Below are positions 1-64,000 of a stretch of 64,000 bases of DNA, piece by piece (within the stretch, counting starts at the first letter, position 1; every line of letters starts with the position of its first letter). Location of the stretch: assembly GCA_004764695.1 (NCBI GenBank), contig SMSO01000031.1, positions 6,877,261 through 6,941,260 of the forward strand. Reading direction: 5' to 3'. The notes beneath the pieces were generated by a model that worked only from the letters and a program-made list of their open reading frames with translations, was not told the DNA's origin and searched no databases. Source of the DNA: Schizochytrium sp. TIO01. Lineage: Eukaryota; Sar; Bigyra; Thraustochytrida; Thraustochytriidae. The position numbers were made by a program, and so were the translations under genes.

Positions 1-90
1 ATACTATGTACAATACAGTTCAAAGACTGGGGAAAGCCCACAAGCTCATTCCTCCCTTCCTGGTTTGAAACCCTAGAAACTAACGTAGTT

Positions 91-176
91 CTCTTGCTTA
101 TCAAAGTCCAAACTATATTACGAAAATTGAGATCTCTTGCTTATCAAAGTCCAAACTATATATTACGAAAATTGAG
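91..176. repeat. two-copy tandem duplication, about 43 bp unit
   Basis: Positions 91-131 and 134-176 carry the same sequence, beginning CTCTTGCTTATCAAAGTCC and ending ACGAAAATTGAG. A two-base spacer separates them, and the second copy has an extra TA in its centre. The near identity points to a recent local duplication. No function is evident. Confidence 0.9.
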
Positions 177-832
177 TTTCCCCAGCTTCCTTTTCTCATC
201 AACAAATGAACCCATGCTCCGCAACTTTGCGTTTTTCTTCTGTCTCTCAAGTCAGAACCCATGCCTCTCTCACGCTTCTCCTCTTCCTGCATTCAAGAAC
301 ATCATTCATCACTCAGATGCGTGACCTCATGCTACATTAGCTCAAAGAAGGGAGTTATTTTCGCATTAGAGAAGAGTTCTTCAAGTACCTGCACAGGGTT
401 GTTTATGAGCAGTATTTTCTTTAAAAATAACTCCCAGCAGCTTGAAGAATAAGTATAAAGGACCAGCTTTGCAAGATACGCTGCGCATGGAACATGTGCA
501 AGTCGGCCATAGCCCGTCACCACCAAGTTCCGAGGCTATCACATCATTTGCCGGCATTACCGAACCGCCACCTCCGATTGAGAACATACCTTCCTATGTA
601 AACCACTTCATTATGTTAGGTTCTGTGACAGTCAACAGAACCATCAGAACCATCACAGAACTCCGAAGTCTACTCGCGTAACTAAATACTGATACTCCCA
701 TCTATTGTTTGTTTGTTGTGTCACACGAAAGAGGAAAGTAACTCGGTTCTTCGCTCTCCGTCCATTGGTAATCCTGCGAGTTTGCTGGTCGCTCGGTCGC
801 TCAGCAGTTTCGGATTGCGCGCAAAACCTTAT

Positions 833-833
<1 letters not shown>

Positions 834-863
<30 letters not shown>

Positions 864-866
864 AAG
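834..866. repeat. GAA/AAG trinucleotide tract
   Basis: About eleven AAG units run directly upstream of the ATG at 889, probably in the 5' UTR. An overlapping short frame reads it as polylysine, which is an artefact of the repeat. Confidence 0.9.
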
Positions 867-888
867 CGAGAAGGCCAGAGAGCTGGAG

Positions 889-2191
889 ATGTTGCTCGAG
901 ACGCAGACGCGGACGCGGGGACTCTCCAGAGGGCTCTCAAGAGCGCAGGATGTGCTTGTGCGGTGCCCCGCGTGCAGCTCTGTCCTGCAACCCCCGCCGG
1001 GGAGAGCATCTCGGTTTAGATGTCCTTGTGGAATGATCCTTGGAGTTCCGCAACAAAAACCTTTGAATCGACATGGAGCCTCGACGACTACTTCGACAAG
1101 ATCTGCGACAACTTCTGCAGAGAGTTCGTCTATTTCAAATGGTGTACCACCGCAATCTACACCGGATATGAGCCGCCACGATTGCGAACTGTGTCATAGC
1201 ACCTTTTCTTTCTTTTATAGACGCCACCACTGTAGAAATTGCCGCCGTTTGGTTTGTGACAACTGCTCCAAATTTAGATGGCCTACATCTATGGTACCAG
1301 AAGGCTACAATGCCAGGAACGAACGCATGCTTAGAATTTGCAAAATGTGCAATTCATCTATGGAAGGCTTCCGTGAGGCACTTGCAGAGGGAAATTGTGT
1401 TGCTGCTAAAGCGGTGTTCAACAAAGGTCATGTGCATGCAGACCGTCCTTACTCAGTCTTTGCCAACAACGCATATCCTATTCACTGTGCGTCAGCAGCT
1501 GGGTCTATTCCACTTGTGCAGTGGCTAATCGGCCTTGGGTGTGATGCCAATGTAAAAGATGGCACTGGCAGCACACCACTATCTCTTGCAGCGCAGCACG
1601 GCCATGTTGATCTAATGCGACACTTGCTCTTGAACAAGATTGCTACCATTGACCAAGTGGCCAACCAAACTGCCTTACAGGAGTGTTTCATGCGCGCCAT
1701 CTTGCAAGTTGAAAACTTGACTGCACTAATCACTTCACCGGTAGCTTCACTCGAAACTTCTCAGCCTCTGGCTGCTCCATCTGCGCCTGCATTTCCGTTT
1801 CCAGCAGAAGGTTCCCAACATAATGTCTCCCCTCCACCGGCTTACAGTAGCATCCAATCAAGACAGCAACCGAACCAATCCCAAATCCCGACTGCAGCCC
1901 CAGTGCCTCTCAACAGTGACGAAGAGGAAGAACAGCTGCGCATTGCGCTTGCTGCCTCTCAGAATACAACGGTGTTGCCTCAACAGCCCTTGCATGCTTC
2001 TCCACCGTTGGAGCCACGCTTTTAGTGCTGAATGTGTCGTATGTTATGATAACTCCGTTGAGACCTGCTTCGAGCCTTGTGGGCATGCGTGTGTCTGCTT
2101 ACAGTGTAGTGATCAAGCCTTATGTCCCATCTGCCGAACAGAAGTCACCCAAGCTCGTCGGATTTTTCTCGCTTCCTCAAATGAGAGTTAA
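889..2191 (+). CDS. LSD1-zinc/FYVE/ankyrin/UIM/RING protein, probable E3 ubiquitin ligase (one frameshift)
   Basis: This is a probable endosome-associated ubiquitin ligase. In order it shows an LSD1-like zinc motif (C26-x2-C29 with C45-x-C47), a FYVE finger at about 98-156 with the PI3P-binding core RRHHCRNC and cysteines 99, 102, 115, 118, 123, 126, 151 and 154, and ankyrin repeats at about 194-250. A proline/serine-rich linker follows, then a ubiquitin-interacting motif (DEEEEQLRIALAASQ, about 344-358). The first frame stops at TAG 2023-2025 straight after the UIM. The plus-one frame continues without a gap into a C3HC4 RING (CVVC, CGHACVC, CPIC) and stops at 2191. Dropping one T of the run 2020-2023 joins them into about 433 residues. 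Zinc, FYVE and RING residues are read directly. Endosomal targeting through PI3P and ligase activity follow from the families. FYVE-RING proteins such as rififylin are analogues, but this five-module order is not one I know. Confidence 0.85.
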
Positions 2192-2384
2192 TTTGAGGGT
2201 ATCGACAGAACCGATCTTCGCTGCAAATGCCCATGTGCTGGATTAAGAATACCCGCTGCTTCTTTTGGATATATAAGCTTTGGGCAAAGCAAATCAATGT
2301 ATGGCAAGGAAAGTCATGAAGTAAAGGAAACAAGAGAAACAGTAGGGTGATATAAAAACAAAAGTATGTTTGAGATTCTTGATA

Positions 2385-4334
2385 TTAGATATTGTAAACA
2401 CGAAAGGTCTTGTCAGAAGCAGCAGAAACAAAGTACTTGGAGTTAGGATCAAAGACCACGGCCTGCACTGCATCCTCATGTGCTTTGATCTGAGAAACTG
2501 TTTCATTACGATCAAGGTCGAACATGCGCACAATTCCGTCATCGGAAGCAGCTGCGAGGATCTTACCGCTCCGGTGAAATGCAACGTCATTGAGGGCATG
2601 CGCTCCGCCTTCGAAGGAGGTGAGCTCTTTGACCATACGAACGTCCCAAACCCGGACTATACCATCAGCATCACAGGATGCAATGATATCACCTTGCAAA
2701 TTAAGTGCGAGAGAGTTACATGCATTAGTGTGCCCAAAAAAGGTTTGCACACAAAGACCCGAACGTGCGTCCCACATGGACACAGTTTTATCGCCAGATG
2801 CAGTGCACACATTGCTCGAAAAAGGTTGAAATCGAACAGCATTGACAGAGTCAACATGTCCTCGAAAAGTCTGTAAAACCTTCTGTGATTCAACGTCCCA
2901 CAGTCGGGCAGTGGCATCCATTGAGCACGAAGCGAAGAATCCACCAGAATAGTGCCACGAAACACCCCACACAGGCTGGGCGTGGTCTGTAAGTGTCGCA
3001 GAGCATGCAGCGCGTTCAAAATCCCAAAGTTTCACTGTACCGTCACCACTAGCAGAAAGTAAATGAGTACCAGCAGGGTTGAAATCAACTCCTGCCACCC
3101 AGTCCAAGTGGCCTTCACCACTCATGATGAGTTCACCATTCGGAATACTCCAAAGCTTCCATGTCTGATCATCTGAAGCAGTTGCCAACACTTGCTTTTT
3201 CGGATGGTACGCAAGCGCCGAGATGGCATTCATGTGTCCTTCGAAAGTCTTTAGAACTTGCAAATTCTGAACGGATGGCTTGTTAAATTTTGTATCAAGA
3301 TACGGGTTAATTGGATCAACAGAGGGTAGTCCATTCTCAATCTTCTTCTTCGGAGACTTGGAGGGTGCTCGGCTCGCTCTAGATGCTGCAGTAGAAGCCA
3401 TGAACGAAGAAGCCTTGCTTGGTTTAGTCAAAGAGCTCTCGGGATTCGCAATCGCAGGCACTCCAGAGGTATCTTCAAGAGCGCGCACCTGGATTTCTAA
3501 GGTTTCATTTCGAGCACTGAACTTATCACGCTCAATTTTCATAAGCATTTTCTCTTTCATAGCTGCCTCATACTTTTGTCGGAGCTGTCCTATCGTTGGC
3601 TCGTAGGTCTGGTAGTGTTTCTTAAGCCTTTTAATCTCCTGGATCAATGTGTTTTTCTCCTGCACTACACGCTTGTGGTTGAGCTTGTGAAAGTCCCGCT
3701 CCTTGCGAAACTTGTCCCAGGTTGACTGCGCTTTGTCAGCCACAGCCTTTGTACGCTCCAGCTCGTCGCGAAGCTCTTTCACCTGATTATCCAACTCTTC
3801 ATTGCGAAGGTAGATATCTGGCACTGCTCCAATGAGCTCTGCGTTCAATTTGCCTTTTGCATCAAGCTCATACCATTCTGTATTAAAAATATCAAGTGTA
3901 CGCTCCATCCCAACTTTGATCAAAAAGCTGCGGAAAAAGTCGTCAATTACAGCTGGACGTACCATGGTCTGTGCTCGTGTCTCTTCAGTTTCTGCAACTT
4001 GTCTTCGAGCACTTCGTTGTCCACTCTGCTCAGAAACAACACGGTGTTCCTCACTGCTGTCGTCTGCAGAAAGTTTTGACTCAACGTTCTTTCGGCTCTG
4101 AGTGCGTCTTTGGACAGTGCGCTCGAGCGATGCAAGAGTTTCTTCTGCTTCGAGGTCCAAGTCGTCATCGTCTTCGTCTTCGTCAGATTCTGGCACAATC
4201 TCGTATCGCAAGAGATCATCCATGTCATCTTCTGCTTCATCCTCATCATCAGAAATGTACTCGTAACGCACAACCTTGACTTGCTCGCTGCCCTTGCCGC
4301 CGCTTGCACTACTTTCTTGAAGTTTACTTTCCAT
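2385..4334 (-). CDS. SPAG16: SPAG16/PF20-like WD40 protein of the axonemal central pair
   Basis: This is a 649-residue homologue of SPAG16 (Chlamydomonas PF20), which sits on the bridge between the two central-pair microtubules of motile flagella and is needed for beating. The N-terminus (about 25-70) is strongly acidic. Residues about 175-290 are a predicted coiled coil and include the family-typical block KERDFHKLNHKRVVQEK followed by KRLKKHYQTYEP. A basic serine-rich linker leads to seven WD40 repeats from about 363 to the end (GHMNAISALAYHP, then repeated D-x-x-x-K/R-L/V-W-D ends). The length is close to the human protein (about 630). The ATG at 4334-4332 is the first in frame. It lies tail to tail with the FYVE-RING gene, about 190 bp apart, and head to head with RecQ. 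It implies that the organism builds motile flagella. Confidence 0.93.
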   Translation of the reverse strand: MESKLQESSASGGKGSEQVKVVRYEYISDDEDEAEDDMDDLLRYEIVPESDEDEDDDDLDLEAEETLASLERTVQRRTQSRKNVESKLSADDSSEEHRVVSEQSGQRSARRQVAETEETRAQTMVRPAVIDDFFRSFLIKVGMERTLDIFNTEWYELDAKGKLNAELIGAVPDIYLRNEELDNQVKELRDELERTKAVADKAQSTWDKFRKERDFHKLNHKRVVQEKNTLIQEIKRLKKHYQTYEPTIGQLRQKYEAAMKEKMLMKIERDKFSARNETLEIQVRALEDTSGVPAIANPESSLTKPSKASSFMASTAASRASRAPSKSPKKKIENGLPSVDPINPYLDTKFNKPSVQNLQVLKTFEGHMNAISALAYHPKKQVLATASDDQTWKLWSIPNGELIMSGEGHLDWVAGVDFNPAGTHLLSASGDGTVKLWDFERAACSATLTDHAQPVWGVSWHYSGGFFASCSMDATARLWDVESQKVLQTFRGHVDSVNAVRFQPFSSNVCTASGDKTVSMWDARSGLCVQTFFGHTNACNSLALNLQGDIIASCDADGIVRVWDVRMVKELTSFEGGAHALNDVAFHRSGKILAAASDDGIVRMFDLDRNETVSQIKAHEDAVQAVVFDPNSKYFVSAASDKTFRVYNI

Positions 4335-5418
4335 GGTGCTTGAGAGTACGTGATAATACTCTCAAGCTAACAGTTCGTTTAGATGTAGTACACCGCTACT
4401 CAGGCAAGCCCGAGCGTGAGCGCACGACCGCGCGAAACCAAAAGGAACAAGCAGATTTGCCACACAACAATGGCAAACAACCTTAGCAGCTGTATTTAAT
4501 ATAACGCTCTCACGGCGCCAACTTAATTGTTCTTCACCTCGTTTAGTTCACTATTTGCATATATCTATGTATGTCTGTATTAGTGCACACTGCTCAATAA
4601 CTTGGCCTGTGTCCATGAGTAAATACCATGAATGACCTCGCCTTAGGTTTCTTGTTGAGAGTACCCATAACCCATATACGTGTTGTACGAGGTCTATTCC
4701 TCTTCGTGGGTATGTATTACCTACCCCTTTCAGTGCCAGTCTCTGTAAGCAGAACAAGAAAGCAACCCACCCAGGTGTCCGTTGAACCTTCAGATTGGGA
4801 AAGGAGGTTATAATTTTTGTTGGAATATTTCAATCTAAAATAATCAGTAGGGATCTGGTACAGGCACTTACCTACCTAGTAGCTACCTACCAGTTTTGGC
4901 TGAGTACTCAATGATCATCAGAAAGAGAGCAAAGCACAGAAAGAAACAGAGATGTTTTTATGGTAACAATCCACGATGACGGAAAGCTCAGGTACGTGAA
5001 ACCATGGAAAAACATCAAACCTACCACTAACAAGAGGGTCTAATCAGCCTATTAAAAATTATCATACCATATGGTGCCGTAATATGATGGAAATGCAGAA
5101 CCACACTCGCATTAGTCAGATGTAATGAGTTAAAATCTTTTTAGCTTGGTAAGAACTTAAGCCAAGACAGAAACAACAAAAGTCACGGTATTACAGTATC
5201 AATGTAAAAGTGAGGCCTAACACTTTAAGGTTTAGTTTTCCCTGCATATAAGAATAAAGCGATCGGAAAGTTCTGATGAATTGAATATAACGCAGTGATT
5301 ACTTTTCTGCACTGAGGTTGCAGGATTAGATCATGGCCAAGGGTTTTCCGAACCATTCACAAGGATATCCTCGTATAACCACGATGCTCCTAGAGCACAA
5401 TTTATTTGATTTTTTCAC
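4335..5418. other. divergent intergenic region between SPAG16 and RecQ
   Basis: This 1.08-kb stretch lies between two outward-facing genes and should carry both promoters. It contains a cluster of ACCTACC-type repeats around 4868-4895 but no supported gene. No TATA box could be assigned with confidence. Confidence 0.5.
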
Positions 5419-8224
5419 ATGAATCCTTCCCGTGTTCCGCGTGCACAGAATCGTGCAACTTCGGACCAGACCAGAACCCCCACCCTGAGTTTGAGGCCTT
5501 CTGTAACAGGAACCACGATTCCACTGGGCAGCAACGCCATGAACTCTGCCAATACCTATGCCCACTCAGCCCTGACTGAAACCTTGAAGAAGAGGTTTGG
5601 CTTTGACGGATTCCGCAAGGGTCAAGACGTCGCCGTGAAAGGCTTTCTCGAGGAAAAACGCGATGTGGCAATCTTTTGGGCCACAGGTGGTGGTAAAAGT
5701 CTTTGTTATCAGCTTCCTGCTCTACATGCGTGGGATAATAGAGCATTGACTGGAAATCGGGAGTTCTTGGTGGTTGTAAGTCCTTTGGTGTCTCTAATGC
5801 AAGATCAAGTTCATGCTCTCAATGCTACAGTACGGGCTGAGAATGAACCTAACCTGGCTACCTTCCTGGGATCAGGTCAATCTGACGCAAGCGCAGAGGG
5901 ACATGCTCTTCGGGGAGACTTTGCACTAGTTTATGTGAGCCCCGAAAAGTTGCTTTCTTTCGGATTTCTAGATGCACTTGCCAGAGTTCAGAGCCAGGTC
6001 CTGGGGTTTGCGATCGACGAGGCTCACTGCGTTAGTGAATGGGGTTCTGATTTTCGACAGGAATATGCAAAACTTGGTCGTATTCGTGAACAGATGCCTG
6101 GAATTCCAATTATGGCCTTGACAGCAACAGCATCTCCGCACATCCGGGGTGATGTAATTCAGAAACTCAAGTTCAAGAACACACTATTGTGCAAGGGCTC
6201 ATTTGACCGCCCCAACCTCTACATATCTGTCAAGCGCCGGCCTTCTGTTGGGGAAGCTGCGCGCGAAGTTGCAAATACATACACGAAGAGCCCGGGTGCA
6301 ACAATTGTCTACGTCCCAACCACGAAAGGTGTAGAAGAGTTTGCGTACATGTTGAAGTCAATTTTGGGAAATGAGTTTGTTGGACTATATCACGCTAAAC
6401 TCTCAATGAATCATCGTGATGAGACACACAATCAGTTTTTGACTGGTGAGGTTCCTATTATTGTAGCCACTGTTGCTTTTGGCATGGGTATTGACAAACC
6501 TGATGTCCGTCGTGTGGTACATTTTGGTCCGCCTAAAACATTCGAAGCCTATGTGCAGCAGATTGGTCGTGCAGGGCGTGACGGCCTTAAGTCATATTGC
6601 ACTCTATACCAGCTTTCATCAGACTTCACAAAATATAGCTCAGACTTTTACGTAGGGTCTCTTTCCCCTGAAGCTCGGAAGATTACACTAGAAAGTACTG
6701 CCCGTCTTGAAAAGTTCTGCGATACGCCAATGTGCCGCCGGTATCAGATTCTCAAGGCTTTTGAAGAGCCTGAACCAGACTGGGGAAGGTCTTGTGGTGA
6801 TTGCGATGTCTGTCGTCTCTATGACCGATCTTCGTCCCAAGGTTTGCAAGCTCCTCAATCTTCAAAACGCGATTTCACAACACCTGTATTGTCTCTACTA
6901 AGTGTCATTGGTGGTAAAGGTTCTTCTATGACTAAACTTGTTTCTGCAGCATCCAAGTTGCAAAAATCAGAAAGCACAAAGCGTTATACGCAAGATGAAC
7001 TTAAAGAGATTCTTGGTATGCTTGTTAGCGCCGGTTATGTGAAGACTGAAATTGTGAGCTTTACGTCTGGAGGTGGGAGCTATGGTAGCCATGCTACTGG
7101 AAACCGATGGTCTAAATCCGGCGCTGGCTACGGAGGCCAAGAACGGGATATCACCTACAAAAAGTACACTCTTACCTCCTCCGGAAAGGTGGCATTGGCA
7201 ACCGCGGCCCAGATTTGGCTTGTGCCGAGCCCGTACTTTATTGATCAAGAGGTTATTCAAAATGAAAAGGCTATGATGCGCCATGAAGAACTCCGTGCTC
7301 TAGGAGTAGACCCAGCTTTGGTTCCAGAGTCTGAAATAAGAAGCGGATCCGGCCCTTCGTACGATGGTTTTGTGCATTGGCATCGTACCTTGAATCAAGC
7401 AGAGAAGTCCGGTCGAATCGCCTATGTGGAGCAATTGCAAGAAATGCATCAAGCTATTATAGAGTGGCGTCAACAAGAAGCAAAGAGAGCCCAAACGGCA
7501 CCATCCACGATCATTCCAGACTACCTTGTGTGCAAACTTGCATATACCCGGCCAACAACTGTGGAAGCTTTGCGGTCTGTTGGCATTCCGTGTTGCAAAT
7601 TTGCAACCACTCGCCCAACTGATTGCTAGAAGATCGGAGGAAGTGGGTCTTCCCTCCACAGGATCTAAAAGAGTTCGAGGAGAGGGCTCTCACGACACTG
7701 AGTACGCTAAATTTCCCAGTGGAATGGTTAAACCACCAGTCAGATGGAAACTGGCCCCGAATGTTCAAGATAGGCGCAAACTCTTAGCTTGGGAACTGTC
7801 GTGCAATCAACTTGCTGAAGGACATACTCTGGAGTCTATAGCTTTGAAAGGGTCTACGAAGCCGCGCCAAGTTCGCACAATTGTCGTACACGTACTTCAA
7901 GGACTGCAACATGGGCTCGCTGCTGATCTTTCAGCGTTAGCAGATGCCGCCAACTTGAATCTTTCAAGAGCAGATTGGGACATGCTTGAGTCCACGGCAG
8001 TCGCTACAAAGTTTGATCCAAAAGAAGACAAAAGCGGTTCCTGGAAGGGCGATTTTGCTCGCCATGCCTTAGGCGAAGAGTTAATTACTAAAGCTGACAA
8101 GTCACCGGATGAATTAAATCGTGTTTCAGACTTTTATCAACATCTAGATTGGTGGTTGACTCTTCGCCGATGTGGGATTGTCCCTTCCTTCGTATCTACC
8201 TCCAAGCGGGGCAAAAGCTCATAG
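5419..8224 (+). CDS. RecQ-family DNA helicase with RQC, HRDC and C-terminal HTH (one frame change)
   Basis: This is an ATP-dependent 3'-5' DNA helicase of the RecQ family, acting in homologous recombination and replication repair. Visible motifs are Walker A ATGGGKS (residues 88-94), the DEAH box IDEAHC (199-204) with the aromatic-rich loop after it, motif III ALTATA (233-238), and motifs V-VI FGMGIDKPDVRRVVH and QQIGRAGRDG. The RecQ zinc cysteines follow (C439, C459, C462, C465), then an RQC winged-helix region and an HRDC domain. The first frame ends at TAG 7627-7629 inside HRDC. The plus-one frame gives a better HRDC end (ANLQPLAQLIARR) and about 190 more residues, including a probable HTH of the type at the end of bacterial and WRN-like RecQs (RRKLLAWELSCNQLAEGHTL). 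Joined length is about 934. The switch lies between about 7575 and 7630. A one-base indel is likeliest, but a very short GT-AG intron cannot be excluded. Subfamily (WRN, BLM or RecQ-like) is not settled. Confidence 0.92.
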
Positions 8225-8685
8225 AGTCTTGAGAAGTAGTGAGAGGGACATATTTCGCTGCTACCTTGTAGTGATACGAAGTTGATTCCTCTTTCTATTT
8301 TTGAAAATCTACCAACTGTAATTGTTCTTTTCTTGGACATTAATTTTGAGGAGGCACAATACAATTATTTCTATACTCTTTTCAGTTTGATTGAACAGAG
8401 GTTATTTGCATCCACTCTTGGGAAATGGCAAGGTGCATGCATATGCATACTGAAGAGCGACGAGCGACTAAAAATTAAAGCAACTTTTTAATTATTATTT
8501 TCTCATTATTGAGGTAAATCAGTTATTTCTAACAAATTTCACAGATTTTGTAAAGCATATGGAAAGCTCTCACGCAGCACGCAAACAATATGCACGTTTT
8601 TGTTTGTGTTTGTGTTTTAAATTAAGAGGGAGGGGGGGGATCTGCCATATGCCATTCATAGTTTTGCCGTTTTTTGTTTTTTTTA
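8225..8685. other. convergent 3' intergenic region
   Basis: This lies between the 3' ends of RecQ and the PH-domain gene. It is AT-rich with a G-run near 8629-8639. No gene is seen. Confidence 0.5.
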
Positions 8686-11589
8686 TCAAGAGGTTTTTTT
8701 CAGTAATGTGAGAGAAATCATTCCTTGCCCTAGTGCCACAGTCTTACGCTGACCTACAAGCGCAAATGTACGGCGAAATTTAGCGCGAACCCGCGCCCAG
8801 ACTGCGTCAGTTTCGTCCTGGAAATTTGCATTGCAGAGTTTATAGTGCATAACGACGCAAATGTCAACACGGGGAGCTGTGTGCAAATCAAGAGACTCTC
8901 CATCAACCCCAGATACTCCACCAGAGTCAGCAAGAGCTGAAGATGATAAAGGAAAATCGAGTTGGAGAGGTTCTGATGCTCTTCTTCTGTGTCGTAACTT
9001 TGAAAGAGACAATCTGAAGTCAGTATGTGAAGGGTTTTTTACAGGGGTACTGTGTGCCGATGATGCAGAAGATGTTTGACTCTCCAGAATATCTCTCTTC
9101 TTACTATCCGAAGAATTGCCTTCAATATCCAAACCCTCTAATGCTGCAGAATAGTCTCCATCAGATGACGTTTTACGATGTACGTTGAAAGCCGAGCTCG
9201 ACTGAGTTGTCGTAATTTGGTTCTGATTCTGTTCTTTTGACGCTGACGAAGGTTTCTCTTTTTGGTTACGCGACTGAGGCTGACTTATAGCTCTGTGACG
9301 TCTCACTGATGATCGACGTGATTTTTTTCCTTCAGTGTGCTGAGAAGATAGTGAAGAACGTCGTCCTGTCTGATCTTCAGGAGTTGGCGCTCGCTGAAGA
9401 CGAGGAGCGCTATAAACACGAATCCTAAGAGGTTGAGTGGGGACAGAAGTATCGGCTGCAACGAAGGAATACTCAGGACTTGCACAAAGAACAGAGACAG
9501 CGTCAAGAGTATTGCCTCCGGACTGTGTCCGATTGCACGTCATCAGCACTTGATGGGCAAGCTCTAATGCTTCGGCTTCTGTTAAGTCTACTTCAATTGA
9601 ATTTCGTTGAATCTCTCGTGCAATTGCACATATAATCGCACACACGGCTGGGCTAGCAAAGCTTCCACTGGAACCAGCGCTGCGTTTGCCAATCAACTCA
9701 GAATGACCTTCAAAGGTTTTGTCATTAATTACAATAGTGTCGCGTTGCATATCCTTTAAAATTTGCATCATTGTTGAGTCGTGCGCAATTCCTCCTCGAG
9801 GAAGTTTAAGCTTATCATGAACCCAAGCCACAGGTACATCGATACGCTTGGACCCTCGCACAGGCACCTCATCACCAATGTAGTCAACGAGAGAACTACC
9901 TCCAGGGCTAATACTGCCATTCTCGTCAGAATCAGGTTCCAGTTCGCAGATTAGTTGTGCTGCATTTAAATGATTAAGACCAAACACTTTCCCTAATGAT
10001 TCAAGGTATTCTTCTGGTGAGTGGGACTGAGAAACACGCATATGGAGCTCGTTTAGCCTTTTTACTTCAACAGCGCTTTCGTGCTCCATACGAGTTTCAA
10101 GATTGGCTGCATCTTCAATGACTCTCATCCAACGAATACGTTCATCTTCTGAACTTGCCGCCCAAATTCTGGCATCTGTGTTGCGGGTTTCGCTACCCTC
10201 TACCACAGAGGCTCCATACAAACGTGTACTCGCGCTTGCGTCTTGGCCAGACATTGGGTCTATGATTTCAAAGGCAAAACGCCCGTGCTTTTTCTCAATA
10301 GGTCTGCATCGCAATCCTGGGTGCAAACGCATGGTCTTGACGGGCTCTCTTTTATCTTTTGTATTCTTACCAAACAAAACTAAGGGGGAAGCCATAGACG
10401 AGGTTGAAGAAGGCAAGGAGGAAGAGCTCTCTTGCATTCCTGGGGCGGCACTACTGGTGAGATATGTCATAAGACCGGGTGAAACAACTACAAATTTGCT
10501 GCGAATATTAATGCCTTTGCCTTTACGAAGATGGCCATACATAATTGCTTCATTGCTAGCCGGGAGCTCAGGGTATTTGATCCGTAAGCTCTCGAGAACC
10601 TGCATTTCCCAATCGAGTTTCGCCTTGACGAGATCAAATACTGCATGTAAGAAAAACGATTGGTTACCATCAGCTTCTGAGAGAAACACACGAGCTGTAC
10701 TTTCGGGTGTTTGCACAAAGTTGCTGGAGTTAGCATGTTCACTGTCTGAAATAGGTGTGAATGGGCTTGATGGCGATGTGCCATAACTCGACGCATCATT
10801 GCCTTGATTTGCATGCAAGGACCGAGGCATGGGTCTTTGATCCTCGCTGCTTATCACAGAACTTGCGTCGGACTCTCGGTCTAAGTCCGCTGATAATCTG
10901 CTGCAGCCATCATCGTCAGCTTCGCTCGCGATGCTTAAGCGCCGCGATGACTTTGTCACGCGTCTGTTCCCCGGCTGCCGTGGAGTCATTAGAGAAGAAT
11001 CATTTCGCGTATATTCATCCGCGTGTTGTGGCCCATCCATGACTCCATCTTGATGCGAGTTTCTTCTTGCAGGGTTCGCAGACGAAGTTGATGTCAAGGA
11101 CGATGAAGAGGACGTTGACGAGGCTATCCTCACAGTCTGCTGAGGTACAACCGTGGATGAAGAACTCCTAAGCGATGCAATCGCTGACCGATGCCGCATA
11201 ACCTCCTGAGCAAGCTCGTTTGTGAGACTGCGTAGTTCGTCCTGAGCCACCGAAGTTGCATGCGGTGGCATCTCGCCCGAAGAGGTTACCTTGTCGGAAA
11301 CCCTTTCTTGTGGTAGCGACGGCGCCACTGAGATTGTAGAAGGCTTCAACCTCAGACCCGACGAGGTTGAAGACAAGAATGATTTTGATTCAGGTCTCCT
11401 GCCATTCTTTTTTAAAGATCGTGAAGTGCTGCTTCCGAGTTCCGGTTTAGATTTGCGGGCGTTGGCTGGGTTCGGGACCTCGCGCAGGCCGGGTCCACTT
11501 CGGTCCTGACCGTCGCCAAGTCCCAGTACAGCCTCACCAGCAGCGACGCCGCCCGACGAGACTCTGCCGACCCCATGTCCAGCTTGCAT
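8686..11589 (-). CDS. PH-domain protein with long serine-rich N-terminus
   Basis: This is a large protein of about 967 residues from the ATG at 11589. The open frame runs further upstream to about 11690 without an ATG, so a 5' exon or alternative start is possible. The first third is serine/proline/arginine-rich low complexity. A helical segment (FFLHAVFDLVKAKLDWEMQV) comes just before a region with the strand pattern of a pleckstrin-homology domain, from HLRKGKGINIRSKFVVVSPG to the closing helix SSEDERIRWMRVIEDAA, split by a serine-rich insert. This suggests phosphoinositide or membrane binding. The helix before it could be the end of a BAR-like unit, but this is weak. The rest includes a conserved-looking block (PRGGIAHDSTMMQILKD), a basic serine-rich stretch and a C-terminal strand-rich segment of about 70 residues. 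No catalytic motif was found. The PH assignment is inference from pattern. Confidence 0.7.
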   Translation of the reverse strand: MQAGHGVGRVSSGGVAAGEAVLGLGDGQDRSGPGLREVPNPANARKSKPELGSSTSRSLKKNGRRPESKSFLSSTSSGLRLKPSTISVAPSLPQERVSDKVTSSGEMPPHATSVAQDELRSLTNELAQEVMRHRSAIASLRSSSSTVVPQQTVRIASSTSSSSSLTSTSSANPARRNSHQDGVMDGPQHADEYTRNDSSLMTPRQPGNRRVTKSSRRLSIASEADDDGCSRLSADLDRESDASSVISSEDQRPMPRSLHANQGNDASSYGTSPSSPFTPISDSEHANSSNFVQTPESTARVFLSEADGNQSFFLHAVFDLVKAKLDWEMQVLESLRIKYPELPASNEAIMYGHLRKGKGINIRSKFVVVSPGLMTYLTSSAAPGMQESSSSLPSSTSSMASPLVLFGKNTKDKREPVKTMRLHPGLRCRPIEKKHGRFAFEIIDPMSGQDASASTRLYGASVVEGSETRNTDARIWAASSEDERIRWMRVIEDAANLETRMEHESAVEVKRLNELHMRVSQSHSPEEYLESLGKVFGLNHLNAAQLICELEPDSDENGSISPGGSSLVDYIGDEVPVRGSKRIDVPVAWVHDKLKLPRGGIAHDSTMMQILKDMQRDTIVINDKTFEGHSELIGKRSAGSSGSFASPAVCAIICAIAREIQRNSIEVDLTEAEALELAHQVLMTCNRTQSGGNTLDAVSVLCASPEYSFVAADTSVPTQPLRIRVYSAPRLQRAPTPEDQTGRRSSLSSQHTEGKKSRRSSVRRHRAISQPQSRNQKEKPSSASKEQNQNQITTTQSSSAFNVHRKTSSDGDYSAALEGLDIEGNSSDSKKRDILESQTSSASSAHSTPVKNPSHTDFRLSLSKLRHRRRASEPLQLDFPLSSSALADSGGVSGVDGESLDLHTAPRVDICVVMHYKLCNANFQDETDAVWARVRAKFRRTFALVGQRKTVALGQGMISLTLLKKTS

Positions 11590-13159
11590 CGCGCTAGATG
11601 CCAGCTTCGCACAAGTAGGAAATTCAGGCTTTGGCGCGCCGTTTGGTCTCGACGCCTCCACTTCTACAATGTCGCCTCTGCTCCAAATTGGGACTCAACG
11701 CACTAAAAAGCACTAAAAAGGCAGAAATATTTATTTTTAATTAATTAAAAAATGAAAATGAAAATGAAAACAGGAAGAATGAACAAAAAGAAATAGTACC
11801 TGCTAGATACGCCTACCAGGTACCTACTACCGCACGACCGTGAAAGACCTTGAGCCTGGTGTCAGCCTTGGGCGTGGTACCGCTTATCGCTGTGGTACGT
11901 AAAGAGGAGAAATAAAATAGCACTATCATGTGAAAGAAAGGGAGAAATTAACCACCCCGCCACAACTTGGCCTCGCCGGCGACAGTGGACGAATGAATGA
12001 ATATGTAAATGCAGTATGAATTTATGAGGCTGATGTAAAGTAGAATTCATATTTGTGTGAGCTAGCTAAGAGTGGGCCGGTCATACAGCGAAAGAGACAC
12101 ATTTCATCTGAACGTGCTGGCGACCTGGCTCTCAGGTCGCGAATTGAGCGCTTTTGCTATATCGGTATAGAGGTTTTGGGGTTGAGTGTGTCAGTTTATG
12201 AGTTTGGGTATCACCTAAGTAGCAGGTTCTAACTCTTGGTTGGTGCTACCTAGTTACTGCCGAATAGAAGCTCGTCCTATCTCGTCGAGCGTTCAACTTG
12301 TGTTGTAATGTTCTAGGGGTGTCGGAGCGGGCTAATTCTAGGATAGTTTTGGCGAACATAGGAAAGACGTACCAGGTGCGAATAGCTAGGTGCTCTTATT
12401 TTGTTATCTTCTATTCCCTCGTGGTTTTGATGAAGACGCAAAATAAGACTTATCCGCTGATAGTAGATATTGAGCCTGAACATAGCTCACAATGTAATCA
12501 TTTCAAATAGGATGAGCTTGGGCTGAAAGGAATGCTTTCAATTTCTATGGCGCTAAATGAAGAGAGGTTTGTTTGGGGTTCTCTGGGAAGTCTAGGCTGG
12601 TGTGTGACGAGCGGAAACAAAAATAACTCGAATAAATTAGGCCTAGTTGGTAGTTCTTAGACTTTACAAGGGGAAAAGTAAAAGTGGAAGAGCTTCTTTT
12701 CAGTCCTTTTGGAGTAATGTAAAATGCAAAGTGCCAAGAAGCAAAGGTCAGTGGTAGGTGTAGAGCAATGGAGTGGGATTGGGACACTCTTACTGTCAGT
12801 CGAAGCTTGCGTTTCAAGAGGCATCCAGTGGCAACAATGGGCGCCGGTTCAGGGGCAGTTGAAATCGAAATAGGTGCCAGGGACGCTACGATTGGGAGTA
12901 AGCCATCGCAAAAATGTAAATGGCAGCTTGATAAACTACTCCGAAAGTACAGTGGGAACATTTTTGCAATACAAATGATTTCAACAATCTAGAAGTATTA
13001 GTGTATAACGTTTTGCATCATAGTGGGACACGATTTATCATGCAGTGAAGAAACATACGGTGCCCGGGAGGTGCTACGCAGTACCCGCGTACGCATGAAG
13101 GATAGCGAGGGAGGGGTCAGTGCTCAAGTGAAACAAGTAGCAAAGTTAAAGTCACGCAT
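11590..13159. other. intergenic region, no supported gene
   Basis: It holds AT-rich sequence around 11725-11775 with GAAAAT repeats, and several ACCAGGTACCTAC-type motifs near 11795-11825. Small frames on both strands have no recognisable content. Confidence 0.5.
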
Positions 13160-14002
13160 TTAGTCACGGTTTGCAAGTTCGACGAGCATCTCCCAAGGCT
13201 TTCCAATAACGTAGCCTTGGACTGGCGCAGGGTTTGTTAAGAGAGCTGAAATCACCTCTTCGATTTTGGCTGTGCTGGTCTGTGTCACATCAAGAAGATT
13301 GCAACCGATTTCCACAACTCCATCAGCATGCGCCAAACCAACCGCCTGGACTGCAGGGAGTGCATGCTTGCTTTTGCTGCGAGAGCGAATTGAATTAGCA
13401 ATGCGCTTGGCCTCGGCAAGAGTCGTGTTCGCAGGCAACGGCACGTTAAAGTTCGTGACCCATCGTGCAGCACCAACGCAAGTCATACCTAGTTCAGGGG
13501 AGTACAGATCAGGTCCAAAGAGCGAGACGTTTTCAAGTTCTGCAGTGCGGTCTTTGGCAGGGTCTAGAGGGCCTGCAAGTGCACCATCCGTAAAGTAAGG
13601 TGTATGACGGCGAAGCTCGGCAAGGGGAGTTGCCCGCGAGTATGCTGCTGTTTTGAGACCAGGGTTTGCTGCAGCAATTCGCTCTGCAAGACCTCGTGCG
13701 GCGTCTTCGACCTCGCCAAGCTGCTCGATCTGAATGGGTGCAAGCAGCACATGATCAGCGACGCCAATGCGCGGATGCTGTGCTACATGGTTTTTGAGGC
13801 TGAGATTCTGCACAGAGTGGCTTACAATGTCCTGAGCAGCTTGCATGACTTTGTTTATCTCTCCAGCAAGAGTCAGAGAAGACCTTCCATACGCCTTGTC
13901 TGAGAATACATTCACGCAGAGCTTGCCACCGGCCTTGGTGACCTCATCAAGGAATCGTCCTGGGACGCCACTCGACACGTACACATTAGAAAGCACCCGC
14001 AT
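13160..14002 (-). CDS. formiminotransferase N-terminal subdomain protein (FTCDNL1-like)
   Basis: This 280-residue protein is homologous to the N-terminal subdomain of formimidoyltransferase-cyclodeaminase and to the stand-alone vertebrate protein FTCDNL1. The family block HPRIGVADHVLLAPI is clear, as are SNVYVSSG at the start, ELENVSLFGPDLYSPE and WVTNFNVPLPANT. In full-length FTCD this half carries the active-site histidine of formyl/formimino transfer from formiminoglutamate to tetrahydrofolate. Whether the isolated protein is catalytic is unknown. The first ATG is at 14002-14000. A GTG two codons upstream is a less likely start. No presequence is obvious, so a cytosolic site is plausible. 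Confidence 0.88.
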   Translation of the reverse strand: MRVLSNVYVSSGVPGRFLDEVTKAGGKLCVNVFSDKAYGRSSLTLAGEINKVMQAAQDIVSHSVQNLSLKNHVAQHPRIGVADHVLLAPIQIEQLGEVEDAARGLAERIAAANPGLKTAAYSRATPLAELRRHTPYFTDGALAGPLDPAKDRTAELENVSLFGPDLYSPELGMTCVGAARWVTNFNVPLPANTTLAEAKRIANSIRSRSKSKHALPAVQAVGLAHADGVVEIGCNLLDVTQTSTAKIEEVISALLTNPAPVQGYVIGKPWEMLVELANRD

Positions 14003-15379
14003 GGTCACGAACTATCTATCTAAACTACAGTCTATCAGCAGGTTTCCAAGACCCGCCTCTAAATCTGATGATTATCCTTGCACCGAGCGCTTGCAGAAAT
14101 CCTCTGCAGAGATTTTCCTTTGGATTCTGAGCAGCGGTCCTCGTCTGCTGTAGTACTACAAGCTTTGTCTTCGCGTTGTCTGCGAAACCCATTTTCATTT
14201 TGTGTAAAACCCATTTTTACTCTGCCTCCTCCCGGAATTCCGCCTTTTAAAACTCAGGTGCACACCTTCCTCGATGCCTCGCTCTGGAGAGTTCATAGAC
14301 TAAAATATTGATGCATTTTATTTTTACAGAGCCCCCAATTCGAATGTGGTGATAAATACTACTTGTTTTGCACTTTTTATTTTAGACGGGAAGTTCTTGA
14401 TTGCCTTTTCGGTTTCAATTTTGGTTTTGAGTCCCTTTCTAGAGAGAGCAAACAAATAAATACATTAAAGTTAAAAAAATCTGAATTTGCTAAAAAGCTC
14501 TTGGCTCGGGTAACCTGAAATTTGCTCGTTGTGTTCGACAGATGCTCTTCTATTGCAATATATATAGCTCTATGATAGAGGTGTTTTGTTTTCTCAGCCA
14601 AGCTTGTGTTAGTGTCTCATATTTTAAATACTGACGATTTGATTTGCGAAACACATCGATGAGCAAACACCCTAACCTATCAATACCTCTTTTTAAATAG
14701 TTATAGCAAACATAGTCCGCAATAATATTATTTCTTTGAAAGCGAAGGGTCCAATCCTATTCTCTAGCGAAACCTTTTGGATGCGGTCTGCTCTAAACTC
14801 TTGCGTACGATCTTCTCGTAAAATCCCATTCTTTGATACGTCTAATTCAAAGATAAATAAGAGCTACGAGTCCTACCAACTAGCTAGTCCTACCAGGTAC
14901 CGTTCTCTTCCGACTAACCTAACCACCACCTCAACAAAAAAAATTGATTACAGCCTCCAAGTTGAATTCAATCAAATCTTTCTATACTGCTCCTCTGCCA
15001 CAAGCGCGAGACCATCAAGCAGTGAAAGAGCCCCTTGCAAGAATAAAGCTTGGTCGGTAGCAATTTCCATTGAGTGCAAATGGATATTTATTTTCTGATG
15101 TCAAACGAAGTCGTTGGCCATTCTCACCTGCCTCCGTTCTTTTCCATGGGATTGACAGTCATTTCTCACTGTTTCTAAAGTATGATTGAAAACATGAACA
15201 CGATTCAGAAATTTTAAAATATATTGATTCATAATTCGTCATCGGAGGGGCCATCAAAACCGATTTCGAGAGCGAAGTGGATTGAGCGTTGCGGCAGAGG
15301 CAGCGGGTCTCGGCCTGGCTCTGTGTCTGGGTGGAGATTGCTGGGGAGGTTCTGCTTCGCTGGGAAGAACTACTAGAAT
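14003..15379. other. divergent intergenic region, no supported gene
   Basis: This is the upstream region shared by the FTCDNL1-like and PHD-SET genes. It has AT-rich tracts around 14300-14720 and TCCTACCA motifs near 14872-14900. No coding region is supported. Confidence 0.5.
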
Positions 15380-18300
15380 ATGGCGGGTGGCAAGCGGTCT
15401 TCTGCGGCGCAGGGGTCTGCCACGGCGGAGGGTAGCGCCGCCCTGGAGGACGTACTACCTTCGGGTGCAGCATTCTGCGCTGTGTGTATGAGACCAGGCA
15501 TTGGTGGCGCTGCAAAAAGGTTTGAAGAGCGCGAACGCGTACTAGTGTGCACCAGCTGTGGCCATGGGGCTCATGCACGGTGCTTGGGACTCGTTTCGAA
15601 AACCCCACAAACTTCGAACGTAAACTCCGATGACGATGCTGCCAAGACATTCTGCTGCGATTCATGTGTGGCGCTCACTGGTGGCGGGGATAAGCCACGT
15701 AGGCTTGCAAAGGTCAAGCTCCAACGCTCCTGCCCACTCTGCCGCAGCGGTCTGCAGGGCGGCTTCATGGCAACGGCGGTACCTGCCGGGAATGTCGGAG
15801 CCGACGTCAAGAACAACAATGGTGAAGGTGACAAAAACGGTTCTGATGTGATGTTCGACGATGAAGACCTCGTATGGGTACATGTGAGCTGTGCCCAAGC
15901 TAATGATGCTGTTAAAATAGATAAGGGGCGACGAAGGGCGGATATTTCTGGGATTCCCCTCGACCGAACAGAACTCATGTGCGAGCTGTGTGGCAAGGGT
16001 GACACGCTTGGATGTATTACATGTGAATGCAAAAAAGCGGCATTTCATCCGACATGTGCTCTTGTGCTAGGGGCACAAAACGGCTATGAAGCTGACAAGT
16101 GTCCAAGCTGTGCAAGACACGCTGCCGTTCTGAACCAAAGAAAACCATTTGTCGAGGCCTTGGAGAAATTTGAGGTCATCTCGACAACAGAGAGAGAGTT
16201 TCTGACAAATGTAATCAATGATGGCAAGTGTGATCGCTCGCCGTTTCAATCTGCCTTGATGAGGCTTAAAGCAATTGATCGCGTTGCCGACAAGACCTTT
16301 CTCACGGTCATGCGCGATCTAGTCACATTTCCTGGAGAGAGGTCGAAGGAAGAAAAGGTCGCCTTTTGCAGCCGAGTATCAGCGCATCACAAGTACCGGC
16401 AAAACGCCGGCTGCAGCTGTTAAACTATTTAACCAGATCATACCAGACGAAGACGAAGGTCGTATTATGGCTGAAGTTGCCGCTGCAACTTTGCAGTGTA
16501 ACATGGCATCAGCACGTCGCAACCGCCCTCGGTTTCCAGGATTTAAGGACTCGCCCGTGCTCTATTTCGATGTTGAATGTTTTGCGAATGAGGCTAAGAA
16601 CGTGTTTGAGCTTTCGCCAGACTCAGAGAGGTTGACTGTTCAGTTGATAGTACGTACGGCTGCTAGGCAAATTGAAGAGCTGTTGCTTTCTAAAATCTTT
16701 GTGGTTGGTGTTGCTGAGCGGGCTCGTACTTTACTGGCTAGTAGCGGAGCCTTAGACACTTTTGATGAGGCTTCGTCTGGAAGCACTCCTAAACGTGCAG
16801 CCAGCAAAAAAAGACGTAAAAGCGCAACTAACAGTGGCCGAAAAAATGGAGTGGCTGCTTCAGCCGACGAAAATGGTGACGATGATTCCAACATCAAAGA
16901 TGAGGATGACATCAGTCTTTTCAAACTCGAGGGTTATGAGGTCCGCATGACCAATCAAACGGCATATGGTGTCTTTTCCCGGATCGGCAAGGAGCTCGAG
17001 CACAATGCAACTGTAGAGCCTTATTTGAACGGTAAATGGAACAAAGCGCCATACCCACGCCGCCCATACGAAGAGATTTCAGAGTATGCACCAACTCCTG
17101 GACTAAGTGCTAGTGAGCAACAAGAAGTCCTTGGTATCCTTGAAACTACCAAGCGTCCTGAGTGCGACCAATCAGATCTTTGCGCGAAAGTTGTACCTTT
17201 TGATCTTGCGAGAAACTGCTTCGAAACATCCGCACGCTGTATGTCTCGTCGGGTTGGATGCCCTCGTACAGCGGTTGGTTCCCACCAGCCTTTGAAGATG
17301 GGACAGCAGGTACAGGTTACCGACATGTGGGGTCTCGATTGTTATACACGCCGCAACGTACAGACGGTACTTCGAATGGCTGCTGGTTTCGAGACCGAGC
17401 AGCTTCAACGAAACTTCTTACAGAGGATTCTTCTTCCCGCTATTGATGCCCAACCTTCGCACAGAGCGCATAATTTAGTTAATGCCATGCGTTCGATTCT
17501 GCACGCTGTTGGCAAGGAGCCAAGCAACACTCCCAATGACGGGGCGACCTCCTCATCAACAACACAGGAGTCTCGTCCCCCCGTTCCTTTAGATGATATC
17601 CCAACCTTTGAATCCGACTACACCCCAGATGACCGACCAGAAGTGTCCTCAAAGGTTGCCCAAATTGTTACAAAGGCAATTGCTACCACGTCTGATCTTA
17701 CAATCGGCCGCGTGCGAAGTGGTGCAATTTGTCTTCTGTTCGCTGTGCGTAATTGGGGCCTGAACGCTTTTCGCGTACACCCAAAGGGTGTGGGCGTGCA
17801 GTGCATTAAAGATGGTGGTTTGCCATCGGGCACCTTTGTTACGGAATACCTTGGTGAACTATTTGCCCCATGGCGTTGGTTTGAGAAACAGGACGCTATC
17901 AAGAATGCACAGAAAAAATGCCGGTTTAAGCCAATTCTCCCTGATTTCTATAACATTATGATGGAACGTCATGAAGATGACGAGGAAGGCTACGATGTCG
18001 CTTATATTGACCCTATCGTACGTGGTAATTATGCGTCTCGCCTTAGCCACAGTTGCGAGCCCAACTGTGCTACAGTTGTCATGGTTGTTGATGGTCATTA
18101 TGTAGTGACTGTTTATACTTTGCGCGATATAGGTTTTGGAGAAGAGCTCACCTTTGATTATTCGTCTGTTACTGAGGATGAAAATGAGTTCAAAGCTGCA
18201 ACCTGCTTATGCGGTTCTTTGGGTTGTCGTGGCTCATTTCTTTATTATGCTGGTGTTGGTGCATTCGCCCAAGTTCTTGCTGACGAGCAGACGTTCTTGC

Positions 18301-20327
18301 ATCGTAATGCCTTAGTGTATCAAGCGTGCGCCGATCCTGTTCTGAAACCAGAGGATGAGTCCCGTTTGGCTCGCTCTGGTATTAAAAAGGCTGCGCTGCG
18401 TGATAGTCCTAGCTGGCTCGCGAAATGGACTTCGCTTGTTCTCGCCTATGCTGAACGCGAACGTGATGAGCTAGCTCATCGGTTATGTTTGACAACCTTC
18501 CGGGATCGCCTCACCTACACTGACCAGCAGGCTCGCTTACAAGCTGCTGGTGTACTGGAAAATCGCGTTCAAAATGTGGTTATCACTTTGAATAAGCTTC
18601 GCCATTTCTTCACTGCAGAACGTGCAACGGGTAGCTCATCTCGTGATTCTGTTGGCATCGGGAGTATGCCGTTATCTGAAATTCCTTCCCCAGTACGCAA
18701 GTTGACTCCAGAGGAATTGGTAGATATTCTCTGGGCATGGGATGATTCTCATGCACAGGTTGCCATCAACGGTTTCCTGCGCTTACCTGTTGCGAAGGAT
18801 AAACGTTATAGTTCACAGGTGGCGCAAGTAACAACCATGCAGAAAAAGCTAGCTTCTGGGTCGGTAACAAACTATGATCAAGTCCGAGGATGCCTCCTAG
18901 AACTGCGCAATGTTTTTTGGAGTGTGCCAGTTTGCCAATGTACTTCGGCAGGAGATCTTCTCACTTGGATTTTGCACACGAAACACTTTTTTACGGCAGT
19001 TACTTACCCAGGTATGCGTTCTACAAAGATTGTTGTTCGGAATGTGGATATTGGCCGAGACGGAAGTGTTGTTGGGTCCACGCAACCCAACAAATCATTA
19101 ACTAAATCTCCTGCCAAGTCTCCAGCAGCGGTCGAAGCTGCTATTACTGCCAAAGCAGCAAAGGAGCAGACACAAGTTCGTTGCAAACGTGTGAAACGAA
19201 GCAGCAAGAGTGGCCAACCCGCTTCAGTGGAAGGCGAAGACTCCTTGTGGATGGCTGTAGCACCAGAGACTATCACTGCACCAACCGCTGCTGTTGCTAG
19301 TCCACCAGAACACAAGCTTGGCTTTGAACCTTCACATCGAACGCCTGGACCTTTGTTGCTACCATACTGGTACGGCGTCGAGAGAAATGGTACCGTTGTA
19401 TTATCTGCTGCAGAATCTGATAATTTCACCTCTATATCTTTCGAAATCGATGCAGGCAAACCATACTTGCGTTCGCTTAAACTTGCCGCTGAGGACCTGA
19501 AAGAGTCAGCAACTGCTCAAAAGTATTTTGTATTGACCATCCCAATGCCAGGATGTATTCCTGTCTACATTTATCGGCCTATGCTTGCTGGACCTATACC
19601 CGGGGCAAGCTTAAGCCCTGTGGAAGAAAACGCAAAGGTGATGATGTCTACTACTCGCTTAGTAGTCGACTCGCCAATTCGTCCTAATCCGGTTGATGGC
19701 ATTCGTTGGGAAAATATTGGTCTTGTCTATGCCTTCGATGTCCCCTTACCTGGCACAGACCAGTTTTCAGCGCTGGATCAAGAAGGCTGTTTGATCACTC
19801 TTTACGCATTTTCAGAAGAGACCTTTTCCAATCGAGTACGCTTCCTGCAACCAGGCGAAACTTTCCATAATAAGGCGAGTTCGCCGCAAACCACAGCCAT
19901 CCCTAAGGCGATTGACCCATTGGAGGCAGTCCTAGAAGAAGAGAAAAAGTACCAATCTGGTTATATCTGGGGGCAGATGTCAGGTTGGTTTAAACAAACT
20001 GTAGCGTCGCCAGATGCTAGTTTGTCTGCAGAACGTCGTGGTACACTTTCGTTGCCCGACATGCAGTGCTGTTTTAGTGCAACGTCTTATAAAGATCGTC
20101 AGGCTATTGTTGATCGTGTTTCAAAGCAACCAGAGGCGATGTGGCCTACAGGTTCACACTGGTCATTTAAGAACAAACGGAAAATATATGGGTCTCCATG
20201 GCTTGATGATATTGTTGAGCCAGAACTGCACCATACTGATGCAATTTTGCAAGCTATGGAATTTCATATGCAGCACAAGGTGCCGCCACCTCCATCAGCG
20301 TTTAACAAGGATGCAGCGATGGCGTGA
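15380..20327 (+). CDS. PHD-SET histone lysine methyltransferase, ATXR3/SDG2-like (one frameshift)
   Basis: This is a probable nuclear chromatin methyltransferase of about 1,648 residues once two frames are joined. The first frame (15380-16423) carries a PHD-type zinc finger (AFCAVC, LVCTSCGHGAH, CPLC) and an extended PHD (VHVSCAQ, MCELCGKGDTLGC, FHPTCALVLG). It stops at TAA 16421-16423. The plus-one frame is open from 16323 and runs to 20327. Removing one A from 16401-16404 gives KYRQTPAAAVKLF across the join. The SET domain is at about residues 795-950: TEYLGELF, NYASRLSHSCEPNC (the AdoMet-pocket motif, with Ser where Asn is usual), GEELTFDYS and post-SET CLCGSLGCRGS. The long C-terminal part with TYPGMRS and WYGVERNG blocks resembles plant ATXR3, an H3K4 methyltransferase. 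Substrate is inferred from that resemblance only. Confidence 0.85.
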
Positions 20328-20960
20328 AGTACTTTGCAGAATGCATCGGCGGCAGAATTTCACTGAAGCACACCGACTGCATTTTTAAGCTCAAAGTTGT
20401 TCGGCATTTCTTTTCCTTTCACATTAGCATAGAGCATTCTTAAAAGTCAGATTATCCTTCATAAAACCAATTCAATATCTTTCTACATACTTACATATTT
20501 TCCCTGTCAACTCTGACTTGAACAAGCGGTTTTCTCCATCCCCATTTGATAAATGGAACGTGCGGATTTAAAAACAGCACCAGATTGCTTTGAGCACAGA
20601 ACTAACGGATGTCTTGACTCATTAAGCTTTTCATGTTTTCTTATCTGCGGAGAGCACGCAATATCCTCTTTGCGCCGTTATATATATATATGTATGCTGC
20701 TGTATGGAAGAACGACTAGAGTTTGCAGCATCTATGAAAGGTAATCTGAGGAAAATAAAAGATTGTATTGTTCAATGAAAATATGAGTTATTTTATAATT
20801 TCTATCTCTATGTCAGACACTTGGAAGTGGAATATAAGCATGCCAACAAAAGCGAACATAAGTCGAATGTCGAGTAAAGTTCGTCAGTATTCCACCAGGG
20901 GTTTACAACGTCAATGCAGTGAAAAATGTTCTTCATCTAACAGCAATTGGTAAAAGACAC
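20328..20960. other. convergent 3' intergenic region
   Basis: This separates the 3' ends of the PHD-SET gene and the ATP synthase alpha-like gene. It is AT-rich with a short TA repeat near 20681-20692. No gene is seen. Confidence 0.5.
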
Positions 20961-22511
20961 TTAGGCTTCGTGGTTAGTTTTGGTCTCGCGCAAAATGCGA
21001 GCCTGTTCGCAGAGCTTATTGATGAACGGCTTCACTCCTGCGGGGCTCAACATAGGGTCGTCAAGATCGCCATGGGCAACTGCATCCAGAGCAACAAGCT
21101 GATCTTCGGGATCAGCAAGGCTGGCATCGCGAACATCGCTTTCAAAAAGGGCACGGATGTTCTCAGCGTAGGCAAGAGCAGAACCAAGGGATTCCTCATC
21201 GGCAGGGTTGATACCGAGTCTACGTGCCACAACACTGGCCGTTTGAATCTGGGAGGCATCACTCAATATCTCCTGAAGACGCCATGCAAGAACGCGAAAC
21301 CTTGGGTCCTGAAAGCTTCTCACACCGGGACGGCGCGAGCCAATAGCACGGATTCCGTGCATACCTTGCATGTTAATAATGTTATCCACCTGACCAGCAA
21401 TTTGATCCCGGACCTGGTCAGACTCAATCGACCCATCTTCGTATAAAAGAGAGAATGCTGTAACTGATCCCTTACCTTGCAATGGGGCAACGCGCTCCAG
21501 GTAGCGATGAGGCTGAAAAAGCGAAGTTACGCGCTTGCCACCATTCCGTGCGGATTCAAGTTCTGCAAGCGCAGCGCCAACGGGGCCAAGGCTATCAATA
21601 ACAATGAGAACGCGCTCTCCCTCTCTTGCACGGTCCTCGGCCATTGCACAGGCAGTTGCAGGAGCTAAAGCCTGGATGGCCCATGGCTCACTGTTTGAAG
21701 ACGCTATGACAGTAGTGAAGTCAAGAGCGCCCAGGCCTTGTAAATCCTGATGCGTCCGACGGATGCCACTCTGATCAAGACCAGATGAAACCCAGATGCA
21801 CGAATCGATGCTGCGCTTTGAAGGATCAAGCTTTGCCTGGCGAGCCAAGAGGTTGAGCGCTATGTAGCGAAGGCCTCTAGGATTGTTACCAATCAGGGCG
21901 TTGCGTGTGCCATAACCAATGGGGTAAAGTGTATCGATGGGGAAAATGCCTGTGAACAACTGCTTCGTGACGCGATCCCGCTCCAAAAAAGTAGGTGCTC
22001 CATGCTTGGCGTCAGTATAGGCGGGCAGAGGGCATGGCAAGGTTTCTCTGGAAAAGTAGTCAAGTCCAACGGGGGTGGTGACCCGGCCAGGCATGTATAC
22101 AGGAGCTTTGAGCTCGCCATCAGCGCCTGAGAGAAGTTTTGCAGAGTCTCCAATCTTGATAACCTGTGAGTTCGGGGATCCCAAAGCAGCCACCTTGGTA
22201 ACTTGCTTCTCTAAACCCACAACATAACCTTTGAGGCCGTGGCTGCCCATTTCTACGATGCTGTTCAGATGGGCATTCTGCAAGCCAAGCATGGATACCA
22301 CTCCCTTTTCAATATTAATAACCTCGCCCTCATTACCAGGAAACTGCCTCTGGTAGCCAAGAATCTGCTCTTCAAGCGAGAACTCAAGCTCTTCGGAAGC
22401 AGTATGCTTTCGCTGCGATGACTTGGAGGAGAGAGGTCTTGCTGCCAACGAGCGGCCTCCGAGGCCACCCAAGCGGCGTGCCAGAGACGAAACTTGTGTG
22501 GAGATTATCAT
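20961..22511 (-). CDS. degenerate mitochondrial ATP synthase alpha-like protein (P-loop lost)
   Basis: This 516-residue protein is homologous over its length to the F1-ATPase alpha subunit. The first 35 or so residues are basic, serine- and leucine-rich and lack acidic residues, like a mitochondrial presequence. Framework segments are recognisable: GEVINIEKGVVSMLGLQN (beta-barrel domain), GLKGYVVGLE, FTGIFPIDTLYPIGYGTRNA (canonical TGIKAVDSLVPIGRGQRE) and the Walker B region VLIVIDSLG. The Walker A position reads IGNNPRGLR instead of GDRQTGKT, so Lys and Thr are replaced by Leu and Arg (214-215). The second Asp after the Walker B strand is Ser. The segment holding the alpha arginine that contacts the neighbouring catalytic site is shortened (INMQGMHGIRAIGSRRPG). 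It therefore probably does not bind nucleotide in the usual way. It could replace alpha in a specialised F1, act in assembly or have another role. The frame is long and intact, so it is not a pseudogene. Confidence 0.85.
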   Translation of the reverse strand: MIISTQVSSLARRLGGLGGRSLAARPLSSKSSQRKHTASEELEFSLEEQILGYQRQFPGNEGEVINIEKGVVSMLGLQNAHLNSIVEMGSHGLKGYVVGLEKQVTKVAALGSPNSQVIKIGDSAKLLSGADGELKAPVYMPGRVTTPVGLDYFSRETLPCPLPAYTDAKHGAPTFLERDRVTKQLFTGIFPIDTLYPIGYGTRNALIGNNPRGLRYIALNLLARQAKLDPSKRSIDSCIWVSSGLDQSGIRRTHQDLQGLGALDFTTVIASSNSEPWAIQALAPATACAMAEDRAREGERVLIVIDSLGPVGAALAELESARNGGKRVTSLFQPHRYLERVAPLQGKGSVTAFSLLYEDGSIESDQVRDQIAGQVDNIINMQGMHGIRAIGSRRPGVRSFQDPRFRVLAWRLQEILSDASQIQTASVVARRLGINPADEESLGSALAYAENIRALFESDVRDASLADPEDQLVALDAVAHGDLDDPMLSPAGVKPFINKLCEQARILRETKTNHEA

Positions 22512-23004
22512 ATCGCAAGGCTCAGCAGCGGAAGCCCTCGTACACAGACTTCACTCGACAAGCCCTTCCTTGGTCGCAAGGTGCGATGCAATTCGATGGG
22601 AAAAGCAAATGCAATGCGCTTTTGGATGACGATTGTCTCGCCGTGGCTAGCGCAAAACTCATATTGTATTAGTATGTTTTAAAATCATTCTATATGAGCA
22701 AAACTATATATTGGTAGTGACTAGACAGGGAACCTCTATCTTAGTAAATAATATTATGTGTGGCTTGTATTTAACTCTTAAAGACAATTTCTTTAATTTG
22801 GGAGAATGTTGAGGTAGAAAGAGAGATATGGACGTTGTGAAGACCATTCACGCAGAGCATTAAGAACGACTTGTCGCACGTGGTAGACGTGTATTTGTTG
22901 TTCTGGGGAGATCTAAAGGTGTGCAGCGTGAAGTTATCAGAGAGAAGATCACCTAAACTCATCGAGACTGGGCTGTCAAAGGCCGGCGTTTGCAGATAAT
23001 AATT
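22512..23004. promoter_or_regulatory. divergent upstream region of alpha-like and ASF1-like genes
   Basis: This 493-bp stretch lies between two outward-facing start codons and should hold both promoters. It is AT-rich near 22670-22800. No specific element can be named. Confidence 0.4.
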
Positions 23005-23707
23005 ATGGAGTCAAAGGGTTGCGAGGCCAAAGAAGGCCATGCCGAAGACCGAAACGTGAGAGAAAGTAAGCACGCACCTGCACTTGAGGAGGAATTCGCG
23101 AGACTTAAGGGCTTCAACAACAATGACGATGCAAGCGCTAGTGATGAAGAAGTGGAAATGATTCAACTTAAGGCCGTTGATTTCCTGGATGGTTCTGATC
23201 TGCAGCCTGTGTCGTCACCTCTGGCGTTTAAGCTTAAGTTTCGTGCTTTGCAGCCTCTGAAGCAGGCAACTTGGGAGGTCAAGGTAAGTCAAGCCTGAGA
23301 TATTAATTTGGCAAATGGATGATAAGATACAAAATTCCAATACACTTGTTACGTTTGCTTGCCGTCTTTGTATGATATAGGAATAGTCATGTCTAACGAA
23401 AGAACTTTAATGAATGATTTGCATTTGGGGATAACAGTACCTTGTGGACTGCGTGACGAAGCGGAACATTATTGTCCTCGGTCGTACTGAGCCATCGAAT
23501 TACATGGGAACTAGCACAATGGAATTTCGAGTCGACACAGTAGATGTGTCGCACATCAAGCCATCGCAGCTGTCCAATGCGGGTCTACTAATTTGTACTT
23601 TGCGAACTGGTCCTGAGCAAAATGAGGTGGCAGAGATCAAGATGGTGGTACAGGTAAACACACAGAATGGAGAATTTGTTCGGTGTATCTACAACCCTAT
23701 GGACTGA
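23005..23707 (+). CDS. small two-exon protein with ASF1-like beta-sandwich pattern
   Basis: Exons are 23005-23283 and 23438-23707. The 154-nt intron starts GTAAGT and ends ACAG, and splicing joins TWEVK to YLVDCV in frame, giving about 182 residues. The first 50 residues are polar and acidic. From about residue 51 (EMIQLKAVDFLDG) the strand pattern follows the histone chaperone ASF1: a long strand pair (LAFKLKFRALQPLKQATWEV), a loop ending in a conserved-type strand (NIIVLGR), then IKPSQL and a strand LLICTLRT, and the final GEFVRCIYNP that parallels the ASF1 block EFVRVGYYVN. Identity is low and typical ASF1 lengths of strands and loops are only approximate. It may be a divergent ASF1-fold protein rather than a chaperone. 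An alternative reading is an unnamed beta-sandwich family. The first ATG in frame was used as the start. Confidence 0.6.
23284..23437 (+). other. spliceosomal intron (154 nt)
   Basis: It begins GTAAGTCAAG and ends GGATAACAG. A possible branch-type sequence, TTTAATGAATG, lies about 20 to 30 nt before the acceptor. The first exon hits a stop soon after the donor, while splicing restores one frame with matching protein pattern on both sides. Confidence 0.85.
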
Positions 23708-24696
23708 AGTGAAATATAGAATTCACGAGTAAGGCCGCCGTCACCTGGCTTGCTTTGTAGTACAACTATTTTTACTGGCACGTATGTATGCAAAAGTAAA
23801 GATAATCTGCAAATTCCGAGAGGGGAAGTGGGCATGCCTAAAGCCAAGAATATTCAGTAGGGAAATAAAGAAAGATGAATTGCTCGCTGCTCTGCTAGCA
23901 GAACAACGTAATGGTTCTCTAGATATAATGCAAGAATATCAAGTCACGGTCACAATATACTCGTGCATTCTGAGCAAGCGTGTATATGCCAAGTCATCTT
24001 ATGGTTAGATTGTTCTGAACTGAATGAAGAAAGGGATATCAACTAATCAACTAAGCAATGAAATGAATGAATCAAAAGTTTTTGTAAAATCAGTAACGGG
24101 ACCGACTGTCGGGTGTGTTGTATTTAGAACAGAAGAGAGAAGACAACGCTTGCTGCTAATTTGATTTTTGCTTGTTTGTTTGTTCGCCTGCTCGCTTGCA
24201 AGATTGCTGACTGGCTGAGATTTCGTGAGAAACTGACTGACTGACTGACCTACTGACCTACCCGCTGGCTAACCGATACGATTGAGCATTTTGCCGGACC
24301 CGCCTCGTTTCATCCAGCACATATAATCCAAAAGTAGATAAGTAAAAAAAGAAAAGAGCCTCATGTAAAAATACCCTTCTCCACCTCCTATCCTTGACGC
24401 AAAGGTTCTAACTTCATCTTCCAATCCGGTCAGATCGGAACAAATTCCTCTGAAAATTCATCTGTCACCTTCAGGAGCACAATCCCGAGGCGATCAATTA
24501 ATGAATCGAGGTCATTCATTCCCTATGAGCTAAAAACTACGGATTAGGATATGACAAACTGAGATACCCACGTCTTCGGAGCCGAAACAGCAAACCAGAA
24601 ACCAGCAAAATAGCAGAGTAAGAAAGCAAATCTGCGAATCTGCAAATAATTTAGCAAACAAACCGGCGAATTAGCAAGAGCGTCTGGCTACGGAAC
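23708..24696. other. convergent intergenic region, no supported gene
   Basis: An open frame of 74 codons at 23784-24008 has no motif and no clear start context. The remainder includes TTTG/CTGACTGA-type short repeats around 24170-24255. Confidence 0.5.
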
Positions 24697-25095
24697 TTAG
24701 ATCTCGGCCATGGTCTTGTTGCCGCCGAAGTCCTCAGAAAGGTCTGGCAAGTCACGCTTGGCGAAGGGCGCGAGGGTCTCGGGCTGGCGGACCTTCTCGA
24801 CGTACTTGTAGAGGCCGGTAAGGAAGCCCACGCCGGCGAGCCACATGAGGAAACCCTTGAAAGTGCTGACGTTCTGGGCGTCAAAGTCCACGGTGGCCTC
24901 GGGTGCGACACCATCGTCCCAGATAAGGTCGTTGTGCTCAGCGAGCGTCTCCTTGGGCGCCGGGATACGCATGAAGGTCGGCGGGGGGGAGCCACCATGG
25001 CCACCGCGCATCATGGCGGCGCCGCGGGCGCGGGCGACGGCACCCTGGCTGCTGCGCCGGGCGCCAACGGTGGCTGCAATACGGGCCGCCTGCAT
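24697..25095 (-). CDS. probable complex I accessory subunit NDUFB8-like
   Basis: This protein of about 132 residues starts at the ATG 25095-25093. The open frame extends upstream to 25245 but that part looks non-coding. The N-terminus is rich in Arg, Ala and Ser without acidic residues, as in mitochondrial presequences. The middle has PAPKETLAEHNDLIWDDG followed by a VDFDAQNVS stretch, then one membrane helix (FLMWLAGVGFLTGLYKYV) and a short tail ending in DLSEDFGGNKTM. The order of acidic block, WDDG, single helix and matrix presequence resembles NDUFB8 (ASHI) of the respiratory complex I membrane arm. The assignment rests on pattern, so another single-helix inner-membrane subunit is possible. 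Codon use is strongly GC-rich compared with its flanks, consistent with high expression. Confidence 0.65.
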   Translation of the reverse strand: MQAARIAATVGARRSSQGAVARARGAAMMRGGHGGSPPPTFMRIPAPKETLAEHNDLIWDDGVAPEATVDFDAQNVSTFKGFLMWLAGVGFLTGLYKYVEKVRQPETLAPFAKRDLPDLSEDFGGNKTMAEI

Positions 25096-28000
25096 TCTGG
25101 CTTTCAACGTGTGATGGACGGGAGCGACGGAGAAGCTGCGGCGAGCGAGCGGACGTCGAGACGAGTTTGGCTCAGTGAGTGAGTGCGACTGTCTTGGCCT
25201 CTCTCTCCTTGCCTCTCCCCTCAATAGAGTATACACGAGATACAATACCGATATACCCTCAAATACTATACAGTATTGCTTTAACCTACTGTAGTGCTCA
25301 TGTTATAACGCACTCTACGGCCAAAAATAAGTGAACGAATGAACAATAAACAAACAAACAAACAAACAAACACAGACAATACAAATAAAATAACCTTCAG
25401 CTGTCTTGATGGCCAAATCCCTGTGTCGAGCAAGTGATAGCTAACCTGACTAACCAACCGACCCTAACTACAAACGCAGGTATCTATCTATCTATTATCT
25501 ATCTCACTCAAGCTACCCTGCACTGATGCTGCCACATAGTGAGTGAGTGATGAAGGTGATGTAACCTATCATCGCGAGAAGGCAGCAGCTGCTGTGCTTA
25601 AGGAACTCCTACGCGCACTAGGCAGAAGGAGCAACGGTAGGACACACATAGGGCGCGCTAGGAGGGCCTCGCTGCAGAGGCAGGGGGCGCACTGCTAGAG
25701 TAAACGGTAACCTGTGTGTGCTATACTAAAAGGTAGGAGGAGACTAGGACGAGGAATGGCTGCTTTTCCCTTCGTATTCATAGGAATGAATGCATTATCT
25801 ATTTCTATATCTTTCTTCTGTGATTGTTTGTTTGATTGTTTGTTTGTTTGTATGATGTTGTATGATTGCTGATCATGAATTCATCGAATTGGTGATTGAT
25901 AGCGAGAATAAATTCCATGGGACCTTCACCTCGTTTTGGGCTGGGTGTCGGCGATTTGGTGCTGGCCACAACCAGTGGTAAAATTAAAGCGAGTCTGAGA
26001 GCGTTTTGGCAGAATTTGCGATGGCGCGGATTCGGCTATTGCGATGCAGATGTAGTTTACATTTACAATAATCAGCACAGATTTGATGGCACTCCCATAT
26101 CAGGTGCGCCAATCGCTATTGGTTGTCGTAGAACTGTGCAAATCTATCGAAATCATAACCTGAATGAATGAATGAATGAATGCAAACCATCGTGCAGGTA
26201 GGTGGGTGGGTGTCTAACTAGCTAGCCAGTAGCTCACAGAATAACTTGGGAACAGCCAGGTATTTAGAAGAGAGAAGACTATAAATCAGAGCTGTGCCTG
26301 GGCAGTGGGGACAAAGAAATCAATAGCCAACAGCACCACAACGTAACAGAGAGAAATGGCTGCTCCCTAAATGAACACCTCTTGTGAACAGAACGAATAT
26401 TTTACTGCCGTTTATGCGACAAAAGCCACTGCAGTGTTTCGCCCCCACGGGAAGTCGAAGGATATGATGAAAGAGACACAGTCGTGGTAAGCTAGAATAT
26501 TCTAGGAGATGTGGACTCCCATCGTGGCGAGGCCGACCCTTGTACGGGTCACAATGTGATTCTTTGTGATTTCTGTGATACGATTGACCTTGAGCGTGAG
26601 CGAGTCTGTGCGTGGCATGGACATTTGAAGGTGCGATGCTTTGAGGCGGTTTGGGGCGTGGAAACTCAGGCTTCTTTGAAACGCTTTTAATACGTTGTGC
26701 ATAGGCTTGTGGGAGCTTGCGCTTCGCTCGAGAGGACTTGGGCAGCATTTTATGCGTGCTGCAATTCCGCGAAGCCATAGGACCACCTTATTACTGTGGT
26801 ACCATGATAGTGGGGAATAAGGGTGTATTACAGTGAGTTAAGGTTCATTTCGGTTGTGCGCAAGAAGTGATGAGTGGAGGAGCAGAAAGCATCGCAAGGT
26901 ACACATGTAAATAAATAAGAATAGGCCTTTACACAAATAGACGCTAGATAGATAGAAATGCAGATATCTCGTGAAGAGCTCTCTCGATGGACCTCTTGCC
27001 ATGGTTAGTGGATTGATTCGCTTCTTGTGTTTATTCTGGCTGCGTGTCCTAGTTTATCTGTGTTCTTATTTGATTTTATGTTCATTTATTTGTTTGTGTG
27101 GAGTGCTTTTCTCAAATCAGAGAGTTCTTTACTTTTCCGTTCACATGTAAATTAGGCAACCATTTCATATCATGGCAAAACTACTCTGGTGAGCATGTAT
27201 ATAAATGCCATGAGTTGACATGTCATGAAATGCTCTATTTTGACAACACATGTCCAGCTTGGAGTCTCTTCTCGCCATCGAAATTGCTTTTTTTCCATCT
27301 CAAGTGTATCGACAACCTGGTGCTGCAGCAACTGCAGCAGAGATTGCATTGCACAATTGATTGACTGACAAAATGTTGTGGTTGTAGTTGTAGCGAAAGC
27401 ATCATTTTGCCTTGCCATTGAAAGAAGAGGCAACTCTGTTTTCTGAGCCACTTCTTCCTTTTGTAATGCAACGCAGACTTCTCTCATTCTCTGCTTCTCT
27501 GTGAGAACCGTAGAATACTAAGCACTGACAGCACCAGTGGTAGTAGTATCTCTTGCGCAATCTGCTTTGGCATTGATAGCGATGTGGCAAAGACAGTCAA
27601 CTATCGCCGGTTCACCATCATCGGCCCTGTATAGTGGGCAGGCAGACATGACAATAAGCTTATTCACACCAAAGGTCTTTTGGCAAAGATTGAAATCGAA
27701 GGAATCTCGCGTTTCTTGAAGTTGATGTTTGCCTCTCTTTTCAATTTGTTTTGTTTGATCTTAGTTTGTTTTCTTTTCAAGAGAGTGAGCGAAAGAGAGA
27801 AAGAAAGAAAGAATGAAACAATAGAAAATCAAGAAAAGGCTACAACTTACTTACTATATGGGCAATGACTGCGAAGATTGAGGGTAAAAGCTGTGGCCCT
27901 TGCATTCAGACTATTTATGCACTGTGCGAGTTTCTCTGTGGGTCTGTGGCATACCTATTGACGGGGTCACTCTGCCTCGTGACCTCTTCAAGTTCAACCA

Positions 28001-29283
28001 CCACTGTCTATTTGAATGCCTCAGCTGCTCTCTCTGATTTGCTTCCCGCATCTCCTTCTTTTGACTTCAACTCCGATTTCTCTTCTCACTCTCCTTTCTC
28101 TCACTCTCACTAACTATGGTATTTCTCTAATTTAATTTTCTAATGATTGATTTATTTATTCATTGACAACATAAACATCATAAAAGTAAATCACCACAAA
28201 AAGTAAATTACCATATAATGGTCATAATAGTTTTCTTTGGGTAAGCGAGCTTTAACATCCGTTCGAATTCAAGGCTTCTTGTGTACTGTGTTTCTCGTCC
28301 CGCGCAGATTTCCTTTGCTTGATTGGAGATCCTCTCGCAAAATGCCTGCTGCTGAAGAATGCGTTTGCAGCTTCAACACAGTTTGCAGTCACCCGTGCCA
28401 TGAACGATTCGCGAATGCTTCATGGCTGAAGTCGGAGTTCTCGTTTCTTGTTTCTATTTTACTCTTCTCTTCTATTACTGCTACTAGTACTACTACTGCT
28501 AACGCCTAATCACCTGCCCATTCTATCTTTTATGATCTTTTCTCTTCTGTCTTTTTACGCGTAGAGAGAAGCATCGCGAGACTATGATTTCCTCTACCAC
28601 AGACGGTACGATGAGTTGGCCTACTGATTTTGGTATATAGGACCCTACCTCGAATGTCTTTTAGAGGTGGAGACTGCTAGCAGAGGTTATGTGACTGCTA
28701 TGCAATCAAATGAGTGATCGCCAGTGATTTTTTCATGATTTTCATCTGCAACAATAAAAATGGTAAAGGAGAAACTTCGAATGCGATCACTTCGATCATC
28801 ATTCGTCTCTGTACTTTTTGCGTAATAGCAGGCAGTGCTGCATGTTCGTCTGCGCGAATGAATGTAGGTTGCTATCTATTATGTGGGAGTCAATTCTATT
28901 TGCTGCGTGGTTAGGCGTGTTTTCTAGGTCATGCAACTTGAACAGATAGATAGATAAAAGCGCTTTGAAAGAAGGTGGAATAAGTTGACTTTTTCTTTCT
29001 CTCTTTCTTTCTTTCTTTCTTTCTTTCTTTTAAAAAACTAACACTTGCAAAATAATTCTATCTGTCTTCTGCCTTAGTCTTAGGGTTTGTGATAGCTGGA
29101 GGATAGAGAAAAATGTTGTTAATAGTAAAAATGTTAGTATAAAGTGGCTGGCTGTATGTAATCCACCTATTTTCTTGCCTGTTTTCTGCTGCTTTTGTGC
29201 GGCCGGCCCTTCCTTCAGACTCCGTTCGCAGCGCTCGCCGCCTCACTTCGAAGCCAGCCAGAGCTATCTAGCCCCTAGCCAGC
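25096..29283. other. 4.2-kb gene-poor region
   Basis: No gene is supported. It contains short microsatellites: AAAC near 25345-25372, TATC near 25480-25500, TTTG near 25824-25850, GAAT near 26158-26182 and TTTC near 29000-29031. A minus-strand frame at 26320-26778 starts with a lysine/proline-rich stretch but loses coding character and is not recognised. Small unrecognised genes, or exons of an intron-rich gene, cannot be excluded. Confidence 0.45.
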
Positions 29284-30555
29284 ATGATGCGTTCCGTGCT
29301 CTCCCGCGGCGCCTCCGCCGTCCGCGCCTCCTCCCTGTCCCCGCTGGGCTCCCGCGGCATGGCAGACTTCGTGCGCTCTCTGCCCCACTGCAACGTCGGC
29401 ACCATTGGCCACGTTGACCACGGCAAGACCACCCTGACCGCCGCTATTACCAAGGTGCTCGCTGAGGCCAACCCTGAGCACGCCACCTTTGTGGACTATG
29501 CCTCCATTGACAAGGCCCCCGAAGAGCGTGCCCGTGGTATCACCATCTCCACCGCCCACGTCGAGTACTCCACCGACGCCCGCCACTACTCCCACGTTGA
29601 CTGCCCCGGCCACGCCGATTACGTCAAGAACATGATTACCGGTGCTGCCACCATGGACGGTGGTATCCTTGTCGTCTCTGCCTCCGACGGCCCCATGCCC
29701 CAGACCCGTGAGCACTTGCTTCTCTCCAAGCAGGTTGGTGTGCCCGCCCTCGTTGTCTTCCTCAACAAGGTCGACCAGGTCGACGATGAGGAGCTCCTCG
29801 AGATTGTGGAGATGGAGATCCGTGAGCTTCTCGACAACCACGACTTCCCTGGTGATGACACCCCTATCATTCGTGGCTCCGCCCTTGCCGCTGTTGAGGG
29901 CCGTGATGACCCTATCGGCAAGGATGCCGTCCTCGAGCTCATGCGCAGCGTCGACACCTTCATCCCCCAGCCTGAGCGTGACCTCGACAAGCCCTTCCTT
30001 CTCCCCGTTGAGGACACCTTCTCTATCTCTGGACGCGGAACCGTCGTGACTGGACGTATTGAGACTGGCTGCGTCAACGCCGGTGAGGAAATCGAGGTCG
30101 TCGGTGGCAAGAGGCCCAAGATCAGCACCACCTGCACTGGTGTCGAGATGCACAAGAAGACCCTTGCCCGTGGTGAGGCTGGAGACAACGTCGGTATCCT
30201 TCTCCGTGGTGTCAAGCGCGAGGACGTCAGCCGTGGACAGGTCGTCGCACACCCTGGCACCATCACCCAGCACACCAAGTTCCAGTGCCAGGTCTACGTT
30301 CTTACCCAGAAGGAGGGTGGTCGCCACTCCCCTTGCTTTGATGGCTACTCTCCCCAGTTCTTCGTTCGTACTGCTGATGTCACCGGATCCGTCAAGATTG
30401 CCGATGAGGGCAAGGAGATGATCATGCCCGGAGATGACTGCCTCCTTGAGGTTACCCTCCAGAGCCCCACCCCGATGAACGAGGGACTCCGTTTTGCCAT
30501 GCGCGAGGGTGGACGCACCATCGGCGCTGGTACCATCGTCAAGATCCTCGAGTAA
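29284..30555 (+). CDS. TUFM: mitochondrial elongation factor Tu
   Basis: This 423-residue GTPase delivers aminoacyl-tRNA to the mitochondrial ribosome. The first 25 or so residues ([17 protein letters not shown]) form a basic presequence. All G motifs are present: G1 GHVDHGKT (residues 42-49), switch [10 protein letters not shown]3 [12 protein letters not shown]4 NKVD and G5 SAL. Domains II and III follow in full ([13 protein letters not shown], then the C-terminal [10 protein letters not shown]). The closest resemblance is to bacterial-type EF-Tu of mitochondria. Codons end very largely in C or G, much more so than in neighbouring genes, which indicates strong translational selection. Two ATGs are in tandem at 29284 and 29287, and the first was taken. 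Confidence 0.98.
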
Positions 30556-31711
30556 GCGACGACGCTCTAACACAGCCCGATCGTTCAATAAATCACATAC
30601 AACCCGTACTACAAACATACAAACATACATACATCATACCACATACATACTTACATACATGCACCCAAAACCATATCCCCTCAACCTGCTGCTTCTGAGC
30701 GTGCCTGCCCTACGTATACCAACTCTCTCATCTACCGTAACAGACTCGAAAGAAATCTTGTCCTTGTGATTTGGTGCAAGATCTGTTCAAGATCACTGAT
30801 CGCACCCCTGTATCAGTTCACTCCTTCCTTCTTGTAAAACTTTTTTGCAGGCGTGCTGCAATTTCATGGGAGACTATGCTTCTCTTGTGATGTCGCAAGA
30901 TCTAACCATGATCATGTCATTCGTTCATTCTTGTGATTGTTTTCATAGGACTTCCTCAAGTGAAAGGCTGACATGTCAGGTGTTTCAATATTACACTAAC
31001 ATTTGTTCTTGTAAATCTGCGATTCTCTTTCACTGACGTTATGGTTTCATGAGAGAAAAACTAACTCCATTCAGCATTCTTATGATGGATGTGGTGCTTG
31101 ATCTGCTCAATTACGACACATATCTAATCGTGACTCGGTTTAGAAAGTATCCCGCCTAAATGAATGATCTCTATTTTATTTCACTTTATTCAAGTTACAT
31201 GGGCTGCATCATCATCTTTACATACTGAGGACTCCTTTCATTGATTGAGAGAAACTGATGTGATCAAGGCCATCATATATTATCTATTGAACTTTTCGTT
31301 GCTGGTTGTCAGCAGGATAATCAGGCAAGATATACAACGCGACTGAGAACTAACGGTTATCATCAAACTTACAGAATTCAGTTGCCTTTCAATATTGTAA
31401 AGTAAATCCTTCCTTGTAATTCTAGTCATAAAAATCCCAACCAATCCATGTTTTCTTGAGTGAGATGTTTCTCTCCAATTGGAGAAAGAAAAAGTAACTT
31501 TTACATTCACTGCATCCTGGCAGAACCCTTCTTCTGAGATGGTTGTATGTCCTTGCAAGCACACACAGAAAAGATAAATTCGTATCTCACACTTGTAGCC
31601 TCTCAAAGATGTCCCTTTGCTAAATAGTACCTTTACTACCCGCTCATTACTAACATTTTCATTAGTCAGAACTCCCCCCCACACATTGCATTGTAAGTGT
31701 GCTAACTTGGT
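30556..31711. other. intergenic region, no supported gene
   Basis: It starts with the 3' flank of EF-Tu, which has a CATA-type microsatellite at about 30617-30660. Beyond that the sequence is AT-rich with only motif-free short frames. Confidence 0.5.
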
Positions 31712-33484
31712 ATGAACTTGCTCAGATGCAGCGCCTCCTCGGCCTCCAAAACTATTTTCTCAATGCAGTGGCTCGGCAACTTGCTTCAACGCCCGGCTCA
31801 GTTCGTGGCCACTAGAGGTCACCGTTCATTGACGAACGGAGCCACTCGAGCTGTGCTTCAGCTTGAGCGTGTTGGAGCATCCAAAAGAGCGTCATCGCCA
31901 ACAGGGATCCAGTCTTCAACCCTACCGGCACCAAACCAAGCGTTGCAATTGTTGAGCGCTGCGCATAGCTGCAGACATCGATTCTTCACATCAGAGAGCT
32001 CACATCTTTCTGCTGAGAAAATGCCGCGGTCAGACAACGCTAGAGAGGCTCAAGAACTGATCTCGTGTCTCTACAAAGACGGTCAAGCGCCAAAAGTGGC
32101 GTTGTGCGCCACAGGCGGCGCAGCTCAAGGTACGTTCGACTCTAACCAAAGCTTGTTTGAAAGAAAAGGAGTTTGCGTCATGAGAGAAGTACACATGAAG
32201 ACTAACATTAGCATATTGGGCCTTGACATGAACAAAACATTTCTTCATTTATAACTTTACAAAACTACAGCGGCAGCATGGTTTCTAGCCACTCCAGGAG
32301 CATCTGCATCAATTCTTGACATACAGTATCCTTATCATCGTGACGCTCTCGTAGATTATGTGCAAGGAGACATCGACGAATCTGAGTCTTTTGCTTCGAA
32401 GGAAATGGCAAGAAGATTGGCTCGGCATGCCAAACGACGCGCCCTAACCATTCTTGCAAATGCCGAAGGACAAAATGCCGCGGCAGCGAGCAAAATTGTT
32501 GGTGTAGGATATTCAGGCGCTCTTGCCACAAGTCGAGAACGGAAGGGAGAGGACAAGTGCTTTGTTGTGCTTGCAACTTCAGACGGACAAGAAATACTGC
32601 ACTCAGTCAAATTCCCAAAAGGAAAAGCATCCCGTTTGGAGCAAGACGAGCTTGCAAGCCTTGCTGTTGTAAGAGCACTGACGAACTGGACGCAAGGCAA
32701 AGTTCAAACCATTGGCTTCAACACAGATGATGTCCTTGAAGATTCTGTCCAGGAGTTAAAACCTGCTGGTAGTGCTGAGTCTGTAAAGGCTAACCTGAAC
32801 AACCTTCTTGAAGATTCTAACGTCTCCGCGGCATGGTTTTGGCCGATCGCTAATGGCAAGCAACGCGCCGTTGACCTATATACCAACAGTACGCTGGAGC
32901 GTACTGTGAGGCATCTTATTGTGAGTGGATCGTTTAATCCTCTACATAAAGGTCACGAAACAATGGCGATAGCTGCTCGTGACCTCAAGCAGCGTCTCCA
33001 ACCAAACAATGGGAAGCAATCTATAGGCATTGCATTTGAGCTCTCAATAAAGAACGCTGATAAAGGAGAAATCGATCTCGATATTGTGCGGTCTCGTGTT
33101 GAGCAGTTTGCACAATCACACACGGCCATGTACGGGCCTTGGCCAGTTGTGGTGACTCAAGCCTCTATCTTTGTAGATAAGGCAGCAATCTTTCCGGCAA
33201 GCACGTTCGTGATTGGCTACGATACAGCAGTCCGCATTGTTGACCCCAAGTATTACGACAATTCAAGAGGGAAAATGAACGAGGCGCTACTTGCAATAGC
33301 TAAACTTGGCTGTGACTTTGTTGTAGTTGGACGTGTTGGGCCCAATAATACCTTCCTTACGCTTGAAGACATGAAGGATGATATTCCCGAGGGCTTTCGG
33401 GGTCTATTTTTGGGGCTCTCAGAGGCAGATTTCCGCCTTGATATTTCCTCCACTGAAATTCGGGCACAGCGCTCCAGGCAATAA
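31712..33484 (+). CDS. CinA-like/nucleotidylyltransferase fusion protein, two exons
   Basis: Exons are 31712-32129 and 32271-33484. The 141-nt intron is GTACGT...CTACAG and the join gives an in-frame CinA-like motif (ATGGAAQ then ATPGASASIL), about 543 residues in all. The N-terminal 100 residues are basic and serine-rich, a likely organelle presequence. The first domain resembles the C-terminal CinA (nicotinamide-nucleotide amidase) fold. The second is a nucleotidylyltransferase of the NMNAT/CoaD type, with GSFNPLHKGHE (HxGH signature) and the C-terminal ISSTEIR (ISSTxxR signature). The same two-domain order exists in plant proteins annotated as nucleotidylyl transferase superfamily. Together the domains suggest pyridine-nucleotide or related salvage or repair, though the substrate is unknown. 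The CinA Ser/Lys catalytic residues could not be verified. Confidence 0.85.
32130..32270 (+). other. spliceosomal intron (141 nt)
   Basis: The donor is GTACGTTCGA and the acceptor AAAACTACAG. Removing it (phase 1) links the two halves of the CinA-like motif, which supports the splice sites. The unspliced frame meets stops within the intron. Confidence 0.88.
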
Positions 33485-33910
33485 ACGGACATTACATTTG
33501 TATGCCTCTTCAACTCTTCTCGTTGGATGGTCCCATGTTCTGTTTTCGTAGCTAAGCTACTGTTCAGTATACATTTGAACAGAAAGAAGAAAAAAAGTAG
33601 GCATCACCAAATTTCAAAACTAGATTTAAAAGGTTGTATCGATATGCAGTTTGAATCTAAAGGGGATGAATAATTGTTTGTCAGTTTATAATATAAAAAT
33701 GCGCTCATATTCTGAAAGAAAGAGACGTTGTCTACAGATAATTATCTACAAATCCATATTCTTTTTAGTATTCTTGAGAAGAAAATCAGACATGAAAATA
33801 AAATAATTTAATGGAATATATAGCGCATAGTCATTGATAAGACTCTACTAAGGATAGGTAAAAGGTGACCTTACTAGTGCAACGGACACCTAGGTCCCAT
33901 AATTTTTTTC
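33485..33910. other. intergenic region, no supported gene
   Basis: This is a 426-bp AT-rich spacer between two plus-strand genes. No gene is seen. Confidence 0.5.
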
Positions 33911-36277
33911 ATGGTCGAGTACTTTTGCATAATCAATAGGTATGAAAAGCTGGAAAATGAATACAGACGTTTGAGGCCCCCTTACGCAGTGGCCTCAACA
34001 GCTGGTTGGCAAAACGCCATGGCGCGGGCACCAAGAGTTTTCGGCCACTCGAAGAAGAAGAAGAAAAGGAGTTCTTCTGCTTCACGTAGACAAGACTTTC
34101 GAAGCGCAGAAAACACAACTGGAGCAGCACATGAAACGCACAATGAGCATCGTGAAGGTGGAGAACGTAAAGATAGCATGTCTGGTAATTTACGAGAGCG
34201 ATTGCCAGACGTGACGAAGCCAGTTATCAATCCATCACGAATACAAAACAAAGGACGTCAAGGTGAACATCTCTTTGGTGAGATTTCCTTATGTTTAGAC
34301 AAAGAAACAGCCAAGTACATGCCCTACACAGCTGTTGCATTCCCCAAGATCGACAATCAGGCTGATACATCAGTAGACACATTATGGATGGTTGGGTTTC
34401 TAGATTATGAAAAAAGACGGGCGAAAGAGCTTGTACTAGAAGAATTGAAACATTTTAGAGGACTGCCAGGAGGCCATGTCCCCCCTAGTGCTGCTCCACA
34501 CCTTCGAAAGGCGTATAGCATTGCGCAAGCGGAGCGCGAAGAGGTGGATCGCAATAAAGAAACACAAAAGAAAGCTCGTCTCGGATCACTCCAAAAGGCG
34601 CAAAAACCTCAAGAAAGACTAAAACTTTCAGACGAGGATGCGATGAAGCTTCGTGCATTGGAGCAGCGCTTGCAAAAGCGCGCACCAAGAAAGCCTTGGG
34701 CTATTTATACAGCAGAAAATCGCCGCATCAGAGCCGCATTGAAAGATCGCAACCCAGGTCGAACAACTGCAACGGTTATGCGATCACGTGCTCTTGAAAC
34801 AATGTTTGAACTCGAAAGAGAGCATCGACAGGCAGCATTATGCATTCAACAAACATACAGGCGGTACCGTATGCATTTGCACTGGCAAGACATTGCACGC
34901 AAGAGCAAGGCCGTCAAAGTTATTCAACGATACGTGCGAGGTATGCTTGCTCGAACTCTTGTTCGAGTGTGGCTGCTTCGCAAGTCCTGGCTTGTCATTG
35001 TTGCTCAATCCTGTGTTCGAGGCTACTTGTCACGAAAAAGAACCCGTGAGCGTATCAAGGAAATGCAAACTAGTATAAGCCGTATGCAAGCAATTGTTCG
35101 TGGGTATCTAGGGCGTCTACGAGCTGATTTCCAGCGAAGCTATGCCGCAGCAACAAAAATCCAGCGTGTCTGGCGAGGCAGTGTCACACGTGTTAAACTA
35201 GATCGTGCCTGGCTAGATCGTATTGTTACAAAAATACAGAAATACGTGCGAGGACAGCTTGGCCGCAAAGAGTTTCAAGCATGGCACGCCGAGGCTCATA
35301 AGGCTTCAATTACTTTGCAATGTGCTTTTCGAGGGGTTCTAGGACGTTGGCAACGCAATAAATTGTTATGGGATCGTGAGACTGAGCGTCAACGTGAGTT
35401 TATTCGTGTTCTACGAGCTGAAGACGAATATATTTGTGAAGAAATTGCTGCACATGAATATCGCGTAAAAAATGTCCTTCAAGTAAATACAGCTTTGGAG
35501 GAAGCCAAGACACAATACGAAGATATGCTACATTTAGTCAGGGAGAAAATATTTGATTATGAAGCGATGCAAATTGAGCGTGGTAGGGTTGACCCCTTAG
35601 CAATGCGACAAGGCTGGACAGACGAACTCGACAAGTATGTCAAGGAGCATCGTCAATGGCTGACAAATGCAAAGTTTGAGTTTTTGTTTGTAGGTGCAAC
35701 CTTTTATCGCCAAATGCTTCTCGACAAGGCTGAGCTAGACGAGAAACTGAAACAACTTCAAGTGAAACGAGAACGCATTGGTGTTATTCGGCAAGCCTAC
35801 GTTGAGTCTCTCTATCAACGAGAAGCAAGAGCTCGATGGGAGCTGCGCAGAAGAGATCGCAGGCGACGAATTGCAGATCAACGCCGACGCTGGCAAGTGA
35901 AATGGTATACAGAAGATGGGAAGGTTGACAAAAAACGGCGTTCTGGCTATCCTTGGGATCCTTCTATTTATGCTGGACCAGAACACGACACCATGTACCT
36001 TGGTGGTGTCAATATTGCTCCAAGTGCAGAACACTCTGCAACGACCTTAGATTATCTTCTCGAACAAGTAGCTTTACAAAATGCACAGAATGAGTTCGTT
36101 CAGCACGGCTCGCTAATAGCCCCACTGATGGATGGTATGGATTCATTTCAGGATAAAATTGAACGCCATATTCAGCTTCAACAAGAGTTGTTTGGCGAAG
36201 GGGATTTCGCCGAGCTCAATGACGAAGATGAAAATGGAGCTGGAGGCGGAAATGGAGCTCAAAGAAATGAAAGTTAG
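33911..36277 (+). CDS. seven-IQ-motif coiled-coil protein, probable calmodulin-binding scaffold
   Basis: The open frame has 788 residues. The first ATG is used, but the ATG at 34019 (MARAPRVFGHSKKKKKR) is an equally good start. The N-terminal 300 residues are basic and polar with a lysine run. Between about 313 and 485 there are seven IQ-type calmodulin/EF-hand binding motifs, for example ALCIQQTYRRYR, VKVIQRYVRGMLAR, ISRMQAIVRGYLGR, ATKIQRVWRGSVTR and VTKIQKYVRGQLGR. Long charged helices follow (about 490-660), then a Trp/Tyr-containing segment (SGYPWDPSIYAG) and an acidic glycine-rich end. No myosin motor, kinase or GAP domain precedes the IQ array, so it is not a myosin neck fragment unless an upstream exon is missing. 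Cytoskeletal or flagellar roles are common for such proteins but unproven here. Confidence 0.8.
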   Translation: MVEYFCIINRYEKLENEYRRLRPPYAVASTAGWQNAMARAPRVFGHSKKKKKRSSSASRRQDFRSAENTTGAAHETHNEHREGGERKDSMSGNLRERLPDVTKPVINPSRIQNKGRQGEHLFGEISLCLDKETAKYMPYTAVAFPKIDNQADTSVDTLWMVGFLDYEKRRAKELVLEELKHFRGLPGGHVPPSAAPHLRKAYSIAQAEREEVDRNKETQKKARLGSLQKAQKPQERLKLSDEDAMKLRALEQRLQKRAPRKPWAIYTAENRRIRAALKDRNPGRTTATVMRSRALETMFELEREHRQAALCIQQTYRRYRMHLHWQDIARKSKAVKVIQRYVRGMLARTLVRVWLLRKSWLVIVAQSCVRGYLSRKRTRERIKEMQTSISRMQAIVRGYLGRLRADFQRSYAAATKIQRVWRGSVTRVKLDRAWLDRIVTKIQKYVRGQLGRKEFQAWHAEAHKASITLQCAFRGVLGRWQRNKLLWDRETERQREFIRVLRAEDEYICEEIAAHEYRVKNVLQVNTALEEAKTQYEDMLHLVREKIFDYEAMQIERGRVDPLAMRQGWTDELDKYVKEHRQWLTNAKFEFLFVGATFYRQMLLDKAELDEKLKQLQVKRERIGVIRQAYVESLYQREARARWELRRRDRRRRIADQRRRWQVKWYTEDGKVDKKRRSGYPWDPSIYAGPEHDTMYLGGVNIAPSAEHSATTLDYLLEQVALQNAQNEFVQHGSLIAPLMDGMDSFQDKIERHIQLQQELFGEGDFAELNDEDENGAGGGNGAQRNES

Positions 36278-38914
36278 CTTTTGATTGTTCTTATATTTTT
36301 TTTATGCATAGCGGGATTCGTAGGGCCCGTTCTTCAAGCTCCTAGAAAAGGAGAAAACAAAACAAAGTCATTTATTACTCGTAGAATCATATAAACTGTG
36401 TTTGTATTGTTTTTCCCTTTTTTGTAACTATTTTAGATTCTATAACTCCCTATGCATCATCAATGGATTTTTTTTTTTACACAAGGCTTTACATTGTATG
36501 CTCTTGTATTACTTGTGCGTCGATGCTAGCTCAAGAGACCTCTCAATTAAGTGTAAAGTCTGATCAACTACCAGCATATTTTTCTATTAAGCCCTCGAAT
36601 GCAAAAGCTCGCATAAACCAAAAGTTCCAACTGGCGTTAGGTTGGATCGCTAGTCGAGGTTCTTCCCGCGTGTTTCAACGTTCTGGCATAGTAGTCACTA
36701 TATTCCCTATCTCAAACTGAAATATCGGGTCCGTCCATGGGTGAGTTGAATCGTTTTCCGCGGCATACTCGTCTTGGGGTCCAGCATTTTCTTTCAGTCA
36801 ATATGGTATTCGAAATCACAAGATAATTTACTCGATGATTGCAACTGTTGCAGAAGCATTTGTAACTTATTCATCTTAACGTGGTCGTGACGGAGCTTGC
36901 CAGGGCTACTCTGTTTCTTTCCTCCTTTCCTCCGAGTCAGATGATCTTTTGGTGGTGCTTATCATCTATCTCTGTGTCCATCTTTATCAACAGTTGTTCC
37001 ACATACGCAACTGATAGTACTTCCTTATATCACATCTGTTTGTTGACTCCGCCTCCGACAATAACCGTATCCTGCACTTTCAACGGTGTTGCATTTTAAC
37101 AAAAGAATTAAAGTAACCATACTCGGTGAATATAAATGAGATTAGGGTATGTATTAAATCAGCAGATGAGATGCATCATACAAGCTCTTCCTATGGATCT
37201 TTCTGACTTCTCTTCTCTCACACACGCAACCTCGTAGAACCAGAACGACATCTTAATTATTTATCTTTCCATAAACTGGAACCTTTAATATTAAATATAT
37301 ATATATTTAAGAATAATAATAAAATACTAAAATACTAAGTGTCATAAACGAATATGTACGAACTGCTGCTAATCATGACACTTGCGAATGGAGAATATCC
37401 TTTCATAACGCGAGCCAGTGAAGCAGACGACTCTGTATGGTCATGGTGGGCGACGTTGACCAGGGAGAAGTACCAGCCCTGATCGAGTTTTTTTTTGGCT
37501 TTAAAGAGTCGCTTACTTTGATCCTGTCCGGGAGATCAGTTCTGGGAACTGTGTTGTGCAGGGTCAATCTAGAGTGGACTTAAGCTATCACCTACGCCTG
37601 CATTCCTTTCAGTGATGGTCTTCAATACTGCCAAGGTGGCTAAATGAAATCATTTGGTGAGAAGTACCAACAAACGAGGGTATAAACGAGAGTCGTGCTT
37701 CCAAAAAGAGGATTGTAATTAATGGAAGGTATCCAGCATATCGTTATAGAGATCAGTTTCGGCTGTGATGCTTTCTGCTACAGACCAAATATTTCTAACA
37801 CCCGCGCCGGGCTTGGTGTGCAAATACTTGAATGCATTGTACCAAGACCATGGCCCAGCAAACACCCAGTGAATCACCATATAATTAAACTCCCTGAGTC
37901 TCTCTGTGACCAGCCTTCTCTTTTGGAGACCACTTTCTTGTATAGCTTGCTTGCCTGCTCTGTTTGCTTCATTATCCTTCTGTTTCTTCTGAGATTTGAA
38001 AGACGAAAAAAAGTGAAAGACTATGAATGTCTGCCATATAAACCTTGCTACATTGGAGAAAGCCTGAAAGTCATTAACGAAGTTTAAGGATAGCTTTACT
38101 TATGAATATATAATATACATTTTAATTTATTTTAAAACTTAATACTACATACACTATATAGCAGTAAGTATGATTTTACAGAGACAAAGCTGAAGAAATC
38201 CGTTGAAAGTTCCGTTGTTAAAAATATGAAGCCACAATCGAATCTGAACATGTCAAAACAAGCAGTGTCCGAGCAAAGCTAAAGGGTACAATACTAGTGT
38301 AACATTAAGTTCCCCCCTAGTAGCCGGATAAAAGTCGATCAAAATTGGAAAGCCTGAAGAAGGCTAGAGCACCTAGACTATAATTCAGAAAGAGGATAAA
38401 GTTATGTCGTTAACAAGTATCAATTGTTAGTGCAGCTGATCAATTTATTTAAGTACTAGGCGAACACGTGCGCACCTTTTACTTGGACCGAAACCAGGCA
38501 TATTTAGAAGCCAAAAGTCTTGTCGCAGATTGCTCGAGGTGGAGCCTGCCTCTTGGCAGGGCACAACGCACGGGCCTTCAGAAGCCCGTTGCATGGCGAG
38601 TTTTATAGAACTGTTCGTGGTGCTTGGTTTCGTGGAGTAATTGGAATACCTGTGTCATCAGTTTGGAAAAAGACACACCTGGGCAACTTTTCACGTGTCG
38701 AATTTCGTCAAAATAACTTTGCTGCTCTTCGACGACGTATTCGCAAAGCACAATCTCAGTAGGCACCAGAAAGTAGCTGTGCAGCGTCAGTTCATCAATC
38801 AATACCTTGTCTAGAACCCAGCTCTTGTTCGAGCTTCCAAGGTTATTTGTGAGTACTTCTCCAGATTCATACAAAGGGCAAAAGTTCAAGTAATCTTGAA
38901 GTGAAGCTTGCACA
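36278..38914. other. 2.6-kb AT-rich region, at most one doubtful small ORF
   Basis: It is mostly AT-rich with T-runs (36467-36478, 37489-37497) and a TATA repeat near 37295-37308. Apart from the doubtful membrane ORF at 37722-38087, no coding region is supported. The final 400 bp should hold the promoter of the GRK-type kinase gene. Confidence 0.45.
37722..38087 (+). CDS. doubtful small ORF with one membrane helix
   Basis: A 121-codon ATG-initiated frame lies in otherwise AT-rich sequence. It has one hydrophobic helix (FLYSLLACSVCFIILLFLL) followed by a basic stretch (RFERRKKVK) and several cysteines. No family is recognised. It may be chance, since hydrophobic runs arise easily in T-rich DNA. 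It is listed because the helix/positive-inside arrangement is orderly. Confidence 0.2.
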   Translation: MEGIQHIVIEISFGCDAFCYRPNISNTRAGLGVQILECIVPRPWPSKHPVNHHIIKLPESLCDQPSLLETTFLYSLLACSVCFIILLFLLRFERRKKVKDYECLPYKPCYIGESLKVINEV

Positions 38915-40627
38915 ATGGACGATATTGCTGCGTGTATCAAGGACCATCAGTACAATGAGGCCATTCGCAAGACAGTGGTGGACCCGGAGGAGGCGCTAGC
39001 CAAAGCAATCTTAGAGAAGATTCCACACCCACCCAAAAATTCGAATGTGATAATTCCACTCGAGGAGTACATTAAAAAGGTCCGTATTGAGGACGTCAAG
39101 GGCTGCAGCATAGGTCGATTTCTGCTGTGCGATCTTTTGTCAGAACAAGATCCAGATACGTGGAATGAGAAACGTATAAAGCAATTTGAAGATACTTGTG
39201 ACCGTATTGAAGAGTATAAGAATTCACACACCCCTTCTCGGACTGAAGCAGAGCACGTCCAATGCAAGCTTTCAGACCTGGTTAAGAGTTTTGTAAAATT
39301 TGAGCTCGAAGAGGTAGTTAAAGCTGTGGGCGAGGCCATCAAACAACTTGATTTCACGTCCGAGACAACAGAGAATCTTCATAAAGTATTTGACCCCGTA
39401 AATGATATCATTGATGCGAAGGTGTTTTCTCCAGCCTTTGAGCTATTTAAAGCATCAGAGACCGTTCCTCAACGCTTTCAACAGCTAGTTTGGTACCGAG
39501 ACCGCGAAGTGGGAATGGATGACTTTGTGGTTTTTCGAGATCTCGGACGGGGGGCTTTCGGTGTTGTAAGTGGTGCTCGTCATCGAGTGACAGGGCAAAT
39601 GGTGGCCTTGAAAGGCATGAATCGAAAATTGATTAAGGGCAAAAAGGTACTGAAAATGGTCAAGGGAGAATTTGAGATACTTAAAACCCTTGGTGAAAAA
39701 CCATCGCCCTTTTGCGTTTCGCTTGTATACTCTTTTATGGATACAAGCGATCTTTTTCTTGGTTTGCCTTTGTGTACTGGAGGTGACTTGATGTTTCACT
39801 TAAGATCTAATACGCATGGATATGGTGTTGAGCGAGCACGATTCTTCGCAGCTGAAATCCTTCTTGCGCTGGAGCACTTGCACAACCTTGGAATTCTCTA
39901 CCGTGATCTCAAACCAGAAAATGTGCTACTTGATGATCGTGGCCACACAAAAATTTCGGATATGGGCTTAGCAGTTTTGACTGGTCGGACGCCACGAAAC
40001 ATTGGCGATAAGCTCCTTACTGGTCGCGCAGGAACCCCGGGATACTGGCCCCCAGAAATGCTGACAAAGAAGGGGTATGGTTTCGATGCAGACTGGTGGA
40101 GCTATGGTGTTATGCTCTTCGAATTTCTTACCGGTCTCTGCTGCTTTTCTGAGACCTATTCAGGGTGTAAAGATCGTAACGAGGCCACCCTAGAGTATGA
40201 CATCCAATTTCCAGATACATGTTGTGATGAGCCATTTCCTCCAGAAGCAAAGAACTTGATCCTACAGCTACTAGAAAGGGATCGTAGTAAGCGACTCGGT
40301 GCAAACCCAAATGCTGTAGAGATCTTGAAAGCTCACCCATTCTTTGAAACCATGGACTGGCCACACGTTGCTAGTGGTCACATGACACCCCCATGGAAGG
40401 CTCCAGTTGATTCAATTAATGCTGCATCTCAGGAAGAACTGCAAGGCCGCAGTAAAGAGCATGAGTTCAAGAAACTTAAACTTACAGAAGAGGACAATAT
40501 TCAAGGCATCAACTATAAATCAAAAAATCATGAGCGAGATATGGTCACAGTTCTGCATCTAGAAAAGAAAGGACGTTTGACACATCTCGATGCCTCAGTG
40601 ACAAGTGGTGCTTGTACAATTCTCTAA
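38915..40627 (+). CDS. GRK-type AGC protein kinase with RH domain and CaaX end
   Basis: This 570-residue Ser/Thr kinase has the layout of G-protein-coupled receptor kinases: a short helical N-terminus, an RGS-homology region split around the kinase (about 45-195, with SIGRFLLCDLL), and an AGC kinase domain at about 204-465. It ends in the prenylation signal CTIL. Kinase motifs are the G-loop GRGAFG (211-216), Lys233, YRDLKPEN (Asp331), SDMGLAV (Asp349) and the APE-equivalent PPEM. Animal GRKs read DLG where this has DMG, and APE is changed to PPE. The terminal Leu of CTIL favours geranylgeranylation, as in GRK7. It probably acts at the plasma membrane on receptors or other membrane substrates. 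The receptor partner is not in the window. Confidence 0.87.
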   Translation: MDDIAACIKDHQYNEAIRKTVVDPEEALAKAILEKIPHPPKNSNVIIPLEEYIKKVRIEDVKGCSIGRFLLCDLLSEQDPDTWNEKRIKQFEDTCDRIEEYKNSHTPSRTEAEHVQCKLSDLVKSFVKFELEEVVKAVGEAIKQLDFTSETTENLHKVFDPVNDIIDAKVFSPAFELFKASETVPQRFQQLVWYRDREVGMDDFVVFRDLGRGAFGVVSGARHRVTGQMVALKGMNRKLIKGKKVLKMVKGEFEILKTLGEKPSPFCVSLVYSFMDTSDLFLGLPLCTGGDLMFHLRSNTHGYGVERARFFAAEILLALEHLHNLGILYRDLKPENVLLDDRGHTKISDMGLAVLTGRTPRNIGDKLLTGRAGTPGYWPPEMLTKKGYGFDADWWSYGVMLFEFLTGLCCFSETYSGCKDRNEATLEYDIQFPDTCCDEPFPPEAKNLILQLLERDRSKRLGANPNAVEILKAHPFFETMDWPHVASGHMTPPWKAPVDSINAASQEELQGRSKEHEFKKLKLTEEDNIQGINYKSKNHERDMVTVLHLEKKGRLTHLDASVTSGACTIL

Positions 40628-40990
40628 GTAATCCTAAGTAATAACAAATAGTGAAAGTGTATTTTCTTTTAGATTCATCTAATATGATAATTCTTGACGT
40701 TGAGGATGATAATATTGAGGATAACTACAAATTTAATAAATCCTTTCAGAAGGAGTTTTCTATCGAAGTCCTAGATGTTCATCCACTAAATTTGTCTACC
40801 ATTGTGTTCTATTACGTCAAGATGATTTTTGTTTTCATCTTTTACCTCAATCGCTGTACACCATTTGCCTAATATAAAGGAATGCTAAGTAAGCAAATTA
40901 AATGCGGTTTTCTTCGAGTTGGAGAACTGCAAATTACCTCTAACCTATTCGGTGAAAATTGACCTAAAGCTTGAAGGAAGCGTGGCTACT
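40628..40990. other. convergent 3' intergenic region
   Basis: This AT-rich spacer lies between the kinase and MSS51-like gene ends. A 73-codon frame here has no motif. No gene is seen. Confidence 0.5.
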
Positions 40991-41824
40991 TCAAATGAAT
41001 TTTGCCAAGGTCACAGCGGCATTGGCAAATACCCGCTCGCCTTCCGGAGAAAAGTCTGGACTTAGCGACCTCAGAGAATTCTCCGGCTCACTAAGAACAA
41101 TTTCTACACCAAGAGCCTCGAGTGCCTTCAAATCGCGAGAAAGATCTTGCTCATTGAAACTAGTAAACAGAGCGTAGCAGTTTGAACCTTTGAGACCCAC
41201 AAGCGCATCCTGCCAGTGTTGAGACTCCTTTGCGTGACCAATACCACTATTAAAAAAGGCAAAAAAGTCTGCATCCATGACCCTAGAACTGTCCTGCAGA
41301 CGCTTTTGCTCTACCGAAAATGACACACGACGACAATTTAAAGAATCATCGTTGTTAACATTGGTTTGGTCCTCAGAAGCTGTTCGAAGTTGTTCATGGA
41401 TGCGAGGGCCAGAAGCATTTGCGTGTGGTCCTACAAAATGCAGATTCCAGTGATCCACCGTCGAAGTGCCAGGCCCAAACTCAGCCATTGATGCCATACA
41501 CTCCCAATAAAGCGCTGGCAATGTTGACTCTGCGCGTGCACCGACAATGCTCACATTCACAGCATTTTTCCCCTCCGCAGTTTTCGCATACTTCGCCAGG
41601 GTGAGCGGATATGATAGCAGTTTCGTGAGCACTGCTGCGCCGCCCGAGCTGGCATGTGTTTGGAGCCATGACTCCAGCCCAAAGGCCTGCACAAGAGAGT
41701 CCCACGATTTCAAATCTTCTCGAGTGCCTGATCGACGTCCAGAAAGAACACGCGGAATGAGCACCTCACGTTCCAGAGATGCCAGGGCTCGCGCCATGGC
41801 TTCGTGGCGAGCCAACTGAGCCAT
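40991..41824 (-). CDS. MSS51-like C-terminal domain protein
   Basis: This 277-residue protein resembles the C-terminal domain shared by yeast MSS51 and zf-MYND proteins. The supporting segments are VNVSIVGARAESTLP, WNLHFVGPHA and DADFFAFFNSGIGHAKES, which parallel the family pattern IhhhGA...W...hhGP...D...hhNPGhGh. The MYND zinc finger that usually precedes the domain is absent, so this is the domain alone. In yeast MSS51 couples COX1 translation and assembly in mitochondria. In other lineages the domain's role is unclear. The N-terminus (MAQLARHEAMARALASLERE) is helical without a strong presequence. The start is the first ATG (41824-41822). Function is inferred from family only. Confidence 0.75.
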   Translation of the reverse strand: MAQLARHEAMARALASLEREVLIPRVLSGRRSGTREDLKSWDSLVQAFGLESWLQTHASSGGAAVLTKLLSYPLTLAKYAKTAEGKNAVNVSIVGARAESTLPALYWECMASMAEFGPGTSTVDHWNLHFVGPHANASGPRIHEQLRTASEDQTNVNNDDSLNCRRVSFSVEQKRLQDSSRVMDADFFAFFNSGIGHAKESQHWQDALVGLKGSNCYALFTSFNEQDLSRDLKALEALGVEIVLSEPENSLRSLSPDFSPEGERVFANAAVTLAKFI

Positions 41825-43309
41825 TTCTTCTAAGAATAAATTATTTAAAGATCTTCAAGTCCTTCCCAAGAGCGCGGGTAAGCTCGGAGTTACTTCTTTA
41901 GCACGCTTGGAGTGTCTGCTATTCACGAGGGCAGCACATGCAACACTGGATTGCACAATGCTCTATGACTCGTGTGATGAAATTCGCTGCGTCTGGTTAT
42001 TGCTACTTAGGCTTATTATTTTGTGTTAAGCATTTTTTCTTGTCATGTTTGTCATTTTTAATTTTTTTTTTTAAGTTTTTGTTTTGCGGCATTCTGTTTT
42101 CTGATCATTTGTTTTGTGTTTTGTGGTGCTAGGTACGTTTGAGTTGTGATCAAAAGGATTGAAAAGGTAGTCTATGATGTATAGGATTTATGAAAAGTAG
42201 GATTGTTTTCAAGGAAAAGGACAGCTTTTGAGAGCACATTTGTCAAGAATAGTGGCAAAGAGGATCTCTGATTCTATGTTCTATCCTGATTTCAACTCAA
42301 AGTGGTTTGCTCCAAATCCTTTCATTCCTCACTCACTCGTGGATCGTGTGAGGTCCATCCAAAGTAGACGCCGATCCAGGAAGCCAATTGGTAAGCAAAA
42401 GAACTTGCTTCTGTAAATAATCTTTGAAATTGCAATCCTCCGGTTCTGCTATATTACATATGTATAATCCTTTGTTGTCCTGGTAGAGATTAAGTGCATG
42501 TTGATCTGCTGAGGTCACTTTGGTCCTCTATGAATGTTTCAACTGCAGCTGAATGGTCCGCAAAAACCCTGCGTAAGCTTGTCGCGAACCTACTTTTGAA
42601 TGTTCTGAATTGGCCGATGCCAATTTTTAATTTGCAGTGGAGGAAAAAAAAGACTGAGGTTTTAGAGGTTTGCGTGCAAGAAATTTTTGCCTTAATTATG
42701 ATTTTAATATATGTTCCTGGCCCTTGCTCTTAACCATGTATCGTATCGAGCGATATTGAACATTCTTAGAAAAGTTGAATGAGGAAGTAGATGACGATTC
42801 TGATGAACAAACAATCCAATGAGCAACCAATTACATTTGCTGCATTCCAAAAGAAGCGCAATCAACGAAAGAGTAAATTAGGACTGTAACGCACTTCTTT
42901 TTGAAGCTTCTAGCCCCTGAAGACGAGAAGTTTAGCCACAGATGTATCTCTGATAAATTCTCCAAGATTAAAGACGTCTATTATGTTCTCTTTCTCTTTC
43001 CTATTCTATATTGTTATTATTATTATTTCTATTTTTATTTTTATTTGAAAAATTAAAATTGAAAATTCTCGTCATTTTTTTCAACAATTATTTCTAGGCC
43101 TAATTTTTATTTTATTTTGGCAAATATTTTTGAAGTATTTGCCAAGGGTTTTCCTAATAAATCTGGACGGGCAATCCAGACAAACCAGCGTTGGCATGTG
43201 GAGTAGGATTGCTGGGGCTTCGAAAGCATCGGCGACCTGGACCAAAGTAAGGCGCGCGTCAGTGATTTGGAGAGCTCTAGCAGCGCTTTTGTGGAACCTA
43301 ACAGTAGTC
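41825..43309. other. divergent intergenic region, no supported gene
   Basis: It is AT-rich with T-runs near 42058-42075 and a TTAT/TTTTA-rich tract at about 43010-43120. The part after 43196 could be 5' extension of the methyltransferase frame. Confidence 0.45.
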
Positions 43310-44044
43310 ATGGCAGAGCAACCTGCCGAAGCACCTTTGCTGCTAGGCTGGCGCGAGTTTCCTGTGGATTGCAGTCGTGGTGAACTTGTGGTGGGCGGGC
43401 AAACAGTATTGGCCGCAGAGGTGCCGAACTCCGGTCAAGGCACAGGCCTTGTGGTATGGGACGGTAGTATCGTACTAGCAAAATTTGTGGAACATCTTGA
43501 ACATGATTCTCGACAACACGGATCGAAAAATGCAATTCGGAGCGGTAAAGTCCTTGAACTGGGCTGTGGAACTGGCATCGTGGGCCTTGCAGCAGCAGCC
43601 CTTGGAGCAGACAAGGTATATCTTACGGATCTCGCGTATGCTTTGGAGAACACTCGTGAGAATGTAGAAAAGAATGAAGCCTTAAAAGATCGTGTGGAAG
43701 TCTTCCCACTTGACTGGACTGCGGAGATTCAAGATGAACGTGCAGTTGGAGGCCAGCTCACACACATCTTGGCTGCGGACGTTATTTGGATTCCGGAGCT
43801 TGTTGTGCCATTTGTTAACACGCTGGAACGCCTTGCAAAAGCCAATGCCAACCTGCAAAAGATACTCTTTGCACACCAGACCAGAGCACTGCGCACTGAC
43901 GAAATGCTGTGGGCAGAACTGCGCTCTCGTGGGTTCGAGATTATTGAAATTTCGGCAGAAAAATACCATCCCGAATTTATGAGTAAACGCATCAAAATCT
44001 ACGAGTTTAAATCTGGCAGTCAAAACGTTTGCGATGCTTCATAA
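43310..44044 (+). CDS. METTL21-like protein lysine methyltransferase (methyltransferase family 16)
   Basis: This is an AdoMet-dependent methyltransferase of 244 residues from the ATG at 43310. An in-frame ATG at 43196 would add 38 residues with a basic/tryptophan-rich N-terminus. Motif I is complete (VLELGCGTGIVGLAAAALGA), followed by VYLTDL (motif II acidic residue), the family-16 linker ENTRENVEKN and the post-motif AADVIW. The layout GxxxWDGSIVLAKFVEH before motif I is typical of METTL21/FAM86-type seven-strand enzymes, which methylate lysines of chaperones or elongation factors. The particular substrate cannot be told from the sequence. Confidence 0.85.
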   Translation: MAEQPAEAPLLLGWREFPVDCSRGELVVGGQTVLAAEVPNSGQGTGLVVWDGSIVLAKFVEHLEHDSRQHGSKNAIRSGKVLELGCGTGIVGLAAAALGADKVYLTDLAYALENTRENVEKNEALKDRVEVFPLDWTAEIQDERAVGGQLTHILAADVIWIPELVVPFVNTLERLAKANANLQKILFAHQTRALRTDEMLWAELRSRGFEIIEISAEKYHPEFMSKRIKIYEFKSGSQNVCDAS

Positions 44045-44677
44045 TTCCTATATATTGAGAATGAAGAAAACAAGTAAGGGTTAGCAGCAGTAGTGTCACT
44101 AAATCATGAGCTTTGTCCTCCGATCCGAGATTTGGGCTTGTATGGCGTTGTCTGCATTTCGCCTAATGGCCTAAATGGGTGTAGTATATATTGCTACTTC
44201 GAGTTCGGGCTCTACATCTAATTTGAAGGGAATTATCAGGGCTGCTATTCTTCATGAATGTGTTATTTTGCTTGTGAATATGAAAATCATATCTCCGCGC
44301 AAATTATAACGGGCAAGCCCCTGTTATGTCGCCAATAACATCCTGATGATGTTTAAGGGGTATTATTGCTTTAGATGTAAAGAAGCACATGATGAGTCGG
44401 GACCTGACCTTTCATTTTTCTTTTCTTTTTCTGTACTGAATGTTATGGAATGACTTCGCCACAATGATACACGAGATAAAGCCTAATCAGTGGAACAACT
44501 TTTCTTTCTTTTCTTAAATCTCGTGATATGTATCGTATGACTGTTGCGAGATTCAGGTGTTCTCATTTTGTTCTTATTTTTATTGACCAGTTCAAATAAT
44601 ATGAAAATATATATAACTTAATAGAAATTTATTCTGTCTTAACCATTTACATTTCAACAGCCATCGCTTACCTGGGC
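44045..44677. other. convergent 3' intergenic region
   Basis: This AT-rich region lies between the methyltransferase and the 3' end of the giant gene. No gene is seen. Confidence 0.5.
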
Positions 44678-47600
44678 CTATGCCCGAACTGTATTCATCG
44701 GCTCGTCGTCGTATTCATCCTCACTAGACTCGTTGACACCCCCGCCTGTATCATCGTCACTGCCGTTATCACTATCATCGTCATCACTATTGTCATTAAA
44801 GTTAGTGATGTATGCGCTGACTGGGGCGCCGCGGCCTATACCAGCAACCGCACTTGCAGTAGAGCGCACGGCGGATGATGCACCACCAGAGGCGCCGCTA
44901 CTCATTCCATAGTCGTTGTCAATAGCACTCGGAACAATAGATTGGGAAGCACGACGGTCAAGGATAACTGTATCTGGGTCATCTTTTTCCTGCCGAAGTC
45001 GATATATTTTGACAGCAAAGACAGCAAAAATGATAGCTAGCAAACAGCTCGCGCCAATCACCATGTAGACAATTGGGTTAGTTTTGGTTTCTTCTGAAGA
45101 TGAAGACAAATTATTTCCAGAAGGAGCCAGGGTGATACTTCCTTCGTTCGAGGAGCCCGAATCAGTCCCGTTAGTGGCATCGTCACAGGGTTGATCTGTA
45201 AGCACGGCTTCGAATAAAGCAGTTTCAGCAGCAGTGATGCTGAGGTTGGCAAGTTTGAGAAGATTTCTAGAAAGTGGAGTAAGGCATGATGCTCCCACAG
45301 TGCATGAAAGCACCTTTTGCCATGAACCAGGTGTTCCGGCCTCAGGCAGTGCAGCTGCAGATGCAAATTTATCAGCACATTCGTCTGTGTCTGTAAGTGC
45401 ATCTGCTGGAAGCCAAAGAATCAGATTGTCCAGAATGCCTCCTGATTTGTACAAAAGTTCAAGCAAATCAGCTTTACTAGCGGTAGTCAGCTGACAAATA
45501 CTCTCAATGCCTGCATCAACTCCATCAGGAAAAAGTTGCCCAATCAATGGAAGTTGATTTTTGTAAGCCTGAATTAGAAGCTCAAGACAGGAACCTTCAT
45601 TTACACATGCAGTACTCTTATCTGCCAATGATGTCATACATGTCTCATCGTCGATATCTACCATGTTGAGCACAAGTTCCATTAACTCAGGCCAATAGGT
45701 ATTTAGAGTTTTTATCATTACGTCCATGTCTGACAACGAACTTGCGTACAGGTCTGTGTAGTTGCAGATTTCATGAATGATTTGAGAAGTCTTGCTAGGA
45801 AGGAAGGGGCCCCACAGAGGTAAGGTTTCAAGACCGTTTGTAAGGGAATCGATACATGTGTCGCTGATATGGCACAAACTTTTGACAGGGGCAAGAATGT
45901 ATCCGGTAGTATTCACAATGTCTAAAGAGAAACGCTCTAGCTGAGTTGCACAACTGGTATCCCCTGTGATACTTTGAGTTACAATATACATGAGTTTGCT
46001 CAAAGTATTCTCAACAAACTCTTTCCAGGTTGACGTTTCTGCTGCAAACTCACAAATGCCATCAAAAAGAGGAGACAACCCCTTTGGAATGTAATCTCCA
46101 ACCAGAGGTAAAGTCTCAAGTCCATCACTCAATTGAGCAACACATGTTGCGTTTTGACACATTGTTGATACAGAGATGTCACTAATTTGCTCAAGCCATG
46201 TTTCACAGTTCGTATCAACACCAGCCATAAGTCCTGCAATTTGTAGAAGAATGGGCCCCTCTTTTGCAAGGTACGTAGAAAGTGAAGCGCGATTTACTAC
46301 ATCATCGTCAGCCATGAGGTCGCAGGTATCTTTGATTAATGTTTCAACATCGTTCGGAACATATAGGCCAACATATGGCAAGTTCTGCAGCTTTGCTGCT
46401 ACTTCAGCAAGACAGGTCGCATTTGGGACCTTTGTGCATAAGGTATCTGCATCAATTGCCCCACCCCGGCTTTTAAAGAGGGCGGCAACATCCTCAACTT
46501 GACTCGTACACGAGGTGTCCAGGTCTAACAAAGATGCTGTCGATGACAATAATTGGGGAATAGCCTCAAGAGCAACGTCTCTCGATGTAGCGTTCATGAT
46601 AATACATGTTGTACTGAGAACTTCACCGGTACGTGGGTGCAAATATTCATTTACCACAGGCATCGTTGTTAGCTTTGCGCATGCGTATTGGATGCAGTTA
46701 GGGCTGACTTCTGAGCAAAACGGGTACATTCTAAAGGCGTCACTATTTTCCTCTGCGTAGGAAATTAACATTGTACCGCATCCAAGTGACGAAGTATTAG
46801 CAGTCGAAAGAAGACGCCCATCTCCTGGGGCAACCTCATCACCAAGAACTTTGCCAAGCAAGAGTAGAACCCTAGGTAGCATGCGAATAAATGCACTGTT
46901 TGCAGTTTCAGAGATCTCGAGATAGTCGCTTCCGCGTACTTCTGATTGTAGGACACATGCATCGTTAAGAATACTTGGAATGCTGTCCGGAATGTATTGA
47001 CCAACAAGAGGAAGTTCTTGTAGAGCATCAATTACGTTGCTGGTACAATTATTTGACAGGAGACACAGGTTGCGAATGTTTACACTGCCCGTGCGTTTAT
47101 TCACAACGTAATCCTCGATCTGGGTCTGGCACGAGCCACTAATGTCGAGGTGGCCCCCAATGATGATTTTACCAAGTAGTTCGATTATAGTAGGGACATG
47201 CTCCATTAAAGAGGAGATACTATCACCGTCTTTCAATACTCCGCACAGTGCTCCAATAAGTTGATCGGTTCCAATCGGTAGATAATCTCCGATGAAAGGG
47301 ATACTACTGAGTGTTTTTACAACTTCAGTTGTGCATTCAGATGACATTCCCGTGCAAAACATCTCTGCATCGAAGTCTTCAACCAAAATACTCGACTTGA
47401 TCTCCGCTGCACATGTGTCCGAAGGATACCCCAGCATAAACGCGAGGATATCTAGTAGTGACCCGAGGTAGGGCAAGAGGGCAAAAATGGTTTCGTCGCC
47501 TGATGTCAAGACTTCGCACCCAGTCACAAGGAGTTCGCTAATACCATCAGGTGCAAGGCTCGGCAAATTATTCGCCAACTCCTGGACACACTGTGTACCA

Positions 47601-50600
47601 AGGCTCGTACAAATCTTTAGCGGGGTTGTCGTGTCAACATCCTTGGATGCGCAAGTGCTATTTGAATCTTCAAAGACAGTCTGAATGATAACCGGGAGGT
47701 AAGTTTCAATAAAGTCTGCCATTGACCCATCGCCTGATTGTACGGCACACAAATCAACAACTACGTCAGAGGCCCATGAAGGAATGAACTTGCCTAGCAA
47801 CGGCAGAGCTGAGAGTTTAGAAAAGTACTCTGCTAAGCAGTCATCCCCAATTGAGCAAAGGTTAGATACATTGACAGGCAAAAGGCAGCTATCTTGAACA
47901 CCTGCTATAATTCCAGCATTTCTCATGAGAACAGGCATGTCGGTTTTAAGGAACGACTCTTCATCAATGTCACTATCTTGAAACAGTTTACAGCCACTGT
48001 CAAGACTATCAATGAAAGCTTCAACAACACCATCTGGTATGTGTTCCCCAATGTATTCAATTTCTTCGAGTTTGTCATTAAGCTCCAGGACACAAGCTCT
48101 CACTTCATCTGAAGATTCACAGACAAATGTTACTCCATCAATCTCAGTTGTTGCATCGGAGCTGAGGGGCACAACAGACTCCAAAACTGTCAAACAGGTG
48201 TCGCTCACTTGAGGAGCAAGATCTTCTATGAAAGGCATGCTTTTCATTGTTCTGAGCGCATCAATAAAGTCTGGGATTTTAAAAATAAACTCAGATAAAT
48301 TGATGCCTTCCATGCCTGTTGCAATATCATTCATCATTTCGCAGGCCTCAATAACTACGTCGTAAATAAGCTTCTTAACATAAGCCTCCAGAGAATCATA
48401 TTCTCCATCTGTAGCTACTTCAAAAATACTACGGACTTGCGAAATTGTATCAAGTTGGTGTGCAATGTAAACAATGCAATCATTGCCATCATCATCTAGG
48501 CCACAAACGGTGGTGATAATTGCATCTGATGTGTCAATTTCCTCGGCAAATGAGTCAACAACCTCAAGACACTCACTTTTAAATGTTGGAACGTATTCAC
48601 TAATGACAGGAAAGCTATTAAGCTCTTCCATGATATGCAAAATGTCACTCAGAGAATACATAATTGAAGACGCAGTGATTTCAGCAATTTCATCCAGTAG
48701 CGAGCAGGCGTACTCCCTAATGTCAAAAGCACTGTCCACCATGGTACTTAATGAATAGTTGCCTCCCAGTGAAGAGGATAAAGATGACATCAGAGGGATC
48801 GCTACAATGGCGTGGCCGGCTTCGCGAAAACATGCCCCCTCTGCTTCATTGAATGAACACAAAATAGATGTAAGGCCAGAAAAGTCAATACTGCCGAATA
48901 TATTCACGAGACCCATCTCATTCACAATTGCTGCTCCGTTTTCGAGTTTTGCGGTGATATTAACAGCAAACAGGGTCTTACACTCGGAGGAGATTACTGG
49001 AATATAAGATGACAGAAAATCCATCTCCTCCAGTTGGCTAAGAATCGTGATTAGATCTGGTAGCGCAGATACAAAGCCAAGATAGTCTGTATCTTCAGTA
49101 GAAAGCCAAAGAGGGCACGCGGTCGTTTCCATGAGGCTAATTACGTTACTCATCAGCCCCTCCGGGATAGTGTCGGAAACCAATGGAAGCTGCTCAATTG
49201 CGGTCGATGCTTTCCGAAGGCAGGCAAATTCAGAAGAGGTAGCTTCACAAATTTCATCAGGAAGCATGTCAACGGAAACTTCACTAAAGCGACTGGCCAT
49301 GTCCTGCATTTCTGAGTGACATTCTGTGCCAATATCAACATCATAAAGCCCAAGAGAGCGTGCCACAACATCTACTTTTTCAAAAAGCACCATCAACTCG
49401 GGGAGATGGCGCAAAATATCAGTTGCCTCAATCGTACTAGAGCCAATGATCTCACAAACTGACGGAATAAGCTGGACTGTGGCGTTCAATAAATCCTCAA
49501 GGCCTGACGTGAAGTTTAGAATGTCGATAGATGCTCCAAGTTCAACAATACATGTTGTCTCAGAGGTTGTAAGACCACACATGACACTCACAGGGTCCAA
49601 TGTTTCTGACGTCAAGCGAGTAGTTAATTCCACAACGCTGGAAATACAAATATCTGGAACCCATGGTACATAGGCTTGTAAGGCTGGGTAACCATGAAGC
49701 TCTCGCAAAAGATCAAAGGCAGCTGGTAAAGCTGATATGATACCTTCAAAACTAATCTCCCCTAGCTCATCCATTGCTACGCACAGAATATCTGGCAGGG
49801 CATCCATAACTGTGCGCACGAGGGATTGCCCAGAGACAGCCATTTCTTCGAGATCGCCGTAAAGGAAGTTGCGGAAAAACTCCGTTTCCTCGAGGTTGTC
49901 GCCAAGAAGTGCGATGCATTCGCGATCGTCGTCAACCAGCAGACAGAGCTTCTGAGCTTTAAAGTTGGTCAACAATGCACTAATACGAGGATAGGAGATG
50001 TCCGTGCAGTTTCCACCTGGGATTTGTGGGAAATAATCTTCAAAAAGCGAGGGAGCCAATCGATTTGCAAGATCAATTGCATACAAAATTGTATCGAGAT
50101 GGCCCAAAATAGATGTAATATCAACATCGGTGTCATAAGACAGTGCAGCACACGCAGCGTCGAGTGGATCACCGAGTAATGTACTAATTAGGTCATCACG
50201 TCCTAGCATCGAATTCACAAAACTAATATCCTCGATAGTGCTACCGAGGCTGCGAATGCAGACCTTGCCAGCATCTGTTATTCCTCCGCAAAGTATATCA
50301 AGGATATCTCCATTGTTGATCGCTGCTGCAATATCTTCCAGGACAGACTCTGTGCACTCTTCATCGGGAAATGCAGGCAAAAAGGTTGGCCCAACAGCAG
50401 TTGCCGCATCGGCATAGACTTGGGCAACGTCTGGGATACTAAGGATGGCTTCTGTGACATTCACATTACCTGTTTCATCTAGAACGCGTGCGATTACAGA
50501 GCAGATTCGTGGCATAATTTTCTGAGTAAAGGCAACAATGACAGTCTCAACAGAAAGGCTGGATAATCCAATAAGAGGGCTTTGATCAACTTGCGCTCCA

Positions 50601-53600
50601 ATATCTTGCAAACAGGATTCCAGGTCACTATTATCAAGCACTAGGAGACAAATAGTATGCGGAAGAAGTGCAATATTGTCATCAGAGGCCGAAAGGGAAC
50701 TTTGCACATCTGCAATGCTTGTATGGTACTCATCTGCACAAGTATCATCAATAGTTGGAATGATTCCCTGGAAAACCTTATACTGGCTCAGTTGCTGAAG
50801 AATACTCACCATTTTGTCCAGAGCAATAAAGACATTATCAAGAATGTCAACACCTTCTACGATGCTACAAACACTTGGTAATGAGGCGAGCAGGGTTGTT
50901 ACCAGGGTCTTGATGTTATCAGGGTCATCCGTTTCTAGTTGCTGAGCTGCAAGATTGGCAATAACTGTAACATCAAGAATGCTGTCAACCATGCTAACAA
51001 TGCAAGTACTTTCGTCACTTGTGATGCCGCAAGTTCCCTCAATTGCGCCATCTTCTTCAAAACGGGGAATGAGGGATGATTTGAAAAGTGCTGAGCAATC
51101 ATCGTCGATGTCAGGAATATACTCACTCAATGCGTCAATTTCATGAAGTTGATCAAGAAGATCGAGGACATAAGGTAAACTCGAGATAATCGAGTTGTAG
51201 TCAAAGGTACCTAACTCGTCCACTAGCGCGCATGCTGTTGGAAGCGTATCAACAACAGCCGCAGCAACTCCATCTTCAATCACCAAAGGCCAAGAAATTT
51301 CTCGAAAGCACTGTTGCGTTGCGTTTGTCATATTGCACAATACTCCTGGAACACCAGTCACTCCAACAGGTGACAAAGTTTCTGCAAGGTCTTTATAGTT
51401 TTCCATGCATGCATCACTTACATCTGGTAGGTAGGGCTCCACGAAAGAAACGTCACGCAGGGCGTCAAACAGAGATATCACTGTAGGGAGATAGGTCAGA
51501 ATTTCATCAGCAGAAGGAAAAGAACCACTTTCATCAAAAAGCGCACATAAGAGAGGGAGCAACTTCAAAAGGTCGAGCGCGATGGATTCTGCATCAGGAA
51601 CAATGCCAGCAATCCATTCAACCTCTGAAAGACTGTAACCTAGGTCAGCAAGACAAGCTTGACCTTCGGAGGTAATAGCACAAAGGGTGCTCGCAACGGC
51701 CTCCTCAAGAGAGCTATCTGATGAGCCACTATTGCTATTTTCCACAGCCGTAGCAAGGCTAGCTGTAATGGAAGGAATCTCGCTAGTGCACGAGCTTGGG
51801 ATATCAGGAATGTATGGATCCAAGAGCGTGAAGTTGTTAAGTTTCTCCAGTATGGAAAGTGCTGTTGGAATTTGATCCGATAGCTTGGTGAGTTCCATTT
51901 GCTCGATATTCTCTACTGCCTCACAAGCCTCGACGCGGACAGTAGTGACAGCATATCGCAAGAGCCCACGTCCTCCGATAAGCTCCCTTAGCATCTCAAC
52001 ATCATCTACGCTATCTCCAATTAAGGCAAAGCATTCTGCTTCCTCACTGTCAAGGTCACAGATAGCTAGCGGCTGAGGGTTTGCCACAAATTTGGCTGCT
52101 GCACTTTCGTACGAGCTATCACAGGTGTCATGAGGAATATCAGGAATGTAATTCGCAACTGTTGAGGGCATTGACTCTTTGAGATCGGTCATGAAATGAA
52201 GAATTTGTGGAAGTTTACCAATCAGGTTGGTGACATCAATCGAGTCAAAATCAGAGCCAATAATAGAACACGCAGTTGGGATTTGGGTTTGAATGAGATC
52301 TTGAAGGAAATTATCTTCAATACCGATAGCTTCCTGCAAGGCATCAGCATTATCAATTCCATCCCCAATTGCAACAAGACAATTCTTCTCCTTAGCTGTG
52401 AGCCCCTCGCAAAGAATGTTGAGCGCGGTAGTCGGTTCGTTTACGATTTGTAAGAGTTGAGATTGTACGTCAGCAAGAACTGTGCTTGAGCAGTTTTCTG
52501 TGGGAAATTCTGGCATGTAATCTTCGAGAAAGCTTGGAATCAAATCACTGGATCGGAGGCCAGAATACCACGTGATGATCTCAGGAAGTTTGCTAATGAT
52601 GAACTCGATAGAGTCCACCATCGAGTCTTCTGGCGCAAGAATTGAGCATGCGCTAGGCAACAGCGTATTTGGAATAGCTTGAATCAATCCAGTAGATCCG
52701 AGCAAATTAACCAGAAAAGGTGTAGCATCAATTTGGTCACCAAGGTCTGCAAGGCACTCGTAGTACCCAGCACTCTTCCAAGAAACACACATCTCGTTAA
52801 TAAGTTGTGAGAAAGTCACTTCACCGTCATCAAGAAAGTTGTATATATCCTTGGCAATTGTCTGAAATCCTTTTCGGCAAGTTGCATTTCGAGGGATTTG
52901 AGGCAAATAGTTTTGCAGTGGATACACGCTGGTTGAAGTATCCGAACCATCTGTACTTACGGAAGTCAGCGAGTCAAACAAAGTCAAGAGTGATGGTAAA
53001 GACTCCAACAGCTTATCAACAGAAAATTCACCTGCAGTATTTCGGATATCTTTGCAGACTTGCGGCACAATGTCCTCTACAATAAGCTCTAAAGTACCCT
53101 TACCAATCTGCTCACGTACAAATGCGATCTTGTCGAGAGCTCTGGATAGCTTCACAAGGCATGGCATCTTGGAAAATCTAGCACAGATGTGTGTTATAAC
53201 TTGGGTGTCCTCTCCATCGATAACTTGCGCAATCCATGTACCATACGCAGCAAATTGTTTGCTGCAGGTTTTGTCTTGAAGCAATGTGTGAATGCTTGGA
53301 AACTGTTCTCGCAATGGAATAATATCCAGGGCTGTAATCGCATTCAGAAGTACAGGAAAAGCTGCCACAAGGTCTCCGACATCAATACTTGAGCCATGAA
53401 TAGCTGTGCAAAGCTCGGGAAAAGGTCGTAAAAGAGTACATAGAATGTTGCATTTGGTCCAACTGTTGAGACTGTTGAACTAAATAGGGACTTTACTAGA
53501 CTGCTAGTTTCTAGAGACTCTCCGATTGCAAGCATGCATGACTGAGTTGCACCAGATGATAGGGTGCATAGTTTCGCAGGCAAAATATCAGTTTGCTCAA

Positions 53601-55534
53601 TACCAAGCAGAAGATCATTGGTGAGATTTTGAACTACAGCTGAAGTACATTGTTCAGAAGGCCACTTAGGGATATATGACTGAAAAACAGAGATGGAGCT
53701 AACCGACTCGTACCATTCAACAATGGCTGGTAGCTGCGCAAGGATTGTTTGTACACTAAGTTCATCTTCAGAAAGAATAGTATTTGTAATGTCGCACGCT
53801 TCCGGTAGAGTTTCTGTAATAACAGTTCTTAATGTTCCTTCTCCTAATGAGGCTACTCCAAGTTGATCGATACCGTCAGAGAGCTCCACAAAACAGTCAT
53901 TGTTGCTAACTTTGTCACTACAAACAAGCTTGATCATACCCGTCGTGTCATCCAAAACATCCTCTACATCTTCGGCGAGGTCAGCAAAATCTTCAGCGCA
54001 GTCTATTAGAGCTTCGTGGACGCCAGGTAAAATTGAGGATAGAACATCAAGACTGAGTTTCTTGTAAACGCGGAGAAGGAGCGGCAATTGACTGAAAATA
54101 GCATCAACGGAGAGCGAACTTACATCAGCAAATGCTTCACAAAGTGAAGGGAGAACCTCATCTCCAAGTTCGTGTAGGTAGCCATTGCCTAGAGATTCAG
54201 CCATCCAGTCGATATCATCAATATTTTGTGCAATCAAGGTAATGCAATCAATGACCGTTGTTTCACCAAGAGCGTCGCAAATAGCTGACGGGATTTCGCT
54301 TGAAGAAGCTGCATCGGGGCCAAATACTGTATTGTATGCCCTAGTAGCAGCATTAGCAAGTGGTGCGTCGCAGTTGGTAGGGATAGAGGGGAGGTAATCA
54401 TTAATGAGATCCCAGGATAGTAAAGTGCTAAATACATTCAGAAGCCTCTCTAATTTTGTCGTACTAGTACCTGAAACTAATGTGAAGAGGTCTTCCCAAC
54501 TATCCAAAAACGTTAACAAAGAACCATCGCTAAGGAGACCAATTTGACGGAAATTGGCACAGATTGAAGGAGTATCGAGGTAAATGGATTGAAGTAAAGA
54601 GTTAATTTGGGTCAGAATGTCGACAACATCCGTGGGTAGATATTTCTCAATTTGATCCACGAGGGGCAGTGCCACAATGACCAATAATTCCATCATGCAT
54701 CCCCTGAAAACAGCAGTATTCATGCAAATTGCTTTGGGGTAGTAGAACACAGCTTCATCGCCATAACTGGAGTAAACGGAGAACTGGGTGGCAGTTGCTG
54801 CGCACGATTTGGTGGAGATAAGTCCAGCTATGCCATCTAGGTCCTTCAAAAGGTCGATAAAATTAGGAATCTCGCTGAGCCAGTCGTCGATAGTCCATGA
54901 CCCATCTGCAAGTGTTTGCACCTTCTCTAGCAAGTTGCAAGTTTCTTCCATGGTCATACCGTTTAAAGCAAGAGAGATAGACCAACAAACCCATTCTGTA
55001 GTGCACTCTCCTGTGGTTGTATCGCACACGATGGGGAATTCAAATAGCTCTCGAGCACCTGCAGGACGTTCATGTCTTGTTGCTGCTAAGGTTGCTGGTC
55101 GCTCAATGACCGGGTTTAGGGCAGTGTCATAGCCCTCACTGCGTAGATGCCTAGCCACATCTGGAGAGATGTAGTACGGAAGTACCATAGATTCTTCCTC
55201 CAATGTCATATCCACATTGATCTTAGCGGGATAGCGTTCACGAAAACTGTTACGAAGGCGTCCAGCGAATGCCGCCTTTGCGCGTTCTACGCTGATCTCG
55301 GTGTCCAAGTTAAGTGCGCCCCTTATATCTAATGTTTCCATCTTCAAGATGCCGAGAGGCTACAGCAAATTCAGCTAAGACCGCGCCGAAGTTAACATAT
55401 CCATCAGAATGCGAAAACTCTCGATTATAAGTTCGTCTCACTGGGCCTGGGTTACCTGCAGCCAAACCTATTCCTGCTGCGCTGATGATTAGAGCTATTC
55501 CAAGCAAAAGAGCTCGGGTGCCCAAGGCCCTCAT
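44678..55534 (-). CDS. giant cysteine-repeat type I membrane protein (two compensating frameshifts)
   Basis: Three open segments form one protein of about 3,618 residues once two single-base shifts are corrected (C-run 55319-55322 and GGGAAAA at 53417-53423). It starts with a signal peptide (MRALGTRALLLGIALIISAA, ATG at 55534). About 30 tandem helical repeats follow, each with four cysteines. Twenty N-terminal repeats of about 115-126 residues have a C-x8-C pair (variants x7 to x11), then a Cys after an LPxhC motif, and a last Cys after YIPxIP. About ten C-terminal repeats of about 80-100 residues have a C-x5/6-C pair and an LPLVGxYIP block. A single membrane helix (YMVIGASCLLAIIFAVFAV, near 45000-45075) and a tail of about 110 residues with an Asp/Glu/Ser-rich run follow. 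The stop is TAG at 44680-44678. The layout predicts a disulfide-bonded surface or secretory-pathway protein. The repeats differ in spacing from elicitins and saposins, and I do not recognise the family. Confidence 0.82.
45170..47860 (-). repeat. short-type four-Cys repeats of the giant protein
   Basis: About ten repeats of about 80-100 codons carry cysteine pairs such as LCSIGDDC, FCTGMSSEC, LCLLSNNC and LCHISDTC. Each pair is followed about 12 residues later by an LPLVGxYIP-type block, then a lone Cys and a Cys near the unit end. They are highly diverged at DNA level, so the duplications are old. Confidence 0.8.
47861..55030 (-). repeat. long-type four-Cys repeats of the giant protein
   Basis: About twenty repeats are present. 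Two measured units are 126 and 117 residues. In the first the cysteines are 11, 36, 52 and 27 positions apart, the last distance reaching the next unit. Typical pairs are TCGITSDESTC, LCGGITDAGKVC and MCGLTTSETTC, and typical ends are YIPDIPHDTC and YLPDVSDAC. Confidence 0.8.
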
Positions 55535-56008
55535 CCTGAGTTTCTTTGACACCGAACCCCGTAAGGTATGTATGTGTAAGAACTCGAGGCAGAGCCTGAC
55601 GTCTTTGCTGCTGCCTATCACTTGGCAGCTGCCAATGCTGTTTGGCCACTTTCAGAGAGCTTTGCCTCGTGGCCCAGCAACTTGCCGTAACAAATCTTGT
55701 TTGGGATTCTCAAAAGAGTAGTGAGGTAAGCTTGGGCTGCCGTCGTGAGATCCCCCTTCTTCATGAAAGGAACTCCCCTCTCATAGTCTCTACAGCAACG
55801 GTCTTTTGCACAACCCATTTTCACTTGCAACTCCATGTGTACTCCCTCTCTCTCTTTCACGTTCTCCTACGTTCTCCTACTCTATCATTTTCTATTACCC
55901 TCCTGCTTTTTATAAATTAAAATTTTAATTTCAACTAAAAAAATAGACATTAAATTGAAATAAAAAAATAAATAAAAAATACTGTGACAGAGAATCAGAG
56001 AAAAGAAA

Positions 56009-56043
<35 letters not shown>

Positions 56044-57115
56044 AAAAGATTGACTTTGATCGCTCTAATACTAACATGCATGAAAAGATTTCTACGTATC
56101 AAACGAATAAAGAAAGTCAAAGTGGGAAATCTTAACTCTGAGAAAGCGCAAGAGGCTCAAAAAGGTGAATGAATGAGTATGGCTATCGTGATGATATAAC
56201 TTGTATGATCCATGATTGTTACAAGATTGCAACCTCAACGATTGAGGCTGTTGATATCTCGCTTGCTTGCTTCAGAAGTTCGTTGCTTCAGGTGCCTGGC
56301 TGGCTTTGCATTCTACGACTCCGGATTAAACGTGGGCATATCGCTATCATTTACATTGACGTGCTGGTTTTGATGAAGCCTAAATAGTTACATCACATAA
56401 CTTTAGAGACACGCACGGAGAAGTCCGTTTTCGAGGTGAGAGGATTCATGTACGGCGCGTCTCTAGAGTAGAGTTTTATGCGCTTCAGACTTCATTACAT
56501 AGTTATGGTCCACGACAACAACAGGCGGCACGTGTGCAACACAGAATACGTAATCCTCTACCCGGCACTCCAATGGTTTTCATTCTTGCCCTCAGCGCAT
56601 GATATCTATCTATTTGTCCATCTGTCTATCTACACAATCGTTTTGCAAGAGCGTCTTAAAGCTGCCACCACGGCCAAGAACTCAACAGTCAACTCAACAA
56701 GCTTCGAAAGCGATGGGTGAATTCTGTATGGGAAGCCTGAACTCAGCTTGCAATTGCTTCCAGCCGCTCGCTGCGACGTGTCGGCGAGGAGCTCCCACCG
56801 GCACCAAAGATCATCGTGGAGGCGGCCTTATCCATTCCCCGCCCGGAGAGGAGCTCCAAACACCGCTATTTCTTTCTCCACCAAACTAAACAAAGGGCGC
56901 AACTTGGCATTCCATTCCTCCTTTATTCATTCTTCCTACCTCTCTCCGCTCAGCTGTTATGTATCAATCGTATCATAGACGTTCCCTCCCTCCAAAGCTC
57001 GCTTCGTTCGCCGCGAACGAATGAAGGAGCACCAGGCGGGCTTCAAACAACCAGAGCGATGGAATTGGCCAAACTTCAATTTTATTTATAACACTAACCC
57101 GCACCTCTCATGAAA

Positions 57116-57156
57116 TGAATGAATGAATGAATGAATGAATGAATGAATGAATGAAT
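57116..57156. repeat. (GAAT)n microsatellite
   Basis: About ten perfect GAAT units. Confidence 0.95.
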
Positions 57157-57256
57157 AGGAGTTCTGCCAACTTTGTTTTCTGCTAACTTATTTACTTTCT
57201 TACTTACCGACTCTATATCAAACTGCCTTTCGGATTCGGAAGGAGGATCGCAAAGC

Positions 57257-57500
57257 AAATTAAAGCAAAGCAAAGCAAAGCAAAGCAAATTAAAGCAAAG
57301 CAAAGTAAAGCAAAGCAAAGTAAAGCAAAGTAAAGCAAATCAAATCAAAGCAAATCAAATCAAATCAAATCAAATCAAATCAAATCAAATCAAATCAAAT
57401 CAAATCAAATCAAATCAAATCAAATCAAATCAAATCAAATCAAATCAAATCAAATCAAATCAAATCAAATCAAATCAAATCAAATCAAATCAAAGCAAGG
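57257..57500. repeat. pentanucleotide array, AAAGC/AAAGT grading into (CAAAT)n
   Basis: The left part alternates CAAAG, TAAAG and TTAAAG units. From about 57336 it becomes a nearly perfect (CAAAT)n array of about 30 units, then CAAAG/CACAG units at the right edge. A chain of ORFs crosses it (QIKSN repeats), which is an artefact because a pentamer cycles through all frames. Confidence 0.95.
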
Positions 57501-57845
57501 CACAGCAAAGCACAGCAAAGCACAGCACAGCAACGCTGTTGTCCATATTGGCGCTGCAGGTCGGTACAGTTGTCAGGACCGGCGCTGATTGAGACGGACC
57601 GAAACACACTTCTTTCATCATATGTGGCCACCCTATATGTAACCAACTACAGTCGCTGACGAAGAAGAAAGAAAGCGCCACCCTCGAAGAAGTTGAGCTT
57701 TCGCAGGATCGATTGATCGCACCGGTGGTTCTGTGCTGCCGGTCTCAGCTTGGCTTCTTCTGCAAGGTTGCGGACCTGTAGACATACCCGTGCGTGCATG
57801 GATAAAAGACGTTCAATACGTTCATCTGAGCCTGGAGGGCGAGAA

Positions 57846-57900
57846 CAAATGAATGAACGAATGAATGAATAAATCAATCGATCAATCGATCAATCGATCA
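57846..57900. repeat. GAAT followed by CGAT/CAAT tetranucleotide tract
   Basis: GAATGAAC and GAATGAATAA units run into a series of ATCGATCA units ending at about 57900. Confidence 0.8.
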
Positions 57901-58136
57901 AGAGCCTCGGCGGGAACGCCGCAGTTCTCGCAATTGCCGATAGAGAGGCCACATCGCGAAGGAATCGTGAGACAACTCGAGGCGAGGCCAGCTGTAGCTA
58001 GCTAGTTGAGACCAGAGTTGGACTTCTTGATCCTGGAATCAAAAGATGACGTCATTGGAGTTCTCGACACGCTCGAGATTTATCGGCGCGGAATCAATTC
58101 TGGTGCTTGCTCGAGATCGAGCTAGATGCCTCTCCA

Positions 58137-58192
<56 letters not shown>
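58137..58192. repeat. (TGAT)n microsatellite
   Basis: About thirteen TGAT units. Confidence 0.95.
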
Positions 58193-58283
58193 CATGCATT
58201 TGCATTCTGAGAATTCCACTCCGCGAGTGCGAGCCGAAGCAGGCAATTCGAGGACCAAATGCGAGCAACGCAATGTATTTACT

Positions 58284-58330
58284 GCAGGCAAGCAAGCAAG
58301 CAAGCCAGCAAGCAAGCAAGCGAGCAAGCA
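58284..58330. repeat. (CAAG)n imperfect microsatellite
   Basis: CAAG units interspersed with CCAG and CGAG variants. Confidence 0.85.
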
Positions 58331-58584
58331 TGCGAGCAAGTCAATGCGCAACCGAAGGTGGCACCATTTGCAATCTGAGCGTTACTGTGTCGGTGTACGG
58401 GTCCCGCGGTGCGTTTCGCAGCCAAAGAAATAAATTAATCAATCCTCGATGATGATCTAGACCTCGCACTGAGCGATCGGTCGTCGGTAGGCCTGTCTCG
58501 TGAGCCCTGTCTTCGAAGAGCCTCGAGGTGCCGACCAGCCAGCAAGGCAAGCGAACTCGCGAGGTCCTACGGTTCGAGAGACTC

Positions 58585-58690
58585 CAAAAAGCAAAGTAAA
58601 GCAAAGCAAAGCAAAGTAAAGCAACGCAATGCAAACAGAGCAGACAGAACAGAACAGAACAGAACAGAACAGAAAGGAAAGAAACCCTCG
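58585..58690. repeat. AAAGC and AGAAC pentanucleotide tracts
   Basis: AAAGCAAAGTAAAGC units are followed by five AGAAC units and A-rich sequence. Confidence 0.85.
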
Positions 58691-61600
58691 CTCTAAACAA
58701 TAAATAAATAAATAAAAAACCAGCTACCTAACTATGCGGCTGGCTAGATTGAGGCGCTCTCGGCTCTGCTTTGAGCATGGGCGCATACATACGCTAGCGC
58801 CGCTGAGGCGAGCGAAGCAGGTCTCCGACCCTCGCCAATGCTTCCTTCCATTGCAACCAACGCCACTGCCTCAGATCGAAATCCTCGTCACCTTGGTGGC
58901 GTTGCTGGCCTTTTGCAATGCTGGCTGAGCGAGTGGATTAAAAACATTTTCATCTCTCCGCCTCCTAGTGTACCCCTATTATTATGGGTAGCGCCATGAG
59001 TGTTTCTCTGAGGATTTGTTATTTTTTTAAAAATTAAATTAAAAATTATGTATATTTTAATATTTTAATTTGTTTAAAATAATTTGTTAAAAATAAAAGA
59101 GTAAGGAAGAAAGGAGAGAAAAGGGGATGAATTTTGTAAAGTTAATTTTTATCTATAAAAAACATACTGCTGCGTACCTTGGAGAACTAGAGAAGTACGC
59201 TTAATATGTGTGTGATTAAAAAATAAAATAAAATAAATATATACAATACTGGTATATGTATAAATATTTAGTGTTTTATGAGAATAGGTGACCAGAGAGG
59301 AAGTGGTTCATGACAAGAATCAAGGCAGGCCGGTTGATTGCAAGGCTGTTCAAGTTTGTCGCTCTGTTCATTGCATATCGCAAGGTTCGTTCTGGCCGCA
59401 CCTGCGATCGTAGTAACCTTGCCAAACTCGCAAAGCAAATTAAAAAATGGAGAACGACTTGAGCAACTTTTAACGATAAAAGCTAGAACAGATTTATATA
59501 TATATTATAAAGATGGGTAAAACTAAAATATAAATATAAACAAAGATTACATGCAGTATGTGATGGAAAGTCACAAATAGTCTGACCAAAAGATCGCAAG
59601 AGAGGCAAAAGCAGAGCTGACAGACGTCTGACCTTTTCGATTTATAAAACTTTCGATATGTTGTCTCTATCAATGTTTACTTACTTAGTTTCTTCCACAC
59701 AGGGTTCTGCGCAGGTCTGATAATTTGAGTTAGCTACGTGCGAGGGAAAACGAAAAAATATAATCATAATGGAAACGTGAGAGCGAATTTTATCTTCCAT
59801 GATTTTTTCGGTTCTCTGCTCAGCTCAGAAGGCTCTGAGGCGTTTCTTTGGCGTGGCAAAGCTCTGCTGTCTCTCAAGAAGGTCAGGTCTTTTGTCGCGG
59901 CATTGACTTATCTTGCTCTCGCTCTCGCTGACGTAGCCAACCAATAAAGAAACCAATAGGATGCTGGCCATTCGTATTCTCGCCCGCTCGCAGCCAATTA
60001 GAAAACACAATCAATCAATCAATCAATCAATTAATCTACATTTAGAGATCTTTTCATTCATGAAAGTAAGCTCTGAAGGACAGATCTTCAGCTTCTTGTT
60101 CTGCAAATCACTTTAACTATGAAACCAAGCATGGAATAAGGGTCGGGGATCCCCAAACGCCACAAAAGCTCAGACATTGTTCTTAGTCCTCCATCGAAGT
60201 GGTTCAACGGAGGAGGTGTTGATTGTATTTTATTCATGAGAAAAATGACCGCTTTTAGGGTCGAATTGCCAAGACACCCAGCTCGCGGTATCTGGGGTGG
60301 AACTATCTATTTGACTACGCTAGAGGTATGTAGGTGCCAATGGGTCAACGCAACAGTGCTCATCATTCCAAATTCGAGCGAGCGAACGTGCAAAGCAGTG
60401 CCTGCAAATAACAAGCGAACGTGGAAGCATAAGCCTCGACTAGGTAGGGCAGCAATAGCTAGCTGCCTCGCGAAGCTTCAAGCAATCATCGTTCCGAGGA
60501 CTTTTTTAAGTTCAACGCTTTGAACGTCATGTGCTGGCTTCAGGGTCTCGAGATCGCGTGTGCCAGAGCGAAGGATTTCTTGCTTCTTGTTGCGATTTGA
60601 GGCTTAGTGTCGCCAGGGTATGTAGTAAATTAACCTGTGATCTTAAATCGTCAACTCTATTGTGACGAAAAGTACAGCAGAAGTTGACTCCACACGCCAT
60701 GCGCACAACGTGGGTAGCTAGCTTTGCTTGCGCTGATTAGCCTTGGTTATCAAGCTGGCCAGAATTCTGAAGAGGATATTTCTGGGCGCAGAGCACGGGC
60801 GCTTCTAATTTGAGTGAATTGGATGCGGGCCATAAATCACGGCCCTAAGTAGCAAACCGCCTGCAGGTTTGATGACACGAAACGAACTTTTAAAAGGCGC
60901 AACAAATAGAGCAAATTCGTTTCGAGCGCTCTGCTGCAAGAGGAGTAGTACCCTATCATAAACATTTGTTCCAGTTCTTTTGACACCAGGACTCTAATTC
61001 CCACTCATATGTTCCTCAGACCTGGATTGCAGAAGTAACCTGCGTTCTCTCATAAGTGTGTGACTATTGAGGTGTTGACTTATGATGATGATGCCAAGAC
61101 ATGAGATGATTTGGGTGCAGAAACAACTTCACCCGAGACATACATTCGACGAATTCTTCTCTCCAAGGTCGCTCTTCCAAGGGACCTACGCCCTGAGCCA
61201 ATTAAACTTAAACTTGCAGCGAGAACGCGAGAATCCGGCATCCACATGACCCCGAGTTCTTACAAGTTTGCACAGCCGCAAACAAAAGAACTCACCACGC
61301 ACGCAAGAGCATCCATTGTCATTGTAGAGAAGCATGCATACACATGCTTTCTGTAAACTAAGTTAGTTCATCCACCCTACCGATGTGAATGGAACATGTG
61401 AAATGTGCAATGTTTACTCATTTATGTAATCCGGCAGGCTCAGCTAGCTGGTCAAAACGCCCAGCCAGCAGCGCCTGCTCGGTGGACCCCGCCTCGGCCT
61501 GCTTCCGTCCGACTGTCCCTTGTCGAAGCCAGCCAGCCTCTGCGATTGTGGCAGCAGTTCGTAGGTATCTGGAACCCCAAGTGGATAAATAAACCAACAA

Positions 61601-62112
61601 ACAAGAAGCAAATGTAATTTTCGCTTTATTTGAGCACCTGGGTCGCGCGTTTTTTATTAGTTTGTTTATTTTTATTATTTCTTTTTTATTAATTAATAAA
61701 AAATAAAATAAAATGAGGATTCGAGCAACCCTAGCTGAGCCTACGGCTCGCAATGTGGTTTAACTAAAAAGAAAAGAAAAAAGGTTTTAAATTAAATTGA
61801 ATTAACTTAAAATTAAATAAAAAACAGAGATAAAAATAAGAGATAAAAAAGGTAGCTTCTTGATTACCTACCTACCACTCATAACGAAAGCTTGGTTGGC
61901 GCCGCCTCCGACCAGTTCTGTTGCTCCTTTCGTGGGTGCCTATTTGGCCTGCTGACTGACTGCCAGGCCGACCGAACGCTCAGCTCTTGGGCTGCGCAGC
62001 TCTCTGTAGCAGGTTCTTTGTCACTCCTGGTGCTACCGGCCTGCTGCCACAATGACTGGCGTGTGGCTCCGCTTCTTGGCGTGGTACCTATGGAGTATGG
62101 CATGCGCCAATT

Positions 62113-62166
62113 ATGATAGTTTTTTGTTTTTGTCTTTGTTTTTGTTTTTGTTTTTGTTTTTGTTTT
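62113..62166. repeat. (GTTTTT)n hexanucleotide tract
   Basis: About eight TTTTTG units with a single TCTTTG interruption. Confidence 0.9.
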
Positions 62167-62259
62167 AATTATTCTAATTGCCATTTTAAAAAGTATCCTA
62201 CATCACTATGACGCTATCTATGTTTCTTTCTAAACAGACCCACATACTATACAATTGTA

Positions 62260-62286
62260 AGAAAGAAAGAAAGAAAGAAAGAAAGG
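62260..62286. repeat. (GAAA)n microsatellite
   Basis: Six GAAA units. Confidence 0.9.
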
Positions 62287-62354
62287 GCGAGAACTTGTTT
62301 AGTTGCCATAGATGGATAGGAGTTTGCCGTGAGTTTGCAGAAATCGCCACGGAC

Positions 62355-62396
62355 AAGCAAACAAACAAACAAACAAACAAAGAAACCAACAAACAC
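62355..62396. repeat. (AAAC)n microsatellite
   Basis: CAAACAAACAAA units with one AAAG and one AACC variant. Confidence 0.9.
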
Positions 62397-63324
62397 ACGA
62401 CTTCAACAGGCAGATGGATGCGCTGCCTCTTGCAGCTACAAATTCCTATTTTCCTGAGGCCGAGTGCCGCAGCTTCCAAAGAGACAAAGTGAGCTCGAGG
62501 AGGTGGCGAAGAAATGTTTTCAGTGCGCTGCCTTGCAATCGATGCCTTCCTTTTGACACCACGAGTTCTTTTCTTCTTTGAAAAGAAAACAGGAATAAAA
62601 ATAAAAGTTAAAAGATGGCATGAACTAGCTACTGCTTACGTAGGGGTTCCTACGCTGACAATACGGCCGCAAAAAGAAATTACTAAGAGAGGAAACGTAT
62701 TACCAACTATAAGTTTAATTAATCAAAATAAAACAATACCACTGGTCCTGGAGGGAAAGAGGCGGTTATTTGCGCAAGTGGGTTATACACCCTACTATAG
62801 GGTATTTTGACATGTCACAAGTGAGTTATAGCCCCCACAAGTAGACTAAACCCCCCGCAAGTGAGTGCGCTGCGCTGCCTGCTATTTCTCTAAACTTGCT
62901 CACTTCGGCCTTCATCCTCCACGGTCGTGCGAAGCAGACTTGAGGATCAGATGGAGCTCTGTATCTTCAGGCCAACTCTTTGCTTCCTTGGCGCAGTCCG
63001 CGCCGCTGAGCCCCGCATCGCTTCAGGCGGTGCCTCATTCTCAGCGAGGGTGGATGGCACCATCCATTGATTGTCAGATGGCCATTTTTCTTTTTCATGC
63101 GCTGTCTCGCAATGCGTGTGGCTGTGAGGGTGTGTACAAAACCATCGACTATGAAAGCGGGACTGCTTCCACCCTTATCGACTTCTTCGCTGCCGCTTTG
63201 AGTTCTGTTTGATTGATCTTATTACCTTCAGTCCAAACGAATCCTCAGAACTAAATCCTCGAACCGACTTGAAGCAGGTTCTGCTGATCCGAGGATAAGG
63301 GTCGAGGGAACCCCACACCAGTCA

Positions 63325-63362
63325 GTATGTAAGTATGTATGTATGTAAGTAAGTAAGTAAGC
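63325..63362. repeat. (GTAT/GTAA)n microsatellite
   Basis: GTATGTAAGTATGTATGTATG grades into AAGT units. Confidence 0.85.
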
Positions 63363-64000
63363 AATTCAGGCAAGCAGCAGCTCAAGCAATGCATCAATCG
63401 ACCAATGCGATGGTCGATGGGTGGGTGGATGGGTGTGTGGATTGCCCAGTTGTTTGATCAGGCTTGGCCGCCTGTGTCAGTCAGTGGCAGGCAGCTTTGG
63501 CTGAATCAGGCACCAGGAATTCGTATCGTAGTTCCACGCAATCTTAAGCAGCAGGAATTAAGGAGTCGCGAGTTGTTAGTATGAACATAAACAGACAGAA
63601 TCACACCGCAATAATCACGGTGACCAAATATATATCAGAATAAAGAATAAATAAAAATGAAAAGGACTGCGATATTGCAGTATTGCAGTATTTTCATTTC
63701 TCTTTTAATTAAAATGATATAAAAAAATGAAAATTGAAAAATAAAACTTTATTAACAAAGGATCAGACGAAATAATAAGTGGTCGCGAGGACGTTTTGCT
63801 TATAAGTACTAGTGTGGCAAAGGGCAAAGTGAAACAAGAGCAGTTTTATACTGCAGATATGGTTTGCGAGCTGTAGCAAATTGACAACACGTGTCAATTA
63901 ATTCCTAGTTTGCTCTGGTGCATTGCATTGGCTTCTTACAAATATCTGAGCATGTTTTGGCAGTCTGTATCGTCTAATATTGTTGAGCAAGCCTCTGAGG

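Follow-up and report, generated by a model that had tools for sequence, protein, structure and literature searches.

A single locus on the minus strand of the window, by which we mean the whole 64,000-nt stretch of Schizochytrium sp. TIO01 DNA that was analysed, encodes a giant cysteine-repeat membrane protein that is real and for which the libraries used here gave no convincing match. By translation, the coding region runs from an ATG at 55534 to a stop codon at 44678-44680. It begins with a signal-like start and an N-terminal region that contains a four-cysteine remnant, continues with 29 repeat units and ends in a membrane segment followed by an acidic tail. In this assembly it consists of three overlapping ORFs on the same strand, which use two frames in all and are joined by two frame changes. 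A reading made earlier from the sequence alone had described one protein of about 3,618 residues; the giant repeat protein was retained, but its frame is not continuous, and the figure of 3,618 was corrected, being simply one third of the length of the whole span. The ORFs and features, in positions of the window, are as follows.

55310-55621, minus strand: ORF with the signal-like start (ORF listing)
53344-55359, minus strand: ORF of 671 aa, stop to stop (ORF listing)
44678-53479, minus strand: ORF of 2933 aa (ORF listing)
55454..55534, minus strand: start codon with a hydrophobic N-terminus resembling a signal peptide, MRALGTRALLLGIALIISAAGIGLAAG (hydropathy)
55310..55441, minus strand: frame change 1 (overlapping ORFs; frame scoring is weak here)
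54805..55318, minus strand: N-terminal region with a four-cysteine partial unit at its end (weak profile match, 6.7 bits)
53650..54804, minus strand: A-type units 1-3 (profile and leave-one-out scoring)
53267..53649, minus strand: A-type unit 4, which spans frame change 2 (two-frame profile scores and frame scoring)
48197..53266, minus strand: A-type units 5-18, with lengths of 104-137 aa and a mean of 121 (profile, alignment, spacing)
47888..48196, minus strand: transitional unit (matches the A type weakly, at 22.8 bits)
45187..47887, minus strand: ten B-type units, the first nine of 78-117 aa (alignment, comparison of A and B profiles)
45011..45073, minus strand: strongest membrane segment, IVYMVIGASCLLAIIFAVFAV (hydropathy)
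44681..45010, minus strand: acidic C-terminal tail of 110 aa with 23 D/E and 9 K/R (composition)

About 30 four-cysteine repeats had been proposed, and 29 were counted, comprising 18 long A units (~121 aa), one transitional unit and ten shorter B units (~93 aa). The earlier reading is corrected in that the repeats form two sub-types, one long and one short. Four cysteines are kept in all 29 units, one of which has a fifth. The in-frame ectodomain contains 121 cysteines (19 in the 671-aa ORF and, counting from residue 23, 103 in the 2933-aa ORF, with the one in the membrane segment subtracted), corresponding to 29 × 4, four in the N-terminal remnant and one extra. In the alignment of A units (17 rows), C1 to C4 and the C1 of the next unit were invariant, and in that of B units (10 rows) C1, C2, C3 and the next-C1 column were invariant and C4 was conserved in at least 90% of rows. 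The last, short B unit has its fourth cysteine, which the alignment placed in the end column, and no further unit follows. Pairwise identity among 17 A units averaged 20.9% (11-33), and adjacent pairs were at 21.0%. Because identity is about 21% and neighbours are no more alike, yet four cysteines are found throughout, the array is old and its cysteine pattern has been maintained.

The C2-C3-C4-C1 spacing motif, whose ranges were picked after the spacings were seen, had 27 occurrences, compared with 1.5 on average and never more than 6 when the sequence was shuffled 1000 times. A profile built from 17 A units found those units, and found the C-terminal ones more weakly, some of them below threshold. 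Since this profile was trained on its own targets, leave-one-out HMM scoring was used for the 17 of 18 A units contained in a single frame, the eighteenth, which spans the frame change, being scored apart. All 17 scored 17.4-75.3 bits, each above all of its 200 shuffles, and the highest shuffle score for any A unit was 13.4 bits. The A and B profiles were homologous (hhalign, 95.2%, E 2.5e-8). The proposal that the repeats are helical gained support for the A units, as hydrophobicity with a helical period was found in 59 of 100 overlapping windows of the A profile, compared with 15.7 ± 8.6 in column permutations, and none of 500 permutations reached 59; this result concerns the A units alone.

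At the N-terminus, the proposed signal peptide agrees with a signal-like hydropathy of 2.41 over 19 residues, and at the other end the acidic tail, presumed to be cytoplasmic, was borne out by its composition. The claim of a single membrane helix was upheld only for the strongest segment, with a hydropathy of 2.69; three weaker hydrophobic stretches inside repeat units reach 1.91-2.06, so that a single pass is putative. The signal-like start and the membrane segment, both recognized by hydropathy, would suit a type I protein, which is probably the topology of the encoded product; the start, however, lies in a different frame from the next ORF. Over 3,425 in-frame residues, the ectodomain is net acidic, with 517 D/E against 154 K/R. 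N-glycosylation sequons number 26 in the ectodomain and two in the tail. Only five dibasic pairs occur in the 3,425 residues, and this rarity makes it unlikely that the protein is regularly cleaved there into its units.

Whether the three ORFs belong to one gene was judged from codon usage and from the repeat that crosses the second break. A score of codon usage, for which 12 other stretches of the window with 7,358 codons served as the training set, gave a clear coding signal over both long ORFs and a weak one over the first short ORF. Along the locus the best-scoring frame passed from 2 to 0 and back to 2, with a few isolated scoring intervals in the third frame, and the switches fell near 55.3-55.4 kb and 53.4 kb. 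The GC content of the window is 0.453, and no tRNA or Rfam matches were found within its 64 kb. Frame change 2 falls within A unit 4, for which the best 14 two-frame readings scored 36.9-40.2 bits, while either frame alone gave 22.5 or 13.5 bits. The two-frame score was nearly flat for switch points from 53479 to 53422 and leaves the exact site unfixed; we put it by eye at a CCC run near 53,418 because a P-x-x-C motif is restored there. Of 59 GT-AG candidates inside this unit, three of 20-29 nt among the best eight scored 34.6-38.1 bits, so that a tiny intron of this size, scoring about equal to a frame shift, may be present. An ordinary intron is disfavoured, since the candidates of at least 50 nt reach at most 30.7 bits. 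Frame change 2 looks like a one-base assembly error. Frame change 1, near 55.32 kb, may reflect either a short intron or the gain or loss of one base close to the GGGG run at 55319-55322; 21 GT-AG intron candidates were found there, one of them of 82 nt (GTGAGA...TGTAG, 55360-55441).

Similar breaks were seen in other genes of this assembly. In the window, a frame break splits each of two genes whose parts were joined by eye: a RecQ-like gene (5410-8224), for the second ORF of which Pfam gave no match, and a PHD/SDG2-like SET gene (15377-20327). Elsewhere in the genome, a PfaA-type PUFA synthase gene has a frame break with the family profile matching on either side; it exceeds the omega_3_PfaA cut-off, and its sequence is of the KS-AT-multi-ACP type, which we take to resemble thraustochytrid orfA. 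The PfaA-type gene is normally one ORF in thraustochytrids. Because these three genes are split likewise, assembly indels would be the likeliest cause of the frame changes in the repeat gene. The same observation argues against a decaying gene or recent pseudogene from which the full-length protein is no longer made, an explanation that could account for two frame changes in a single gene and for the failure to find a second genomic copy. Frames of 2933 and 671 aa remain open and all 29 units have kept four cysteines, and we consider such decay improbable. It is very unlikely that the locus represents two or three separate genes, as three ORFs in two frames and the weak coding signal of the first short one might suggest: the break at 53.42 kb lies within one unit that attains its full score only with both frames (up to 40.2 versus 22.5 and 13.5 bits), and codon usage runs from one long frame into the next without a gap.

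The sequence-only reading had also held that the repeats match no family it knew of, and the searches agreed. No convincing relative was found in Pfam, NCBIfam, PDB sequences, phages, or viral and prokaryote contigs; phage tblastn gave no relatives, and searches with six short peptide patterns each gave none in viral contigs and, in prokaryote contigs, none among 10 pattern matches. With the 2896-aa ORF as query, no PDB chain matched at E up to 1. The A profile matched 22 PDB sequences at E up to 10, the best being transportin-1 (E 0.026, best stretch 10.3 bits), and the B profile matched five, with a best E of 0.22 and importin alpha at E 1.3. These matches (transportin-1, glucanase, importin alpha and others) are weak and short, and were judged to reflect chance or generic helix similarity. 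No HEAT or ARM Pfam match was found, and the present unit is far longer and has four cysteines, but both profiles gave weak matches to karyopherins of the HEAT/ARM solenoid class, which may hint at an ordinary alpha-solenoid. The one formal exception among the family searches, Dicistro_VP4 (PF11492), reached 24.5 bits for the whole protein (E 2.6e-5), over the Pfam cut-off of 22.6 bits; when the ten B units were searched singly, two matched it, with a best E of 0.053. It was dropped because no stretch was significant alone and the best spanned 24 of 57 profile positions; we read the score as many weak repeats summed. Together with the karyopherin matches, it is the result that speaks most nearly against a lack of relatives. 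Other single-unit Pfam matches, involving one member each (best E 0.028), were judged chance.

A second locus was sought in the 64.06-Mb, 37-contig host genome by six protein searches. One used the 2896-aa ORF as query with a limit of E 0.001; the other five, with a limit of E 10, used the 667-aa ORF, the B region (907 aa), a stretch of three A units, a single A unit and the tail. No such locus was found; the one exceptional match, to the tail, had E 3.4, and match counts are lower bounds. In the open-access literature, the titles and abstract openings of the top-ranked papers described no such repeat. The term "undescribed" therefore applies only to Pfam, NCBIfam, PDB sequences, open-access papers and the collections of phage, viral and prokaryote sequences; the module probably represents a new family of repeats.

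As a design, a giant modular surface protein is already known. Giant cysteine-repeat proteins of protists, such as apicomplexan oocyst wall and microneme proteins, have a signal peptide, a long ectodomain and often one membrane helix. The present protein shares with them the signal-like start and the long cysteine-repeat ectodomain, but lacks a Pfam match to EGF, apple, thrombospondin or other extracellular repeats. Candidate ectoplasmic-network proteins of Aurantiochytrium limacinum are lineage-restricted and proposed for surface attachment structures, and several have a predicted signal peptide and membrane or extracellular parts, according to the main text of PMC12221091. Our comparison with them is by description, not by sequence, and in that main text the word "repeat" is absent and "cysteine" is confined to a method; its abstract and section 9 mention no such array (PMC12221091).

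The evidence is compatible with the earlier picture of a giant helical protein made of cysteine repeats, secreted and anchored in the membrane, with the reservation that a single gene needs two frame changes, one of which is very probably a base-call error. The explanation we favour, with a confidence that is about evenly balanced, is that one gene encodes a giant membrane protein, probably of type I, with a stiff, acidic and probably disulfide-stabilised helical rod serving as a tether or adhesin. Each unit would be a small alpha-helical bundle with two disulfides, most likely C2-C3 across a short loop and C1-C4; the shortness of the C2-C3 loop makes the former plausible and leaves C1 and C4 for the latter. 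Stacked units would form a long, stiff and strongly acidic rod, which may extend outward from the plasma membrane, crossing the scaly wall or reaching past it, and the tail may connect it to the cell interior. No adhesive or ligand-binding domains of known kind were found in the libraries searched. In a more specific version, the four-cysteine unit would represent a new fold family found only in labyrinthulomycetes, and the single-locus protein would be an anchored rod joining the cell to the ectoplasmic net, scales or substrate; this is a tentative suggestion with a low probability.

The main rival is that the units could have a lipid-binding role similar to that of saposins even though the tests of membership failed. 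Thraustochytrid cells are lipid-rich, and saposin-like (SapB) arrays of the prosaposin type consist of tandem, secreted, helical, disulfide-stabilised modules, which the tandem, secreted-type, helical, cysteine-containing modules found here resemble. The A units have hydrophobic faces with helical periodicity, and the four cysteines are ordered, and roughly spaced, in a way presumably comparable to the inner four of saposins, which we treat as a lead only. However, SapB_1 (PF05184) and SapB_2 (PF03489) were matched at E up to 10 by none of 17 A and none of 10 B units in a single-unit Pfam search whose filters remove most matches above E 0.1. In the host genome, PF03489 and PF05184 gave one sub-cut-off match each, elsewhere than at this locus (E 5.3 and 1.1), in searches with short profiles and without introns in which no control genome exceeded the cut-off. 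The units lack the outer cysteine pair seen in saposins, there being four cysteines per unit (29 of 29) and not six in three nested disulfides; the units extend 30-60 residues past C4, unlike saposins, and dibasic sites are scarce and a membrane anchor is present. Membership of the saposin family was rejected because the profile tests were negative and the cysteine number is wrong, and a saposin-like or other lipid-binding polyprotein, with helical, disulfide-locked, lipid-binding or membrane-interacting units for extracellular lipid uptake or transport, seems to us unlikely, though worth keeping in mind. Alternatively, the product might be a structural protein of the wall or scale matrix, with its units built into the sulfated-polysaccharide scale layer and no free tether. 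PMC11642839 describes thraustochytrid walls as non-cellulosic, with sulfated-polysaccharide scales, and wall elements as made in the Golgi. A large, cysteine-rich protein of secreted type would suit such scaly walls. A membrane anchor and tail would nevertheless be unusual for a released matrix component, and no polysaccharide-binding domain was matched in Pfam; a matrix role is doubtful, slightly less so than gene decay.

Thraustochytrids attach and feed by means of the ectoplasmic net and have a scaly wall. The single-locus, anchored repeat protein of about 3,600 residues is a concrete candidate for the thraustochytrid surface, and its four-cysteine repeat can seed a new domain family. Lists of candidate proteins for the ectoplasmic net are recent, and the candidates still await testing (PMC12221091). 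If the fold of the unit proves to be saposin-like, the protein would be an unusual membrane-anchored lipid-binding array.

Inspection of the RecQ-like helicase gene, which carries DEAD, Helicase_C and RecQ_Zn_bind domains, suggests that the reading frame switches between two ORFs, whose continuity was judged by eye, and the frame change is likely due to an assembly indel. A frame change also splits another gene across two overlapping ORFs, continuity again being judged by eye; its product combines SET and SDG2_C domains with a PHD-like finger.

Window 7463-7629, +: apparent frame change in the RecQ-like helicase gene, overlap of ORFs 5410-7629 and 7463-8224
Window 16323-16423, +: frame change in the PHD-like/SET/SDG2_C gene, two overlapping ORFs
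Window 57114-58674: dense tandem-repeat cluster, upstream of the giant gene for the putative cysteine-repeat surface protein
Window 772-2025, +: ORF with an (AAG)n run
L021 4040-4554 (contig G000:C4 of the host genome, about 610.7-611.2 kb): break between open frames of the PfaA-type omega-3 PUFA synthase gene
Host contig G000:C3:857186-871321: 5651-aa open frame, listed on PfaA profile matches

The repeat units of the tandem cluster range from 4 to 20 bases, and one array spans approximately 280 bases. The (AAG)n run is translated as an arginine run, and the sequence after it resembles, as judged by eye, a zinc finger of the FYVE type followed by ankyrin repeats.

The PfaA-type gene is broken into two open frames (1031 and 2172 aa). 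Approximately 14 kb away, the opposite strand holds another open frame, 2044 aa long, that also matches in the ketosynthase region. The 5651-aa frame has four matches to the PfaA profile, all in its ketosynthase portion, and probably encodes a very large modular synthase for polyketides or fatty acids.
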